Assembly: GCA_963971305.1 (NCBI GenBank)
Contig: OZ020314.1
Coordinates: forward strand, 1,674,001 to 1,738,000
DNA: 64,000 nt
DNA from: Arcuatula senhousia
Taxonomy: Eukaryota > Mollusca > Bivalvia > Mytilida > Mytilidae
Direction: 5' to 3'
The position numbers and the translations under genes are program-made. The notes under the pieces were generated by a model. It was not told where the DNA came from. It made no database searches and saw nothing but the letters and a program-made list of their open reading frames with translations. Below are positions 1 to 64,000 of the stretch, in pieces (the first letter of the stretch is position 1; each line of letters starts with the position of its first letter).

Positions 1-1030
1 ATCACTTGGGGTCCGTCGTCGTCGTCTGTCGTTGTCTGATGTCCTCGTTGTCTGTCGTCATCGTCGTCGTCTGTTAACAATTTTTTTCAAAAATCTTCTC
101 CTCTGAAACTACTGAACAGAATTTAATGAAACTTTGGATGATTGATCCTTAGGGTGTCCTGCACCAAACTTGTGTTTCGATTTTTGATCCATCAAAAAAC
201 ATGGCCGCCGTTACTAAAAATAGACCAGAGGGGTAAGACTACTGTTTTTGGTTTGTAAATCAAAAAGTATAAGAGATAGATGAAATGTGATGCCACCTTA
301 CTGCTTCAGCATCAAAAGTTCTACAAAAGTCTCCATAAGGTCAAAGTTGTCAGATGATCCCTTGTAGTGGTTACAGCCCCTTAAAGGTGAAAAATAGCGT
401 TTTTGCATGTTTTTGGCCTATAGAATAAAAACTATTGTAGATAGAGAAAAGCTGTTGCTTGCTTAAATGTTCAGTCCATTTAGCTCTACAAAAGTCTCCT
501 TAGGGTCAAAGTTGTCCGATGACCCCTTATAGGGATAACAGCCCCTTAAAGGCGAAAAAAAGTGTTTTTGGCCTATGGAATGAAAACTATTCCAGATAGA
601 GAAAAGCTATTGCTTGCTAAAATGTTCAGCTCATTTAGGTCTACAAAAGTCTCCCTAAGGTCAAAGTTGTCAGATGATTACTTATAGGGGTTACAGCCCC
701 TTAAAGGTGAAAAATAGCAGTTTTGCATGTTTTTTGCCCATAGAATGAAAACTATTGTAGATAGAGAAAAGCTGTTGTTTGCTTAAATGTTCATCTCATT
801 TAGCTCTACAAAAGCCTCCATAGGGTTAAAGTTCTCTGATAACCCCTTACAGGGGATATAGCCCCTTAAAAGTTGAATAATAGTGTTTTTTGCTTATTTA
901 GAATGAAAACTATTGCAGACAGAGAAAAGCTTTTTCATGCTTAAACATTCAGATCATTTAGCTATACAAAAGTCTTCATAGGGTTGACATCAAGACCAGG
1001 TTAGCGATTCAGGCTCCTGGGAGCCTCTTG
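1..1030 (+). repeat. Non-autonomous repeat with ~163-bp tandem core and 3' hairpin
   Basis: After a CGTCGTCGTCTG-rich start, a core containing GGTCAAAGTTGTCAGATGA recurs near 338, 498, 660 and 826, so the period is about 160-166 bp. The unit ends at about 1007-1030 in a hairpin (AGGCTCC, short loop, GGAGCCT) followed by CTTGTT. The same terminus is found near 4837 and 59190. This layout resembles the bivalve 'pearl'/Helitron-like (HINE) elements. That family assignment is inferred. The left end lies outside the window. Confidence 0.6.
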
Positions 1031-1360
1031 TTTGTTTGTGGTCATCAGATAGTAGCCATTTTGTGGCAGCAAATTAAATTTTCAAAATTATTTGAATTGA
1101 CACTTAAGACATCTCTTATTACCAGAATTTCCACTTATGTTGTTTCAACTTCTGATTGCTTTGTCATTTTAACATACGAGTAACAGTTCTTATACTTTTA
1201 ATTACATTCAGTTTCATTTAAAAATAAAAAAAATAAAAAAAATTATGAGCATGATGAGTTTCTGTTTTGTTCAATATATAAAATGTTGCAGCATTTAACT
1301 CTTTTTTTCAGCCCAATCTTTCCTGTACTGATAATACATGTAATGTTCAAAGCACAAAAT

Positions 1361-2383
1361 ACAAATGACAACAAAGTTCCAGACAATAAATTTTGCTACG
1401 CCTGACGCGCATTTCGTCTATTCAAGACTCATCAGAGGTGCTCTACCAAAAGTATTAAAAATGCCAATCACTGTATGAATATGAAGAGCATAGAACAGTA
1501 TAACCAAAAATACCAAACAGGGGAACCAAATTTTTACTAAGATATTCAACCTATGTCTGGGGTAGGAAGAACCTTAGGGTTTAGACAATTTTGAAATTTA
1601 GACGGATAATTTAAAGCTTTGATGTATTCTCCAACTCAAAAGTGTTGGTGCCGGAGCAGGCTAACCTCGGGGAATTGAAACTCCACCAGCAGTGCTAAAC
1701 TTCACGTGTGTTGGAAATACAAATGACAACGAAGTTCCAGACAATAAATTTTGCTACGCCTGACACGCGTTTCGTCTATTCAAGACTCATCAGAGGCGCT
1801 CTACCAAAAAATATTAAAAATGCCAAACACTGTATGAATATGAAGAGCATAGAACAGTATAACCAAAAATACCAAACAGGGGAACCAAATTATTACTAAG
1901 ATATTCAACCTATGTCTGGGGTAGGAAGAACCTTAGGGTTTAGACAATTTTGAAATTTAGACGGATAATTTAAAGCTTTGATGTATTCTCCACCTCAAAA
2001 GTGTTGGTGCCTGAGCGGGCTAACCTCGGGGAATTTAAACTCCACCAGCAATGCTAACCTTCACGTGTGTTCGAAATACAAATGACAACAAAGTTCCAGA
2101 CAATAGATTTTGCTACGCCTGACGCGCGTTTCGTCTATTCAAGACACATCAGAGGCGCTCTACCAAAAATATTAAAAATGCCAAACACTGTATGAATATA
2201 AAGAGCATAGAACAGTATAACCAAAAATACCAAACAGGGGAACCAAATTATTACTAAGATATTCAACCTATGTCTGGGGTAGGAAGAACCTTAGGGTTAA
2301 GACAATTTTGAAATTTAGACGGATAATTTAAAGCTTTGATGTATTCTCCAACTCAAAAGTGTTGGTGCCGGAGCGGGCTAAAT
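1361..2383 (+). repeat. ~358-bp tandem repeat, about 2.9 copies
   Basis: Units start with ACAAATGACAACAAAGTTCC at 1361, 1719 and 2078, giving a period of 358-359 bp. Each contains a strongly conserved block around GCGCGTTTCGTCTATTCAAG. The same unit recurs in reverse orientation at 18655-19235 and in forward orientation at 25055-25790. The short ORF inside the unit is not taken as a gene. Confidence 0.85.
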
Positions 2384-2386
2384 AAG

Positions 2387-2791
2387 GTACACCTTAACAT
2401 TCAAATTGATAAAAGTCATTGCAATTCAACAAGGGAGAATCTATGACATTGAAAAAATGACATGTAAAACTAACTATCTAGAAAACAATTGCTGCTCTTG
2501 ACAGCTCTATCCACAGATGTGCAGAATCAACAAATTTATCAACATGTAGGTTCAATCATGTTTTCAACCAATCTTTCCTCTAGTGATAATATTGATGAAA
2601 GAACAAAAATAAGTTACACATTAACATTCAAATCCACAAATCCATCATAATTCAACAAGAGAGAACCTTAGACAATGAACAAAAGAGATATTACAGAGGA
2701 GGAATTATCTAGAGAACAATTGCTGTTCTTGACAGGTCAATCCACTGATGTACTAAAACCAGATTTATCAACATGTAGGTTCAATTGTATG
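2387..2791 (+). repeat. Local duplication of ~175 bp just upstream of the STAND gene
   Basis: Two diverged copies (about 2387-2561 and 2612-2791) share AACATTCAAAT, AATTCAACAAG and ACATGTAGGTTCAAT. Only the second copy has an open frame, from ATG 2675. A GT at 2736 would leave one base, which fits the phase of the exon at 2804, but the intron would be only 68 bp. This could be a small first coding exon; I cannot confirm it. Confidence 0.45.
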
Positions 2792-2803
2792 ATTTATTTT
2801 CAG

Positions 2804-3016
2804 AGGCCATTAGTGAGGAGGAGTTTAACTTTTGGAAAGTTTACCTGCTATGTTATAAGGTAGCCACAGAATCAGTGCGCATGTACTTACATAGATGTGT
2901 ACCAGTTACTACTTTGGAGTCACATCTACTGAAATGGAGGACAAAGCTGGATCCTAATCCACCAAATAGAACCATCTTCAGATGTTATCCTGCCCAGTTT
3001 GACTTACTATATCCAG
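2804..3016 (+). CDS. Exon of HEPN-STAND-ankyrin gene: first half of DZIP3-type HEPN domain
   Basis: An internal exon of 213 bp. The acceptor is a pyrimidine tract ending TTTTCAG at 2803 and the donor is CCAG|GTATAT at 3017. The peptide begins EAISEEEFNFWKVYL and is predicted to be helical. It reads like the start of the DZIP3/hRUL138-type HEPN domain found at the N terminus of many invertebrate STAND and ankyrin proteins. The exon ends one base into a codon, and the exon at 5097 supplies exactly the two missing bases. The true start codon must lie upstream: the ATG at 2785 is inside the acceptor tract and is not credible. A first exon at 2675-2735 would fit in phase but needs a very short intron. 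Confidence 0.75.
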
Positions 3017-3194
3017 GTATATACTCTTTACTTCCAACTTGATCTTTGTTCTGTTACATGATTTCATACTTCAAAAAGGTATCATTATTGGTAAAATTTG
3101 TTAACTTTTGCGGACATATTATGGTGTGATGTTGTTGTCATTGTCGTAGTCTGTTAACTTTTAGTGTTCCAATAACTTTGATTCAAGTTTTCTG

Positions 3195-3720
3195 ATTACT
3201 ATGAAATTTGACAATAATGTTTCTTTCCATAAAAGGATGGATGGTATTGATTTTCGGAGCCCTTTTTTTCGTTTAGAAATTGGGGGCCAAAAAGGGCAAA
3301 AAAAATGTTACTGGTTTGTTTGTTCCAAAAATAACTTTTGCTCTGGTTTACCACAACTAATTACTTTGTTTCATACTATAAAAGGATGAATGGGAATGAT
3401 TTTGGGGGTCCCCTGTCATTTGTTAAGAAATTAGGGCTTCAAAAGGGAGAAAAAAATCAAATATTTTATACATGTATTTGTTCCCACAACACTTTGGGTC
3501 TAGTTGGCCAATTGCTATGAAATTTAACAATGATATGCCTTACCATAAAACCATATATGATAATGATTTTGGGGGTGTCCCTTTTTTTCATTGAAAAAGT
3601 AGGGTCCGAAAAAGGGGCAAAATTTGATTTTTTTTGTTGTTGATCAGATTTTGAAAAATATTTGCAAGTTAATTCTTGTGGATACAAAATGGAGGATAAA
3701 TTATTGCACCCCCCTTTTGT
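3195..3720 (+). repeat. ~160-bp tandem repeat, about 3 diverged copies, intronic
   Basis: Units share ATGAAATTTRACAATRAT, a CATAAAA block, GATTTTGGGGGT and a purine-rich GGGCAAAA stretch. They start near 3195, 3350 and 3515. Copies are diverged and no coding capacity is visible. The unit sits in intron 1 of the STAND gene. Confidence 0.6.
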
Positions 3721-4289
3721 AATTATTTCTTGTCAAGTAGTAAATGTACAAAATTGAGGATTAATCTAATGACAATCCCCTCCACTTACTTGGCCTTAGG
3801 GGCCAAAAGGGGCAAACATGAAAGAAATCATACCGTCGTATCATACTGCACTCAGCGAAGCTTTTTATGTGAAAATAAATATGTAAGAAGCAGCGGTACC
3901 AATGGGGCATCCAAATGTCAAAGTTAGAAAGGGCAGATTAACAGTAAACACAAACAAGAACATGAAGAACAGGATAAAAAACAGACAACATCTAAAACAT
4001 GGAAACATAAAATAAATATGTTTCTTTAAACTTTACTTACATGTCCAGGTCAGATTGTCTATTTGTTCGTCAATTCACAAATCAATTTTAGTTTTAGTTT
4101 AACATTCCACGATAAACATGATAAAAGAGAAGAGGATTGATTCTCATAATCTGATTTCAGAGGGAAATTTTAGAATGAATAGGTTGGAGAAATTACTTGG
4201 AGAATATTAAGAGCTGACTCTGTGAAACACTGGATACTGAAATTGGTGTATGAGAATCAATATATACTGTATAGCACCATTATGGAACT

Positions 4290-4480
4290 AAGTTTGAGCA
4301 CCTGAGTTCACTCTCATTTCGACTGGAGTTCGCGTTGTTGACTGATATTCAGTGATTTTTGTGTTTTCATGTTTTACATGTCTGTTTTTGTCCTGTTCTT
4401 GTTGGTGTTTACTGATATTGTCTCTGCCCTTTCGGACTTTTGACATTCGAATACCCCATTGGTACCTCTGCTTCTTTGAA
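4290..4480 (+). repeat. Penelope-like element terminal relic
   Basis: The block running from GCACCTGAGTTCACTCTC through TTCGACTGGAGTTCGCGTT to GGTACCTCTGCTTCTTTG is a diverged match to the terminal sequence of the Penelope-like element at 26423-29665, in the opposite orientation. A second relic of this type lies at 18150-18340. No coding part is attached. Confidence 0.55.
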
Positions 4481-4836
4481 GTATAAACAAATACTAATCA
4501 TTAAATTAAATTTTACTCTGACCTCAATTTCATGGCTCAGCAATCATGAAAACCAGGAAAGTTCTCATTTCTTTTAGACATATTATGTCCTCCAATACTT
4601 ATTACCATCTTGATGGCGATTCTTTTTAAACCTTGTTAAATACTTTTGTTTAACCAAAAGGCATATTCTACATGTTCTAAGGTATTTTAGGGTAACCACT
4701 GAGAAAATATGAAATAACAAAATGGTTTCTTTTTTTGAGAAAAATTTGTATTTTTGTATTCTCGATCTTAAGACTGTTTCTATTCTAACTACATGTAGAC
4801 CATGTTGCACACTATGTAGTAGGCTTTAGCATAAGA

Positions 4837-4876
4837 GATCAGGTGATCGATTCAGGTTCCTGGGAGTCTCTTGTTA
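4837..4876 (+). repeat. Isolated 3' hairpin terminus of the pearl/Helitron-like repeat
   Basis: GATCAGGTGATCGATTCAGG followed by TTCCTGGGAGTCTCTTGTT matches the termini at 1000-1030 and 59180-59215, with two substitutions in the hairpin. Only the end of the element is recognisable here. Confidence 0.5.
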
Positions 4877-5096
4877 AATGTGCTATCATAAATACTTTAG
4901 TTTAACCAAAAGGCAATCTAACAAGGTATTTTAGGGTAACCACTGACAAAACCTGAAATAACCCACTTAGGAGAATGAAATCATGTGCTAAGGGTAAGCA
5001 TTTCCTTGCTGAAGCATGTTGCCTGTGACAAAAAGGCATAGAGAGATATGAATTTATTTTTATTTAATGAAGAAGAATTATAATTCCTTTTTACAG

Positions 5097-5326
5097 CACC
5101 ACCAGCTAAAGTCTGTTCCTCTACATTTGATTTTTCACTTCTGTATAAACTGATCCGAAATACCCTCTCCCTAACCTACATGTGGAATCAGCCTCTCTCC
5201 TCTCTTGGGACATCAGAACTAGATGACATCGAGAGGATACATCACTATAGAAACCTTCTGGCACACAATACAAAGATGGTGCTCTCCAATTCTGATTTCA
5301 AGACTCAGTGGAATGAGTTATCCCAG
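5097..5326 (+). CDS. Exon of HEPN-STAND-ankyrin gene: HEPN core with R-x4-H
   Basis: A 230-bp internal exon. The acceptor is TTTTTACAG at 5096 and the donor is CCCAG|GTATGT at 5327. The first two bases complete the codon left open by the exon at 2804-3016 and the exon ends in phase 0, so three successive exons join without adjustment. The peptide carries the HEPN signature RNLLAH (R-x4-H), in the context IHHYRNLLAHNTK. That is the RNA-cleaving or RNA-binding motif of HEPN domains and is well kept in DZIP3-type members. Upstream aromatic and leucine positions (FDFSLLYKLI) fit the family helix. The domain might therefore act as a ribonuclease or as an oligomerising module; activity is not shown by sequence alone. 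Confidence 0.85.
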
Positions 5327-5570
5327 GTATGTGTAGACTTTGTCCCTTTATTGTTTTAAAAAAAGTAAATTTCTAAGTCAGGACCATCTTTAACTTCTCC
5401 TGTTTTTCTTTCATGTCTTTGCTTTGTTTTGTCTTTTCTTTTTTGACTTATGAGATTGGTCATCCCAGCTCAGTAGTTTTGTTGTAACCTTAATTTCTTG
5501 AATAAAATTATTGACCGTTTTTTTTTGCAATCAACAAGCCTCTTTAACCCTTCTGCACAGTAAATCGATC

Positions 5571-7605
5571 GTGCAGAGGAATGCCAGACAACTCGGCCCG
5601 ATGACAAGTTGGCCCAGGACAACTCAGCCCAGTCCGAAAGACAAATTTGCCCTCTATAAGACAAGTCGGCCCGACTTTAACCTGTTTATATCTTTAACAA
5701 GAAAGTGAGAGAATTTTATTCAAATGTTATACGACTTTGCTTCATTTCAACAAGTCTGCCATAGACATGATTTTTATCAACAACAGCTAATTAACTTTAC
5801 AAAATGTACAGGACAAAATGTATCTGCAATTATTCTTATTTGAGAAAAATATGAAAAAATAAACAATTTATATTTGTAAAAACAAAAATTAAGGCCTTTT
5901 TCACACACAAATTTTTTCCATGTTTAGGCATACTTCTTATTATATACACTCCGCCATAAGTTAAGCACCACCCTATATATTTTTATAATTACAATTTCAA
6001 AGTTGAAATGCAAACGCAAGTTAATGATATGATATAATTTAAATGTGTATTCCTAAAACACACATTTCGAAGTTATGTTACACCAAAGGTTATTTGCCAG
6101 TGATAGAAATCTTAAATGAAAAGACACTTCAAACATAACATCATTTAATGTCTTAAATGTTTCTTAGAAAAAACTTTGACGAAAAATTCAAATTTTGTCC
6201 AGTTTAAGTTGTGTGTTCTTTAAGTTGGCTTGATGTCTTACAGTAAAACATATTGTTAAAACATATTCATTAAAATGATAAAACAAAACCCAGCAAAAAT
6301 TGTTAAAAGGGGGGATAAATCTTTTCTGGTCAAATTTTAGGCCACAAACTGAAAAAAGGATGCTGCCCTTAGAAAATGGAATTGGTATAGACACTTTTTG
6401 CGTCAGAAACTTCAAAATTTAATGTCGTATAAATTTGTGCGAGCAATTGTGTTTGTTCTCTGTCCAAAACATCACTTGTCTAAAATCTCATTTTCTGTAA
6501 AATTCATTTTTGAAAGAGAATGTCCTTTCATCACTATAAAAGTTCACCGACATGTTTATCCTTCTCCACATAAAACTGTTACTTAATAAGTGTTATGACC
6601 ACACAGTTTTTATGAAAGAAATGTCTTTCTGGAAACAGTTTTAGCTCTTTTTTTTGAGTTTTACGAAAAAAAAACATTTTCTGAAAAGCCATGAAAAAAA
6701 GATTGTTTGCCTTAAATCTTTGATAGACCTGTTTAAACAACCTTATTTAATCATCATCGAAAAGTAAAAGTTTTATTTCCATGTTGTTTAGAAATCAAAA
6801 TTAACATTTGGAAATAAACATGATCAGAAAGTCGGGAAAAAGCAGACATTTTTAAGCAGGCCCCAAAAACCTGCAAAACCCATTAAAAACTCATATTGTC
6901 GTTTGATGTGATTGACAACGCGACAAATAAAGGAAATGTCATGTTAAAGGTTCTTTGAAAAAAAAGTTTTGCTTTTATTCTCTGCTTCTTCTATCGATCT
7001 CCGAAACTTGAATTCAGGATCGGGTAAATTCAAACAATACTATGTACCAGAATTCTGAAAATCTTTTTTTATTTTCAAGTATTGTAGTATGCAACTTGCT
7101 CTAATATACCCAAAGGTTCTTGTGTGCAAAAGATTAGAATATTTCAATAAAATATAAAAAGAGGGTGCCATTTTAAAATGGGTGGTGCTTAACTTTTGGC
7201 GGACTGTTTATATATAAATATTTAGAAATAAAGCTGAAGATCTAGATAAGTAAAGCTCTTTTTATCTTATTATATTTTGCATATGAATACTTTATAATAA
7301 GTCAACATAAGAGAATTGAAAGGATATTTCATGAAAAGTACTGTAATAAAACATGCAAAACTTGTCTAGTGTTTAATGCACACAAAATTAACCAAAAAAA
7401 CATTAACAAGATTAAGAAAGTATCTTTTCGTGAATATATACATTTAATATAGTAAAATATGTATTTTCTTGAACCGGACCGAGTTGTCTTCTACCGGTCT
7501 GAGTTGTCTTAAAATCCACCCAAGTTGAGTTGTCTTAAAATCCGCCCGAGTTGTCCTGGGACAACTTGTTCTCGGGCCGAGTTGTCCGGCTACCGTGCAG
7601 AGATC
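5571..7605. mobile_element. Foldback-like element with iterated inverted ends, intronic
   Basis: The left end (5571-5680) holds about five direct copies of ACAACTCGGCCC-like units spaced about 15-20 bp apart. The right end (7471-7605) holds five or six copies of the reverse complement, GGGCCGAGTTGTC, finishing at GTGCAGAG, which also begins the left arm region. Such iterated inverted ends are typical of foldback elements. The interior has no coding sequence and holds a separate Tc1-like relic. It lies in intron 2 of the STAND gene. Confidence 0.6.
5941..7212. mobile_element. Degraded Tc1/mariner-like element (non-autonomous)
   Basis: The terminal inverted repeats are CACTCCGCCATAAGTTAAGC followed by ACCACCC on the left. 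On the right, read as reverse complement, they are CAGTCCGCCAAAAGTTAAGC followed by ACCACCC. They match at about 27 of 30 positions and are flanked by TA-rich sequence. The length is about 1.27 kb and no transposase frame survives. Tc1/mariner membership is inferred from size, the TA context and the terminus. It is nested inside the foldback-like element. Confidence 0.65.
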
Positions 7606-8310
7606 TGCATGGAGTACATTGTTCTTAAATATCATTAAGGCAAGGTAGTTGGACTTTATTATTGTTCAATAGTTCAATATGGGGTATCCTTAGTCTATGT
7701 CCTATGTCTGTAGACCTTCTTAAGTATCTTTGGGATAACTTTAGGTTTTTTTTTTGTTTTGCATTCAAAGCAAGACAAAAAAGGTACATGTAATACTCTC
7801 CAGCAACTTTTGTTGAAAATAAATCATTTGATCTAGGTATAATACATAGGCATCTGATTTTTGGAATGCAGAAACTTTTGGTTGTGGTCTACACAAATGA
7901 CCCCAAGACATGTGACCCTGAACCTTTTTGCATGCTTCAACAACTAAAAACTTGGGTCTGTTTAGCATGTTTTAGTAGCGTAAACAAAGACCTTGTGGAA
8001 AATGAATCTCAAGTCAGTCCACAAATTCTTCTAGGTGGTTATATTTTACATGTTTTATTAAGTCACCTGTCAAATGAAAACCACTTTTAGGTCCTTCTTA
8101 TTTCAAGAACTAAAAAAGTGTAGATAGACCTTGAATAAGTTTTGATGTTGGTGCCCACAGGTGAGTTCCTTTTAGTGAACACATTTGGTTTTTTTTTCTT
8201 TTTATTAATTTAAATGCTGCTTACAAAATGTAACTGCTTGAAATATGCTTTCCAATTGTTCTATAAAGTTCAGTAGCACACTTTGTAATTTAATGTTCTT
8301 AATATTTCAG

Positions 8311-8608
8311 GCTGTATCAAGACTCAGCAGGAAAACCTTGCTGTATAATATTAAAGAACTGGAGGACCAGACATTGGATCTCAGAACAAGAGAGAAACTG
8401 CTGGAAGAGATGAAAACAGATCTGGAATTTGTGCGAGGAGAAATGGCTGTCTTACAACAAGATGTGTCAGATCATGAAACACAAATCCAGGAACATGACA
8501 CACAAATCCAGGAACATGAAACACAAATCCAGGAACATGATACACATTTAAAAGAACACTCCACAGAAATATTGAAACTTAAAAGTTCTATTCCTGGTAA
8601 TATTAGAA
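8311..8608 (+). CDS. Exon of HEPN-STAND-ankyrin gene: heptad coiled coil
   Basis: A 298-bp exon. The acceptor is AATATTTCAG at 8310. The donor is AGAA|GTAAGT at 8609, a near-perfect consensus, preferred over GTAATA at 8596. It enters in phase 0 from the exon at 5097 and leaves with one base. Both downstream acceptors (10037 and 10582) need exactly one base. The peptide is a coiled coil ending in an exact heptad array, IQEHDTQ/IQEHETQ, repeated four times from 21-bp DNA repeats at about 8474-8557. It links the HEPN domain to the NTPase and probably drives oligomerisation. The repeat is a likely site of length polymorphism. The ATG at 8245 is intronic. Confidence 0.85.
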
Positions 8609-8784
8609 GTAAGTTAGTTCTAACACATTTAGGAAACATATACATGTATAATTATAATATTATTGATTTATATATTTGTTGCTCTGTCCATCTATTGGCT
8701 CGTGAAACTTTGCAAGTGCCTAAGTATACATGTATGCACTGCTAGAACTAGTTTTTCTACGTTTAATGATAATGGTTGAAGTTG

Positions 8785-8985
8785 AAGATCACAATGGAAG
8801 ATAGAGGTTTGGCGCCATAAAACCTGGTTTAACCCACCATTTCTTTTGAAATGCCTGTACCAAGTCAGGACCATTGCGATCTTCAATTTCTCTGGTGTGT
8901 CTTTACCTTGTTTTTTGTTTTGTCTTTTGTTCTTGAATAAATTAGATTGATCATTCCAGTTCGGTAATTTTGTTGTTGTTACCTT
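8785..8985 (+). repeat. Dispersed repeat (GGTTTGGCGCC family)
   Basis: The sequence from GAGGTTTGGCGCCATAAAAC through CTGGTTTAACCCACCATTTC to the CAGTTCGGTAATTTTGTTG region recurs at 55660-55800. Partial copies lie at 5380-5500 and 37980-38080. It looks like a short interspersed element without coding capacity. Confidence 0.5.
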
Positions 8986-9235
8986 TAATTAGCATAGGAC
9001 TTGGTATGGGATAACTAACTTCTCAAATTAAGTAATACTAGTTGAACATTTACATAAAAACGATTTCTAAGCAACTATTTATCATCACAGTCACTTAAAA
9101 TGAGAAATGTGTCTTGGAAATGAGGTCATAATTTGCAAGTTCTAAATGGCAGGTACTAGTTTAAGGTCTATAATGTTTCAAAATATATTGCCTGGAAATG
9201 TGTTTTTGTACAGGATGTGACCCTGTGTTATTTAC

Positions 9236-9650
9236 AGGTATTATTCCCCAGCTCAAAGGAGTTGGAGAGGGGATATAGCGTTTGGTTCGTTCATTTGTAT
9301 GTAATGGTTTTTGTTTCGTTAATAACTTCAAAACTAAGCATCATAGAGGGATGATATTTAATTAGTATGTACATATTTGATGCTAGTTAGTATCCATACC
9401 AAAGTTAAGTGACCTTGACCTACATTTACCATGTGAATGACGTGGGTTAAAGTTTTGGTTTAGGTCCATATCTCAGCAACTGCACATGATAGAAAGATGT
9501 TAGTCAGTGGTACATCTTGGTTAGTAACCCGCGTCCATTCCAAAATAAGGTCACCTTGACCTACATTTTCCGCATGAATACCCACGGTTAAAGTATTGGT
9601 TAAGATCAGTATCTTAGCAATTGCAAGTGATAGGGCGACAACATTTGGTC
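9236..9650 (+). repeat. ~170-bp tandem repeat, about 2 copies, intronic
   Basis: Units share GACCTTGACCTACATTT, GGTTAAAGT and TATCTCAGCAA/TATCTTAGCAA blocks and a GTCAGTGGTACATC end. The first and second copies are about 165-170 bp apart. A related pair (AGGTCACTGTGACC type) lies at 23150-23400. No gene. Confidence 0.5.
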
Positions 9651-10036
9651 AGTGGTACATCATAGTATGTGTTCTGAATTTAGGAACTATTTATTATTTA
9701 ACTCCATATCCCCCATTGCTTCATGAGATGATTTTTAAACTTATTTCAGGTAGCAAATGTAGTGTAAACAAATATAGTAAAACTAATCAAATGATTCCAA
9801 ATATTAAAAAATGTTCAACAAGTGACCGAACAACTCAATAATTAATACGACTGGTGCATCACACATGAGCACATGAAATTATAAAAGGTTGTTTGATAAC
9901 AAGTTGAATATTTTCCATATTTGGAATTCTGAATTAATTTTATTATTTAATACATATTTTAACATGTTTACTCTTAGATAAACTATTATTTTAACTTCAT
10001 ATCTACATTACTGAAATTTTAATTTATTTTTCATAG

Positions 10037-10170
10037 ACAATAATGAAATGTGGAATAAGTGTATGAGACATAACCTACATTCACAAGTAAAAGACATAAG
10101 ATCTGCAATAACAGCCTTCAACATGATCAGCAGTCACTGTTCCTCCAAGATGGAAAATATATTACAATAG
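10037..10170 (+). CDS. Candidate alternative terminal exon (short HEPN-coiled-coil isoform)
   Basis: The acceptor is TTTTTCATAG at 10036. The single base left by the exon at 8311-8608 joins in phase and opens 43 further codons (ending SSKMENILQ), then TAG at 10168-10170. Overlapping AATAAA signals follow at 10209-10219, about 40 bp after the stop. A protein using this exon would keep the HEPN domain and coiled coil but lack the NTPase and ankyrin repeats. The evidence is splice-site quality, phase and the polyadenylation signal. It could instead be a decayed exon or a poison exon. Confidence 0.5.
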
Positions 10171-10208
10171 ATTCAATATCTTTCCCGAAAATATCTGACT
10201 GTACAACA

Positions 10209-10219
10209 AATAAAATAAA
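10209..10219 (+). other. Overlapping AATAAA polyadenylation signals
   Basis: AATAAAATAAA lies about 40 bp after the TAG of the candidate terminal exon at 10037-10170, a normal distance for a 3' end. Confidence 0.45.
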
Positions 10220-10581
10220 GAGGACAAGGATAATCTAAAGCTTTGATAATATTCCTGGGGTTAAACTAGTTTTTTCTGGGCCTAAACTTTCCCCTATTGA
10301 TAAACTTGAACAAAGCACAAAAACACATGGGAAAATCAAATTGATCAACGTCAAATTCAATACAATGCAGGCACAATTGTTTTTGACATCATATATGACC
10401 ATACAGGGAACAGCAAATAACAGTTAAATAACTGTACGATTTCATTGAACTGAAAAAGATATTATCTGTTAACTTTGAAATCCGATATTTCGCTGCTTTC
10501 TATGTAACAATTACGACTTTTTAACCTGTTTCCTTTTTACTAATGTTGCTAAACAGTACTTTTTAAATCCTCTTTTTACAG

Positions 10582-13154
10582 ATGGCCAGATGACTCAGCT
10601 AGAAACATGGGCAGCAGAAGACTTGGTGTTCTACAGTGAAACAGCAGCTGTAAAAGAAGTTACAGACCAAGTTAACCAACATCAGATTGTGACAATCATA
10701 GGACGTCCTGGAGCTGGGAAGACAAGCATCGCAAGACATATAGCCCTGGAATACCAGAGACAAAAATATGAAGTGGTACCTATTTGTCAAGCAGAGGACA
10801 TTATTCAGTTTGGTGACAATTCTGTGTCTCAGGTTTTTGTACTCGATGATGTGTTAGGTGTATTTTCTTTTGATGTTTCATTATATAACAAATTGAATTA
10901 CACAAAAATCAGTATTTTGTCAGCAATAGGTAAACAATCAAAACTAATTTGTACTAGCCGGACATTGGTTTATAATCAAGCTAATGACATGGGGTGTTTT
11001 GTTTTAGAAAATTTTGTTGATATAGATAATGAGTTAATTCAGTTATCTGACTCTGACAAAATGAACATATTTCAAAACCACTGTAAAAACAAAGATGTTA
11101 AGGAAAAATTCAATAATTTATCATTTGAGAATTGCCATTTTATGTTTCCTTTGTTATGTAGAATTTTTGCAGCTTCAGACAAATATTTAAAGAATCCCAA
11201 AGCATTGTTTGATCACCCAGTAGACTGTGTTAAAAATGAACTTGACATAATGGCAAAAATGGAGAAAACACAATATGCAGTTTTGGTCCTCTGTATGATG
11301 AACACCAAGAAAATATCAAGCACGAACAAACCTTTGACATCCATCAATGAGAACTTAACACAGGACATCTTTGACTCGTGCAGTGATTGTGCCAACCCAA
11401 CCAACAGTCAGATAAACCAAGCACTACAACATTTATCTGGAACATACCTCACTAAATCTGGTGACCACTACACATTTATCCACGACTCCATATATGAAAT
11501 TGTTGCCTACCATTTTGGAAAAAAACATGCAGAACTCATGATAGAATACATGTCCAGTACATTTGTTTGGAATAAACTAGTTATATCAGGAACAGAATCA
11601 GTTGATCAACTTAGTATTGAAGTCACAGAAGACATGTATCCATTATTAGCTGACAGGCTGTTAAAAGATATTAAAAAAGGAAAGCTGTATGATGTGTTTA
11701 CTAACCCTACTCTCTCTCATAGACAATTTGTTGATGTATTCGTGAACATTCTAAAGAAAAAGTTGTCATATCAACAATTCAAAGAAATATTTCTTACCGT
11801 AATGAAAGGTAGTACAGACCACATAACACAACAGAGTAAAAAGATGGCAGTAAACAAGGAAGAGGGTACTCGTAATTATGATGAAGCACAACGTCAGGAT
11901 CTGTTGTTAGGGTTAGCAATAATGGTTGATAAATATAATGGTTACAGTCATGACAGTTATTTCATACGTATCATCAGCTTCATTATATACTATGGACGTA
12001 GTCACCTGTTACAGAGTATCATAGATTTTGTCGTCAGTCAACATCATGAAGTAGTAGATTATTTCTTTAGTAAACATTATAAAGTGGCATCTGTTATTGG
12101 ATCAGACCTATCAGAACAATCACGGTTACTTACCTTGGCAGTCTACAATGGTAATGAAGATGTTTTACAGGTTTTATTTAAGTATACAGAAAGAAATGCT
12201 GTAAATGTATCAGCAATGGGTGATGGTATGATCCCTATCTTGAATCGTCATAGAAAACATACACCAGTAACAGCAGCCTGTTATGTGGGTAACATGTCTG
12301 CCGCTAAGAATCTTTTAGAGATGAAGGCAAAAGTTAACCCTGAAAATAAACCTTACTACACACCTTTGACAGCAGCATCAGAGGGAGGTTACATTGATAT
12401 TGTTATACACCTGGTTAACCATGGTGGGGATGTGAACCTGTGTTCTAAGTATAATGTATCACCTCTGTATGCTGCAGCCAGGGGAGGACACCTTGATATT
12501 GTTTCTTGCTTGGTTGAACATGGTGGGGATGTGAACCTCTGTACTGAGGATAATGAATCACCTCTGTATGCTGCAGCCAGGGGAGGACACCTTGATATTG
12601 TTTCTTGCTTGGTTGAACATGGTGGGGATGTGAACCTCTGTACTGTCGATAATGTATCACCTCTGTATGCTGCAGCCAGGGGAGGACACCTTGATATTGT
12701 TTCTTGCTTGGTTGAACATGGTGGGGATGTGAACCTCTGTACTGAGGATAATGAATCACCTCTGTATGCTGCAGCCAGGGGAGGACACCTTGATATTGTT
12801 TCTTGCTTGGTTGAACATGGTGGGGATGTGAACCTCTGTACTGTCGATAATGTATCACCTCTGTATGCTGCAGCCAGGGGAGGACACCTTGATATTGTTT
12901 CTTGCTTGGTTGAACATGGTGGGGATGTGAACCTCTGTACTGTCGATAATGTATCACCTCTGTTTGCTGCAGCGTGGGAAGGACAACTTCATATTGTTTC
13001 CTTCTTGGTTAACCATGGTGGGGATGTGAACCTCTGTACTAAGGATAATAGTTCACCTCTGTACACTGCAGCCAGGGAAGGACACCTTGATATTGTGTCT
13101 TTCATGGTTAACCATGGTGGGGATGTGAACCTCTGTACTGAGGATAATGAATAA
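10582..13154 (+). CDS. Exon of HEPN-STAND-ankyrin gene: STAND NTPase plus ankyrin array, ends at a premature stop
   Basis: A large exon. The acceptor is CTTTTTACAG at 10581, taking one base from the exon at 8311. Numbered from ATG 10590, a P-loop GRPGAGKTS lies at residues 38-46 and a Walker B-type FVLDDV at 83-88, in a region of the novel STAND NTPase type (nSTAND3-like). A helical region follows to about residue 510. Ankyrin repeats run from about residue 540 to the end. From 12450 on, the 99-bp repeat units are nearly identical. The frame is stopped by TAA at 13152-13154, where neighbouring units have TCA (Ser): a one-base change. The same frame then runs on to 13526. Proteins of this architecture are thought to act as intracellular immune receptors in bivalves; that role is inference. 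Confidence 0.9.
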
Positions 13155-13350
13155 CCTCTGTACACTGCAGCCAGGGAAGGACACCTTGATATTGTGTCTT
13201 TCATGGTTAACCATGGTGGGGATGTGAACCTCTGTACTAAGTATAATAATGAATCACCTCTGTACACTGCAGCATGGGGAGGACACCTTAATATTGTGTC
13301 TTACTTGGTTAACCATGGTGGGGATGTGAACCTCTGTTCTAAGGATAATA
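12450..13350 (+). repeat. Near-identical 99-bp ankyrin-coding tandem repeat with 198-bp higher-order period
   Basis: About nine 33-residue ankyrin units. In the middle of the array units alternate between ...EDNESPLYAAARGG and ...VDNVSPLYAAARGG types, so pairs of units (198 bp) are almost identical. This points to recent unequal exchange or gene conversion. Confidence 0.9.
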
Positions 13351-13526
13351 AATCACCTCTGTGGGCAGCATCATTGTTGGCGCATTATGACATTGTTAAA
13401 TTCCTGCTTGAGAATGGAGCAAAAGTAAATCACGGGAACTCTCCAATTGATGCAGCAAGACAATCATGGAGTCCAAGACGTTTAAACATTGTTGAACTTT
13501 TACAAAAATACCAAGCTGTCAATTGA
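13155..13526 (+). pseudogene. Downstream ankyrin part, in frame after the nonsense codon
   Basis: It continues in the same frame as the exon ending at 13154. There are about three more ankyrin units, including one of 102 bp with an extra AAT codon near 13245. A diverged capping repeat and a natural C terminus follow (LLQKYQAVN, stop at 13524-13526). The sequence is undamaged apart from the TAA at 13152. The stop may be a segregating null allele, a truncated natural form, or a base error in a near-identical array. Confidence 0.8.
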
Positions 13527-14429
13527 ATATTCAAAGCATAGAAAATATTTTAGACTGAATATACAATTTATATCTTGATGTTAAGTTGTTTATTGCAAAA
13601 ATGACAGGATAAAACTGTGTAAGGTATTGGAACATGATTTTTTTTTCTGTTTGTTACAAACCTTTAATACTTTCATGTTACATTTACATGATGTAAAGAA
13701 ACTACACACCAAATCAAACACAGATTTATTGTCACATGTTTCTCATTCAGCATAAACTGAAATTATTGGTCACATTTTGATTATTTGAATTATTTATATT
13801 TTATGATTATATGAATGGTGTTAATCAATGACAGACACTTATACACTTTTCTTTTCTTTTTTCAAATACATATTTTGTACTTTAAGGAAAAAGTTATTGT
13901 TATTAGTCTAACAATGTCATGAATGTATGCATAAAGCTATAGTAATTGTATACAAATGATGTATATATATCACACTTACTTGTACCTATATTTTGTTACC
14001 TATTGTGACCTTTGATAGTCTTTGTACTGTATTTATAGTAACAATGTACTCATGGAAAAAGGAAACTGCATGCTTATGGGAAATTAATTGTACCCACATT
14101 TCTATTAATCGGAAAATCTTTAAAAATACAACAATCGAGTTGACCTTTTTACTGAATGTTAAGTGGATGATGAAGATAATTTTGGGTTAAAATCTGTAAC
14201 TTTTTTATTTGCATTTTTTTATATTTTTTTACCTCAAAAATGAAAAATCACCAACAATTTAAGCTGTTTAATTTCACCCACTTATTACATGATGATAAAA
14301 CTAAATTGATGCTGATCTTATAGTGTAATTTTGTGATTTCAAGATTGACACTACCTAATTTCAAGATATTCTGTAAAAGACTGCACCATAGCAATGTTCA
14401 TGTACACATGTGTTTTTGATAAGCTTTAT
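13527..14429. other. 3' flank of the STAND gene
   Basis: AT-rich sequence with no convincing ORF. ATTAAA occurs near 14427. It is probably 3' UTR and flank; no clear close AATAAA follows the 13526 stop. Confidence 0.4.
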
Positions 14430-16262
14430 TAAAAAAGGACTTTATTATAACAATACATATGTACATAATAACCAAGATTTTGAAGTAAGAACATTATTGT
14501 AACAATACATATGTACAAAATCACCAAGGTTTTGAAGTAAGGACTTCATTGTAACAATACATATGTACATAATAACCAAGGTTTTGAAGTAAGGAGTTTA
14601 TTGTAACAATAAATATGTACATTATAAACAAGGTTTGGAAGTAAGGAGTTTTTTGTAACTATACATACAATGTATATACATAATAACCAAGATTTTGAAG
14701 TAAGGAGCTTATTGTAACAATACATATGTACATTATAAACAAGGTTTGGAAGTAAGAAGTTTTTTGTAACAATACATATGTACATAATCACAAAGGTTTT
14801 GAAGTAAGGAGTTTTTTGTAACTATACATAAGTACACAATACTCAAGGTTTTGAAGTAAGGACTTTATTGTAATGATACATATGTGCATAATAACCAAGG
14901 TTTTGAAGTAAGGACATTATTGTAACAATACATATGTACATAATAACCAAGGTTTTAAAGTAAGGACTTTATTGTAACAATACATATGTACATAATAACC
15001 AAGGTTTTAAAGTAAGGACTTTATTGTAACAATACATATGTACATAATAACCAAGGTTTAGAAGTAAGGACTTTATTGTAACAACACATATGTACAGAAT
15101 CACCAAGGTTTTGAAGTAAGGACTTTATTGTTACAATTCATATGTACATAATAACCAAGGTTTTGAAGTAAGAAGGTTTTGTAACAATACATATGTACAT
15201 AATCACCAAGGTTTGCAGTAAAGACTTTATTGTTACAATACATATGTACATAATCACCAAGGTTTTGAAGTGAGACGTTTATTATAGCATACATATGTAC
15301 ATAATATCCAAGGTTTAGAAGTAAGGACTTTATTGTAACAACACATACGTACAGAATCACCAAGGTTTTGAAGTGAGAACTTTATTATAGTATACATATG
15401 TACATAATAACCAAGGTTTTAAAGTAAGGACTTTATTGTAACAATACATATGTACATAATAACCAAGGTTTAGAAGTAAGGACTTTATTGTAACAACACA
15501 TATGTACATAATCACCAAAGTTTTGAAGTGATACGTTTATTATAGCATACATATGTACATAATAACCAAGGTTTAGAAGTAAGGAATTTATTGTAACAAT
15601 ACATTTATATATAATCACCAAGGTTTTGAAGTAAGGACTTTATTGTTACAACACATATGTACATAATCACAAAGGTTTTGAAGTGAGAACTTTATTATAG
15701 TATACATATGTACATACTAACCAAGGTTTTTAAATAAAGAATATATTGTAACAATACATATGTACACAATAACCAAGGTTTTGGAGTAAGAAGTTTATTG
15801 TAACAATACATATGTACATCATAAACAAGGTTTGAAAGTAAGAAGTTTTTTGTAACAATACATATGTACATAATAACCAAGGTTTTGAAGTAAGGAGTTT
15901 TTTGTAACTATACATATGTACACAATACTCAAGGTTTTGAAGTAAGGACTTTATTGTAATGATACATATTTGCATAATAACCAAGGTTTTGAAGTAAGGA
16001 CATTATTGTAACAATACATATTTACGTATAACCAAGGTTTTGAAGTAAGGACGTTTTTGTAACAATACATATGTATATAATAACCAAGGTTTTGTTTTGA
16101 AGTAAGGACTTTATTGTAACAATACATATGTACATAATGACCAAGGGTTTAAAGTTAGGACTTTATTGTAACAATACATTTGTACATAATAACCAAAGTT
16201 TTGAAGGAAAGACTTTATTGTAACATTACATATGTGCATAATAACCAAGGTTTTGAAGCATC
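14430..16262. repeat. 52-bp minisatellite, about 35 copies
   Basis: The unit is AACCAAGGTTTTGAAGTAAG followed by GACTTTATTGTAACAATACA and TATGTACATAAT. ACATATGTACA recurs every 52 bp from 14455. Copies are moderately diverged. The TATGTACATA core is part-palindromic. It is related to the ~80-bp minisatellite at 25800-32470 through shared GTAAGGACTTTAT, CAAT and TATATGTACA blocks. Confidence 0.9.
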
Positions 16263-18530
16263 ACCTGTTATAAGGAATTCCAATGATGGAGAATTTTAAT
16301 GTATGAAAAAAGATTGGGGAAATGAATGTTTGAATTTGTTATATTCCAATATGACCATTTTGGATGGTTTTTGAAATAGCTGTTTTGTGGTATTTGTTTA
16401 AACATAAGATATTTCACAAAGTTAAATTAACACTTTGTAGTATTTTCAAAATTGTTACTTTAAAGCATCATTTAATCAGATCATTAAATGAACTTATTCT
16501 TAAACAAAGAATAATTCATATTGTGTTTTAGATCATATACATTCCTCTTGTATATTTTTCTATATTTATAGTATATGTTGAGTCTTACAATGTAATTATT
16601 CTTTTATAGTTTCTTGTTGAAATTGGTGTAATTTGATTTTGATTCAAAACCTGTATTTTAAAACATATTTTTGGTAGTATATTATTGTTATTCTCAGAGC
16701 AAACAATGATTATAAAGTATCCATTGCTTAGTGCTAAAATGAATTGTTTATTATTTACTTGTTCAGATTGATTAATCAAAGATGTAATCCATAATTTTAT
16801 AAGATGTTTGAATTATTTCTTAAAAACAGTAACTCCAGCCGTTTCATTATTCACATTAAATGTTTGCACTGGCTTTGTTGAATTGTAGTTTGTACCTATT
16901 ATTTATATTTCGCTTAATAATTTTATATTTCGCTTAATAAAATTATATTTAGATTTTATTGTCTAATTTTGCCTTATAAACTTTTAGATCACCTGGCTAT
17001 TGCCATCACTTTGTTTCCCTTTTCAAACATCCTCTTGTGTGAATCTACTGTCAAAATACATTGAAGTATATAAAATAACTGTTTGGGACTGGGCGGATAT
17101 AAAGATTTACAAGAAAATTTCCGTCAACCTTTCCTTATAAGTAAGAATGATTTGAAACTTTGTTTAGTATGAAAAACTGTATGTCCTAAGCGACTTTCAG
17201 ACTTGTAGGACACATGGACACATTACTTCTTTATTTTACAATTAACTATGAAACCTTGAGAAAAAAAGCATCGGGGGTTAAAGTGATCAGCAACAATTTT
17301 GAAGAAGATTTGACAAACTATGAAAGATTTATTGTCTTCTTTGTATTTTCCCCAAACATGACACTTTATAGATCAACTGGTCAAATCCCATGTGAGATCT
17401 ACCATCTGTACGTAAGTCGTCATTAGTTGTCTCTAAACAATTTTTAAAACCTTTCTTGAAATCACTGAACCGATTTACCTGAAATTTAATTATAAACAAC
17501 AAACTATCTTCGTTTTAAAACAGATTAGATGAAAATATGACAACTTTCACTAAAAATAGAACATAGAGTAAAATGACTTATAATGGCTTATAACTCAGCA
17601 ATTTGAATTGAGAAAAAACCGACAAACTTGTAGCTCACCGAAGGTTCATGTGATCAATTGCCATAACTTGGAAACTCTCGTTGTTGTTAACATGTTATAA
17701 AAATCCATGAAACTACTAAAGGGATTGCTTTGAAACTTGCACATATCATCAATAGGATTACAAAAAAATGTGATAGCCTACCGAAAAAACATGACCACCA
17801 TTGCTAAAAGTAAAACAGGTGATCAGACCCCAGTTTTATGCTTATTGATCCAAATTATAATTGATAGAGAAATATGATGCAAATTTCTTAAGCTTGAGAA
17901 GTTCTACTTAGGTCCACAATGAGTTGAAGTTTTACGATGACCATTTATATGGATAACGGCCCTTTGCAGGCGAACAAAATCATTTGAGCCTATATAATGG
18001 AAACTATTGCGGATATTGTTCAGCAGGTGCTTGCTAAAACCTTCAGATCATTGAGCTCTAAAACAGTCTTCATTTGGTCGAAGTTGATAGATTACCACCC
18101 TATAGGGGTTATGGTCCTTTAAAGGTGAACAATTGCTCTTTGTCATATTCTTGAGTTCACTCTTGTTTCGACTGGAGTTCGCGTTAATATTCAGTTATTT
18201 TGTGTTTTCAATGTTTTACATGTTGTCTTTTTTGTCCCGTTCTTGTTGGTGTTTACTGGTTTTGTCTCTTTGCCGTTTCGGACTTTTGACATTTGGATAC
18301 CCCAATTTTTGGGTACCTCTGCTTCTTGGCATATACAGTAAAAGTTTTGCTAAAAACAATGACAATTAACATCTGAAGACGGACTTTAAGCTCAGGGAGC
18401 GGCTCAACATGGGCAACTAGGGTTTTAAAACCAATCATAAGGTCTATGGAATGAAAACCAATTTTGCCAAAGTAAACCAAAGCATTCTATTGGTCTAACG
18501 TGACGGTAACCAAATTGCAACAACTTTGAC
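16263..18530. repeat. Segmental duplication copy A
   Basis: This segment after the 52-bp array matches, in the same order, the segment after the ~80-bp array (32480-36200). Shared anchors are GAATTCC.ATGATG, TTGTGGTATTTGTT, ATCCTCTTGTGTGAATCTAC, a TAATGGSTTATAACT block and the GCTCAGGGAGCGG unit at 18395. It contains core units of the pearl-like repeat (17870-18130) and a Penelope terminal relic (18150-18340). No gene was recognised. Confidence 0.7.
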
Positions 18531-18654
18531 AGTTATGTCTCTTATCTTTATCTAAACACTTCTTTTAATTATTTTGGTCAGTTGTGTTTTTAAAGTAAAG
18601 TTTACTACATGTATATTTATCCATACAAAAAGAATTTTAATATTTGTTACAGAA

Positions 18655-19235
18655 AAAAAAGACTTCAACCCCAGATATAGGTTGATCATCTTAGTAATAA
18701 TTTTGTTCCCCAGTTTGATATGTTTGGTTTGACTGTTCTATGCTCTTCATAATCATATAGTGTTTGGCATTTTCAATATCTTTGGTAGAGCGCCTCTGAT
18801 GAGTCTTGAATAGACGAAACGCGCGTCAGGCGTAGCAAAATTCATTGTCTGGAACTTTGTTGTCATTTTTTTTTCGAACACCCGTGAAGGTTAGCACTGC
18901 TGGTGGAGTTTTAATTCCCCGAGGTTAGCCCGCTCCGGCCCCAACACTGGTGTTGGAGAACACATCAAAGCTTTAAAGTATCCGTCTAAATTTCAAAATT
19001 GTCTAAACCCTAAGGTTCTTCCTACCCTAGACATAGGTTGATCATTTTATTAATAATTTGGTTCCCCAGTTTGATATGTTTGGTTTGACTGTTTTATGCT
19101 CTTCATAATCATATAGTGTTTGGCATTTTCAATATTTTTGGTATAGCGCCTTTGATGAGTCTTGAATAGACGAAACGCGCGTCAGGCGTAGCAAAATTCA
19201 TTGTCTGGAACTTTGTTGTCATTTTTATTTTAAAG
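18655..19235 (-). repeat. ~358-bp tandem repeat, about 1.6 copies, reverse orientation
   Basis: The reverse complement of the unit at 1361-2383: GAATAGACGAAACGCGCGTC occurs near 18809 and 19165, and the GTTAGCACTGCTGGTGGAGT junction lies near 18890. Confidence 0.85.
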
Positions 19236-19429
19236 ACTTAAAGACACTACCTTGGAATTACCCTAACTTTTCACAACAGCGATACCCAAATTGCACATGA
19301 GGTAAACATTTTACTCTTTCAGTTTTCTGCTAAAAATCGTTTTTCATTATTTAAAGTAATTACATTTTATTTACATGTATTTTCATTAAAAATCTACACA
19401 AGAAAAGCCGGTTTAAAATTTTTTAGGGC

Positions 19430-20106
19430 ATGTTATGACTGCTGGCCATATTCTTCAAAATCCACATATGGTTAATTCCACTACGATTATAAATAGTGTC
19501 GCAGTATGCTTGTTGACCTTATTTGTCAGCAGACAAGATTTTAGTGAAATGAACGGAGAGCTCTGTAGTTGAACATGATGAAGATCCAGCTATATACCTT
19601 TCTTTGTACGGATTTTTGTGAAGTTTAGGTATCCAGTACAAATAGGGTAAATATTTATGTTCCTCTTTCATTGGAATATTGAAAGAGGACATAAAAGAGC
19701 TATGGTTGGCTATGATTTCATCTTTGTTAAATGTAGTCCGTTTGTATGTAGCACTAGTGGAAGTTTTACCATCAATGCCTGGTTCTTTTATTAGACAATT
19801 GTAATAATGTGCTTTACATACAAAAACTATATTATTGGAAGCCTTGTCTGCTGGCGTGACAACATACCTGTCATGTAAGGAAGAGAGACAATTGAGAGCT
19901 TCACGATCTCTTAATACAGAAGAAGGCCGGGAGTTCACACATTTGCGAAGTTTGTCTATTCGGCTTCGTACAAGAGATCGGATAGTCCTTATCCAGTCCG
20001 ACAGTGATTCAAGCTCTGGTTCTTGGTCCTTTTCCCTCTTTATCCAGGTTCTAGCATAGTCCTCCACAGCGTCCATGATGATCTTAAAGTTGTGATTCCA
20101 ATTCAT
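19430..20106 (-). pseudogene. Penelope-like element reverse transcriptase relic
   Basis: The minus strand (main frame 19519-20106) encodes WNHNFKIIMDAVEDYAR, then DRYVVTPADKASNN and LYWIPKLHKNPYKERYIAGS. These align block by block with the N-terminal RT part of the element at 26714-29455, which has WNHNLKTIMDSVEDYAR and LYWIPKLHKTSYKQRF. After the TAA at 19519 the homology continues in another frame (...NRSGINHMWILKN) to about 19430, so the relic has a frameshift. Both ends are missing. It is a different subfamily from the 26-29 kb copy. Confidence 0.85.
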
Positions 20107-20109
20107 ACG

Positions 20110-21088
20110 TTGCGCTTCCTTGAATTCTCAGCTTTTACAGAAGGGATTGATTTAAATTCGGTATACAGCTTTAGCTTGATGAGTTGTCCCTTTCCAGGTC
20201 AGTTGTAAATCAATTTCCTATTTCTTGAGTGGTCGAGTTGTTGTATCCTTAGCACAACTAACTGCAACCCCTTGTTTGGGACCAATAATATTTCAAGAAT
20301 GGGAGGGCCATTCTGTGGCTCATAGACCCATTTTCTAGTTGGAGAATACCTCTGTGTTAGATGGGTCAATAATCTACTCCATATAAAATAATATGTGTAT
20401 TTTTGGTTCCCCAACCTACAATGTACATTTTTACTCCATGCTCTTAGTTTGTTCACACCGATCTAAGCCTTTTACACATGAACTTATATTTTTTCCATAA
20501 TTCCATTAATCATCATAATGACAAGATTTGGAATAATGCTGACTCAGCACTTTTGTAACTCTTATTATTGTTTTCAATGCTTAGATATATATACATTATT
20601 TATTCCAATCACATTTTATGATATGTAAATCTTTCATTTATTTTTTTAATTGTTTAATTCCACTATTAAACAAAATTTTAATTATGCTGACTCAGCACTT
20701 TTTTAACCTGGATAAAAATATTTTAAATGCTATAAATTATTTATTCATACCACATTTAATGTGTGTTTTGTTGATTATCTGAAAAAAACTTTAAATTTAT
20801 ATTTTCTTGTGTAATTGAATTGAAATGTATTTACTTTTTCTTTACGTTATTATTATTAACTGCCATGAGGGTCCTATGTTTAATTCAATTTTTTAACACA
20901 TCAACAAATTACACACTTTCAATTTTTCCAAAATTTAAAAGGCTATAAGCAAATATTTTGCAGACAAAATTATTGTGATATTGTATGTCGAAAAATTGAA
21001 ATAATTTAGGTGAAAAATTGTAAAATTCTGGTTTTTCACCTTTTTCCCAGAATCTGCCTTGCCAGCACTTTTCATGTTGTTAAAATTC
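20110..21088. other. AT-rich stretch without a recognised feature
   Basis: Two diverged GCTGACTCAGCACTTTT blocks (near 20540 and 20690), about 150 bp apart, suggest an old tandem duplication. No gene or RNA was recognised. Confidence 0.4.
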
Positions 21089-21089
21089 A

Positions 21090-21375
21090 AAATTATGTTA
21101 TATGAATCAATGTTATGTTATGTCATTTCTTATAAATACATGTTATGTTATGTCATTTCTTATAAATAAATGTTATGGTATGTCATTTCTTATAAATAAA
21201 TGTTATGGTATGTCATTTCTTATAAATAAATGTTATGTTATGTCATTTCTTATAAATAAATGTTATGGTATGTCATTTCTTATAAATAAATGTTATGTTA
21301 TGTCATTTCTTATAAATAAATGTTATGTTATGTCATTTCTTATAAATAAATGTTATGGTATGTCATTTCTTATAA
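21090..21375. repeat. 30-bp minisatellite, about 9 copies
   Basis: The unit is TGTTATGKTATGTCATTTCT followed by TATAAATAAA. It resumes at about 21566-21668 with four more copies, on the inner side of the left arm of the inverted repeat. The ORFs across it are repeat translations. Confidence 0.9.
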
Positions 21376-22767
21376 GTGTTAGTTATTCCCCTGAGGGCGG
21401 ATGCCCGATGGGGGATAACTGATTTATACCACGGGACTGTAGAGGGTGCTAAATGAAAGTTTATGATAATTAATGAGGGGGGTCTTTCAGGAATTTAGCC
21501 TTATCTACTGATAAAGCATGATTAATGCAGGGTATCTCGTTACATTTTATGACATAGTGGTATAAATAAATGTTATGTTATGTCATTCCTTATAAATAAA
21601 TGTTATGGTATGTCATTTCTTATAAATAAATGTTATGTTATGTCATTTCTTATAGATAAATGTTATTCTTTGATATTACGTTGTCATTTAAGATGTGTCT
21701 GTAGGAAATATTTCTCTCTAAAGAGTTTAAATTTCCCTATATCTGGGCCGCAAAAGTTGAGTTTTTTGGTTTCCATGGCAACCAAGCAATAAAATTGAAA
21801 ACAAGTTTTTTTTTCTCATAAGCACCACCTCATAAGAGAATCACACGCAAAAAATCCTTGAAATCTATGACCTTACCCAGAACAACCAATTCACGGAGTA
21901 GAATGTCTACCACTAAATCGGCATGGTACGAAGGGGACAAGAAAATTTGGGATGGTTTTTAGTAAAAACTCATGTAAACATCCGCTTGGGAATGGAAAAG
22001 GTAAGATAAAATCATAAATTTCTATAACTCATGGTAGCTTTTCTTAACTGAAAGCATGCGCAAGATGTACCTATTGTTGTCTAGTTTTAAGGATTAAAAG
22101 TGCTTTTTGTTTATTTTTTATTAATTTTATGTAAAACTGGTTCAATCACATGCAACACGAACATTTTTGTTTCACTTCAATCTTTAAGAGACTCAAAAAC
22201 AGGTTAACAGATATCCTAGATGTATTTTACGAATTTTACATGCATTGGCAATGCAAATACTGTCTAAAAAGCAGCTCAACAACAAAATGATATACCCTTT
22301 GATTAAATAATTCCAGTACAAGCCAATCATTGCATGGTTAAAACAGGAACAAGAACATTTGAAATGGCAAAAACTAACATTACATGCAGTGTATTTTTGA
22401 TTTATTGTACATGTAGATGCCTTAAGATTCTATATTCAACAATTTCAAAATAAAATAAAAACCAGTCCATATAGGTATTATTTGTGATACAAAATCGAAA
22501 AATGAAAAAGCTAAGTAATTATCTCATATGAAAACCTTCAAACATATACTATCCGAATGATAATTTAAGAACTTATACCACTATGTCATAAAATGTAACG
22601 AGATACGCTGCACTAATCATGCTTTATCAGTAGATAAGGCTAAATTCCTGAAAGACCCCCCTCATTAATTATCATAAACTTTCATTTAGCACCCTCTACA
22701 GTCCCGTGGTATAAATCAGTTATCCCCCATCGGGCATGGATCCGCCCTCAGGGGAATAACTAACACT
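21375..22767. mobile_element. Element with ~190-bp terminal inverted repeats
   Basis: The left arm (21375-21565) and right arm (22573-22767) are near-perfect reverse complements. Outer ends read AGTGTTAGTTATTCCCCTGA on the left and the complement on the right. The ~1-kb interior has no transposase; its first 100 bp is the 30-bp minisatellite. It could be a long-TIR non-autonomous DNA transposon or a foldback element. The family is not identified. Confidence 0.75.
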
Positions 22768-23149
22768 AACCCTACAATAGAAAATAATGAGAAGTGGAAT
22801 ACTAAGTAAGTGTACGCGATTCAGATCACATAACAAGCGGTAATTAAAAATAAAAATCACAATGAAAAAAAACGCAAGCAGTAAAATTATACAGAACAAT
22901 TTTTTTTTATTATTTCACACCCGCCCCAACCCTCACGACGTCTTATCAGAGGGAATTGAACTGATTTTTTTCTGTTTGTCTGTACTTGCGAAAGTGGTTT
23001 AGCATGGCCCGACTACGTACATGAATCGGATATATAGTTTTCCATTTTTCCGTACGTCCATACTTCCGTAACAGTTTGGTTTAGTTTTGGGTTAATTAAC
23101 ATTACTCAAATTCTGGGGTCAGTTAAATTTCAATATGAAATTCGCTTTA

Positions 23150-23400
23150 GATATGTGTTAGGACGCGCTACACCACCCGCTAGAAATTAGTTCGCCGTGA
23201 CACTTATTTTAAGTATGAATGACTTTGGTTAAGGTCTTGGTTAAGGTTCATATCTCTAATACTATGCCTACAAAAATGTGGATCTTGTAGCGCTACACCA
23301 CCTTTTAGAAATGAGGTCACTGTGACCTTTATTTTAAGCATGAAGGTCTTTGGTTGAGCTCTTGATTATGATCCCGTTATTCCGGATACTTCATGTTGGG
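23150..23400. repeat. ~150-bp tandem repeat, 2 copies
   Basis: Two units share GCGCTACACCACC, TTAGAAAT, a GACCTTTATTTTAAG-like block and GGTTRAGGTCTTG-like parts. It belongs with the 9236-9650 repeat type. No gene. Confidence 0.5.
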
Positions 23401-23510
23401 GGTGGGGCTCAATGAAATTTCGCCACTAGATAGGTAACCTTGTCCGACTGTATGTCTGTAACACTCTTTGTTAATGTTTATAAATCAAATACTAAATGCT
23501 TGGGATTAAG

Positions 23511-23929
23511 GTTCTTCTAAATGAAAAATGGCTGCCATGAATTGTCAATACAAAACTTTAAAAAAATACACAGATTAAGCAAATGATGTATTTCGTTCAA
23601 AACCTATCTCATTAAATTTAACTTACCATTACCCAGAGCATTTAAAATCCCACAATGAGTCTCAATTTAATTTTATTTACATAAACATGTAAGGTGCGGC
23701 TGATTACTATCCTACTATTCAAGCACACCCTTACTAAACTTTAATATTTTATATTTAAAGACAGCTTTTTATATGATATTTTTTCTAGCTTGCTTTAGGT
23801 AAGATTGTAAAACATTCATTTCAATATAATTTTAGCAAAATACTTATTTCATCTAGGCTGTGTATTTTTTTAAAGTTTTGTATTGACAATGCATGGCAGC
23901 CATTTTTCATTTAGAAGAACCTTAATGAT
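23511..23929. mobile_element. MITE with ~60-bp inverted repeats and TTAA ends
   Basis: The left arm TTAAGGTTCTTCTAAATGAA...GGCTGCCAT is mirrored by the right arm ending CATTTAGAAGAACCTTAA. Inverted homology extends about 60 bp, with the interior less similar. Both ends are TTAA, as expected for a piggyBac-type target, though the termini are not typical of that family. Confidence 0.7.
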
Positions 23930-25050
23930 ATTTCACCATTAGATGTGACTTGATTATCACGTTACCATCGTTTGGAAATTTCGGTTAAGCCATCTCGAGG
24001 GAGTTGCATGTGTCTACAAAAGGTATTCTAGTACCTAAAATGAATAAAGGTGATATAAAGTTAAAAAAAAAACTCCTTTAGATTTTGTTCGATAAAAATG
24101 GCCTTCCGGTAAAACAGATCATGAAAACAATCCTTCAAAATTTCATTAAAATCCCTTTGCCGGTCTCAGCTGGGGATTGTGTCAACAAAAGTTGGACGGG
24201 CAAAAGACCATTACTAGGTTCCTTTGTCGCATATGAGTTAAGTAATTCACATTTTTCGTTATCATCATACAGAACATTTCCTAGGTTTTCTAGATCTATT
24301 ATATTATCCTAGGGAGGAATGTTACCTAAGGTTTCTTTGTTTTAATAAGCAGTTTCATTATTTTCCAAAAGTTTTTGGGTTTTTTGTATTGTCCAAGAAA
24401 AAATTATCAAAACTTCCCTCGAAGTTCTCTTAGTCTTTTAAGTATTAAAGTATGCATTTCATGTTTTGTCTTTTCTCATGGACACTCCAAGTTTGGTAAT
24501 TTTATTATAACCTATATGTTGTTTCGGAGTTTCAAAGAAATTGAGAAGATAACGTAATATGTATAAGCCATGCATTATTGTCTTAGCAATGTCTGTGCCG
24601 TTCCAAATCTTCTTAATTTGAATTTTCTATATTAAGAAACTATTCTTGTACCCAGAGAAACTATGCATATAAACATTGAATGAACAAAACATGTTACAAG
24701 TACAAAATAACATAACAATGCCCACCTTTTGAAGATATTGTCTAAAAAGGCCTCGATATGCATCAATGTTTAACACACGGGCGGCCTTTGAATCAGCTTC
24801 ACACTTAAACCATTAATTGAATTTAAAAACGGTTTGGCCTAATTTCAATTACAAACCACTATGCTGAGCATGGACCATTTGATTTTGATATATTATTTAA
24901 AATATGTGCAGAATCTTTCGAAAACTTTGATAAAAATATTTTCTGCCATTCATTTCGTTCTTACACTGCTATGCCGGAAAATTTTTTCCGTAGACATTCT
25001 ACCCCGTGCAATTCCAAAACTTAGATTTTAATAGAGAACTGTTCAGGTGT
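23930..25050. other. Stretch without a recognised feature
   Basis: ORFs are short and show no domain-like composition. No repeats were recognised by eye. Confidence 0.3.
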
Positions 25051-25054
25051 ATCA

Positions 25055-25790
25055 AAATAAAAATGACAACAAAGTTCCAGACAATAAATTTTGCTACGCA
25101 TGACGCGCGTTTCGTTTATTCAAGACTCATCAGATGCGCTCTACCAAAAATATTGAAAATGCCAAACACTGTATAATCATGAAGAGCATAGAACAATAAA
25201 ACCAAAATGACCAAAATGGGGAACCAAATTATTACTAAGATGATCAACCTATGTCTGGGATAGGAAAAACCTTAGGGTTAGACAATTTTGAAATTTATAC
25301 GGATAATTTAAAGCTTTGATGTGTTCTCCAACACAAAAATGTTGGTGCCGGAGCAGGCTAACCTCGGGGAATTAAAACTCCACCAGCAGTGCTAACCTTC
25401 ACGTGTGTTCGAAATAAAAATGACAACAAAGTCCCAGACAATAAATTTTTCTACGCCTGACGCGCGTTTCGTCTATTCAAGACTCATCAGAGGCGCTCTA
25501 CCAAAAATATTGAAAATGCCAAACACTGTATGATCATGAAGAGCATAGAACAATAAAACCAAAATGACCAAAATAGGGAACCAAATTATTACTAAGATGA
25601 TCAACATATGTCTGGGGTAGGAAGAACCTTAGGATTAGACAATTTTGAAATTTATACGGATAATTTAAAGCTTTGATGTGTTCTCCAACACAAAAATGTT
25701 GGTGCCGGAGCGGGCTAACCTCGGGGAATTAGAACTCCACCAGCAGTGCTAACCTTCACGCGTGTTCGAAATAAAAATGACAACAACAAA
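25055..25790 (+). repeat. ~357-bp tandem repeat, about 2 copies
   Basis: The same unit as 1361-2383. AAAATGACAACAAAG occurs near 25061 and 25417, and a third start at 25774 breaks directly into the ~80-bp minisatellite. Confidence 0.85.
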
Positions 25791-25799
25791 TTGATTTTC

Positions 25800-26420
25800 T
25801 AAAGGACTTTATCATAAAAATGTATATGTACAAATATATCTTGAAATCCTTAATTAACTTGAAAGGAAGTGATTATGTAAAGGACTTTATCATAGCAATG
25901 TATATGTTCACATATAACTTGAATTTCTTAATTAACTTGTGTCAAACACCATAGCAATGTATATGTACACATATAATTTGAAGTTCTTAATTAACTTGTA
26001 TCAAACACAGTGATTATGTAAAGGACTTTACCAAAGCAATGCATATGTACACATATAATTTGAAGTTCTTAATTAACTTGTATCAAAGTGACTATGTAAA
26101 GGACTTTATTATAGCAATGTATATGTACACATATAGCTTGAAATTCCTAATAAACTTGTATCAAAGTGATTATGTAAAAGACTTTATCATAGCAATGTAT
26201 ATGTACACATATAACTTGAAGTTTTGATTAAAATGTATCATACAAAGTGTTTTGTTAAGGACTTTAACATAGCAATGTATATGTACACATATAACTTCAA
26301 GTTCTTAATCAACTTGTATCAAACACGGTGATTCTGTAAAGGACTTTATCATAGCAATGTATATGTACATATATAACTTGAAGTTCTTAAATAACTTGTA
26401 TTAAACACAGTGATTCTGTA
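25800..26420. repeat. ~80-bp minisatellite, left block
   Basis: The unit contains GTAAAGGACTTTATCATAGC, AATGTATATGTACACATATA and a TTGTATCAAACACAGTGATT part, spaced 75-85 bp. It is interrupted by the Penelope-like element and resumes at 29661. Confidence 0.9.
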
Positions 26421-26713
26421 AAGAAAGAAGCAAAGGTGTATCAAAGGGGTAATCAGTATCATAAAACCGTAAAGACAACGACAAAACCGGCAGACAAAAA
26501 ATCATCACAACAAAACAAACCACATAACAACATAAAACACACACATACATAACGACAAAACCGCAATTCAGCAACGCGAACTCAAGTCGAAACGAGATTG
26601 AACTCAGGTGCTCCGGAAGAGTAAGCAGTTCATGCTTGCTATAGCACACCCGTCACGTTGCCAAAGATCGATTAAATGTTGGTCAAATTCGGAAAGGATA
26701 AAATTATAAAACT

Positions 26714-27838
26714 CTATGTCAAACCAACATCTGTGCTCATCTGAGAGATAGAAATCCTGTATTTGTATACAAGCACATGATGTTGTCCGTAAAATTTCTT
26801 GAGTGATGACAACAACCTGGGAGCAACGTACCCCTGTGCTAACAATTTGCTTGTCAGCCGTGCAGCTCTATCAAGGAAGTCGTTGTACTCCCCACATGCT
26901 CTGGAATAACGAATCAATTGTGATACGTAAACTCCATATGCTGGAGCGGACGGAATGTTGCTACACAGAAAGGGAAAGTTAACTATTGGAAAGTTGAAAT
27001 CATCACGTTTGTCATTGAGCTTTGTACAAAGCCTTCCTTGTGTGTCAATTTCGAGAAATAGATCTAAATATGAAGCGGACCTCCTAGAATCAGTAGTGTC
27101 CTTTATCTCAAGTTCCTTCGGATATATGAGATGTAAATAGTCACCAAATCGAGGATTGTTTAGTGAAAGGACATCATCAATATAACGAAATGTGAGATTG
27201 AAGGATAAAGCAAGTTTGTGGTCCTTTTTGTCTAAAAGTGATCGTAAGAAGTCTGCTTCATATGAATGAAGAAACAAATTGGCAAGCAATGGTGCACAAT
27301 TTGTGCCCATTGGGATACCTATTGTTTGCTGAAAAACGTGTCCACCAAACTGTACAAATATGTTGTCGATTAGAAAATTGAGCATTTCTATTATTTGATC
27401 TACTGTAAATTTGTTTTTCTTGCTAGATTCTTGGATAACAAAGTAAGTCTTTTTATAACCGACTACCAAATACTTGTACCTGCGTTTTCCGTTCTTTTTT
27501 ATAAAGCTACGTTTAATCAGCTGTGCCGAACGAGATTTTAATTGTGAATGTGGAATTGAAGTATATAATGTAGAGAAATCAAACGTTTGAATGCTATTAC
27601 ATGATGAAAATGACTTAGAATGGATATTTTCCATCAGTTCTTTAGAATTTTTGAGAATCCACATTTGATCGACGCCATTTCTAGAGTAACAACAATCGAA
27701 ATACTTTTGAAGGCTTGATTTTATTGCCGTCAATATTGATGTTAAAAAAACTGAAAGAGGCTTAGTTGTACATTTGGATGACCCAGCAATAAATCGTTGC
27801 TTGTATGAAGTTTTATGTAACTTTGGAATCCAATACAA
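26714..27838 (-). CDS. Reverse transcriptase part of the Penelope-like ORF
   Basis: It is again in the same frame as the two parts above, with open sequence from 27961 down to 27839. RT motifs are LYWIPKLHK, QTFDFSTLYTSIPH (motif A), GIPMGTNCAPLLANLFLHSYE (motif B region) and FRYIDDVL (motif C, near 27174). A C-terminal part with NFPFL..PSAPAYGVYVSQLIRYSR follows. The stop is TAG at 26714-26716. From 29455 to 26714 there is no TAA, TAG or frameshift, only two TGA codons. The enzyme makes cDNA primed at the nicked target. Confidence 0.9.
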   Translation of the reverse strand: MYWIPKLHKTSYKQRFIAGSSKCTTKPLSVFLTSILTAIKSSLQKYFDCCYSRNGVDQMWILKNSKELMENIHSKSFSSCNSIQTFDFSTLYTSIPHSQLKSRSAQLIKRSFIKKNGKRRYKYLVVGYKKTYFVIQESSKKNKFTVDQIIEMLNFLIDNIFVQFGGHVFQQTIGIPMGTNCAPLLANLFLHSYEADFLRSLLDKKDHKLALSFNLTFRYIDDVLSLNNPRFGDYLHLIYPKELEIKDTTDSRRSASYLDLFLEIDTQGRLCTKLNDKRDDFNFPIVNFPFLCSNIPSAPAYGVYVSQLIRYSRACGEYNDFLDRAARLTSKLLAQGYVAPRLLSSLKKFYGQHHVLVYKYRISISQMSTDVGLT

Positions 27839-27961
27839 GGATGGAACGTCATCGTTCTTTTTGTCAACAGAAATGCCAAAGGAAGAAATGACAGAATTAT
27901 GATTGTTGATTATTTCCTCCTTTGACAGTGTTGTTGCTGTATATGTGGTGCTTTTGCTAGT

Positions 27962-28825
27962 TCAACCAACCCCTAATTCAGCTGTTAAACAATCAATATA
28001 GTGTCTTTTGCATACGAAAATGATGTTGTTAGGTGCTTTATCAGCAGGTACGACAACATATTTGTCATGTAAGGTGGACAATGTCTTCGCAACATCAGGG
28101 TTGTTGAAAATAGATGATGCCTTGGTGCTCATCGAGCCTTTCAAAGAGTTAATACTTTTCAAAACCAACGACCTCACAGACTTTACCCACTCAGAAAGAA
28201 CGTCGCTTTCTTTTTCATGTTCTTTTTTGGCCCATTTTCTGGCATAGTCTTCAACTGAATCCATAATTGTTTTTAAATTATGGTTCCAGTGGATTGCTCT
28301 AGGCTCACGATATTTTGGTCCTTTGGCCAAAACATCGCGGAGTTGGTCATTTTTCGCTATGTTGAGATCCCCGGTAATGACGTGGCCAGAGGGACTATAT
28401 TTGAATGGGGATTTGTCACAAGAACAGTCTGGTGGTTTTGCTTTGAGGTCGTTGATTTGGTAATCCCGCAAAACTAGTTTGTAGTTAAATACCTTAGGTG
28501 CAATGGTGGAAGTATAGGAATAAGAAATGACGGGAACACTTTTGTCTTTGAAATAAGGAGGGATATGTTCTGTAACAGATTTATGGTGTAAAATGTTTCC
28601 TAAATTTATGGCATCCAAACCTTTGTTTAAAAATGGAAGAAAAATGAAAGAGCGATTGTCCTTGTTGTTTTCGTGTGGAACACCGACTGGTTTGAATAAT
28701 CGGTTGTATCCATTGTCAAGAACAATGGCTGTAAGACGGTACAGGTTTGATTTAAAATCAGTCACTGGATTTTCGAGACATGTTTTGTATAGTGTGTGAA
28801 GTTTGGAAAGAGGAATAGAATACAA
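27962..28825 (-). CDS. Linker and N-terminal RT part of the Penelope-like ORF (CxC motif)
   Basis: It is in the same frame as the endonuclease part. The region between (28826-28876) is open, so only the TGA at 28877 separates them. A CSC motif (28418-28426, in PPDCSCDKS) followed by GHVITGDLNI is the CxC linker typical of endonuclease-first elements. WNHNLKTIMDSVEDYAR and KYVVVPADKAPNNIIFVCK follow, shared with the relic at 19519. It ends in a second TGA (27962-27964), again followed by open sequence in the same frame. The TTG at 28825 is not a true start. Confidence 0.85.
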   Translation of the reverse strand: MYSIPLSKLHTLYKTCLENPVTDFKSNLYRLTAIVLDNGYNRLFKPVGVPHENNKDNRSFIFLPFLNKGLDAINLGNILHHKSVTEHIPPYFKDKSVPVISYSYTSTIAPKVFNYKLVLRDYQINDLKAKPPDCSCDKSPFKYSPSGHVITGDLNIAKNDQLRDVLAKGPKYREPRAIHWNHNLKTIMDSVEDYARKWAKKEHEKESDVLSEWVKSVRSLVLKSINSLKGSMSTKASSIFNNPDVAKTLSTLHDKYVVVPADKAPNNIIFVCKRHYIDCLTAELGVG

Positions 28826-28876
28826 TTTAGTGCGAATGTGATGAATCCCGAGAGGTTGTTGGATAGACGAAAGCAG

Positions 28877-29455
28877 TCAATTGATAGACACGTCATGTAC
28901 CTTCGGTGAATTATACTTCCGATGTCCATGACTGCGTTTGCGCCTCTCCTGCTGTTCAAAAAGATTCATCACATTCACATCATTGCATCTTGGACTTGAT
29001 AAGTTCCCTAAACTGCCAATATTGTCGTTGCAACCATAAGGTAAAGCGGTGCCTAACCTTCTTATCAAGAATTCTTCACGTTGTTTTCGAAATGGTGTAC
29101 TTAAAGTGGGATTGTTGGTGGTATGGTATATTTTTTCAAGAATTCGGACTTTCATGGACAAGATGGAATGGTCTGGTTGATTAAAATGTTGGTAAATGAA
29201 AGGGAATTTGTCGGTGTTAATGCCGGATCCGTGGCCACTTATACGGGCATTCAATCTGCCTTTAGTCCCAACATATATCAATCCGCATAAAGTGCATTCT
29301 AGTGCGTAAATAACGTTTGAAGATGTACAGTTCAAATCATTCCAACTGTTGATGTTGTACGTACGGTTTGTTAAATTGCTCTTAATTTGTGGATCAGTAA
29401 TTAAAATAGCGCAAGTTTTACAGTTTTTTAATTCCACATTTTTTTTATTGAGCAA
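28877..29455 (-). CDS. GIY-YIG endonuclease part of the Penelope-like ORF
   Basis: The minus-strand frame has NCKTC (C-x2-C), YALECTLCGLIYVG (the GIY-YIG core, here GLIYVG), GRLNARISGH and YQHFNQPDH (H-x5-H). The two cysteines and two histidines give the CCHH feature of these endonucleases. A catalytic-type E follows in the C-terminal part (KQREEFLIRRLG). It nicks target DNA to start reverse transcription. The frame ends at TGA (28877-28879) but stays open in the same frame into the next part. Upstream, homologous-looking sequence (LEDVLDFENIES) lies in another frame, so an indel near 29457 probably separates it from the first residues. The start at 29455 is TTG and is not a real initiator. 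Confidence 0.85.
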   Translation of the reverse strand: MLNKKNVELKNCKTCAILITDPQIKSNLTNRTYNINSWNDLNCTSSNVIYALECTLCGLIYVGTKGRLNARISGHGSGINTDKFPFIYQHFNQPDHSILSMKVRILEKIYHTTNNPTLSTPFRKQREEFLIRRLGTALPYGCNDNIGSLGNLSSPRCNDVNVMNLFEQQERRKRSHGHRKYNSPKVHDVSIN

Positions 29456-29660
29456 TGACTTTCGATGTTTTCAAAGTCTAAAACGTCTTCCAAATGTACA
29501 GAGCATTGTCGTATGTTGTTGACTGAATCAGAGACATCGACCCAGTCGTATGAAAGAAGCAAAGGTGTACCAAAGGGGTAATCAGTATCATTAAACCGTA
29601 AAGACAAGGACAAAACCGGCAGACAAAAAAGCATCACAACATAACAAACCACATAAGAAC

Positions 29661-30279
29661 ATAAAAGAACGTTATCATAGCAATGTATATGTACACATAC
29701 AACTTGGAGTTCTTAATTTATAAGGACTTTATCATAGCAATGTATATATAAACATATAACTTGAGTTCTTAAATGACTTGTATAAAACACAGTGATTCTG
29801 TAGAGGACGTTATCATAGCAATGTATATGTACACATATAACTCGATGTTCGTAATTAACTTGTATAAAACACAGTGATTCTGTAAAGAACGTTATCATAG
29901 CAATGTATATTTACACATATTACTTGAAGTTCTTAGTTAACTTGTATCAATCATAGTGATTCAGTAAAGTACTTTATCATAGCAATGTATATGTATACAT
30001 ATAACTTGAAGATTTCAATTCACTTGTATCAAACACAGTGATTCTGTAAAGGACTTTATCATAGCAATGTATATGTACAGATATAACTTGAAGTTCTTAA
30101 TTTACTTGTTTCTAATAAAGTGATTATATAAAGGACTTTATCATAGCAATGTATATGTACACATATAATTTGAAGTTCTTAATAAATTTGTATCAAACAC
30201 AGTGATTATGTAAAGGACTTCATCATAGCAATGTAAATGTAAACATATAACTTGAAGTTCTTAAATTACTTGTATCTTA
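29661..30279. repeat. ~80-bp minisatellite, middle block
   Basis: Continuation of the array at 25800-26420, after the Penelope-like insertion and before the inverted-repeat element at 30280. Confidence 0.9.
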
Positions 30280-31491
30280 GGCCGCGTTCACACTGAAGTT
30301 GTTTTGAGTAAACATGTGTAGAAGTAGTTTAATATTCTTAAAACTAGTTTCACACTAAATTTGTTCTCATTGATAAACCTAAATTAAATGACTTGACATA
30401 TGAAATGTTCACATTATTAAATATAAGTGTACATGTAATTTAAATGTACAGAAAAAATGAAACGGATAAATAACCATTTGGCGAATAGACATTTAAACAT
30501 AGAATACGTATGGATTTTTATTCACTGCAGTCTTTTTTCAATGATTTTTATTTTTATAGAATAACAATAAAATTGTACACATTTTCTGGCGCTTTAGTCC
30601 GTTCGTCCGTTTGTATTTTTAAATTTATTGCTATAAAAAAGCTACTGCTATACATAAATACCGGCGCGGGCCCGCGGCAGCGCCATGTTGTCGGTAAAAA
30701 TCCACTAAAGAGCGCTCAGAAACGTGATATCGGGTCTGCCGCTTTGTCCACAAACCGACTGGAATGTGTTCCCGGTGGTTGAATGGGCAGTCCATCATAA
30801 TGCCGCGCCGTGAGGCTACAAATGTAAAATGTGGAAAACTTGACCGCAAACCATAGTGGCGCAACGTGTTAGGAAAAAAAATCATGTTCTTCACGCGTTA
30901 AAGAACCCTGCTACATGCCTTGTTAAGAGAAGAACCCATAGGATTCCTGTTTAAAAATCTGCCCGTTACTCATTTTCCAATTGACAGTCAAAACTCTTAT
31001 CCCCGATTGGACTTTGCCCCCCTTTTTTCTCCACTTCATCATCATTTCATCTTCATTTTATCACCTGTTCATTTTCATATTCCTTATATAGGCCACTTTG
31101 CCCACAAAATATAGATCCGAATTGGAAAAACCTTTTTTGAAATTCTATTCCGCTTTGCCGTATACATATACATTAAATATTTAGAAGTTGCATGTACCCC
31201 TATTTTTTCACTCACCCGAGAAAATGTTGAAATATACAAAATTATATACTAAAAATAAAGCTTTCCAATGAAAGTAATGCATGTGTCAGCCGTTCTTGTA
31301 AAAGAAACATGCGAAATTCATTGTACATTAAACCCACACAAGGACTACATTAAGTATCGAATGCATGTAATGAACACAACATTTAAACTACATGTAAACT
31401 TCGAAATTTTACAGTGTGAACGCATTGATGTTCAATGTTAATGCGGACGACATTTAAACTACTATGAGTTTTGCTCAGTGTGAACGCGGCC
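30280..31491. mobile_element. 1.2-kb inverted-repeat DNA element inserted in the minisatellite
   Basis: The ends form a perfect inverted repeat: TTAGGCCGCGTTCACACTGA (30277-30296) and its complement at 31475-31494. TA flanks GGCC at each end. Subterminal blocks (TTTCACACT, ACAGTGTGAACGC, CATTTAAACTAC) repeat the motif. The interior includes a GC-rich patch near 30660-30790 but no transposase. The GGCC..GTTCACAC terminus is reminiscent of PIF/Harbinger-type MITEs; family assignment is inference. Confidence 0.8.
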
Positions 31492-31494
31492 TAA

Positions 31495-32470
31495 TAAAGT
31501 CATTATACAAGGGACTTTATCAAAGCAATGTATATGTACACATATAACTTGAAGTTCAAAATTAACTTGTATCAAACATAGTGATTTTGTAAAAGACTTT
31601 GTCATAGTTCATGATGTATATGAACACATATAACTTGAAGTTCTTAATTAATTTGAATCAAACAGAGTGATTATGTAAAGAACTGTATCATAGCAATGTA
31701 TATGAGCACATATAATTTGAAGTTCTTAATTAACTTGTATCAAACATAGTGATTGTGTAAAGGACTTATTCATAGCAATGTATATGAGCACATATAAGTT
31801 GAAGTTTCGAATTAACTTGTATCAAACACCGTGATTCTGTAAAGGAATTTATCATAGCAATGTATATGTACACATATAAGTTGAAGTTTCGAATTAACTT
31901 GTATCAAACACAGTGATTCTATAAAGGACTTTATAATGGCAATGTATATGTACACATATAAGTTGAAGTTTCGAATTAACTTGTATCAAACACAATGATT
32001 ATGTAAAGGACTTTATCATAGCAATGTATATATACACATATAACTTGAAGTTCTTAATTGACTTGTATCAAACATAGAGATTTTGTAAAGGACTATATCA
32101 TAGCAATGTATATATACATATATAACTTGAAGTTCTTAATCAACTTGTATCAAACAGAGTGATTCTGTAAAGGACTTTATCATAGCAATGTATATAAACA
32201 CATATAACTTGAAGTTCTTAATTGACTTGTATCAAACATAGAGATTTTGTAAAGGACTATATCATAGCAATGTATATGTACACATACAACCTGAAGTTCT
32301 TAATTAAGTTTTGTCAAACAATGTGATTATGTAAAGGACTTTATCATAACAATGTATATGTCATGTATGTACACATATAACTTGAAGTTCTTAATTAACT
32401 TGTATCAAACACAGTGATTATGTAAAGGACTTTATTGTAACAATACATACATGTATTTACATATACAACT
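31495..32470. repeat. ~80-bp minisatellite, right block
   Basis: Further copies of the array, ending near 32470. The last unit there changes to the TTGTAACAATACATAC form, which resembles the 52-bp minisatellite of copy A. Confidence 0.9.
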
Positions 32471-32479
32471 AAGTTTTTG

Positions 32480-34810
32480 AAGCATAAACTATAAGTAGGA
32501 ATTCCGATGATGAAGAATTTTAATGTAGTTTGAAATTTGTCAGAAATATATGTTTTTGTTATATCACCTTTTTGTGGTATTTGTTGAAACATGAGATAAA
32601 ATGAGTTCACATAATTTGTTTTAACACTTTTTGGGTATTTTCAAAATTATTTTATGAAAGCAATTTTTTTAAATGGAAATATTATTCATCAAATTGATCC
32701 AGGACATTCATGGTTTGTTTTTATCATGTTTATATTTAGAGTTCAAGTTTAGTCTGACAATGTAGTTATTTATCAAATTTTCAAGTTTTTTTTAGAATAT
32801 GTTCGGTAGTACATTATTTTTGTTCTTAAAGTGAAATATGAATATCAATTGTCCATGAGAAAAAAAAAATGTTTTAACACTGGTATTTTAACATTGTTTT
32901 GTGAAAGCAATTTATTAATGAAAATAGTATTGATATAAGACATTCATCATTTAGTAAGGTATGACAAGGTAGATTTATGTTGAAATTTAAAATTTATTTA
33001 AAACTTGTATTTAAAAAAATAAAATTGTAGTATAAATATAGGGTCAATACACAAGTGGTGCGACCCTCGTACTTTTCATTGACTCCTTTTTTCCCCTTTT
33101 TATTCACATTATTTCTTAATAGTATAAGCAAAATTATTTCATTTTTATTTGATATCTTTATTTTTTTCTGTCATTCTTTTTCATCTTTTAATAATAATTT
33201 ATTTTTTATTTTTTTTTTATTTATTTTTTATTTTAACTCAATCTAAGGCCGTTCAGTTCTTAAATATGTTAAGGTTTCCTCCATTATCAAAGTTATACAT
33301 TAAAAGAAATCGACGTCACAGATATAACAAAACTCGCCTACGGTATCAAATTTTAATTTCAGCTATAAATGATAATGGTAAGTATAAAGGCGCGATTACT
33401 TTAAAGTAAGTCGCCTCCCAAACAGAAGAAGGAGAAGAAAATTGTAGTATATTATTGTTTTTTTTAGGTCCTCAAAGCGAATAATGAATATCAAGTGTCC
33501 ATTGCTTAATGCTAAAATGTATTGTTTATTTGTTGAAATTGATACATCAAATATGTTATCCATAATTTTATTATATGTTTGAATTATTTCACAAATACAG
33601 CCTTTTCATCATACGTATTAAAGGTTTGTCTGACTTTTATTATATTTACTATTTTGAACTGTAGTTTACGTTAATTATATACCACTTAATAAAATTATAT
33701 TTTTATTTTATCGTCGTACTGTTGCCTTGTAAACTTTTAAGATCACATGGCTATTGCCAACATTTTGGTTCCATGGTCTGCCGTCCAGCTTTTCAAACAT
33801 CCTCTTGTGTGAATCTACCGTCTATATACTTAGAAGTATGACCTACTGTACGTGCTAAGCTACATTTAGACCTCTTGGACTTGTTCTTTTTGATTTGGCA
33901 TAGGCACAATATAAAAATTTACAAGAAAATATCTGTCAAGCTTTTCTCAGAATCTGTAGGTGATAAATTGTTAACGCAAGGACACATTCTTTGTTCTGTA
34001 AATAACTATATAACTTCTTTGTATCTGTCCAAATTCAAAACTCTTTAGTTCAACTGGCCAAAGACCATGAACATGAACAAAAACAGAAAGAGGAAATGCA
34101 AAACATAAAAAAATAAACCCAACAGAAATCAGCAATGCAAACTCAACTTGTAACAAAAGCTTATACCATCACTATACATCTTTTGTCAGTTGTTGTTCCT
34201 AAACAATTTGAAAACACTAAACCAGTTTGCCCACTGTGACTACAATAGAACATATGGTAACATCACTTATAATGGGTTATAACTGATAATCTGAAGGAAT
34301 TCAAGCTAACCCGAAGGGTCATATGATCCATTGCCATCACTTGACCTCTGTCGTTGTTGTCGTTGCTAACATTTCTTTAAAATTCCTTAAAACTACTGAT
34401 GATATTGCTTCGAATCTTTGCACATGGCCACCCTTGCTAAACATAGATCAGGTGACCCCCAGCTCATTAAGCTTTACAAAAGTATCAATGGTAGAAGTTG
34501 TCAGATGACCCCGTTAGGGGATAAGGCCATTTAAAGGTAAAAACGGTTTTTTATATGTTTTTGACCAATAAAAAAAGAAACTACTGTAGACAAAATAAAG
34601 CTGTTGCTTGCTTAAATCTTCAGCTTAAAGAGCACTACAAAAGTTTCCATATGGTCAACATTGTCAGATGATATCTTATATGAGTTACGGTCCTTTTAAG
34701 CTAAAAAGCGTATGTTTTTAAATGTGTTTTCCCTTACTATTGCAGATACAGAAACATGGTGCTTACTGAAACCTTCACAAAGGTCTCTGTTGATCAAAGT
34801 TTATAAATGA
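32480..34810. repeat. Segmental duplication copy B
   Basis: Diverged counterpart of 16263-18360, collinear with it (see anchors given there). It also contains pearl-like core units near 34440-34830 (AGATGACCCC, TTTAAAGGT, GCTGTTGCTTGCTTAAAT). Confidence 0.7.
33035..33437 (+). mobile_element. 403-bp retroposed insert with 14-bp target duplication
   Basis: AAAATTGTAGTATA occurs at 33021-33034 and again at 33438-33451, exactly bounding sequence that is missing from segmental copy A. The insert starts GGGTCAATACACAAG after AATATA, has a T-rich middle and ends in a purine tail (AGAAGAAGGAGAAG). It contains a short frame ending in RRHRYNKTRLRYQ...GAITLK near 33300-33409. This looks like a 5'-truncated non-LTR retrotransposon or a SINE. 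The family is not identified. Confidence 0.75.
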
Positions 34811-34839
34811 CCCCTTATAAAAAAAAAACCAAAAGCTAC

Positions 34840-36215
34840 TTGCAAAAAACACCAGAAGCTAACAATTCATTCCAACTAAAATGCTGTAGACGGAATCAAA
34901 GCTCTAGGATGGCTCCATATGGACAAACCAATAAAATAGTATTAGGAACGTAGAACAGTTAAATCAAAGTAAACCACAAAATTCTGCTGGCCTAAAATAC
35001 GGAAAACCAATTGCAACGTACATCACTAGTTGCAAATCAATTAACAGGTAATGGCTGTATACGGATTCAAGGCTTAAAAAGCGGCTCTATATTGGAAACT
35101 AGGGTATCAAAACTAATAATAGGGTCTTAAGACTGTAAACCAGGTAAATTTAAGTAAACCACACCATTATGTTGATCTAGAAATGCAGAAACTCGATGAC
35201 AAAGGACACTAGAAGCTGAAAATCAATAAACAATAAACTAATACCGATTTCAAAGGGCATCTGAAGCTGGCAGCTAGACAGACTCAAAGCTCAGGGAGCG
35301 GTTTGACATGGGCAGCTAGGGTATCAAAACAACAAAAATAGGTCTTAGAAATGTAAACCAGTTGAATCAAAGTAAACGATAGCTGTGGGTCTAGTAATAC
35401 TGAAAACCGATTGCAAAGGACGCCTCAGATTGAAAATCAATGAACAATAAACTGCTGTAGACGGACTCAAAGCTCAGGGAGCGGTTTGACATGGGCAGCT
35501 AGGGTATCAAAACCAATAATAAGGTCTTAGGAATGTAAACCGGTTAGATTAATAAGTAAAGCACATCACTCCGTTGGTCTAAAAATACTGAAAACCGATT
35601 ACAAAGGTCACCAGAGTCTAAAAACAATGAACAATTACGGCTGTAGACGGACTCAAAGCGCACGAAATGGCTCGACAGTAAACTAGGGTATCAAAACCAA
35701 AAAAAGAAGGTCTCAGGAATGTAAACCAGCTAAATCAAAGTAAACCATCACATTCTGTTGGTCTAGAATGTCGAAAGTTGATTGCAAAGAATACAAAAAG
35801 CTGAAAATCAATAAACAATAACCAGACATAGAGAGACGCAAAGCTAACGAAGTGGCTCGACATTGGCAACTAGGGTATCAGAAGCAAAAATAGGGTCTAA
35901 ACAATGTAAACCAGTTGGACTATAGTAAACTACAGCATTCTTGTTGTCTAGAAATACCGTAAACCGATCGTAAAGAACACGAGAAGTTGAAAATAAATGA
36001 ACAATAAACTGCTGTAGAAGGACTCAAAGCTCATGGAGCCGCTAGAAATAGACAGCTAGAGTATAGAAACCTATTAAAGGGTCTAAGGAATGTAAACAGT
36101 TAAATCAAATTAGACCACTGCATTCAGTCGGTCTAGAACTGCTGAAAAAAAAACGATTAAAAAGGACACCAGAGACTAAAAATCAATGAAAAATAAACAG
36201 CTCAAGACGAAATAA
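34840..36215. repeat. ~180-bp tandem repeat, about 8 copies
   Basis: Units contain GCTGTAGACGGACTCAAAGC, TCAGGGAGCGG, CAGCTAGGGTATCAAAACCA, GGAATGTAAACCAGTTA and TTGGTCTAGAAATACTGAAA. Starts lie near 34882, 35050, 35278, 35453, 35638, 35823, 36011 and 36198. Segmental copy A has only one unit (18370-18530), so the array expanded after the duplication. Confidence 0.8.
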
Positions 36216-36822
36216 ATGCACATTACATTAAATTCACTTAAAAAAAACAAGTATTGAACGAAAAGTGCGAAATAAAATTTCCCATATCATAGATTCAGCC
36301 TTGTCAAGTTTTATTTTATGTCAGTTTTTTTTTCGCAATTTTAGTCGTTTATTCGTCAGGTTCTTTTTATAGTGTTAAATTATTTGTCTCTAGGAAACAA
36401 ACTCCTTGTCATATCTTTCATCATTTACATATTCTTTATTCAAAAAATATACAGGTAAATGTGAGTGTTTTGAAAATACAAATTTTCGCTGTTTTGGATG
36501 CATGTATTGTCGCTGTTTCGATATATCGCTATTTTGAAAACAAGTGAAAATGTCGCTGTTTTGAATATGTCCGTATCACTATTTTGGTCGTTTGTTTCTG
36601 AGATAATTAAACTTATTGGTTTTAATTTTCTCAGTTTGTATAATCAATGTTGTCCAAACTTATTCCATGGCTTGGAGTAATCATTGTTAATTATCCATTT
36701 AAATCAAATTTCTTTGTGTAACTGATTATTCATTAAGCCCTTTTAATTACGTGTTAAATGTTCATTAAAAAGATGACATGATAATTAAGTTTTATTTTTA
36801 TTTTTCAACGATTAATCGGTTA

Positions 36823-37110
36823 CTGAAAATTGACTTCATCTTACCAATCGTCAACGTTTCATTTTTGTGTAGCAATTTTCCGTCCGCTCCAGCCTATTGA
36901 GTCTACATGTTACAACTGATTCGTTATTCCAGAGCTTGTGAGGAGTATTGAGATTGTATTGAAAGAGATTCACGCCTGACAGGCAAATCGTTATCACAGG
37001 GTAATGTTGCTCCCAGGTTCTTGTCGTCAGTCAAGAAATTTTACTAAATACATCATGCACTTGTAGACAGATACGAGATTTCTTAGATGAGCGCAGACAT
37101 CGGTTTCACT
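36823..37110 (+). pseudogene. Degenerate Penelope RT C-terminal relic 1
   Basis: In shifting plus-strand frames one can follow LCSNFPSAPAY, LQLIRYSRACEEY and QGNVAPRFLSSVKKFY. These match the C-terminal part of the RT at 26714-27838. Several stops and frameshifts are present. Confidence 0.75.
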
Positions 37111-37119
37111 AAGAGTTTT

Positions 37120-37541
37120 CTAGATTTCTAGATTTGGACTTAAGCATTATCAATGGTAGATTACACACTAAAGTATATGATAAACGGGATGACTTTTCAT
37201 TCCCAATAGTTAATTTTCCGTTTCTTGAAGGAGACGTACCATTAGCTCCAGCTTACGGGGTATACATTTCACAATTAGTCAGGTATGCTCGCATTTGCAG
37301 TGATGTGTCTGATTTTAATGATAAAAACCGTTTTATTACAGAAAAATTGCTAAAACAAGGTTACCGTTACCACAAATTAGTCAAATCTTTTACAAAATTT
37401 GCACATAAATATGGACATCTCATCGAAAAATTTGATTGTACACGTAGATTTCTGATTGTTAAAGGAATATCTCATCCTGACTTTTATAGAAATGTAGTTT
37501 ATAAAGCACAAAAATTCAAAAACAACTTTAAGGAAATTTAA
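37120..37541 (+). pseudogene. Penelope RT C-terminal relic 2
   Basis: A plus-strand frame with LHTKVYDKRDDFSFPIVNFP, APAYGVYISQLVRYARIC and FTKFAHKYGH, open to TAA 37539-37541. It is the C-terminal domain of a Penelope-like RT of another subfamily from relic 1 next to it. All catalytic motifs are missing, so it is a fragment. The ATG at 37134 is internal to the original protein. Confidence 0.8.
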
Positions 37542-37959
37542 AACTGGCTTAAAAACCTTTTGAAAAAAGGATACGAATTCAATGATTTAGTAAAATCTTT
37601 GCATTTGTTATGTTTTGGCAGAAATATTGATAGCTTGATAGTAACTTTAAAACGTTAAATTTTCACTTTGTATCCACTGTATTATTTATAAGCACCACAG
37701 CGATCAAGTATGTCGGTTCTGTATGGTGATACAACTCTTAATCATTCATTGTTTTGACGTGGGGTGTCGGATTTAGAACTGATGTATTTGATTCTTTTAC
37801 ATCAATCGATAAATGTTTCTTAGCTAGTTGTCAGTAACTTCGAGTGTTCTCAAGAGAGTTCCTCCTTGTCTTGTTGTTTTCGTACAGTATTTTGTCTTAG
37901 GTTCTCTCTTGTTGAATTGGATTTTTGTCGATTGAGTTTTGCAGTGTGTTTTATATGTA

Positions 37960-38330
37960 CCTTTGTGCAAGCTTATCAATAGGGGGAAGGTTGGATCCAA
38001 AAAACTAGTTTAACCCCGCCACATTTTATATGTGCCTGTCCTAAGCCAGGAAACTTTGCCAAAGCCTTTGTTTGTCCTTGTTGTTTTATGTTAACTGTTT
38101 TATGTCAAGAATTGAGTCTTTCCTTGATGATTTAGGGATTGGTTTTGATACTTTTGTATTGTATAATAAGTCTTGGGCCAACATGGCCAATGCAAGACGG
38201 TTAGCAGTGACCTATGGTCATGTTGAAGACTGCTTGCTGTTTTCCGTTGTGATTTTTTTAATTGCTGTTTGTTTATGTTTGTTGTGTCGCGTACACTTAT
38301 TCCACATCTCAATATCGTATATTTGTATTG
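37960..38330 (+). repeat. Dispersed repeat (AACTAGTTTAACCCCGCC family)
   Basis: Starts near TAGGGGGAAGGTTGGATCCA and AAACTAGTTTAACCCCGCCA, then GTGCCTGTCCTAAGCCAGGA. A later block reads AATGCAAGACGGTTAGCAGT. This looks like a common interspersed repeat of the host. It is unlikely to be protein-coding despite an ORF at 38072-38374. Confidence 0.5.
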
Positions 38331-38339
38331 TCATCCTTT

Positions 38340-38715
38340 CCGAAGTTCACCGTGAAAAAAAAATCGATGGTTGAAAGCATGACAGGTGTGCTATAGCAAG
38401 CAGACACTGTTTACTCTTTTTACTCTTGTTTTAATTTGCGGTCACGTGATGATTGCAGTTCGGTTGTTATATGCGTTTTTGTGCTATTAATCCAATGGGC
38501 GAAGCGTGCTTAAGTGCTAGCGTTTGTTTAAGATTAAACACGTTTCAATAACTTTGATATATTGAACCACTAGTTGGTCTACCTGTTTGTGGTCAACTTT
38601 CATTCTCCGACCATTACCCTAGTGTCCTAATTCTGCAAGAACTAAAGTCCTAAAGACCAACACTGAATCGATTTTATCGTGACGGGTGTGCTATAGCAAG
38701 CAGAAACTGAGTTTA
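38340..38715 (+). repeat. Two Penelope-like 3'-terminal relics
   Basis: GGTGTGCTATAGCAAGCAGA occurs at about 38387 and 38685. It matches the 3' region of the element at 26421-29665, where the complement lies at 26630-26660. Confidence 0.65.
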
Positions 38716-38735
38716 CTGTCATTTCCAAAACATCT

Positions 38736-38906
38736 TTCAAAGATAAAATTTGTTACACACTAGAACAAGTTTCCAGTATGCTTTATTTCCTCATTGACAA
38801 CACATTTGTCACCTTCGTAGGAGATATTTTTCAACAACAAATCGGCATTCCAATGGGCACAAAATGTGCTCCTCTCCTCGCCAAGGATTTTTCTCACACT
38901 CGTTAG
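38736..38906 (+). pseudogene. Penelope RT motif-B fragment
   Basis: The plus-strand frame reads YTLEQVSSMLYFLIDNTFV then FQQQIGIPMGTKCAPLLAK, ending at TAG 38904-38906. It aligns with FQQTIGIPMGTNCAPLLANL of the 26-29 kb element. It is cut at both ends. Confidence 0.8.
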
Positions 38907-39647
38907 ATATTTGTCAAAGGAAACTCGCAAATGCTCGTTTCCCAATTTGATAAATATCTAACTCGATGTTAATAAATAAAAATCCGTATCTCATCACTTA
39001 TAGTTGTAAAACCTGTATTTCCCTGCTTGTCCCAAAACATGATAAATAATCAAAATAGCGACTAGCCAATACAAGAATGAAAACATAGGTAAGTTTCGGG
39101 TTGGATAGTGGTTGTGCGTCAACAATGCAACAATGGTAGAACAAAAACAAAACCAACAAGAACGGAATTCCTACACCCCCCCCACCCCCCGGCCGTGTGG
39201 CAAAAACTTTAAGTACGCTCGTTAAATAGGAGGTAGGCCTAGAATAGACCTGGAAATGCTTCCCTCCGTATGAGACCCCTATCTTAAGCTTCATACCAAA
39301 TATCGTAAGCTTAGGAATAGTAATAGATGAGAAATGTTGAACGAAAATTTTTCCATTATGACCCTTCGACATGCTTAGTCAGCTTGTTAAACAGGAAGTA
39401 GGAAAGCCGCAGACCTGGAAACGCATCTCACCACATGGGACCCCTACCTAAAGCTGCATACCAAATATTGAAAGCCTTGGATTACAAGTTGCTGAGAAAT
39501 ATGTTACGGACAAAAGTGCGACGGACAAATGGACGGATGGACGTCCGACATTTTTATATGCCCGCTCCGCGTGTCGGCAGGAAAAAAAATGAAAAATAAC
39601 AAAAACAAACACAGAAATCTAAATAACCCTAAAATAGAGAAAGGTCC

Positions 39648-40036
39648 TACACAGGCAAAATGTTGACTGCGTTTAACGTGCGTCTGGCGTACGTTAAACG
39701 CATGTCATCTGACGCATATTAGATTGGCGTTTTTAACCGCGTAAGTCTGACGCACTTTAGAAATTTATCTTGGCAATATTTTTATTTCATAGTAAAACAC
39801 ACTAAATAAATAACTTACTAACTTCATACATTTAAGGAAACTATATGTCTGACGTATGGTAAACGTACGTTTACAGCACGTTTAACAAACGTACGTCTGA
39901 CATATGTTTTTACAATAATTTGACGTACGTTTACCGTACAGCGGTTAGAAGCGTATGTTTAACGTACGTTTATGCACTGCGTCAGACGCACGTTTTTATT
40001 AACGTACGTCAGACGTATGTCTAAATTTTGCCTGCG
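39648..40036. mobile_element. 389-bp MITE packed with ACGTACG palindromes
   Basis: The termini are inverted: TACACAGGCAAAATGTT on the left, and TACGCAGGCAAAATTTA as the reverse complement on the right. TA lies at both edges. The interior holds about a dozen TTAACGTACG, AAACGTACGT and GTCTGACGYA-like words, many self-complementary. No ORF. Confidence 0.7.
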
Positions 40037-40599
40037 TATTCCTGTTGGTAGGAGGAAGTTGCTTGCTACTTTTGCACTGTTTACGAAATTAGAGGTGAAT
40101 AAAGTAAATTAATGTTCAGGTTCGTTCGCTCGTCCATCTGCCCTTTATAAAAATGTCCACTTACAGGGTTAAGTTAGTTTTAGATTGAGAAGTATTTATT
40201 GTCGTGAAGGTGTATACATACAAGGTTATATGCATCTGTTTAACATCAGTGTTGGTTGCTTTTTTTGCAAGTTTGACAAATCTTTTTCGTCTTCGCTTTT
40301 TTGTCCAATGTTTGTGTTATATCATGTATATATAACCTACAGTTATTCATTCGAGACAACATAGTAGTACATTTTTGCTAAAGGTTATCCTTCGAAATGT
40401 GAGCCTTCTGCTTACTTGAACTAGTATACGAAAACGCTATTAGCTGTACCATATGCTTAATCCCTATACCCAGACTTTTGTACTGTTTAAACTTAAACAC
40501 ATAAGACAATCCTTGGACACATTTTTACTCTTAACAGATATAGCATTTCTTAGTATCAAGCCCCTATTATTCCAGTCAATGTATTTTTATTTTGTTATG

Positions 40600-41480
40600 C
40601 TAATCCCCCACTTTGGTGGGAAGACGTATTTTTATTCTGTCCGTCCGTCTGTCTGATTGTCCTGTCGTCTGTCCGTCACACTTATTCCGCTCAGCTCCTT
40701 AAAGAAAGTTGATATATAGCAAGGACACCATAAATATGTAGTTGTGCAAAATTAACAGGACATTTCTATCCTCAATCTTTTGTGGGATATATTGCCCATT
40801 GACCTTCAGACTTTTCCATTACCCTTCTTAATCACAGGTTTCCGCTCTCAGCTCATCAAAAACTACAAGTACATATGACAATGAAATTTATGAAACTCGG
40901 TATGTAGCCAGTACACTATGTTCTTGTGCATATAAGACGGAAAGTTTGAAGGGAAATAACAAAATCTAGGTCTCTCACTGGCCTGTAGAAAGAATTTCGG
41001 TAACTTGAATGGTGGTACTGTAAAAACATGTACACCAAAGCCCGATATTTTAAGTTATTTTTATCAACATTTCTATCTTTTTAAATTGTAAGTTTTTTAT
41101 ATCCCCGCTTCAAAAAAAAGTTTTCTAAGCGACTACATTACACAGAGGCCTGGTATTTTGCATATAAATGTAGCTTTATCTTAATTATAGTACCATATGG
41201 AGTATATAATAATTTTATTCCCCTATGTACCTATGTTGTATACTTCCTGTCTACTGGATACTAAGGTTTTTACACATAATGGACATATATGCAAAATTTC
41301 CGTCAACGTTTTCTAAGCAACTACAATACATGATGCAAAGGCCTGATATTTGCATATGGTTTATCCTATAGTATACCACAAAGCAGATAGCAATCTGATG
41401 TTCCTAGATCGTCTACTTCCTGTTTACCAAATACTGAGGTATTTGCACATAAATATTTTTTAGACATATTTACACATATG
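40600..41480. repeat. Diverged tandem and dispersed repeat region
   Basis: It begins with CCCCCACTTTGGTGGG and GTCCGTCCGTCTGTCTG. Loosely repeated TTTTCTAAGCRACTACA and GGCCTGRTATTTGCATAT blocks about 180 bp apart follow. Related blocks occur at 17085-17210 and 56640-57040. No gene. Confidence 0.45.
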
Positions 41481-41741
41481 TCTGCATAATCTCACAGATT
41501 CATAAAGTTGTTTTACATCTTATAATTTGATTCAAAATCAGGATAACAAAGACTGTATTTAGCTATCTTCCATACATGTAATGAATCATTTCATTGGTCT
41601 AGCTGTTACTGTAGCACGCGTGTATTCTGAGCCACTGCCATGAAATAAATTACATATTGACAATGATAAATATTCATGAAAAACAAAATTATCATGTAAA
41701 TCTCATACCATGAACACTGAAGTTTAAAACATTTTGCTACA

Positions 41742-41796
41742 AAAGAAGCAAAGGTGTACCAAAGGGATAATCAGTATCATAAAACCGTAAAGACAA
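41742..41796 (-). repeat. Penelope terminal sequence, fragment 1 of 3 (nested host)
   Basis: GAAGCAAAGGTGTACCAAAG to AAACCGTAAAGACAA equals the start of the terminal repeat at 26423. It is cut at 41797 by the inverted-repeat element and resumes at 42865. Confidence 0.85.
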
Positions 41797-42864
41797 TTCC
41801 CAGATAGCAAGACATTGTTAGGCCAACGTTGGCATTTAGTTGGCAAGGTTGGCATATGGTTGGCATTGGCTTGTATACCTTGGGCCAACGTTGGACCAAT
41901 GTGTCAAAACCAACGGTTGGCAAAACGACATTGACCCAATGTTGGCCCACCAAAGTACAGCCATAGGTTGGCAAAACGTTGGGTAGCCGAGGATAAATGA
42001 TTTGGTTATTAATTTAATCCAGTAAATATTTTAAGGATAACACGGATCAAGCATTGATATAATTATCATTCTTCAAATACATTTTGAGTTACGATCCAAT
42101 TTTGTGATCAATTGTGTGCACATGTACTTTTGAGTAAACTTTCATCTGAATTCATATCTACTTGGCATGATGAATACCTTGAACTTTATTGTCTTCCATC
42201 TCTTAATCTGTGAAATTTCAAAAGGTCAAGAAATTCCGTATATCAAGAGGTTTTTAAAAGTTGTGATCGGATTTAAAAATTGGGCACACGTTGGCCCAAC
42301 ATTAGGCCAACATCAAAAACCTGGTTATTGCCCCTTAAAATCATTAAAATATGCAGTTATATAAATTTATTTTTACAAGTTATACAAACCAAGACTCAAG
42401 TTTCTTACATATCATGTAACAAAAATGTATACTTTATTAATTGATTAACAAGTTTTGACAATACTGATGATTCGAAGTAATTGTATGCAATATTACAATT
42501 GAACTTCACAAAAAATAGAGACCTTTAGTATTGACTTCTTATGTTATTGCCTTTATTTTTGAAAAGATCAGCAAGGTCTAAGACAAGTTTCATCATGAAA
42601 CTTCTAGACTGCTGATCGGTAGAATACACTTTAGTGTATGAATATTAGAGCAAAGATAAATATAAAGACTAATTAACTCTTTGTTTGCCGTTGGCATTAT
42701 TTATTTGTCCGACGTCGGGCCAACGTCGAGCCAACGGTTGGGAATGACGTGGGCCCGATGATCAAAACGATGAGGGCCAATATCTTTAGCCAACGAGGGG
42801 CCATTGCAACGAGACTGCCAACCAAAATCCAACGTGGGCCCAACATACTTTTGCTATCTGGGAA
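41797..42864. mobile_element. 1.07-kb MITE with GGCCAACGTTGG iterations, inserted in a Penelope terminus
   Basis: The terminal inverted repeat TTCCCAGATAGCAA is perfect (41797-41810 and 42851-42864). AGACAA flanks both sides. Subterminal regions hold many TTGGCCAACGTTGG-like and TTGGCAAA-like words (41818-41980, 42290-42315, 42715-42845). The middle has no transposase. It lies in a Penelope terminus whose two halves flank it, so the order of insertion is clear. Confidence 0.85.
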
Positions 42865-43025
42865 AGACAAAACCGGAAGACAAAAAATCATCACAACAAA
42901 ACAAACCACATAACATCATAAAACACACACACATAACAACAAAACCGCATTCAGCAACGCGAACTCAAGTCGAAACGAGAGTGAACGCAGGTGCTCCGGA
43001 AGAGTAAGCAGTTCCTGCTTGCTAT
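42865..43025 (-). repeat. Penelope terminal sequence, fragment 2 of 3
   Basis: AGACAAAACCGG through GCAACGCGAACTCAAGTCGA to TAAGCAGTTCCTGCTTGCTA matches 26490-26645. It is interrupted after CTAT (43022-43025) by the LTR retrotransposon. Confidence 0.85.
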
Positions 43026-43261
43026 TATTGCAGTTTTATATGTGGGCCTAGTGTGATGCATGGGACGTTAACATAACTTATGGTTACCTGACATTATCCC
43101 TGAGTTCACTCAATGACTGTCAAGACTCTAATATTCGGAGCTTCAGAAGGTGCGTCCGCTGGCTTCGAAGATCAGAATGGTAACAACCTTCCCACAATTC
43201 AATCGTCGTCACTTCCGGTTAGGCTGTTTCAATTATCCCCCTTTTCCCGCAATCTCCAACA
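43026..43261 (-). repeat. LTR (3' in element sense), 236 bp
   Basis: Almost identical to 53978-54213. Differences are G/A in CAGAATGGTAAC versus CAGAATAGTAAC, and C/T in TTCCCACAATTC versus TTCCCATAATTC. In sense orientation it begins TGTTGGAGATTGCGGG and ends GCAATA, so the end is not the usual CA. Confidence 0.95.
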
Positions 43262-43275
43262 CTCTCCTCCATTTT
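43262..43275 (-). other. Polypurine tract
   Basis: In sense orientation AAAATGGAGGAGAG lies directly before the 3' LTR, the expected plus-strand priming site. Confidence 0.75.
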
Positions 43276-43896
43276 ATTGAAAAAGAGTTGATCCTATATA
43301 TTGTATTGTTTAGAATTTCCATGAGGTGATGTTTGTAATGGTTCCAATTGTAGACGAACTAAATAAAATTTCAGTTAATGCAGCGAAGGATGTGATGATT
43401 AGTTTGTCTAATAGAGTTGAATACTAGGTGTCAGTACGCAGGTAGGTATCTGTGGATACAACTTTGTTGAAAGAAAATCCAGAGTAAATTAATACAAACG
43501 AAATGCTTTAAATGTTCAAGGTAGTCCATGTACTTGTAGAGTACATCAAAAGAAACAAGGTCGTTTCACTGTCTGCTACCTAAGGCCAACATAGCCGGCG
43601 CTGTAGGCAACATCCAGTTCCCCGTAATAGTCAGGACACAACAGATTAAAACAAAACGATTCCATTGTCCGTTACCTAAGGCCAACATAGCCGGCGCTGT
43701 AGGCAACACACAACCTCCACATAATAATGGCACACATCAAATAAAAACAAGTAATTAGCACAAACAAATGTTCCTTGGAAAAATATATACAATCCACACC
43801 ATCTTTTTCCTCTGATGATGATCAGTAAAAGTTATATAGTAAAAGTTAAAAACATTGATTAATAACAACAACATTCTCCTCTAGCACATACACAGT
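43276..43896 (-). other. 3' untranslated region of the LTR element with a 96-bp duplication
   Basis: Two copies of a ~96-bp unit (about 43562-43640 and 43659-43740) each carry GGCCAACATAGCCGGCGCT (43584-43602 and 43680-43698) flanked by CTGCTACCTAA/CCGTTACCTAA and TGTAGGCAACA. Otherwise non-coding. Confidence 0.7.
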
Positions 43897-45165
43897 CTAC
43901 TTCCTGTTATATATGCGGTCAACGTTAGTGGATGTCGTGACAGCCACCTCTTGTAACGACACATTTAATACCCTGGCAATTTCCTCGGCAACGTAGTTGA
44001 CTACATAGGGTGAAGATGCTTGACCCTGGAATTTGATGTGGGGAGAGTCGGACTCCAAAACTAAATTCTCTAATCCCACGGTTCGGACGAATTTGATGAT
44101 ATCTGCTGATTGCCGGTTAAAGATGAAGGGAGTAATGCCGAAAACTATGTTTGAGAAGTTGATGGTAGCTGATCTATAAACTTGAAAGGTACTCAGAAAG
44201 CAATGCCAATGGATGGGGTGGTCAGCGGGTACGAATTTGTCTAAGGAGGCCAAAAGTTGATAATGCAAGTCTACATCTCCACGGCAGTGTAGGATAACAG
44301 GTAGCTTAGCATCGACCGCCAGACGTAACTGGGCTTCCAAGTGACGGACTTGCTTCTCAATGTCTGTGGGGCGTGAACTGTCTGTGGTGTCCAACCCACA
44401 CTCTCCAACTGCCACAGTCCTGGAGGCCTTCAGCAAGTGTCTTAAATCACCCATCAACTTCTCCAGAGCCTTCTCCGATGATGAAAATACTACCCGAGGG
44501 TGAATTCCATAGGAAAACCGGTACTCTGCTGTCTGTCTCATGTTGCTCCGCTGTTGGGCTGACGGGAACTTATCTGGAAAGCAGAAGTTAGCCACGGCAA
44601 GGTAAAGTTGTGTCTGGAACCGCCCAGTTTCCAACATGTCAAGTTCAGTCAGGCCAACATAGCCGGCGCTGGACCGAAACATATCTAGGTGGAAATGGGC
44701 GTCAGCTATGGCGATCAGAGGATCCTCCTGGAAAGGGGTGGCGATAATCAGGCCTAGAGGATCTCTCCTGTCCATGGAGGAACGAATGGCAAGCTGATAT
44801 GCTGGAGTAAGGCGTGACACTACTTTGATGAAAATCTTCCAGTGTAGAAGTGACAGGATACCAAAACTCCGTGCTGACTCGTAAGGAGAAATTCCAGCCT
44901 GTGACAGGAAGCCGTTGTACTGAACAAACTGCTGGGCTCTCTGTTGTTCTTCTTGGTTGAAGGACAGGAGTTGGGTGCAGACCTGTGGTGGCATAAGTGT
45001 GTTGATTAAATCCACCAATTCCTCAGGCGAATTAAATTCCAAACAGTTGTAGATCTGGAACAAACACCCATTCATCAGCTGGGGCCACTGGTTAGTTCTT
45101 CTATCCAACCTGTACCTGCTACCCTCATCGTTATCTGGGTGCACCTCCTTCATATGGGTCTCCAA
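43897..45165 (-). CDS. TatD-family metal-dependent nuclease encoded by the LTR element
   Basis: 422 codons as counted from TTG 45165; the true start lies upstream across a frame break. A C2H2 finger (C-x2-C-x12-H-x4-H, 45139-45204) sits across this nominal start. A helical region follows to about residue 150. The TatD TIM-barrel signature then appears in order: DAHFHLD (H157, H159), YGIHPR (219-224), VGECGLD (E255), ILHCRG (H293), HWHCF (H321) and LESDSPH (D373). All metal-binding positions expected for TatD appear kept. TatD enzymes are Mg-dependent DNases acting on 3' ends or abasic sites. In a retroelement one could imagine cDNA end trimming or a repair function; that is speculation. The stop is TAG 43897-43899. 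It lies inside the LTR boundaries, downstream of pol. Confidence 0.85.
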   Translation of the reverse strand: METHMKEVHPDNDEGSRYRLDRRTNQWPQLMNGCLFQIYNCLEFNSPEELVDLINTLMPPQVCTQLLSFNQEEQQRAQQFVQYNGFLSQAGISPYESARSFGILSLLHWKIFIKVVSRLTPAYQLAIRSSMDRRDPLGLIIATPFQEDPLIAIADAHFHLDMFRSSAGYVGLTELDMLETGRFQTQLYLAVANFCFPDKFPSAQQRSNMRQTAEYRFSYGIHPRVVFSSSEKALEKLMGDLRHLLKASRTVAVGECGLDTTDSSRPTDIEKQVRHLEAQLRLAVDAKLPVILHCRGDVDLHYQLLASLDKFVPADHPIHWHCFLSTFQVYRSATINFSNIVFGITPFIFNRQSADIIKFVRTVGLENLVLESDSPHIKFQGQASSPYVVNYVAEEIARVLNVSLQEVAVTTSTNVDRIYNRK

Positions 45166-45569
45166 GGCTGGTACATGACGGAAAGCCGTGCAACAAGACC
45201 AGCAGGCCAGGTGGGGGTTCCAAAACCACGGGAGATGGAAGAATGCATGACGTCCTGGATTATTCTGTTTTCCCCACAGATGAGACAGTATGACCCTCGT
45301 GTCTTCTGGTTCTTCACCACCACAACTCGAATGTCACCATCACCCTCTGGAGGATCTACCTTTCCTGGTGGAGTACTAGCTGGTACCTCTACCCTGTCTG
45401 GTTGCAAGTTGGATTCTGCAATCACCTCCTCCTCTATGACTTCCTCCTCTATCACAACTTCCTCCTCATAGTTCAGTTCTTCTTCCAAGGATCTTTGCAT
45501 TTCTGTGAAAAGAGTAAACAAACATTCCTCTCCGGGGACTTCATTGCATGAAGGCCCCGCAGAAGTCAT
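45150..45569 (-). CDS. N-terminal acidic and zinc-finger part of the TatD protein (other frame)
   Basis: It starts at ATG 45569 (MTSAGPSCNEVPGEECLF), then has a very acidic stretch of E-rich repeats (EEEVVIEEEVIEEEV) and a proline-rich part. A CLICG zinc-binding pair near 45285 follows. The frame then runs out of register. Downstream coding sense (histidine- and cysteine-rich, leading into the C2H2 finger and the TatD domain) continues in the frame of 43897-45165. I infer one protein broken by an indel between about 45230 and 45290. The end as listed (MYQPWRPI) is out-of-frame sequence. Alternatively a frameshift could be programmed, but no slippery heptamer is obvious. Confidence 0.7.
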   Translation of the reverse strand: MTSAGPSCNEVPGEECLFTLFTEMQRSLEEELNYEEEVVIEEEVIEEEVIAESNLQPDRVEVPASTPPGKVDPPEGDGDIRVVVVKNQKTRGSYCLICGENRIIQDVMHSSISRGFGTPTWPAGLVARLSVMYQPWRPI

Positions 45570-46096
45570 TAAGTGTTAAATGTAGTGCTAATATATTTGT
45601 AAATGGATATACTTAATAGTTTTTTAGGGTTATTAATTTTCATTGTTTTGTTGTATTGGTCTCGAATAACTTGTGTCTTTTTTTTATGAACGTATATTGC
45701 CAAAATTAATTCACTAGAGGAGCAAACATTTTAAAATTATGCAAAAAAACTAGACAACTATCTACACATTGCAAAAAAAAACAAAACAATAATGATAATA
45801 ATAATAACTAACGCGTTCCCTTTTATATTATAACAAGTGTTAAAAATGCACATAGATATAATACCTACATGCAAACATTTTTCATACATTCATTACAAAC
45901 ATATTTTACTCAATAAGTTACAGTGTTAACTTATTAAGCAACCAAAACAACAAACAAACAATAAAAGCTAACAAAAAAAATTTTTTTTATTTTTATTTGG
46001 AGGATAGTTTAATATAAACTTCCTTTATCCTATCTTGTTTTTTTTTATATCATTTTACATTTCTTAAATAAAACGTTAAAAACTTCTGACTTTTGA
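45570..46096. other. AT-rich spacer between pol tail and TatD gene
   Basis: 527 bp of AT-rich non-coding sequence with poly-A/T runs. In sense orientation it separates the pol tail stop from the nuclease ATG. It could hold a splice acceptor or internal promoter for a subgenomic mRNA; nothing specific was recognised. Confidence 0.4.
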
Positions 46097-46495
46097 CTAT
46101 TCTGACATTACATAGTCTTTCAGATAAGAAGGTGGTCTCCTGATCCTAACTGACTCTGTTCTATTTTTGTCATGGCCATTGTCAAATGTTGCTATATTCT
46201 CATCTGGACCCTCATCTAGCTGGTAACAAAAGGTTTCATCCAGATCACCTAATTTTGTCAGTTCATCAAGATGATGCAGTAGCAGAGGCGACGGCGGATC
46301 CGCTTCCCCATCACTCGAATCAGTTTCGCTGGTCGCATCTTTGTACATGTCATCTATTTGGGTAGAGGCCATTAGCTGTCCATTTATCATTGACACCAGT
46401 TCAGGATCCTCTTCCTGACTCAGAACAGCACTTGAATCATCTTCGGAAAATGAATCCAAGGCATTCGATGAAACCCCAATCTTCTTGTGTACCAC
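46097..46495 (-). CDS. Acidic C-terminal tail of pol, shifted frame
   Basis: It overlaps the end of the 46437-50405 frame. It is rich in D, E and S, and ends RIRRPPSYLKDYVMSE, resembling the basic 'RRPPxYLxDYV' end of many Ty3/gypsy pol proteins. The frame connects to pol at a run of eight C residues (G on the plus strand near 46506-46515). This is therefore probably the true C terminus, displaced by a homopolymer indel. The ATG at 46495 need not be used. Confidence 0.7.
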   Translation of the reverse strand: MVHKKIGVSSNALDSFSEDDSSAVLSQEEDPELVSMINGQLMASTQIDDMYKDATSETDSSDGEADPPSPLLLHHLDELTKLGDLDETFCYQLDEGPDENIATFDNGHDKNRTESVRIRRPPSYLKDYVMSE

Positions 46496-49400
46496 TTTGG
46501 TCCATCTGGGGGGGGTCTCTATCTTCGCACAGCTTCAACTGGTCATGGTGAATCGTCAACACTTTTTTCCTCCCTTGTATCTGATATAGGACAGGGGACA
46601 ATACCTTAACAACTACATAGGGTCCTTGCCATATTGGTTTAAGTTTCTTGCACTGACCTACTTTAGTGGCTGGGTTCAGTCTGTAAACAAGGTCCCCAAC
46701 TTGATAGGTTTTTTGGTGCAATGTTAAATCATAGTCACGCTTTTGTCGCATCTGGGCAGTCAGTAAAGCTTCCCTGGCAACTTGATATACTTGGTGAAGA
46801 TGATTCTGCAGGTTAACCACAAAACTGGGGGTATCTAAAGCCTTACAACTTAGCTTTGGCACTCCAAGTATCAAGTCTATTGGCTGGTTGACTTCTCGTC
46901 CTAACATCAACATATTTGCTGAAAACCCCGATTGCTTATTGTAGCATGACCTTATTGATCTGGCAAGCAACTGTAGATTTTCGTCCCACCTTCTTTGCTT
47001 TCCCTTTATGAAACAACGAACAGCACTCATTATTACCGCATTGTATCGCTCGACTTGACCATTGGAGCGAGGCCTGTATGGTGTTGTGCGGGTCTTTGTT
47101 ATCTCCAACAATCTGCATAGTTCTTTGAACAGTTTTCCATCAAAGTTCTTTCCCTGGTCTGTGTGAATTTGTAACGGACAGCCAAATCTTGCAAAAAAGT
47201 TATCTACCGTGACCCTTGCAATTGTTTCAGCATGCTGATTAGGAAGTGGATAAAATTCAACCCATTTGGTGAATTGATCAATGACAGCCAAAATATATTT
47301 ATTTCCTTGTTCACTTTCCACCAAAGGTCCAAGTATGTCCATATGTACTCGTTCCATGGGCACTCCCGCATGAAATTGTCCCAGAGCCCCTTTAGCCTTT
47401 CTATTTGTCCCTTTATTCAGACTGCATGTTTTACATGTTCTTACATAGAGATTAACATCGTTTCTCATCTTATGCCAAATAAATCTTTGTTTTATCCTAT
47501 CCAATGTCTTATCTCTTCCAATATGACCCGAAGTTTTGGTGTCATGGCATAACTTCATTACTTCTTCCTTAAGATTTCTGGGAACAAACAGTAAAAGTTT
47601 GGAACCACCCGAACAATGCCACGAGTACATCAAACAGCCCTCGACCAGTGATAATTGTTGTCGGCAACTCCACCAATGTTTGACTGCGGCACTTGATAAA
47701 TGTAGTTCTACCACAGCAGGTTCTGTAGTAGACCTCAGCCACCCCATGAGGATTTTAAGATCTGGATCAGCTTCCTGTTTCTCAGCCATCTCTTGAAGGC
47801 TTAAACCCTCCAACCAGTTGGCCAAGTAGTCATCATGATTATCCTTCTCACCCTCCTGGTGGCCAACATAGCCGGCGCTACCAGAAAGCTGAGAGGAAAC
47901 ATCATCCAACACACTGTGATTTGCAGTATCTCGTGACTCCTCCCCCTCCTGGTGGCCAACATAGCCGGCACTACCAGAAGGCTGGGAGGAACCAATCACG
48001 AGGCTGCAATCTGCTGGATCCTCTTCCTGGCTGATAGCCCGAACCACCAGTGGACCAATATCATCCACCTCTTCCTCAAAACTCCTCCATTGTCGGTGCA
48101 CCCTCGTACAGTAGATACAACCACCACAGGGTAAGGTTTTAAGTTCTGCCCCGGCAAAGTAATTATCGCAAGGCTCCACTGTATCTGGAATGCGAGACAA
48201 GCTGTCAGCATTGGTATGCTTTTTCCCACTTCGATGTAAAATTTTCATGTCATATTGTGACAGCTCCTCCATCCATCTTGCCAATTGTCCTTCCAGATTC
48301 TTGAATCTCATTAACCAGATAAGACTGTGGTGATCTGTTCTTACCATAAATTGGCGTCCCAAGAGGTAATTCCTAAACTGTCTGGTAAATGTAACCAAAG
48401 CTAACAACTCTTTTCTGGTGGTACAGTAGCGTTTTTGCGCTGGAGCTAAAACTTTACTGGCATAGCCAATTACAAATTCCTTTCCATCATGAACCTGCAG
48501 AAGTTCTGCCGCAACAGCAATATCAGACGCATCTGTATCCAAGATGAAGGTTTTTTCAGGAGACGGAAAATGTAAGGTGGCGGCATTAACTATGGTTTCT
48601 TTTATTTTCTCAAAGGCTTCTAGGTGTTCTTTCCTCCAATCAAATTTTGCATTTTTCTTGGTGAGTGCATGAAGAGGATAAGCTAACGTTGACAGATTTG
48701 GTATATGGTCACGGTGGTAATTAGCGAAACCTAGAAAAGACTGCACTTGCTTTTTCGTTGTAGGAATTGGCCACTTCTGTACTGTCTCAATATTTTCTGG
48801 ATTTATAGAGATTCCCTGTTCTGATATCAATTTGCCTAAATAAGCTACCTCTTTCTGGAAAAGACTACACTTCTTGGGTTTAAGCTTTAAGTTATTATCT
48901 TGGAATCTTTTGATAACAGCTTCTAGGTTGTCCAAGTGATCTTCAAAGTCTTTACCCAACACTATGACATCATCTAAATAAGCTAAACACTGCGACCAAG
49001 TGAGACCGGACAAAATCAGCTGCATGACCCGTTGGAAGAAGGCTGGACTGTTACAAAGACCAAAGCTTAACCGGACATGTTCGAACAGCCCATATTTGGT
49101 TATGAAAGCTGTCTTATGTCTGTCGTCAGGATGTATTTCAAATTGGTAATACCCAGCTGACATATCCAAACAACTCATGTACTTTGTCTCTTTTAGTTGA
49201 TCTATGCAGGACTCTATTCTTGGTAGTGGGAAGGCGTCCTTGCGGGTCACACTATTGAGCTTACGGTAATCAATACAATAACGTATTTTTCCGTCACGTT
49301 TGCGGCATATCACTGGGGCAGCAGCCCATTCAGATGAAGAAGGTTGAATAATTTTTCTATCTAGAAGGTCTTGTATGTGTTTTTCCTCCTCCTTTTCCAA

Positions 49401-50405
49401 TCCCATTGGTGTTCTTCTTAGTCCTTCCTTTGTTGGAGCAGCTTCACCAGTTTCAATCCGGTGTTGAATTCTGGTGAATTGGCCAATATCCATGTCATCT
49501 TTGGAAAAAGTTTCTTGATATTTTAACAAAAGATTGGCCAGCTGTTGGCTTTGTTGTTCATTAAGATGCTTCTTGGATCTCTCAAATAAATCTTTCAAAT
49601 GAGAGGGCATCTCTTGGGTATTTTCCATTTTCACTTGCCTAACATTAATTTGCTCTTTAGGTTGTTCTGGATCTTCCTCCAATACTTCCTCAACGTTATC
49701 AACCTCCACGGCTGTACCAATAAGCTTATCTTTCTTGAGGGTAACAAAGGTATCTGAAAAGTTTTTGAGCACAATTGGCACTTCCTTTTCACCCCTTACT
49801 ACCATGTGAGGCATCACTATCCTTTCTAAATCAGACATGGGTTGAATGCATACATCTTCGCAGCAAGGTTGATCTAGTTTAGCTGAGCACTGGACAGTAG
49901 TTTGTGGTGGAATGACAAGTCTCTTACTAAGTTTCACCCTCCTGATGGTACTTTCTAGCCCATTTTTCCGTAATCCAATGGCATAGATATTCTCTCCTTT
50001 CACAACAACGGAAAATTCCCCAATGTCTAGCAAAGCTCGAATATGGTGCAGCAAGTCCAACCCCAATATCACCGGGTCTCTGATGTCCCCCACCAAAAGG
50101 CGCCATCGTGTTTCTGTTGGACCAATCTTGAACATGGCTTTTCCCCCAGCTTGTACAGGAATACTATTTCCATTGCCTGCCCCGTTCAAGTTAAACCACT
50201 CTCCTAGAGGCATAGTTTTATCTAGTTTCCTTGCAAAACTCCTGCTAATGATGGTCGCATCTGAACCGGAGTCGGCTACTGCATTAATTCGTACCCCATT
50301 GATGGTATTTGGAATTATCAAATCTATCGTCTCTTTTCCCTTGTATACCTTCCTCGTCTGGGGTTCTGGTTTCAATGGTATGCTATCATGGTCCCTACCC
50401 TCCAT
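46437..50405 (-). CDS. pol: Ty3/gypsy pol: protease, RT, RNase H, integrase
   Basis: From ATG 50405 the protein has 1322 codons; the frame is open further upstream to the gag overlap. Domains in order: aspartic protease (ADSGSDATII, D45); RT with CIDYRKLN and YLDD at residues 476-479; RNase H (DTDAS near 621, RTDHH); an inserted segment with a 31-residue tandem duplication carrying SGSAGYVGHQEGE twice; integrase zinc finger (CHDT..GHIGR, C-x2-C in CKTCSL); and the integrase core MDILGP, HTDQG and NGQVERYN with D-D-35-E spacing. The enzyme set copies the RNA and inserts the cDNA. After the C8 run the listed frame reads out of register, so the last ~30 residues are not genuine. Catalytic residues look intact. 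Confidence 0.95.
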   Translation of the reverse strand: MEGRDHDSIPLKPEPQTRKVYKGKETIDLIIPNTINGVRINAVADSGSDATIISRSFARKLDKTMPLGEWFNLNGAGNGNSIPVQAGGKAMFKIGPTETRWRLLVGDIRDPVILGLDLLHHIRALLDIGEFSVVVKGENIYAIGLRKNGLESTIRRVKLSKRLVIPPQTTVQCSAKLDQPCCEDVCIQPMSDLERIVMPHMVVRGEKEVPIVLKNFSDTFVTLKKDKLIGTAVEVDNVEEVLEEDPEQPKEQINVRQVKMENTQEMPSHLKDLFERSKKHLNEQQSQQLANLLLKYQETFSKDDMDIGQFTRIQHRIETGEAAPTKEGLRRTPMGLEKEEEKHIQDLLDRKIIQPSSSEWAAAPVICRKRDGKIRYCIDYRKLNSVTRKDAFPLPRIESCIDQLKETKYMSCLDMSAGYYQFEIHPDDRHKTAFITKYGLFEHVRLSFGLCNSPAFFQRVMQLILSGLTWSQCLAYLDDVIVLGKDFEDHLDNLEAVIKRFQDNNLKLKPKKCSLFQKEVAYLGKLISEQGISINPENIETVQKWPIPTTKKQVQSFLGFANYHRDHIPNLSTLAYPLHALTKKNAKFDWRKEHLEAFEKIKETIVNAATLHFPSPEKTFILDTDASDIAVAAELLQVHDGKEFVIGYASKVLAPAQKRYCTTRKELLALVTFTRQFRNYLLGRQFMVRTDHHSLIWLMRFKNLEGQLARWMEELSQYDMKILHRSGKKHTNADSLSRIPDTVEPCDNYFAGAELKTLPCGGCIYCTRVHRQWRSFEEEVDDIGPLVVRAISQEEDPADCSLVIGSSQPSGSAGYVGHQEGEESRDTANHSVLDDVSSQLSGSAGYVGHQEGEKDNHDDYLANWLEGLSLQEMAEKQEADPDLKILMGWLRSTTEPAVVELHLSSAAVKHWWSCRQQLSLVEGCLMYSWHCSGGSKLLLFVPRNLKEEVMKLCHDTKTSGHIGRDKTLDRIKQRFIWHKMRNDVNLYVRTCKTCSLNKGTNRKAKGALGQFHAGVPMERVHMDILGPLVESEQGNKYILAVIDQFTKWVEFYPLPNQHAETIARVTVDNFFARFGCPLQIHTDQGKNFDGKLFKELCRLLEITKTRTTPYRPRSNGQVERYNAVIMSAVRCFIKGKQRRWDENLQLLARSIRSCYNKQSGFSANMLMLGREVNQPIDLILGVPKLSCKALDTPSFVVNLQNHLHQVYQVAREALLTAQMRQKRDYDLTLHQKTYQVGDLVYRLNPATKVGQCKKLKPIWQGPYVVVKVLSPVLYQIQGRKKVLTIHHDQLKLCEDRDPPQMDQSGTQEDWGFIECLGFIFRR

Positions 50406-50576
50406 GTCACCAGGGCCAGCATTGCCGACACTAGGTGCAGCATTGTGAGCAGGAACCGGTACCGGACTGTAGTTATCCCCACTCTTTGGGTGTAGGCCAA
50501 CATTGCCGGCGCTAACACCGCAAGGAGAGGAAATGTTTGAAGTGATAGGCGGTTGACCTGTATATGCAGTACGGAC

Positions 50577-50615
50577 CAGGGAACGGTCTACTTCCCTGTT
50601 CCCTGACCATTTAAA
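50577..50615 (-). promoter_or_regulatory. Candidate -1 ribosomal frameshift signal between gag and pol
   Basis: In sense orientation the heptamer TTTAAAT (plus 50609-50615) has the X-XXY-YYZ form, with TTA AAT in the gag frame, and lies just before the gag TAG (50588-50590). The pol frame is exactly -1 and is open across the site. Downstream, CAGGGAAC (50598-50605) and GTTCCCTG (50577-50584) can form a perfect 8-bp stem with a 13-nt loop. The spacer is only 3 nt, shorter than usual. Confidence 0.7.
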
Positions 50616-51154
50616 GGTTTATTTGGCGACAGAGATTTTTTATTCGGACACTGGTTTGCGTAATGTCCTTTCTCAGAGCAGCTAAAGCAGACGACGTCTC
50701 TTACTGGACTTCTGCCTCGGTTTGGTGATGGAGACCTTGATCTGAGTCCATTATTGAAGCTTGGGGTGGACAAAATGTTGAGTATTTTATTGACATTTGT
50801 CTCTACTCCTCCCATTCTTTCACTCAGCTTTTCTATGTTCTCAGAATTCTTTGCTACTTGAGTTTCAATACTTGATTGACGTGGTGGTTTTCCAGGTTTA
50901 TGATTAATCTTCCTAATTGTCTCGCTGTCACTATCATCACTTCCATCACTAAGGATCTGAGGTTGTTCTTCGAACTGGACTTTTCTTACTTCTGGTTTCT
51001 TGTTTCCCAGTAATAGCCGATGATTGTACATGGCACTCTTAACATATCCCAATGCCTGGTCTAATTTCTGTGGATTTTTATCCATTGCCGATAGGGCTGC
51101 TTTAACATCGTGTACCCCTTTCAAAAAAGATTCCACTGCCATATCCTCAATCAT
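50588..51154 (-). CDS. gag: gag, C-terminal nucleocapsid part
   Basis: The frame is open upstream of 51154 to about 51300. It contains MIEDMAVESFLKGVHD (end of the capsid-like region), a linker rich in K, P and S, and one CCHC zinc knuckle, CFSCSEKGHYANQCP (C-x2-C-x4-H-x4-C). It ends NGQGTGK at TAG 50588-50590, a few codons after the candidate slippery site. It joins the preceding part only after a shift at a run of six A residues (sense) near 51285. Confidence 0.85.
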   Translation of the reverse strand: MIEDMAVESFLKGVHDVKAALSAMDKNPQKLDQALGYVKSAMYNHRLLLGNKKPEVRKVQFEEQPQILSDGSDDSDSETIRKINHKPGKPPRQSSIETQVAKNSENIEKLSERMGGVETNVNKILNILSTPSFNNGLRSRSPSPNRGRSPVRDVVCFSCSEKGHYANQCPNKKSLSPNKPLNGQGTGK

Positions 51155-51228
51155 GTCCTCTGGCAGTTCTGTGTACCCGTCTGTGGCTAGCTCCTGGACT
51201 CTCTCTGCAAAGTCGTCAAGGCTTTCAT

Positions 51229-52089
51229 CTAATTGCTGCTTGGCACTGTGTAATTGCCTTCTAATGGAATGAGGCAGATCTTTTTTCCAAATCTTACAGA
51301 CATCTTATCTACCAACTGAGTGAAACTTTGTTGAACAGACGCTGGTCTGGTACTGAAATATTTCAGAGCCTTACCTCTCAAACAGAGTATAAAGTTGTCT
51401 AACATTTGGTTCTCGTCCCACTCAAATCGTTTAGCCGTGTGTTCAAATTGGATGTAATATGCCTTCCAATCAGTGTTACCGTCAAAGGAGGCTAACCTTG
51501 GAATCTGTGGCTGCTGGACAGAGGAAGGTTTCACATTTGTAGCAACATTAGAACTCTTAGCCAATTTAACCGGTTTAGTCTCCATCTTCTTTCCCGATAA
51601 CCAACTTTCTTCATAACTTTCTCCGCAACTAGTGCTACCATAATTTTGCTCTGGACGTCTTACATAGCGACTTCCTGGTGTTATGTCGTCTATTGCTCTT
51701 TTAGTTTTTGAAAATTGAAGTTCCTTTTCCAATTTGCTAACTTTTCCTTCCTTTTCTTGTAATTCTTCCATTTGATTCTCAATTCTTCTATTTAATTCAG
51801 TAACTGTCTCTTCAAGGTCTATGTTAGCATTCTGTGCCAAAGTTAGAGTAGTCTGGAGATCTTTTAATTGACATTTCAAACTATTAACATCGGTATGGTA
51901 GTCACTCAATTTAATATTTGCCTGTTGTATTTCCTTCTCCAGAACTTGGGATGCTTTTTCTATTCCCTGCAACTTATCAATCTCTGCTACTAAGCGAAGT
52001 ATTTCGTCATCCTTCTCTTTTAATTGTTCCCCATACTTTTTCCTCATTTCACTGAATCTATCATCATCATACTTTAATTTGGACTCCAT
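51229..52089 (-). CDS. gag: gag, coiled-coil and capsid-like part
   Basis: A long coiled coil (about residues 1-130, K/E/L-rich with heptads such as VTELNRRIENQMEELQEKEG). A linker follows, then a retrotransposon gag-like capsid segment: PRLASFDGNTDWKAYYIQFE, DENQMLDNFILCLRGKAL and FTQLVDKMSVRFGKK. After the homopolymer near 51285 the listed frame is out of register (CLIPLEGNYTVPSSN is not genuine). The upstream frame break is at 52075-52089. Confidence 0.85.
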   Translation of the reverse strand: MESKLKYDDDRFSEMRKKYGEQLKEKDDEILRLVAEIDKLQGIEKASQVLEKEIQQANIKLSDYHTDVNSLKCQLKDLQTTLTLAQNANIDLEETVTELNRRIENQMEELQEKEGKVSKLEKELQFSKTKRAIDDITPGSRYVRRPEQNYGSTSCGESYEESWLSGKKMETKPVKLAKSSNVATNVKPSSVQQPQIPRLASFDGNTDWKAYYIQFEHTAKRFEWDENQMLDNFILCLRGKALKYFSTRPASVQQSFTQLVDKMSVRFGKKICLIPLEGNYTVPSSN

Positions 52090-52475
52090 TTCATTTTCTC
52101 ATGTGTCATTTGATCAAGATATTGAGTCATCTGGTTAACTTGATCTGCCAGTTGAGTCTTCTCCTTTTCAAGGGTCACCACGTTCTGTTTTGCTATCAGC
52201 AATTCTGTTTTACATGAATTCAATTGCTGTTTCAACTTGTCTAGATCTTCTGCTTGGTCAGTTGGCTCTTCTCCTAGAGTCACCCAATCTGCTGTAAATA
52301 ACGGGTCCCAGATAGTGGAAGGCACCCCATCAATAAGTTTTAGATTTTCTAATGTAAGCCTTCCCTTCTCCTCTCTGGCAGCAATGATTTTCTTGGCCCT
52401 TGCTTCACCAATGTCTCTTATGGTCATCAGTTCCTCCTTTGAAGCCTTGTTAATATTGACCTTTCTCCCTGACAT
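52074..52475 (-). CDS. gag: gag N-terminal part with ComEA-like helix-hairpin-helix
   Basis: ATG 52475 starts MSGRKVNINKASKEEL, followed by MTIRDIGEARAKKIIAAREE and KGRLTLENL. The VNIN-AS-EEL...I-GIG/DIGEARAKKII..R pattern is the helix-hairpin-helix DNA-binding motif of ComEA and related proteins, unusual at the start of a gag. The rest is coiled coil running into the next part. The frame stops at TAA 52074-52076 beside an indel; the next frame continues the coiled coil. Confidence 0.8.
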   Translation of the reverse strand: MSGRKVNINKASKEELMTIRDIGEARAKKIIAAREEKGRLTLENLKLIDGVPSTIWDPLFTADWVTLGEEPTDQAEDLDKLKQQLNSCKTELLIAKQNVVTLEKEKTQLADQVNQMTQYLDQMTHEKMKWSPN

Positions 52476-53977
52476 TTTAATAATTTATTTCAATTTAATT
52501 AGATTTATTACTTTATTTAGTTTATGTTACAAAGGAAAGCATGAAACAAAACAAGTCCCGTTTTAATATTCAATTACGGCCAACATTGCCGGCTCAATAA
52601 CTGAATGTATTTATTATTTATTTATTTTACCAGTTGTTTAATTTTATCTTATAAAATTTTATCAAAAAATTCCGATCAAAACAAATACCGTTTAGTATTT
52701 AATTATGGCCAACATTGCCGGCTCATAGATTGAATTTTTATAGTATAGTTTAATTTCAGTAAATGCCAACTTAGCCGGCAAAACTGAAATGAAAAAATCC
52801 GAAATTGTTAAGAACTATTTATCTATTTCAAGAAAAAATTTATTGGTCAACAGTAACAACTATTTTATGAATAATCAATACTGCAATCAACACTGCTTTA
52901 TATCAGTCATAATAAAAGCCAGCCTTTACTATTTTATGATTCTCAATTTGATTTTTTGTTGGTGTTAAAGATATTAATTGAATTTTATAATACTTTAATT
53001 TACTATGAGTTAGCTTCCTCCTTTTTTTTCCTCTTTTTATTTACACGAGACTACACAATTCTTTTTTTTCTTTTTTAACCGCGCACAGAAGCACAAAGCC
53101 CAACTTAGCCGAACTAATATGCTACTGTGTTAAACTGTGAGATAGCACTTTTTCCTGTATAATTTGGACAGAAAGAAACTTAAATTTTTATGTGTTGAGT
53201 GTCTTGCAGTTTAAACAGTCAAGTCCAGCATAGCCGATCTTTGACTGTATTTGGAACCTTATATGTCCTTATACCTTAATGCCAAGGGTGAAAGTCTTTC
53301 AAAAAATTATCCCCCAAAATTTTTGACTCAGAAAGTTGATGTATAAATCAATCAAAAAATTTCCCCAATAATAGATAACAGCTAATAATTAAGACTTTCA
53401 ACCAAGTTCATATGAAATGAACACAAGAAAACATAGGGAGGGGGCTTTTTATTCTGTAAAAGAATGTGTAGTCAAATGTTTGTGTAATTGCACAGAAACA
53501 ACACAAATTTATTTCAATATAAATACACCTAAAATATATCTAATCAGGCACTTTATATTTATTCTAATCTCAGAAATATATGTAAATTATATATGTGTAT
53601 GTGTTTAAAAAAATATAAATGTGTATATATGTTTCAAAAAATATAAATGTGTATATGTTTCAACAATCAACAAAATCACATCACTGAAAATAGCTAAATC
53701 AGTGAACTGAAATTTCACTCCAATTTTACATACATGTACTGAGTGAAAAAACCAAAATTATCACCTCAATGACAAAATAAGGTCAGTGAAATGAAAATAT
53801 ACACAATAAATCACGTCACTGAATGAAAAAATAACAGTGAAATGACCAGAAAAATATAGTCAGGCCAGCAAAAATATAAATATTTTTTTTTTCCTGTATC
53901 GCGACGAAAACCCCGCGAAAATAATCCCGTGCAACTAATGTCAAATATTAAAGTCAATTTTTAACACCTGACACCAA
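52476..53977 (-). other. 1.5-kb leader of the LTR element
   Basis: Non-coding, AT-rich, between the primer site and gag. It holds five copies of the recurrent motif (52578, 52707, 52764, 53098, 53222; the last three diverged). A ~129-bp local duplication accounts for the first two (TACGGCCAACATTGCCGGCT and TATGGCCAACATTGCCGGCT). Confidence 0.75.
53960..53976 (-). other. Primer-binding site
   Basis: In sense orientation TTGGTGTCAGGTGTT follows the 5' LTR directly. The TGG start fits the CCA end of a tRNA. The primer may be a leucine-type tRNA, as in other bivalve gypsy elements, but I could not verify that. Confidence 0.7.
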
Positions 53978-54213
53978 TATTGCAGTTTTATATGTGGGCC
54001 TAGTGTGATGCATGGGACGTTAACATAACTTATGGTTACCTGACATTATCCCTGAGTTCACTCAATGACTGTCAAGACTCTAATATTCGGAGCTTCAGAA
54101 GGTGCGTCCGCTGGCTTCGAAGATCAGAATAGTAACAACCTTCCCATAATTCAATCGTCGTCACTTCCGGTTAGGCTGTTTCAATTATCCCCCTTTTCCC
54201 GCAATCTCCAACA
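53978..54213 (-). repeat. LTR (5' in element sense), 236 bp
   Basis: Partner of 43026-43261, with two substitutions. It is followed by the target duplicate CTAT and then the resumed Penelope terminus (AGCACACCTGTCACGTTGCC). Confidence 0.95.
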
Positions 54214-54265
54214 CTATAGCACACCTGTCACGTTGCCAAAGATCGATTTAGTGTTGGTCGAATCC
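54214..54265 (-). repeat. Penelope terminal sequence, fragment 3 of 3
   Basis: CTATAGCACACCTGTCACGT then TGCCAAAGATCGATTTAGTG continues exactly where 43025 stops, as in the intact copy at 26640-26690. Confidence 0.85.
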
Positions 54266-54970
54266 GGAAAATAAAGATTTGTACTTTACCCCGGCACCAG
54301 GGCTATTTCATGCAGGTGCGTCAGAAGAAGTTAAGTAGCAACAAACTGTACAGATTCAATTACAAAATGTGTTGATAGCCACGAAGGATGTTTCATCCTT
54401 TTCATTATATAGTTTATACATGTATATATGCTTTAAGATAGTCAATTTACATTTATATCAAAACGTTAAACATGCAGTAAATGTGTAAGTTTTGATAGCC
54501 ACAAAGGAGGTTTCGTCATTTTCTTTATAATTTATACAAGTAGATGCTTTAAAATAGTTTTTAATTCCGTTTTTACGTTTCGTTTTTTCGTTCCGTTTTC
54601 CGTTCCACCTTTTAGCAACACCCTATCAAAACTAGGTTGGTATCCCGTTGTTATCTGAACAGTACGGAGCCGGTTGCCAGCTTATATCAAAACAAGTATG
54701 GTGACCTATCAACATTTTAAGCTACTTTATCTTTTCCCTCTTTAGGCATCAATTTCAAAAAACTCATTACTTGAAAGTCACCCTCGAACATCCTTTAAGT
54801 TAAATTTATAATTTTTACATAATAAATCATTTGTTTTTGCCTCATCAGTCCTCTTATTCTATTATAACAGGACGAAGAACCTAAAAGATATATCTCCTGG
54901 CTTTAACTAATTTGTTTGCCACTTAGGCACGAGCACGGGATTTTTATTCTTTAATTTTAGGTTACAACTT
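54266..54970. other. Stretch without a gene; ~120-bp local duplication
   Basis: TGATAGCCACGAAGGATGTT (near 54372) and TGATAGCCACAAAGGAGGTT (near 54493) start two similar units. Nothing else was recognised. Confidence 0.4.
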
Positions 54971-54974
54971 CGGC

Positions 54975-55385
54975 TGTGCTCGATTATTCTGTTCAGAGCA
55001 TGTTCTGTTTACTCTGTACAACGTAGAAAATCAAGTAACATGGAGCAGATTCAGAAGAAGAATTGCCTAAATTCAGTATTGCTAACCCTTAAATTTGACA
55101 AATAAATGCCCAATTTTACTAAAGCGTTGTAAATGACAATAATTTTAAAGTTTCAATATTTGTTTTCAATGTTTAATTAAATAGATAAACAAATAGCCTA
55201 ATATATTCTCTTTTAACTCACTTTGTTTCATTGGTCGCCATCTTGTTTTACAACTGCTCTAAACACACCACCTTCTCAAATGAAGTAGACAGAAGATACT
55301 CCGAACACATGTTCCGTTTTACTCGATTAATGTTCCGAGTGTTCGGAGCGTTTGGAGGTAATAATCGAGCACCGCCGAAATTTTG
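54975..55385. mobile_element. Possible 0.4-kb MITE
   Basis: TTCGGCTGTGCTCGATTATT at the left is the reverse complement, with one mismatch, of AATAATCGAGCACCGCCGAA at the right. ATGTTCYG words repeat inside. No clear target duplication. Confidence 0.45.
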
Positions 55386-55654
55386 TCTCCCTTTAATTGT
55401 TGTTGCGGTTGGACTTTTTTCCAGAAATGAAGGAGAAGATTTAAAGGTATTAACACTTTAACAGTGAGATAAAGGTATTTATTTATCAAGCGAAATCTTA
55501 ATCCGTGTTAAGGAACATATTTCTTACATTGACAATGTCACTTTTTTCAGTACATCAACAAAAACACAATCTACTTTCGTTTTCGATTTAAAATTTCCTG
55601 TTACACTAATTAATTAAAATAGATCAAGCCAGGCATACTCATTTAAAATAAGCC

Positions 55655-55810
55655 ATAAGAAGGAGGTTTGGCGCGCCTTAAAACCTGGTTTAACCCACTA
55701 TTTCTTTTGAAATGCCTTTACCATTGCTATCTTAAATTTTTCTGGTGTACTGTCTTCCTTGTTTTGTCTTGTCCTAAGATTGATTCTCCAAGTTCGGTAA
55801 TACGTCATTT
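55655..55810 (+). repeat. Dispersed repeat (GGTTTGGCGCC family)
   Basis: AAGGAGGTTTGGCGCGCCTT through TTTAACCCACTATTTCTTTT to CAAGTTCGGTAAT matches 8785-8985. Confidence 0.5.
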
Positions 55811-56639
55811 TCAAGTTCATTGCTTTTTGTGTAAAATCCCTCAATTAGACAGAAAATATCACATGACTTTACCAGTTTTTAGTCAAACTGGGGTGCTTTC
55901 CATTATACCATGTTATACGGTGCCTACCGGTTGAACTGGACAATTTTTGTTTTGTCACCGGTTCGTCTGGTTTGTATTTTCTTGCAAACCATTTGCGCTG
56001 AACCGGATAATGGAACACAAATCTGAGGTTCAACTCGTGCAAACCGCATAATGGATAGCACGCCTGGTTTGCTGTCGGCTAGACTTATGCAAAAGGGTTT
56101 GTGTGTTAATGAAAACAGTGATATCTTTATATTTTAATGGTAAATAATTCAATTGAATAGAAAAATATTATTACATGGGTAGAAAAATTTTCAGAATTGA
56201 AGATTCCATCGTTAATTAACAACAAAGCAGTATTTATTTTGATCTATTGCTATTTCTTGCCATGCTTGCACCAGAAGTCGTCATGCCCTAAAAAAATTTA
56301 TAATAAAAGAACTTTTTCCGGGTTCACAAGCCATTACGCGCTATTGTGAAAACCGAGTATTTTGTCATTACCTTTATTTTCTATTAACTAATGCTATAAA
56401 ACAGTCTGATTGACGACAAAGAACACGACGCATAAGTTCATATCAATAATTTACCATTTATTTATAACGAACTGACTATGATTACTTGCTACAAGTAACA
56501 ATAAGATTATTTTATTATTACATGCGTGACTAAAACAGGGATGGTTTCCAGAAACGGCTCCTTTTCAGTCGGAATCTCACAAGTAACAATAACAAATTAA
56601 ATTAGGATAACTCAACTTATTGTTACTCGCAAAATGACA

Positions 56640-57040
56640 AACTGTAGGTTCTAAGCTATTTTCAGACCTGTGGGACCTCTACTTCCTGTTTGGGGTGGGG
56701 CTGATATGAAAATCTATGAACATTGACTTAAAAATTTCTGTCAAGCTCTTCTCAGAAACCGTACTTGAGAATGATTTGAAACTTGGTAGGATGGTTCAGA
56801 ATAACAAACTGTGCATCCTTAGCGACTTTTAGACCTGTCAGGCCTTTACTTCCTGCTAAAGGTGGGGACAATATGAAATCTATGAAAACTGACTTGAATT
56901 TTTTTTTCAAGCTGTTATCAGAAACCATACATAGGAATAATTTGAAACTTGGTAGGATGATTCAGTATGACAATCTGTGCATCCTGAGCAACTTTCAGAC
57001 CTGTGAGACTTCCACTTTCTGTTTGGTACCTAGCTGGGAC
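56640..57040 (+). repeat. ~165-bp tandem repeat, about 2.5 copies
   Basis: GAAACTTGGTAGGATG lies near 56778 and 56945. GACCTGTSAGRCYTYYACTT and ATCAGAAACCRTAC blocks recur with the same spacing. Related to 17085-17210. Confidence 0.6.
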
Positions 57041-57414
57041 ATCCGTGTCCAATGAACACATTCCTTTTTTATTTTTTGAAAAAAAAATCGAACAAAACAT
57101 TTTAAAATCTTTATTTTAAAAAACTATCTTATCTGTAGTGTTAGTACATCCCATTACAACAATATTTTGCCCTCTCAATTTTTTATTTGTATTTCCCATG
57201 CCGCTGCTTTGTCCATATTGTTATCAACACGAATGCTGTCATGAAATTGTGATCATTCACTGTCTGCCATTTTGGAATAAATGTACATGTACAGTCCTCA
57301 CGATGTTTTTCATTATTTTTGGATTACAAATGTAAACACATTCATTAACAACATTTTCGGATTTTCTTTTCAAAAGTTTGTCAGAAATATTGTTTTTCAG
57401 TGTATTTAACATGT

Positions 57415-57725
57415 TTAATAGGAAACATCATGTTTCCATTCAAACCTGTGCACATGCAGACAGACAGAAAATCCAACAAAAACTGGAACCATTATTGAAA
57501 CAACACCAGACATTTGGTCTGGAAAGTTATGATTTTTAACCACTCCTGAGACATTTTTACTGGATTTGTCTGTTGGTCTGACGTATTTCTTATTGAAATG
57601 TTGTTCTGTTTTGTTGCGTATGTCATGTGCCATGATTTTCTGCCCTTTTTCTGACTGCAAAATATTCCTGCAACAAAAATCATGAATAAAATGCACAGAA
57701 ACAAAGACAAATTGTGTACAGTCAT
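57415..57725 (-). CDS. Doubtful small membrane or secreted protein frame
   Basis: ATG 57725 opens a hydrophobic stretch like a signal peptide (LSLFLCILFMIFVAGIF), but this frame then loses character after a run of A residues near 57650. An overlapping frame (57415-57696) continues with a polar part and one hydrophobic segment (GVVSIMVPVFVGFSV). Joined by a one-base shift these would look like a short type I membrane protein. Nothing supports expression and I do not recognise it. It may be chance. Confidence 0.2.
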
Positions 57726-57779
57726 TACACCTTTACCATAACTGTTTGTTTTAAAAATGTATTCAATATCTGTTTTTCA

Positions 57780-57819
57780 GCAGCATGTTGAATACCTGAA
57801 GAAGTTATTATGGATTGGT
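57780..57819 (+). CDS. Weak candidate small exon
   Basis: A TCTGTTTTTCAG acceptor and a GTAAGT donor bound 40 bp encoding QHVEYLKKLLWIG. Its phase does not join the next candidate exon at 58291 in an open frame, so it is doubtful. Confidence 0.2.
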
Positions 57820-58290
57820 TGTAAGTTTAAAATGTATTACTAAAACATGACTGCAAAATACATGTATTCCTGTAACCATTCAATGAAGGAAAAAAGAAGA
57901 GGATACCAGAATTACGAGGGGGCATTCGAATAGCTAGATAAAGACAAAATCAGAAAACAAGAAAAGCCGACATAAAAACACACAACAACCATGACAACAA
58001 CTGAAAAGCAATATATACAACACAAGTTCAAGTTGTAATGAGCGTGAAATCAAATGCTCCAGATATCATCATGAATCTTTATACATATATAAAGGATGCT
58101 TTGACATATAGAGAAACCATCGTACAATAATACTCAATCATATGTCATGTAGTTCAGTGATTGCAGATAAAAAAATATCATGTTTTTTAAACATATTCTT
58201 TATATTGAAAGTTTAACATATACATGTAAGTATTTATCCTGGATTTGGAAACAAGCGTAATGCTTCTATAAATCCATCTCCTGTTTGCAG

Positions 58291-58497
58291 CTTGCAAGAG
58301 TGGCATTTGTAGCGGCCCCAATTGAGCCTACTGTTATCAAACTCTACAAAGGCGTCTTTAAAGTACGCAGGGTATTGCTCTCCCAATATACTGGACAACC
58401 TTTTTTGGTCCCTTCCGAAGGACTAGCATCGCTTCTTGAGACCATCCACGCAAATGGTGTCAAGAAAGAGTTGGGGAAATCCGTTCATGAAATTCAG
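58291..58497 (+). CDS. Candidate orphan exon
   Basis: The acceptor is TCCTGTTTGCAG at about 58290 and the donor is TTCAG|GTAAAT at 58498. The open frame between them reads LARVAFVAAPIEPTVIKLYK and continues to GKSVHEIQ, with codon use and composition that look coding. It is 69 codons, phase 0 at both ends. I do not recognise the protein, and no partner exon was found. It could be a leftover exon carried by the neighbouring repeat element. Confidence 0.35.
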
Positions 58498-58499
58498 GT

Positions 58500-59215
58500 A
58501 AATGGCAGTTTTTTGCAAATAACTCTAAAACGGTGACAGATTTCAAAATTTTGATTGGGAACAAAAGTGATCAGCACCTCAAGATCTACCAGCTCTGAAA
58601 TTTTGAAGAAAATGCAACAACCCATGTAGGAGTTATTGCCCTTTCTGTGGATTTTTTGCAAATTTTGCACCTGTTTAGCTCAATATCTTGAAAACTATAC
58701 TAGATATTTGAGAAATTTAAATTGCATATTGTTAAGCACATCAAGATCTACCAATAATGAAACAGGGTCAACGTTGTAGGACCTTTTCTTTTAGGGGTTA
58801 TTGCCCTTAGAACGTCAAAATTTAGCATTTTAACAGCATTTCCTCATTACATTGAAAATGTTAACTCCTCTGACACTTTAAGTCCAAATGGAACCAAATT
58901 TGGTATAATTGTTTATTAGCATTAGGTGTATAGAACTGATGTGGGGATTTTTGATTGGTCGTAAAACATGGCCGCTGTGGCTAAAAATAGAACATTGGGT
59001 TAAACTGCATTTTTTTGCTAATAACTCAAAAAGGGTGACAGATTTTTGAATTTTAATTGAGATAAAAGTGATCAGCACCTTAAGATCCACCATAATGTCA
59101 GAAGACCCCCTTATTAAACTTATAACCCTTTCAATGTCAAATAGATTTTGCCTAATAGCCTTAACTTCAGGCACATATGTCAGGTGAGCGATTCAGGCTC
59201 CTGGGAGCCTCTTGT
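58500..59215 (+). repeat. Pearl/Helitron-like repeat with 3' hairpin
   Basis: Contains AAACATGGCCGCTGTGGCTA and AAAATAGAACATTGGGTTAA (matching the 190-240 region) and ~165-180-bp repeating blocks such as AGTGATCAGCACCTYAAGAT. It ends GGTGAGCGATTCAGGCTCCT then GGGAGCCTCTTGTTT near 59215, the same terminus as at 1030. Confidence 0.65.
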
Positions 59216-59569
59216 TTTCGATACTTTGGATTTTTGATAGATATTTTGGTTTGATTCAACCGATTCATGAAATTACTCCTTGAGATATGCATACCACAAA
59301 ACCTGTTTTGGTAGTTGTTCTGGAATTTATTTTCGCTGAATAATAGTCTTTGTACCATAAAAAGAGCCATATAAGTTCTATACAATTTTATTATACACAC
59401 ACTTTGACAAAGTTATATACAAACAAAATACTGTACATTGTCAAAACGTAGAAAAACATTCATGGTAGTAGGTATTTTTTTCAACAACAAACTTTGAAAA
59501 AATAAAACAATTTCAGTTACGACTGTACAGTTACTAGCTTTAACAATATAATAAAATATCACGTATATC

Positions 59570-59575
59570 TTTATT
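59570..59575 (-). other. AATAAA polyadenylation signal of the BEN gene
   Basis: TTTATT on the plus strand, about 165 bp past the BEN-gene stop; the best-placed signal for this gene. Confidence 0.5.
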
Positions 59576-59740
59576 CTTATACAAAATGTTATACATAAGC
59601 AAAACACTTGATAAATTGTATTTGAAATTCATTTTTGAAAAAAATATAAATAAAAGTTAACATTTACCTACATGTACTGTTTATAGTTATATACTATTTA
59701 TAATTTAAAAGTATTTACAACATTATTCACAAAATACAGT

Positions 59741-61837
59741 TCATAGTGGTGTCAAAGTAGGTGCTTTAACGGCTCTTCTTAAATACTCGTTGACTCTGGG
59801 TACGATTGCGTCTTTCCAGGCCCTTGAATCTGAGAGGTGAGGGTAGAAAAACAGGATATACCTCATCATGATGTTCTTTCTTTCTGGCTGGAGCTCGATC
59901 TTATTAAGTTTTCCACCACCGTAGTAACTGTATTGGAGACGCAGGTTGTCTGATGTAAATAGTTCAGGAAATAACTTTTCCAGAATCTTAGTGGCAAAGT
60001 GGCCTGGACAGTTGGACTGTTTAGCAATACCATTCAAGTCAGTCATGCTGATACGGAGATGTTCTGGAACGTCCATGAAAGGATAAGTTTCTGTTGTGGG
60101 GTCATGATGCTGTTGTTGGTAGTATGAAGTAGCAGGTGTGGATGTCTTAGATGACTGGTGAAGACTAAGAAGTTGTGCTAGCATGCTCATCATGCTTTTC
60201 TGGTTGGCTATAAGGGTTGCATTGGAGGACTCTAAAGCTGCGATTCGTTGTATCATGTTGTCATTTCTGGTTTGTTGCTGTGGTGATGGTGGAATGTCTG
60301 GGTAAATGAAGTGCTGTGAGTGGGTAGCTTGTGGCCGGAAGGGACTAAAGGCAGACTGCTGGTGTGTGTAGTTAAATGGGCTGTCTGGTTGAGTCTGTGG
60401 AAGTTGGAGGTATGGCAGAGGTACTGGTGTGTGGGTGGGCTGCTGAGGTACTGGTGTGTGGGTGGGCTGCTGAGGAACTGCTGTGTGTGTGGGTGGGTGA
60501 GGAACTGCTGTGTGTGTGGGTGGGTGAGGTACTGGTGTGTGGGTGGGTGAGGTACTGGTGTGTGGGTGGGTGAGGTACTGGTGTGTGGGTGGGTGAGGTA
60601 CTGGTGTGTGGGTGGGCTGCTGAGGAACTGCTGTGTGTGTGGGTGGGTGAGGAACTGCTATGTGTGTGGGTGGGTGAGGTACTGCTGTGTGTGTGGGTGG
60701 CTGAGGAACTGCTGTGTGTGTGGGTGGGTGAGGAACTGCTGTGTGTGTGGGTGGGTGAGGTACTGCTGTGTGTGTGGGTGGCTGAGGAACTGCTGTGTGT
60801 GTGGGTGGGTGAGGTACTGGTGTGTGGGTGGGTGAGGTACTGGTGTGTGGGTGGGTGAGGTACTGGTGTGTGGGTGGGTGGGTTAGGTACTGGTGTGTGG
60901 GTGGGTGAGGTACTGGTGTGTGGGTGGGTGAGGTACTGGTGTGTGGGTGGGTGGGTGAGGTACTGGTGTGTGGGTGGGTGAGGTACTGGTGTGTGGGTGG
61001 GTGAGGAACTGCTGTGTGGGTGGGTGGGTGAGGTACTGGTGTGTGGGTGGGTGAGGTACTGGTGTGTGGGTGGGCTGCTGAGGAACTGCTGTGTGGGTGG
61101 GTGGGTTAGGTACTTGTGTGTGGGTGGGTGAGGTACTGGTGTGTGGGTGGGCTGCTGAGGAACTGCTGTGTGGGTGGGTGGGTTAGGTACTTGTGTGTGG
61201 GTGGGTGAGGTACTGGTGTGTGGGTGGGCTGCTCAGGAACTGCTGTGTGGGTGGGCTGCTCAGGAACTGCTGTGTGGGTGGGCTGCTCAGGAACTGCTGT
61301 GTGGGTGGGCTGCTCAGGAACTGCTGTGTGGGTGGGTGGGTTAGGTACTTGTGTGTGGGTGGGTGAGGTACTGGTGTGTGGGTGGGCTGCTGAGGAACTG
61401 CTGTGTGGGTGGGTGGGTTAGGTACTTGTGTGTGGGTGGGTGAGGTACTGGTGTGTGGGTGGGCTGCTGAGGAACTGCTGTGTGGGTGGGTGGGTTAGGT
61501 ACTGGTGTGTGGGTGGGCTGCTCAGGAACTGCTGTGTGGGTGGGTGGGTTAGGTACTTGTGTGTGGGTGGGTGAGGTACTGGTGTGTGGGTGGGCTGCTG
61601 AGGAACTGCTGTGTGGGTGGGTGGGTTAGGTACTGGTGTGTGGGTGGGCTGCTCAGGAACTGGTGTGTGGGTGGGCTGCTCAGGAACTGCTGTGTGGGTG
61701 GGCTGCTCAGGAACTGCTGTGTGGGTGGGTGACTGTGGTTCTGGACTCTGGGGTAATGGATCAGGCTGTTCAGTTGTATTTCTGTATTGGATAACAGACG
61801 GAGGTAGATTTGTCCGTTTGATAACTGACGCTTTTTT
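59741..61837 (-). CDS. Last exon of BEN-domain gene, with proline-rich variable repeat
   Basis: In sense direction the exon begins after TTTTTCTTTTCAG at 61837 (KKASVIKRTNLPPSVIQYRN), then runs through a P/T/H/V/Q-rich repeat (THTAVPQQP, THTPVPEQP) coded by 61735-60418. A glutamine/proline linker follows, then a BEN domain in 59741-60256 (DVPEHLRISMTDLNGIAKQS, FATKILEKLFPELFTSDNL, LQPERKNIMMRYILFFYP), stop TGA 59741-59743. BEN domains bind DNA or protein in chromatin and transcription contexts. The frame is the same on both sides of the repeat. Inside it, fifteen 23-bp units move the reading frame, and a TAA (61418-61420) interrupts it. So this allele, as read, is truncated unless the repeat is misassembled. 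Confidence 0.8.
60418..61735 (-). repeat. Coding VNTR built of 27-bp and 23-bp units
   Basis: On the plus strand, units such as GAGGAACTGCTGTGTGGGTG...CTGCT (27 bp) alternate with GAGGTACTGGTGTGTGGGTG+GGT (23 bp). I count fifteen 23-bp units, all others 27 bp. Each 23-bp unit shifts the frame by one, but fifteen restore it. All three sense frames are free of stops except where TTAGG units fall in one frame. The plus-strand ORFs (60320-61421) are shadows. Confidence 0.85.
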
Positions 61838-62375
61838 CTGAAAAGAAAAATACAACTTTATTATTCAATTATAAACATAAAATAAAAGATTCAATAAAGA
61901 AATTCAATAAAATACATAGAATACAGGAATATGTAATTCAACATAAAACTGAGATTACAGAAAAAAAATATATACACTTTACGACCTAATTTTCATGTTT
62001 TTTTGAAGATAAATTTCTTATTTAATATATTATTATTTTTTTAAATATGTTTTTTTTAATGTATTTGCGAGTTAAAATGGTTTATTTATTTTAATTCAAT
62101 TTGTGCTTGTGCATAGAGTTTTTTTTTAAATAACATTGAAAACAAATTTAAAGTGACATTTAACAAAATACATGTACTGTATATTGCAAGTGACCATAAT
62201 AAAAGTCATAATTGATCTGGAACAGGAAACAGACCATTGAAAATAGACCATAATCCATGACCTGATCTTGTTAATTGCAGATAAGTCATAAAGTTATCTA
62301 CTTCATATGGTGTCTTAAAATGATTGCGCTATTTTGACAATAAACAAAATTAATTTGACAATTTGCAAACAGCTT

Positions 62376-62409
62376 TATATAAGAAAGTATAAAATATCTA
62401 GTTCATTCA
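62376..62409 (+). promoter_or_regulatory. TATA box and CATTCA cap-like motif of the transposase gene
   Basis: TATATAAG at 62376-62383 (a second TATAAAATA follows at 62389) and CATTCA at 62404-62409, about 28 bp downstream, 12 bp before ATG 62421. PyATTCPu cap sites after a TATA box are typical of replication-dependent histone genes. Confidence 0.45.
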
Positions 62410-62420
62410 TAGTAAACAAT

Positions 62421-63554
62421 ATGCCGAAAGTCCAACACAGTTCTAAACTTCGCGTCATTGAGTTATACAGATTGGGATGGCGGCCGTATGCTATTCGCCG
62501 ACAACTTGATGATGAAAACCAACCAGTCACCAAAAGCAGCATACAGCATATAATCGACAACTACAAGTCTGGTCGCTTCCTTTTTGAAACTAACATTTCG
62601 TTACCTCAAATATCATTTAAAACCATTACGGACACAGACCTTTCTCTTATCGACAACGCCCTAGCCAACGATTGTAACCTGTCTGCCAGAGATATTCAAC
62701 AAATGCTTGACAGAAACGGAACCAGTGTATCCCTATCAACTGTAAGAAAAGCTATTGGTGCAGCAGGTTGGGTATCTACAGCCCCAAGATATTGCCAGCT
62801 TATTCGAGATGTCAATAAAGAGCTCCGAGTACAGTTTTGTCAAGACCTCATTGCCAGAGACGATAAATTCGAAGATGTCATTTTCAGTGATGAAACTACG
62901 TTACAACTACACGACAACAAAGTTGGGGCATATAGAAGAAAGCAATCCGCAGGACCAACTAACTGTAAACCCAAACATCCACTGAAACTACATGTATGGG
63001 GAGCCATTAGTAAAAGAGGTGCCACGCAACTTGTCATTTTTGATGGTATTATGAATGCTGCTTTTTTTGTGCCGGAAGTTTTGGAAGCTACACTTAAACC
63101 TTTTGTCGACACCGTTTACCCTGACGGGCACAGATTCCAACAAGACAACGACCCTAAACACACCTCTAAACTTGCAAAAACTTTCATGGAAGAGAATGGT
63201 ATAAATTGGTGGAAATGGCCCTCGGAATCTCACGATTTGAACCCGATAGAAATGGTGTGGAATCAACTCAAAAGATACGTTTCAAAAAGAAACCCGTCTA
63301 CTAAAGAAGAACTCGCCCAATACGTAGAAGAATTCTGGTTAACAGAAATGACACCTGAGAATTGTAGTAAATATATTGACCATATCTTCAAAGTTGCACC
63401 AGTTGTAATTGCAGTAAATGGAAAAGCGACGGCCGATATACCTCGAAGGTTATTCACAGAGAGTTCCAGGGAAAAGAGCTTCACCTACTTTCATGATAAG
63501 CTATGCGCACCCCAGCTTAGAGACAGATTGACTACGATGATGGCAGACCGATAA
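62421..63554 (+). CDS. Tc1/mariner-type transposase, intact
   Basis: ATG 62421 (MPKVQHSSKLRVIELY) is chosen over 62334 because a TATA box and cap motif lie between them; 377 residues. There is a paired-like N terminus with two helix-turn-helix regions (RLGWRPYAIRRQL; NLSARDIQQMLDRNG). The DDE domain has FSDET (D157), FQQDNDPKHTS (D242) and HDLNPIEMVWNQLKR (E277), giving the DD34E spacing of Tc1 elements. The enzyme would cut and paste DNA at TA sites. The frame has no stop or indel. I did not find terminal inverted repeats on either side, which is odd for a complete transposon. The gene lies antisense in an intron of the BEN gene. Domestication or a very recent insertion are both possible. 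Confidence 0.9.
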   Translation: MPKVQHSSKLRVIELYRLGWRPYAIRRQLDDENQPVTKSSIQHIIDNYKSGRFLFETNISLPQISFKTITDTDLSLIDNALANDCNLSARDIQQMLDRNGTSVSLSTVRKAIGAAGWVSTAPRYCQLIRDVNKELRVQFCQDLIARDDKFEDVIFSDETTLQLHDNKVGAYRRKQSAGPTNCKPKHPLKLHVWGAISKRGATQLVIFDGIMNAAFFVPEVLEATLKPFVDTVYPDGHRFQQDNDPKHTSKLAKTFMEENGINWWKWPSESHDLNPIEMVWNQLKRYVSKRNPSTKEELAQYVEEFWLTEMTPENCSKYIDHIFKVAPVVIAVNGKATADIPRRLFTESSREKSFTYFHDKLCAPQLRDRLTTMMADR

Positions 63555-63589
63555 GAACCCGAACATTTGGTGAACAAAACTATAAAAAC

Positions 63590-63605
63590 AGTCCTTTTAA
63601 GGGCT
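63590..63605 (+). other. Histone-type 3' stem-loop, copy 1
   Basis: AGTCCT TTTA AGGGCT forms a 6-bp stem (one G-U pair) with a 4-nt loop, preceded by AAAAAC and followed by ACAC, 36 nt after the transposase stop. It matches the layout of metazoan histone mRNA ends (6-bp stem, UUUA/UUUC loop, ACC/ACA tail). Confidence 0.5.
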
Positions 63606-63614
63606 ACACAAAAC

Positions 63615-63653
63615 AGTCCTTTTCAGGGCTACTCAGTTTTTTCAAAAAGAATC
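63615..63653 (+). other. Histone-type 3' stem-loop, copy 2, plus purine-rich element
   Basis: AGTCCT TTTC AGGGCT (63615-63630), tail ACTCA, then CAAAAAGAATC at 63643-63653, 12 nt after the stem. A purine-rich CAAGAAAGA-like box at this distance is the U7-binding element of histone pre-mRNAs. Confidence 0.5.
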
Positions 63654-63769
63654 TTTCTATAATGTATAATAAAAAGAAAACAACTAGCCATAAAACTGTT
63701 GAAAATATGAACGCAGGTTTAAAAATAACTCCTTCAATTGTTTCATTTATTTTTATTGCAATTTTATAC

Positions 63770-64000
63770 CTTTGTCACGGTTACAGTCTTGGCAACTCTC
63801 TGTTTTTTTCTTGGTTGCTCAGTGGCGTGTTGGTCAAGCTCTTGTTCTTTTTCTAGCAGTAGTTGATTCATTTGACCCTCTGTTCCGGAACCAAGTACTG
63901 TTGCAGTGGCAATGTCATTGGAGCGAAGTCCATGCTTAACTGGGTACTGGGAATTGAGTACAACCTGGCAAAAATGGTCAAGATACATGTGCAATTTACG
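63770..64000 (-). CDS. Upstream exon of the BEN-domain gene (partial, runs off the window)
   Basis: The sense strand reads ...LDHFCQVVLNSQYPVKHGLR, SNDIATATVLGSGTEGQ, an acidic/Gln stretch and a basic end RKKQRVAKTVTVTK, with donor at 63769. It joins the exon starting at 61837 in phase 0. The basic RKKQR could be a nuclear localisation signal. The exon may begin at a TTTTTGCCAG acceptor near 63965, or continue past 64000. The ATG at 63994 is not compelling. Confidence 0.6.

What the first reader, a model, noticed from the sequence alone, without database searches (positions are those of the whole stretch)
43026..54213. LTR retrotransposon carrying a TatD-type nuclease with zinc fingers downstream of pol
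Two 236-bp LTRs (2 differences), a CTAT target duplication, primer site and polypurine tract define the element exactly. Between pol and the 3' LTR lies a gene with an acidic N terminus, a C2H2 finger and a TatD barrel whose metal-site motifs (HxH, GEcGLD, HCR, HWHCF, ESDSPH) are all present. Ty3/gypsy elements usually carry nothing or an envelope-like gene there. A captured DNA repair/3'-end nuclease would be a new accessory function; I know of no described example, but cannot search.
Basis: partly seen in the sequence, partly recalled or inferred. Interest (0 to 1): 0.88.

Follow-up and report, generated by a model that had tools for sequence, protein, structure and literature searches.

The report
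Retrotransposons carrying a TatD nuclease gene
A retrovirus-like jumping gene, in what is likely a mollusc genome, carries a gene for a predicted DNA- or RNA-trimming enzyme (TatD); dozens of related jumping genes in that genome carry it too and it is kept under selection, so it likely helps them copy themselves or escape their host.

Summary
Window 43026-54213 is a Ty3/gypsy-type LTR retrotransposon (236-bp LTRs, 2 differences, ATAG/CTAT target duplication) with a TatD gene between pol and the 3' LTR. In this copy the TatD frame is broken.

It is not a one-off. Of the 103 integrase places scored as most like this one, at least 84 have a TatD gene 1.1-3.5 kb downstream on the same strand, including 6 of 6 copies of this family. 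TatD and integrase trees agree at depth, with one conflict. The TatD barrel is under purifying selection (dN/dS 0.16 over 12 pairs).

Two further facts raise the interest. At least two elements lost pol but kept gag and TatD, with identical LTRs. A three-copy Helitron family and two DUF6589 loci also have TatD behind their proteins. One copy lacks a precise GT-AG segment ending at the TatD start, so TatD is likely made from spliced RNA. Activity and role are inferred. The closest precedent is the DEDDy nuclease ORF3 of rotifer retrotransposons (PMC5408684).

The parts
53978..54213 (-). 5' LTR, 236 bp
   Evidence: direct repeat with 43026-43261, 2 differences
43026..43261 (-). 3' LTR, 236 bp
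54214..54217 (-). target-site duplication ATAG, 5' side
   Evidence: flanks printed
43022..43025 (-). target-site duplication ATAG, 3' side
   Evidence: flanks printed
53965..53976 (-). primer-binding site (TGGTGTCAGGTG); tRNA-Leu by recall, not tested
   Evidence: sequence
43262..43275 (-). polypurine tract next to the 3' LTR
   Evidence: sequence
52074..52475 (-). gag piece 1: helix-hairpin-helix domain (PF12836), then a coiled-coil-like stretch
   Evidence: E 3e-11 for PF12836
51229..52089 (-). gag piece 2 (coiled-coil-like; Retrotrans_gag below its cut-off)
50588..51154 (-). gag piece 3 with CCHC zinc knuckle (PF00098)
   Evidence: E 2.6e-5
46437..50405 (-). pol: aspartic protease, reverse transcriptase, RNase H, integrase
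   Evidence: 94-98% identical integrases in 5 further copies
46097..46534 (-). acidic end of pol (...RRPPSYLKDYVMSE) in another frame in this copy
45503..45523 (-). pyrimidine-rich tract and CAG, splice acceptor-like, at the start of the conserved TatD frame
   Evidence: read by eye; the counterpart in a related family is the edge of a precise GT-AG gap; the automatic scan did not list such sites in the relatives
45150..45575 (-). TatD gene, first part: acidic N terminus and first CxxC (other frame in this copy)
   Evidence: one frame with the rest in 3 of 6 family copies
43897..45333 (-). TatD gene, second part: rest of the two fingers, helical middle, TatD barrel (PF01026, residues 155-420 of the 422-aa ORF)
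43584..43695 (-). two copies of the family's 16-mer GCCGGCTATGTTGGCC downstream of TatD

Best explanation
This is a Ty3/gypsy-type LTR retrotransposon that carries between pol and its 3' LTR a TatD nuclease gene, shared by most of its scored relatives in this genome and kept by selection; the protein is predicted to be a zinc-finger, metal-dependent 3'-end nuclease that would act on the element's own replication intermediates. Shown: position, linkage, deep co-divergence with integrase, purifying selection on the barrel, and conserved finger and metal-site residues. Likely: the protein is made from a spliced RNA, because an acceptor-like site at the TatD start recurs in the same codon phase, 7 of 10 loci have no ATG before the conserved acidic start, and one copy lacks a precise GT-AG segment ending there. 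Inferred: the fingers bring the nuclease to nucleic acid, and the barrel trims or repairs 3' ends of cDNA, or of RNA in RNA:DNA hybrids, before or during integration. Elements that lost pol but kept gag and TatD suggest that TatD works in cis or with Gag, whereas Pol can be borrowed.
For: Linkage: of 103 scored integrase places (2319 candidates), 79 have a listed TatD place on the same strand 1.1-3.5 kb downstream; the nearest listed TatD within 15 kb was never in another arrangement. Of 8 of the 24 others that I fetched, 5 also have TatD downstream. Co-divergence: the same deep branching of TatD and integrase over 11 elements. Selection: 12 disjoint pairs, 48 synonymous to 28 nonsynonymous, dN/dS 0.16, binomial p 9e-15; integrase 0.11 over 7 pairs. 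Conservation: C201, C204, H214, H219, C230, C233 of the fingers and D400, H402, H404, E501, D505, H539, H565, H567, E617, D619 of the barrel (numbering of P0003) are invariant in 16 of 16 proteins chosen for having the finger part. Fold: a Mytilus relative (P0008) models at mean pLDDT 81.6, pTM 0.58, and its best PDB matches are TatD DNases. Splicing: a C6 copy lacks exactly the 423 bp (GTGTGC...TTTCACAG) that a C7 sister has, and the 433 bp of a C2 sister, with 98.6-99.2% identical flanks. Cis retention: two pol-less elements with gag and TatD frames of 836/643 and 838/661 codons, 100% identical 258/259-bp repeats, TSDs ACAT and AAGT read from the flanks. Enzymology from papers: TatD proteins are 3'-5' exonucleases mainly on ssDNA, with AP endonuclease activity (PMC10085689, passages); TATDN2 is described as an RNA 3' exonuclease and endonuclease that resolves R-loops (PMC12709183, passages).
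Against: No activity, transcript or protein was measured. Purifying selection shows that the protein matters, not what it does. Between families TatD nonsynonymous distance is about twice that of integrase in 5 of 7 comparisons, three times in one and lower in one. One pair (L015-L016) has 2 synonymous and 8 nonsynonymous differences, as expected of decay. L035 sits with different relatives in the two trees, and the tool warns of long branches in both. Two copies of one related family (L059, L060) have no TatD within 3 kb, and another element (L062) has a different ORF there, so TatD is dispensable for some relatives. The finger alignment is a chosen set: P0020 lacks the fingers, and the Helitron and DUF6589 TatDs (297-316 codons) are too short to hold them. 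Splicing: the GT-AG gap could be a deletion, since 2 bp (GT) are shared at its ends; the C7 acceptor has only 13 of 22 pyrimidines; an automatic scan asking for 11 of 14 listed none of these sites; the donor that would supply the start codon was not found; in the spliced order pol and TatD are in different frames.
Confidence: 0.5

Rival explanations
1. TatD is a counter-defence enzyme: it would degrade or shorten host small RNAs or R-loop-associated silencing transcripts, so that the element escapes piRNA or siRNA control.
For: TatD also sits behind a Helitron protein and DUF6589 proteins, which fits a benefit that does not depend on reverse transcription. TATDN2 is described as acting on RNA 3' ends (PMC12709183, passages). 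TatD nonsynonymous distance exceeds that of integrase in 6 of 7 between-family comparisons.
Against: No positive selection was seen in the barrel (only whole-barrel dN/dS was computed). Nothing here links TatD to small RNAs. A general RNA exonuclease would not be specific.
Confidence: 0.25
2. TatD repairs the element's cDNA: its AP endonuclease and 3'-exonuclease activities would clean abasic sites and damaged or mismatched 3' ends before integration.
For: AP endonuclease and 3'-exonuclease activity are reported for TATDN1, TATDN3 and E. coli TatD paralogs (PMC10085689, abstract and passages). The metal site is conserved in the aligned relatives.
Against: It would not explain TatD behind a Helitron as simply, and no damage signature was studied.
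Confidence: 0.15
3. TatD is passive cargo: host TatD genes caught by chance between pol and the LTR, or elements that inserted beside host TatD genes.
For: Host genes are at times carried by LTR elements (established knowledge). The TatD frame is broken in 3 of 6 copies of this family.
Against: At least 84 of 103 places have it in one position and orientation, the trees co-diverge at depth, and selection is strong. Chance linkage would give about 0.05 such cases among 103 (own arithmetic from 150 places in 1.04 Gb).
Confidence: 0.03
4. TatD replaces an envelope: the third gene helps movement between cells or hosts.
For: It occupies the env position and is likely expressed through splicing like env. 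The rotifer paper raises the same possibility for DEDDy and GDSL ORFs (PMC5408684, discussion read).
Against: No envelope match in Pfam. Of 10 proteins checked, the 19-residue hydropathy maximum passes 2.0 only in L022 and L025, at the very start of the stop-to-stop frame and probably upstream of the start codon; L028 (1.80) and L038 (1.66) slightly pass the customary 1.6 (recalled) within the body.
Confidence: 0.04

Closest known systems
DEDDy-exonuclease ORF3 of bdelloid rotifer LTR retrotransposons (Vesta, Juno; PMC5408684)
   Same: A 3'-end nuclease encoded as ORF3 after pol; the same ORF type is shared with another class of element (Penelope-like there; apparently a Helitron and DUF6589 elements here).
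   Different: DEDDy/RNase D fold against a TatD barrel with two zinc fingers. The rotifer ORFs are described as recent, missing from early branches, and without significant departure from neutrality (sections read). Here the gene is old, co-diverges with integrase at depth, is under purifying selection and is kept by at least two pol-less elements.
TATDN2/TATDN3 (Group II TatD, HxH motif)
   Same: The barrel and HxH-type active site; a source names a Mytilus relative TATDN2.
   Different: Carried by mobile elements; an acidic N terminus and two C2H2-like fingers. The TatD chains found in the PDB are 254-301 residues, so barrels only. Whether the gene descends from host TATDN2 was not resolved.
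Env-bearing Ty3/gypsy elements (errantivirus type) and retroviruses (from recall)
   Same: A third gene after pol, likely expressed from spliced RNA.
   Different: The gene is a predicted nuclease, not a membrane glycoprotein.
m6A demethylase domain in orchid Ty3/gypsy elements (PMC9289625, seen only in a search listing)
   Same: An enzymatic domain captured by a Ty3/gypsy element.
   Different: Plant element, other enzyme, described in the title as a recent acquisition.

Membership tests
Ty3/gypsy LTR retrotransposon | paired LTRs with target-site duplication, primer site and polypurine tract | tested here: met
Ty3/gypsy LTR retrotransposon | gag with CCHC knuckle; pol in the order PR-RT-RH-IN | tested here: met
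   domain coordinates
Ty3/gypsy LTR retrotransposon | placement in a named clade (Mag, CsRN1, mdg3 and so on) | not tested
   no named reference set was used; nearly all listed relatives are unnamed
TatD nuclease family | PF01026 above the curated cut-off over the whole domain | tested here: met
   135.5 bits against cut-off 27
TatD nuclease family | metal-binding motifs conserved | tested here: met
   all five motifs in the window; of 31 own-genome frames my simple patterns found GExGLD and E[S/T]DxP in 31, HxR in 28, HxH in 27, HxHCF in 24 (some misses are narrow patterns or cut frames); invariant in the 16
TatD nuclease family | TatD TIM-barrel fold | tested here: met
   model of the relative P0008, not of the window's own protein
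TatD nuclease family | 3'-5' exonuclease or AP endonuclease activity | not testable with these tools
   needs purified protein
Rotifer DEDDy-ORF3 retrotransposons | DEDDy exonuclease domain | tested here: not met
   TatD_DNase is the only match above its cut-off in 11 TatD proteins scanned
Rotifer DEDDy-ORF3 retrotransposons | nuclease ORF after pol, before the 3' LTR | tested here: met
   window; linkage
Rotifer DEDDy-ORF3 retrotransposons | same ORF type shared with another class of element | tested here: inconclusive
   TatD lies behind Helitron and DUF6589 proteins, but the ends of those elements were not mapped
Env-bearing errantivirus-like elements | membrane glycoprotein after pol | tested here: not met
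   no envelope match; hydropathy
TATDN2 (R-loop RNase) | HxH Group II motif | tested here: met
   DAHFH; grouping by motif from PMC10085689 passages
TATDN2 (R-loop RNase) | RNA activity on RNA:DNA hybrids | not testable with these tools
   needs assay

The most novel reading that the evidence does not exclude
The TatD gene is an exchangeable module of mobile elements: an old, selected, cis-acting nuclease that a whole Ty3/gypsy lineage depends on, that elements keep even after throwing away pol, and that a Helitron and DUF6589 elements have acquired as well, because it acts on something all of them share: free 3' ends, RNA:DNA hybrids or host silencing RNAs.
Probability: 0.35. Interest if true: 0.9.

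Novelty: new variant of a known kind. Interest (0 to 1): 0.8.

Why it matters
Retrotransposons are thought to need only gag and pol, with env as the usual extra gene. An old lineage in which most scored elements carry and preserve a nuclease of the DNA-repair type suggests a replication or defence step that standard models leave out. The pol-less gag-TatD elements give a natural experiment: what must be encoded in cis, and what can be borrowed. TatD behind a Helitron and behind DUF6589 proteins points to a need shared by unrelated elements. It would also warn annotators that many multi-copy 'tatD' or 'TATDN2' genes in mussels and other invertebrates may be mobile-element genes.

Tried and rejected
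Chance or one-off insertion: rejected by the linkage counts. Neutral cargo: rejected, apart from one decaying pair (L015-L016). Fusion of TatD to Pol in one protein: none of the 120 listed pol relatives (of 800) bears PF01026. TatD-bearing elements in viral contigs: single-protein scans found no relative for TatD or pol, and a family-alignment scan found 7 loci at 23-28% identity, not studied further. A wider protein search with the family alignment returned 12 proteins, 9 of them Mytilus; only the 7995 candidates sharing most words were scored. DUF6589 linkage beyond the two fetched loci: the family search (103 matches) did not list those two loci, so no count is given. The remaining 125 Helitron helicase places were not compared with the TatD list. 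Genome searches with TatD proteins did not complete (window protein; L027: 83; L010: 96; L019: 102); I used the PF01026 list instead. A splice donor near the gag start was looked for by eye and not found.

Counting limits: TatD places are the 150 scored of 273 candidates and integrase places the 103 scored of 2319; 16 of the 24 integrase places without a listed TatD were not fetched. dN/dS lists only pairs with dS under 1.5 and at least 3 synonymous differences (21 pairs); one search uses 12 disjoint pairs, not all on separate branches. Tree rows: one search left 14 near-identical copies out and the program dropped P0023; one search used 11 of the 21 elements with both genes. The 16 proteins were chosen for having the finger part.


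Full report
The element. Window 43026-54213 (minus strand) is an LTR retrotransposon: two 236-bp LTRs with 2 differences, a 4-bp target duplication ATAG, a primer site and a polypurine tract. Pfam finds an aspartic protease, reverse transcriptase, RNase H, integrase zinc finger and core, a CCHC knuckle in gag and, unusually, a helix-hairpin-helix domain at the gag N terminus. Between pol and the 3' LTR lies a TatD gene: acidic N terminus, two C2H2-like fingers, a helical middle and a full TatD barrel (E 2.8e-39). In this copy the gene is in two frames that part inside the first finger; the end of pol and gag also change frame. The nearest named proteins are 'tatD' of Mytilus coruscus and M. 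edulis, 40% identical over 99% of the 422-aa ORF. They have the same acidic, finger and barrel layout. An unnamed protein is closer, 54% over 71%.

Not a one-off. The host genome (1.04 Gb, unnamed) could be searched. It has 150 scored TatD matches out of 273 candidates, 15 of them with internal stops (my count). The search with the window's integrase scored 103 of 2319 candidates. In 79 of the 103, a TatD place lies on the same strand 1.1-3.5 kb downstream; the nearest listed TatD within 15 kb was never in another arrangement. I fetched the downstream 3 kb for 8 of the 24 unlinked places. Five have TatD on the same strand 1.5-1.8 kb downstream, some with frame breaks. Two copies of one family have none, and one has a different 488-codon ORF without a Pfam match. 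So at least 84 of 103 carry TatD. Among integrases at least 52% identical it is 47 of 48, the last not fetched; in the window's own family (94-100%) it is 6 of 6. Of those six TatD genes, three have an open 559-codon stop-to-stop frame and three are broken.

What lies before TatD. Of the first 20 loci fetched (taken by hand from the upper part of the list), 10 have gypsy pol in order upstream and 4 have gag without a pol match in the stretch. Two have a Helitron protein (its domains were scanned in one of them), 2 a DUF6589 protein, and 2 nothing that I recognised.

Age and co-inheritance. TatD barrels in these 20 loci are 26-42% identical to the window's, with integrases 49-63% identical where present. 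Trees of TatD and integrase over 11 elements share the deep order: window/L033/L035/L037/L038, then L028, then L022, then L013/L017 and L027. Some forks are weak, and the tool warns of long branches. One supported conflict exists: L035 joins L037/L038 in the TatD tree (98/99) and the window group in the integrase tree (82/94). In a quick tree with long branches the Mytilus proteins P0003, P0005 and P0008 fall among the element-borne TatDs. So they too are likely element genes or descend from them; that is an inference, since their surroundings could not be read.

Selection. Among 21 close pairs the TatD barrel has dN/dS 0.03-0.36. Over 12 disjoint pairs there are 48 synonymous and 28 nonsynonymous differences with 21.7% synonymous sites (dN/dS 0.16, binomial p 9e-15); integrase over 7 pairs gives 0.11. 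Between families synonymous sites are saturated or nearly so. In five of seven comparisons TatD nonsynonymous distance is about twice that of integrase; in L037-L038 it is three times, and in L035-L038 it is lower. The pair L015-L016 (2 to 8) looks like decay.

Conserved chemistry. In an alignment of 16 full-length proteins, from this genome, Mytilus and unnamed sources, chosen for having the finger part, both CxxC pairs, the first finger's two histidines and the barrel's motif residues are invariant; one histidine of the second finger is nearly so. P0020 lacks the fingers, and the Helitron and DUF6589 TatDs are too short to hold them. A model of the Mytilus relative P0008 (mean pLDDT 81.6, pTM 0.58) matches TatD DNases from bacteria and human TATDN1 and TATDN3. 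The DAHFH motif is of the HxH group that includes TATDN2 and TATDN3 (grouping from PMC10085689, passages).

Expression. In 8 of the 10 loci shown the conserved frame begins at a pyrimidine-rich stretch ending CACAG, GACAG or GCAG, in the same codon phase in all 8 (read by eye). The other two are L028, which has its own ATG, and L036. In 7 of the 10 there is no ATG before the conserved LEEE; the first in-frame ATG of the stop-to-stop frame lies at codon 86 (L033, L034), 142 (L030), 237 (L038) or 279 (L037). A stricter automatic scan did not list these acceptors. One copy (L036, C6) lacks exactly the segment between the end of pol and this site. Its sisters, with 98.6-99.2% identical flanks, have 423 bp (C7) and 433 bp (C2) there, starting GTGTGC and ending TTTCACAG. 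This is what reverse transcription of a spliced RNA would leave. A deletion using the 2-bp GT repeat is not excluded. In this spliced order TatD is in another frame than pol, so the normal donor probably lies elsewhere, and I did not find it. Other lineages (L011, L020, L026, L028) have an ATG near the start.

Elements without pol. Two loci (L020, L026) are LTR elements with 258- and 259-bp repeats that are 100% identical, target duplications ACAT and AAGT read from the flanks, a long gag frame and a long TatD frame, and no integrase, reverse transcriptase, RNase H or protease match at E 1e-3. L026 is 98% identical to L027, which has 4.8 kb, with pol, between gag and TatD. Recent copies thus moved with borrowed Pol but with their own gag and TatD. 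Retention could be chance over so short a time; L020-L021 differ by 6 synonymous and 4 nonsynonymous changes in the barrel.

Other element classes. L009 and L010 have TatD behind a Helitron protein (Helitron_like_N, PIF1, OTU in L010). All three near-identical copies of that helicase region (99-100%) have a TatD, in one case a partial match, about 2.55 kb downstream on the same strand (my arithmetic). L018 and L019 have TatD behind a DUF6589 protein. L009 and L018, the one row of each in the tree, group together (98% SH-aLRT). I did not prove that TatD lies within these elements' ends.

How it likely works. TatD enzymes trim 3' ends of ssDNA and RNA and cut at abasic sites (PMC10085689, PMC12709183, passages). 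I propose that the fingers bind nucleic acid and the barrel trims or repairs 3' ends of cDNA, or removes RNA from hybrids, at or before integration. Activity, substrate and location are untested. Counter-defence against host small RNAs is the main rival, and TatD behind a Helitron fits it well.

Known or new. Searches combined TatD with element terms and listed 4, 0, 1 and 3 papers; two searches sought captured nucleases (0 and 3 papers). No listed title is about TatD genes in transposable elements. Only PMC6962438 of these was opened, for one passage; the others were judged by title and the start of the abstract. The library lacks most subscription papers. The nearest precedent is the DEDDy ORF3 of rotifer elements (PMC5408684; abstract, section 3.3 and discussion read). 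The giant squid genome paper shows a TATDN2 gene in a legend, together with a pogo-like gene, among non-Hox genes of the Hox region (PMC6962438), perhaps another element-borne case.

Noticed in passing
window 43584, 43680, 44652, 47861, 47954 exact; 50495, 52578, 52707, 52764 with 1-2 mismatches (all minus strand): The 16-mer GCCGGCTATGTTGGCC recurs in the leader, pol (in frame), TatD (in frame) and 3' end of the element. Of 28 exact places in the 1.04-Gb genome, 25 lie in the six copies of this family, all in element sense, and 3 elsewhere; the reversed control has 0. It looks like a family-specific RNA or protein-binding signal; function unknown.
   Followed up: partly
window 52074-52475: A helix-hairpin-helix DNA-binding domain (PF12836, E 3e-11) at the N terminus of gag; this gag piece is also matched in L022 and L023.
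   Followed up: partly
L059, L060, L062: Relatives of this pol lineage without TatD: two copies of one family with no TatD in 3 kb, and one element with a 488-codon ORF bearing a possible finger and no Pfam match.
   Followed up: partly
L009, L010 (C10, C5) and C10:50125899: A three-copy Helitron family with OTU and a downstream TatD gene.
   Followed up: partly
L018, L019: Large DUF6589 proteins (1521 and 2244 codons) followed by a TatD frame of 309-316 codons.
   Followed up: partly
window 26714-29455 (minus): Reverse transcriptase-like ORF (RVT_1 below its cut-off) beside ORFs resembling a Penelope-like element with a GIY-YIG-like motif; Pfam does not confirm the GIY-YIG.
   Followed up: partly
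window 10590-13154 (+): nSTAND3 NTPase with tandem near-identical ankyrin repeats, an NLR-like protein.
   Followed up: no
window 62334-63554 (+) and 59741-60256 (minus): Tc1/mariner-type transposase (DDE_3) and a BEN-domain ORF.
   Followed up: no
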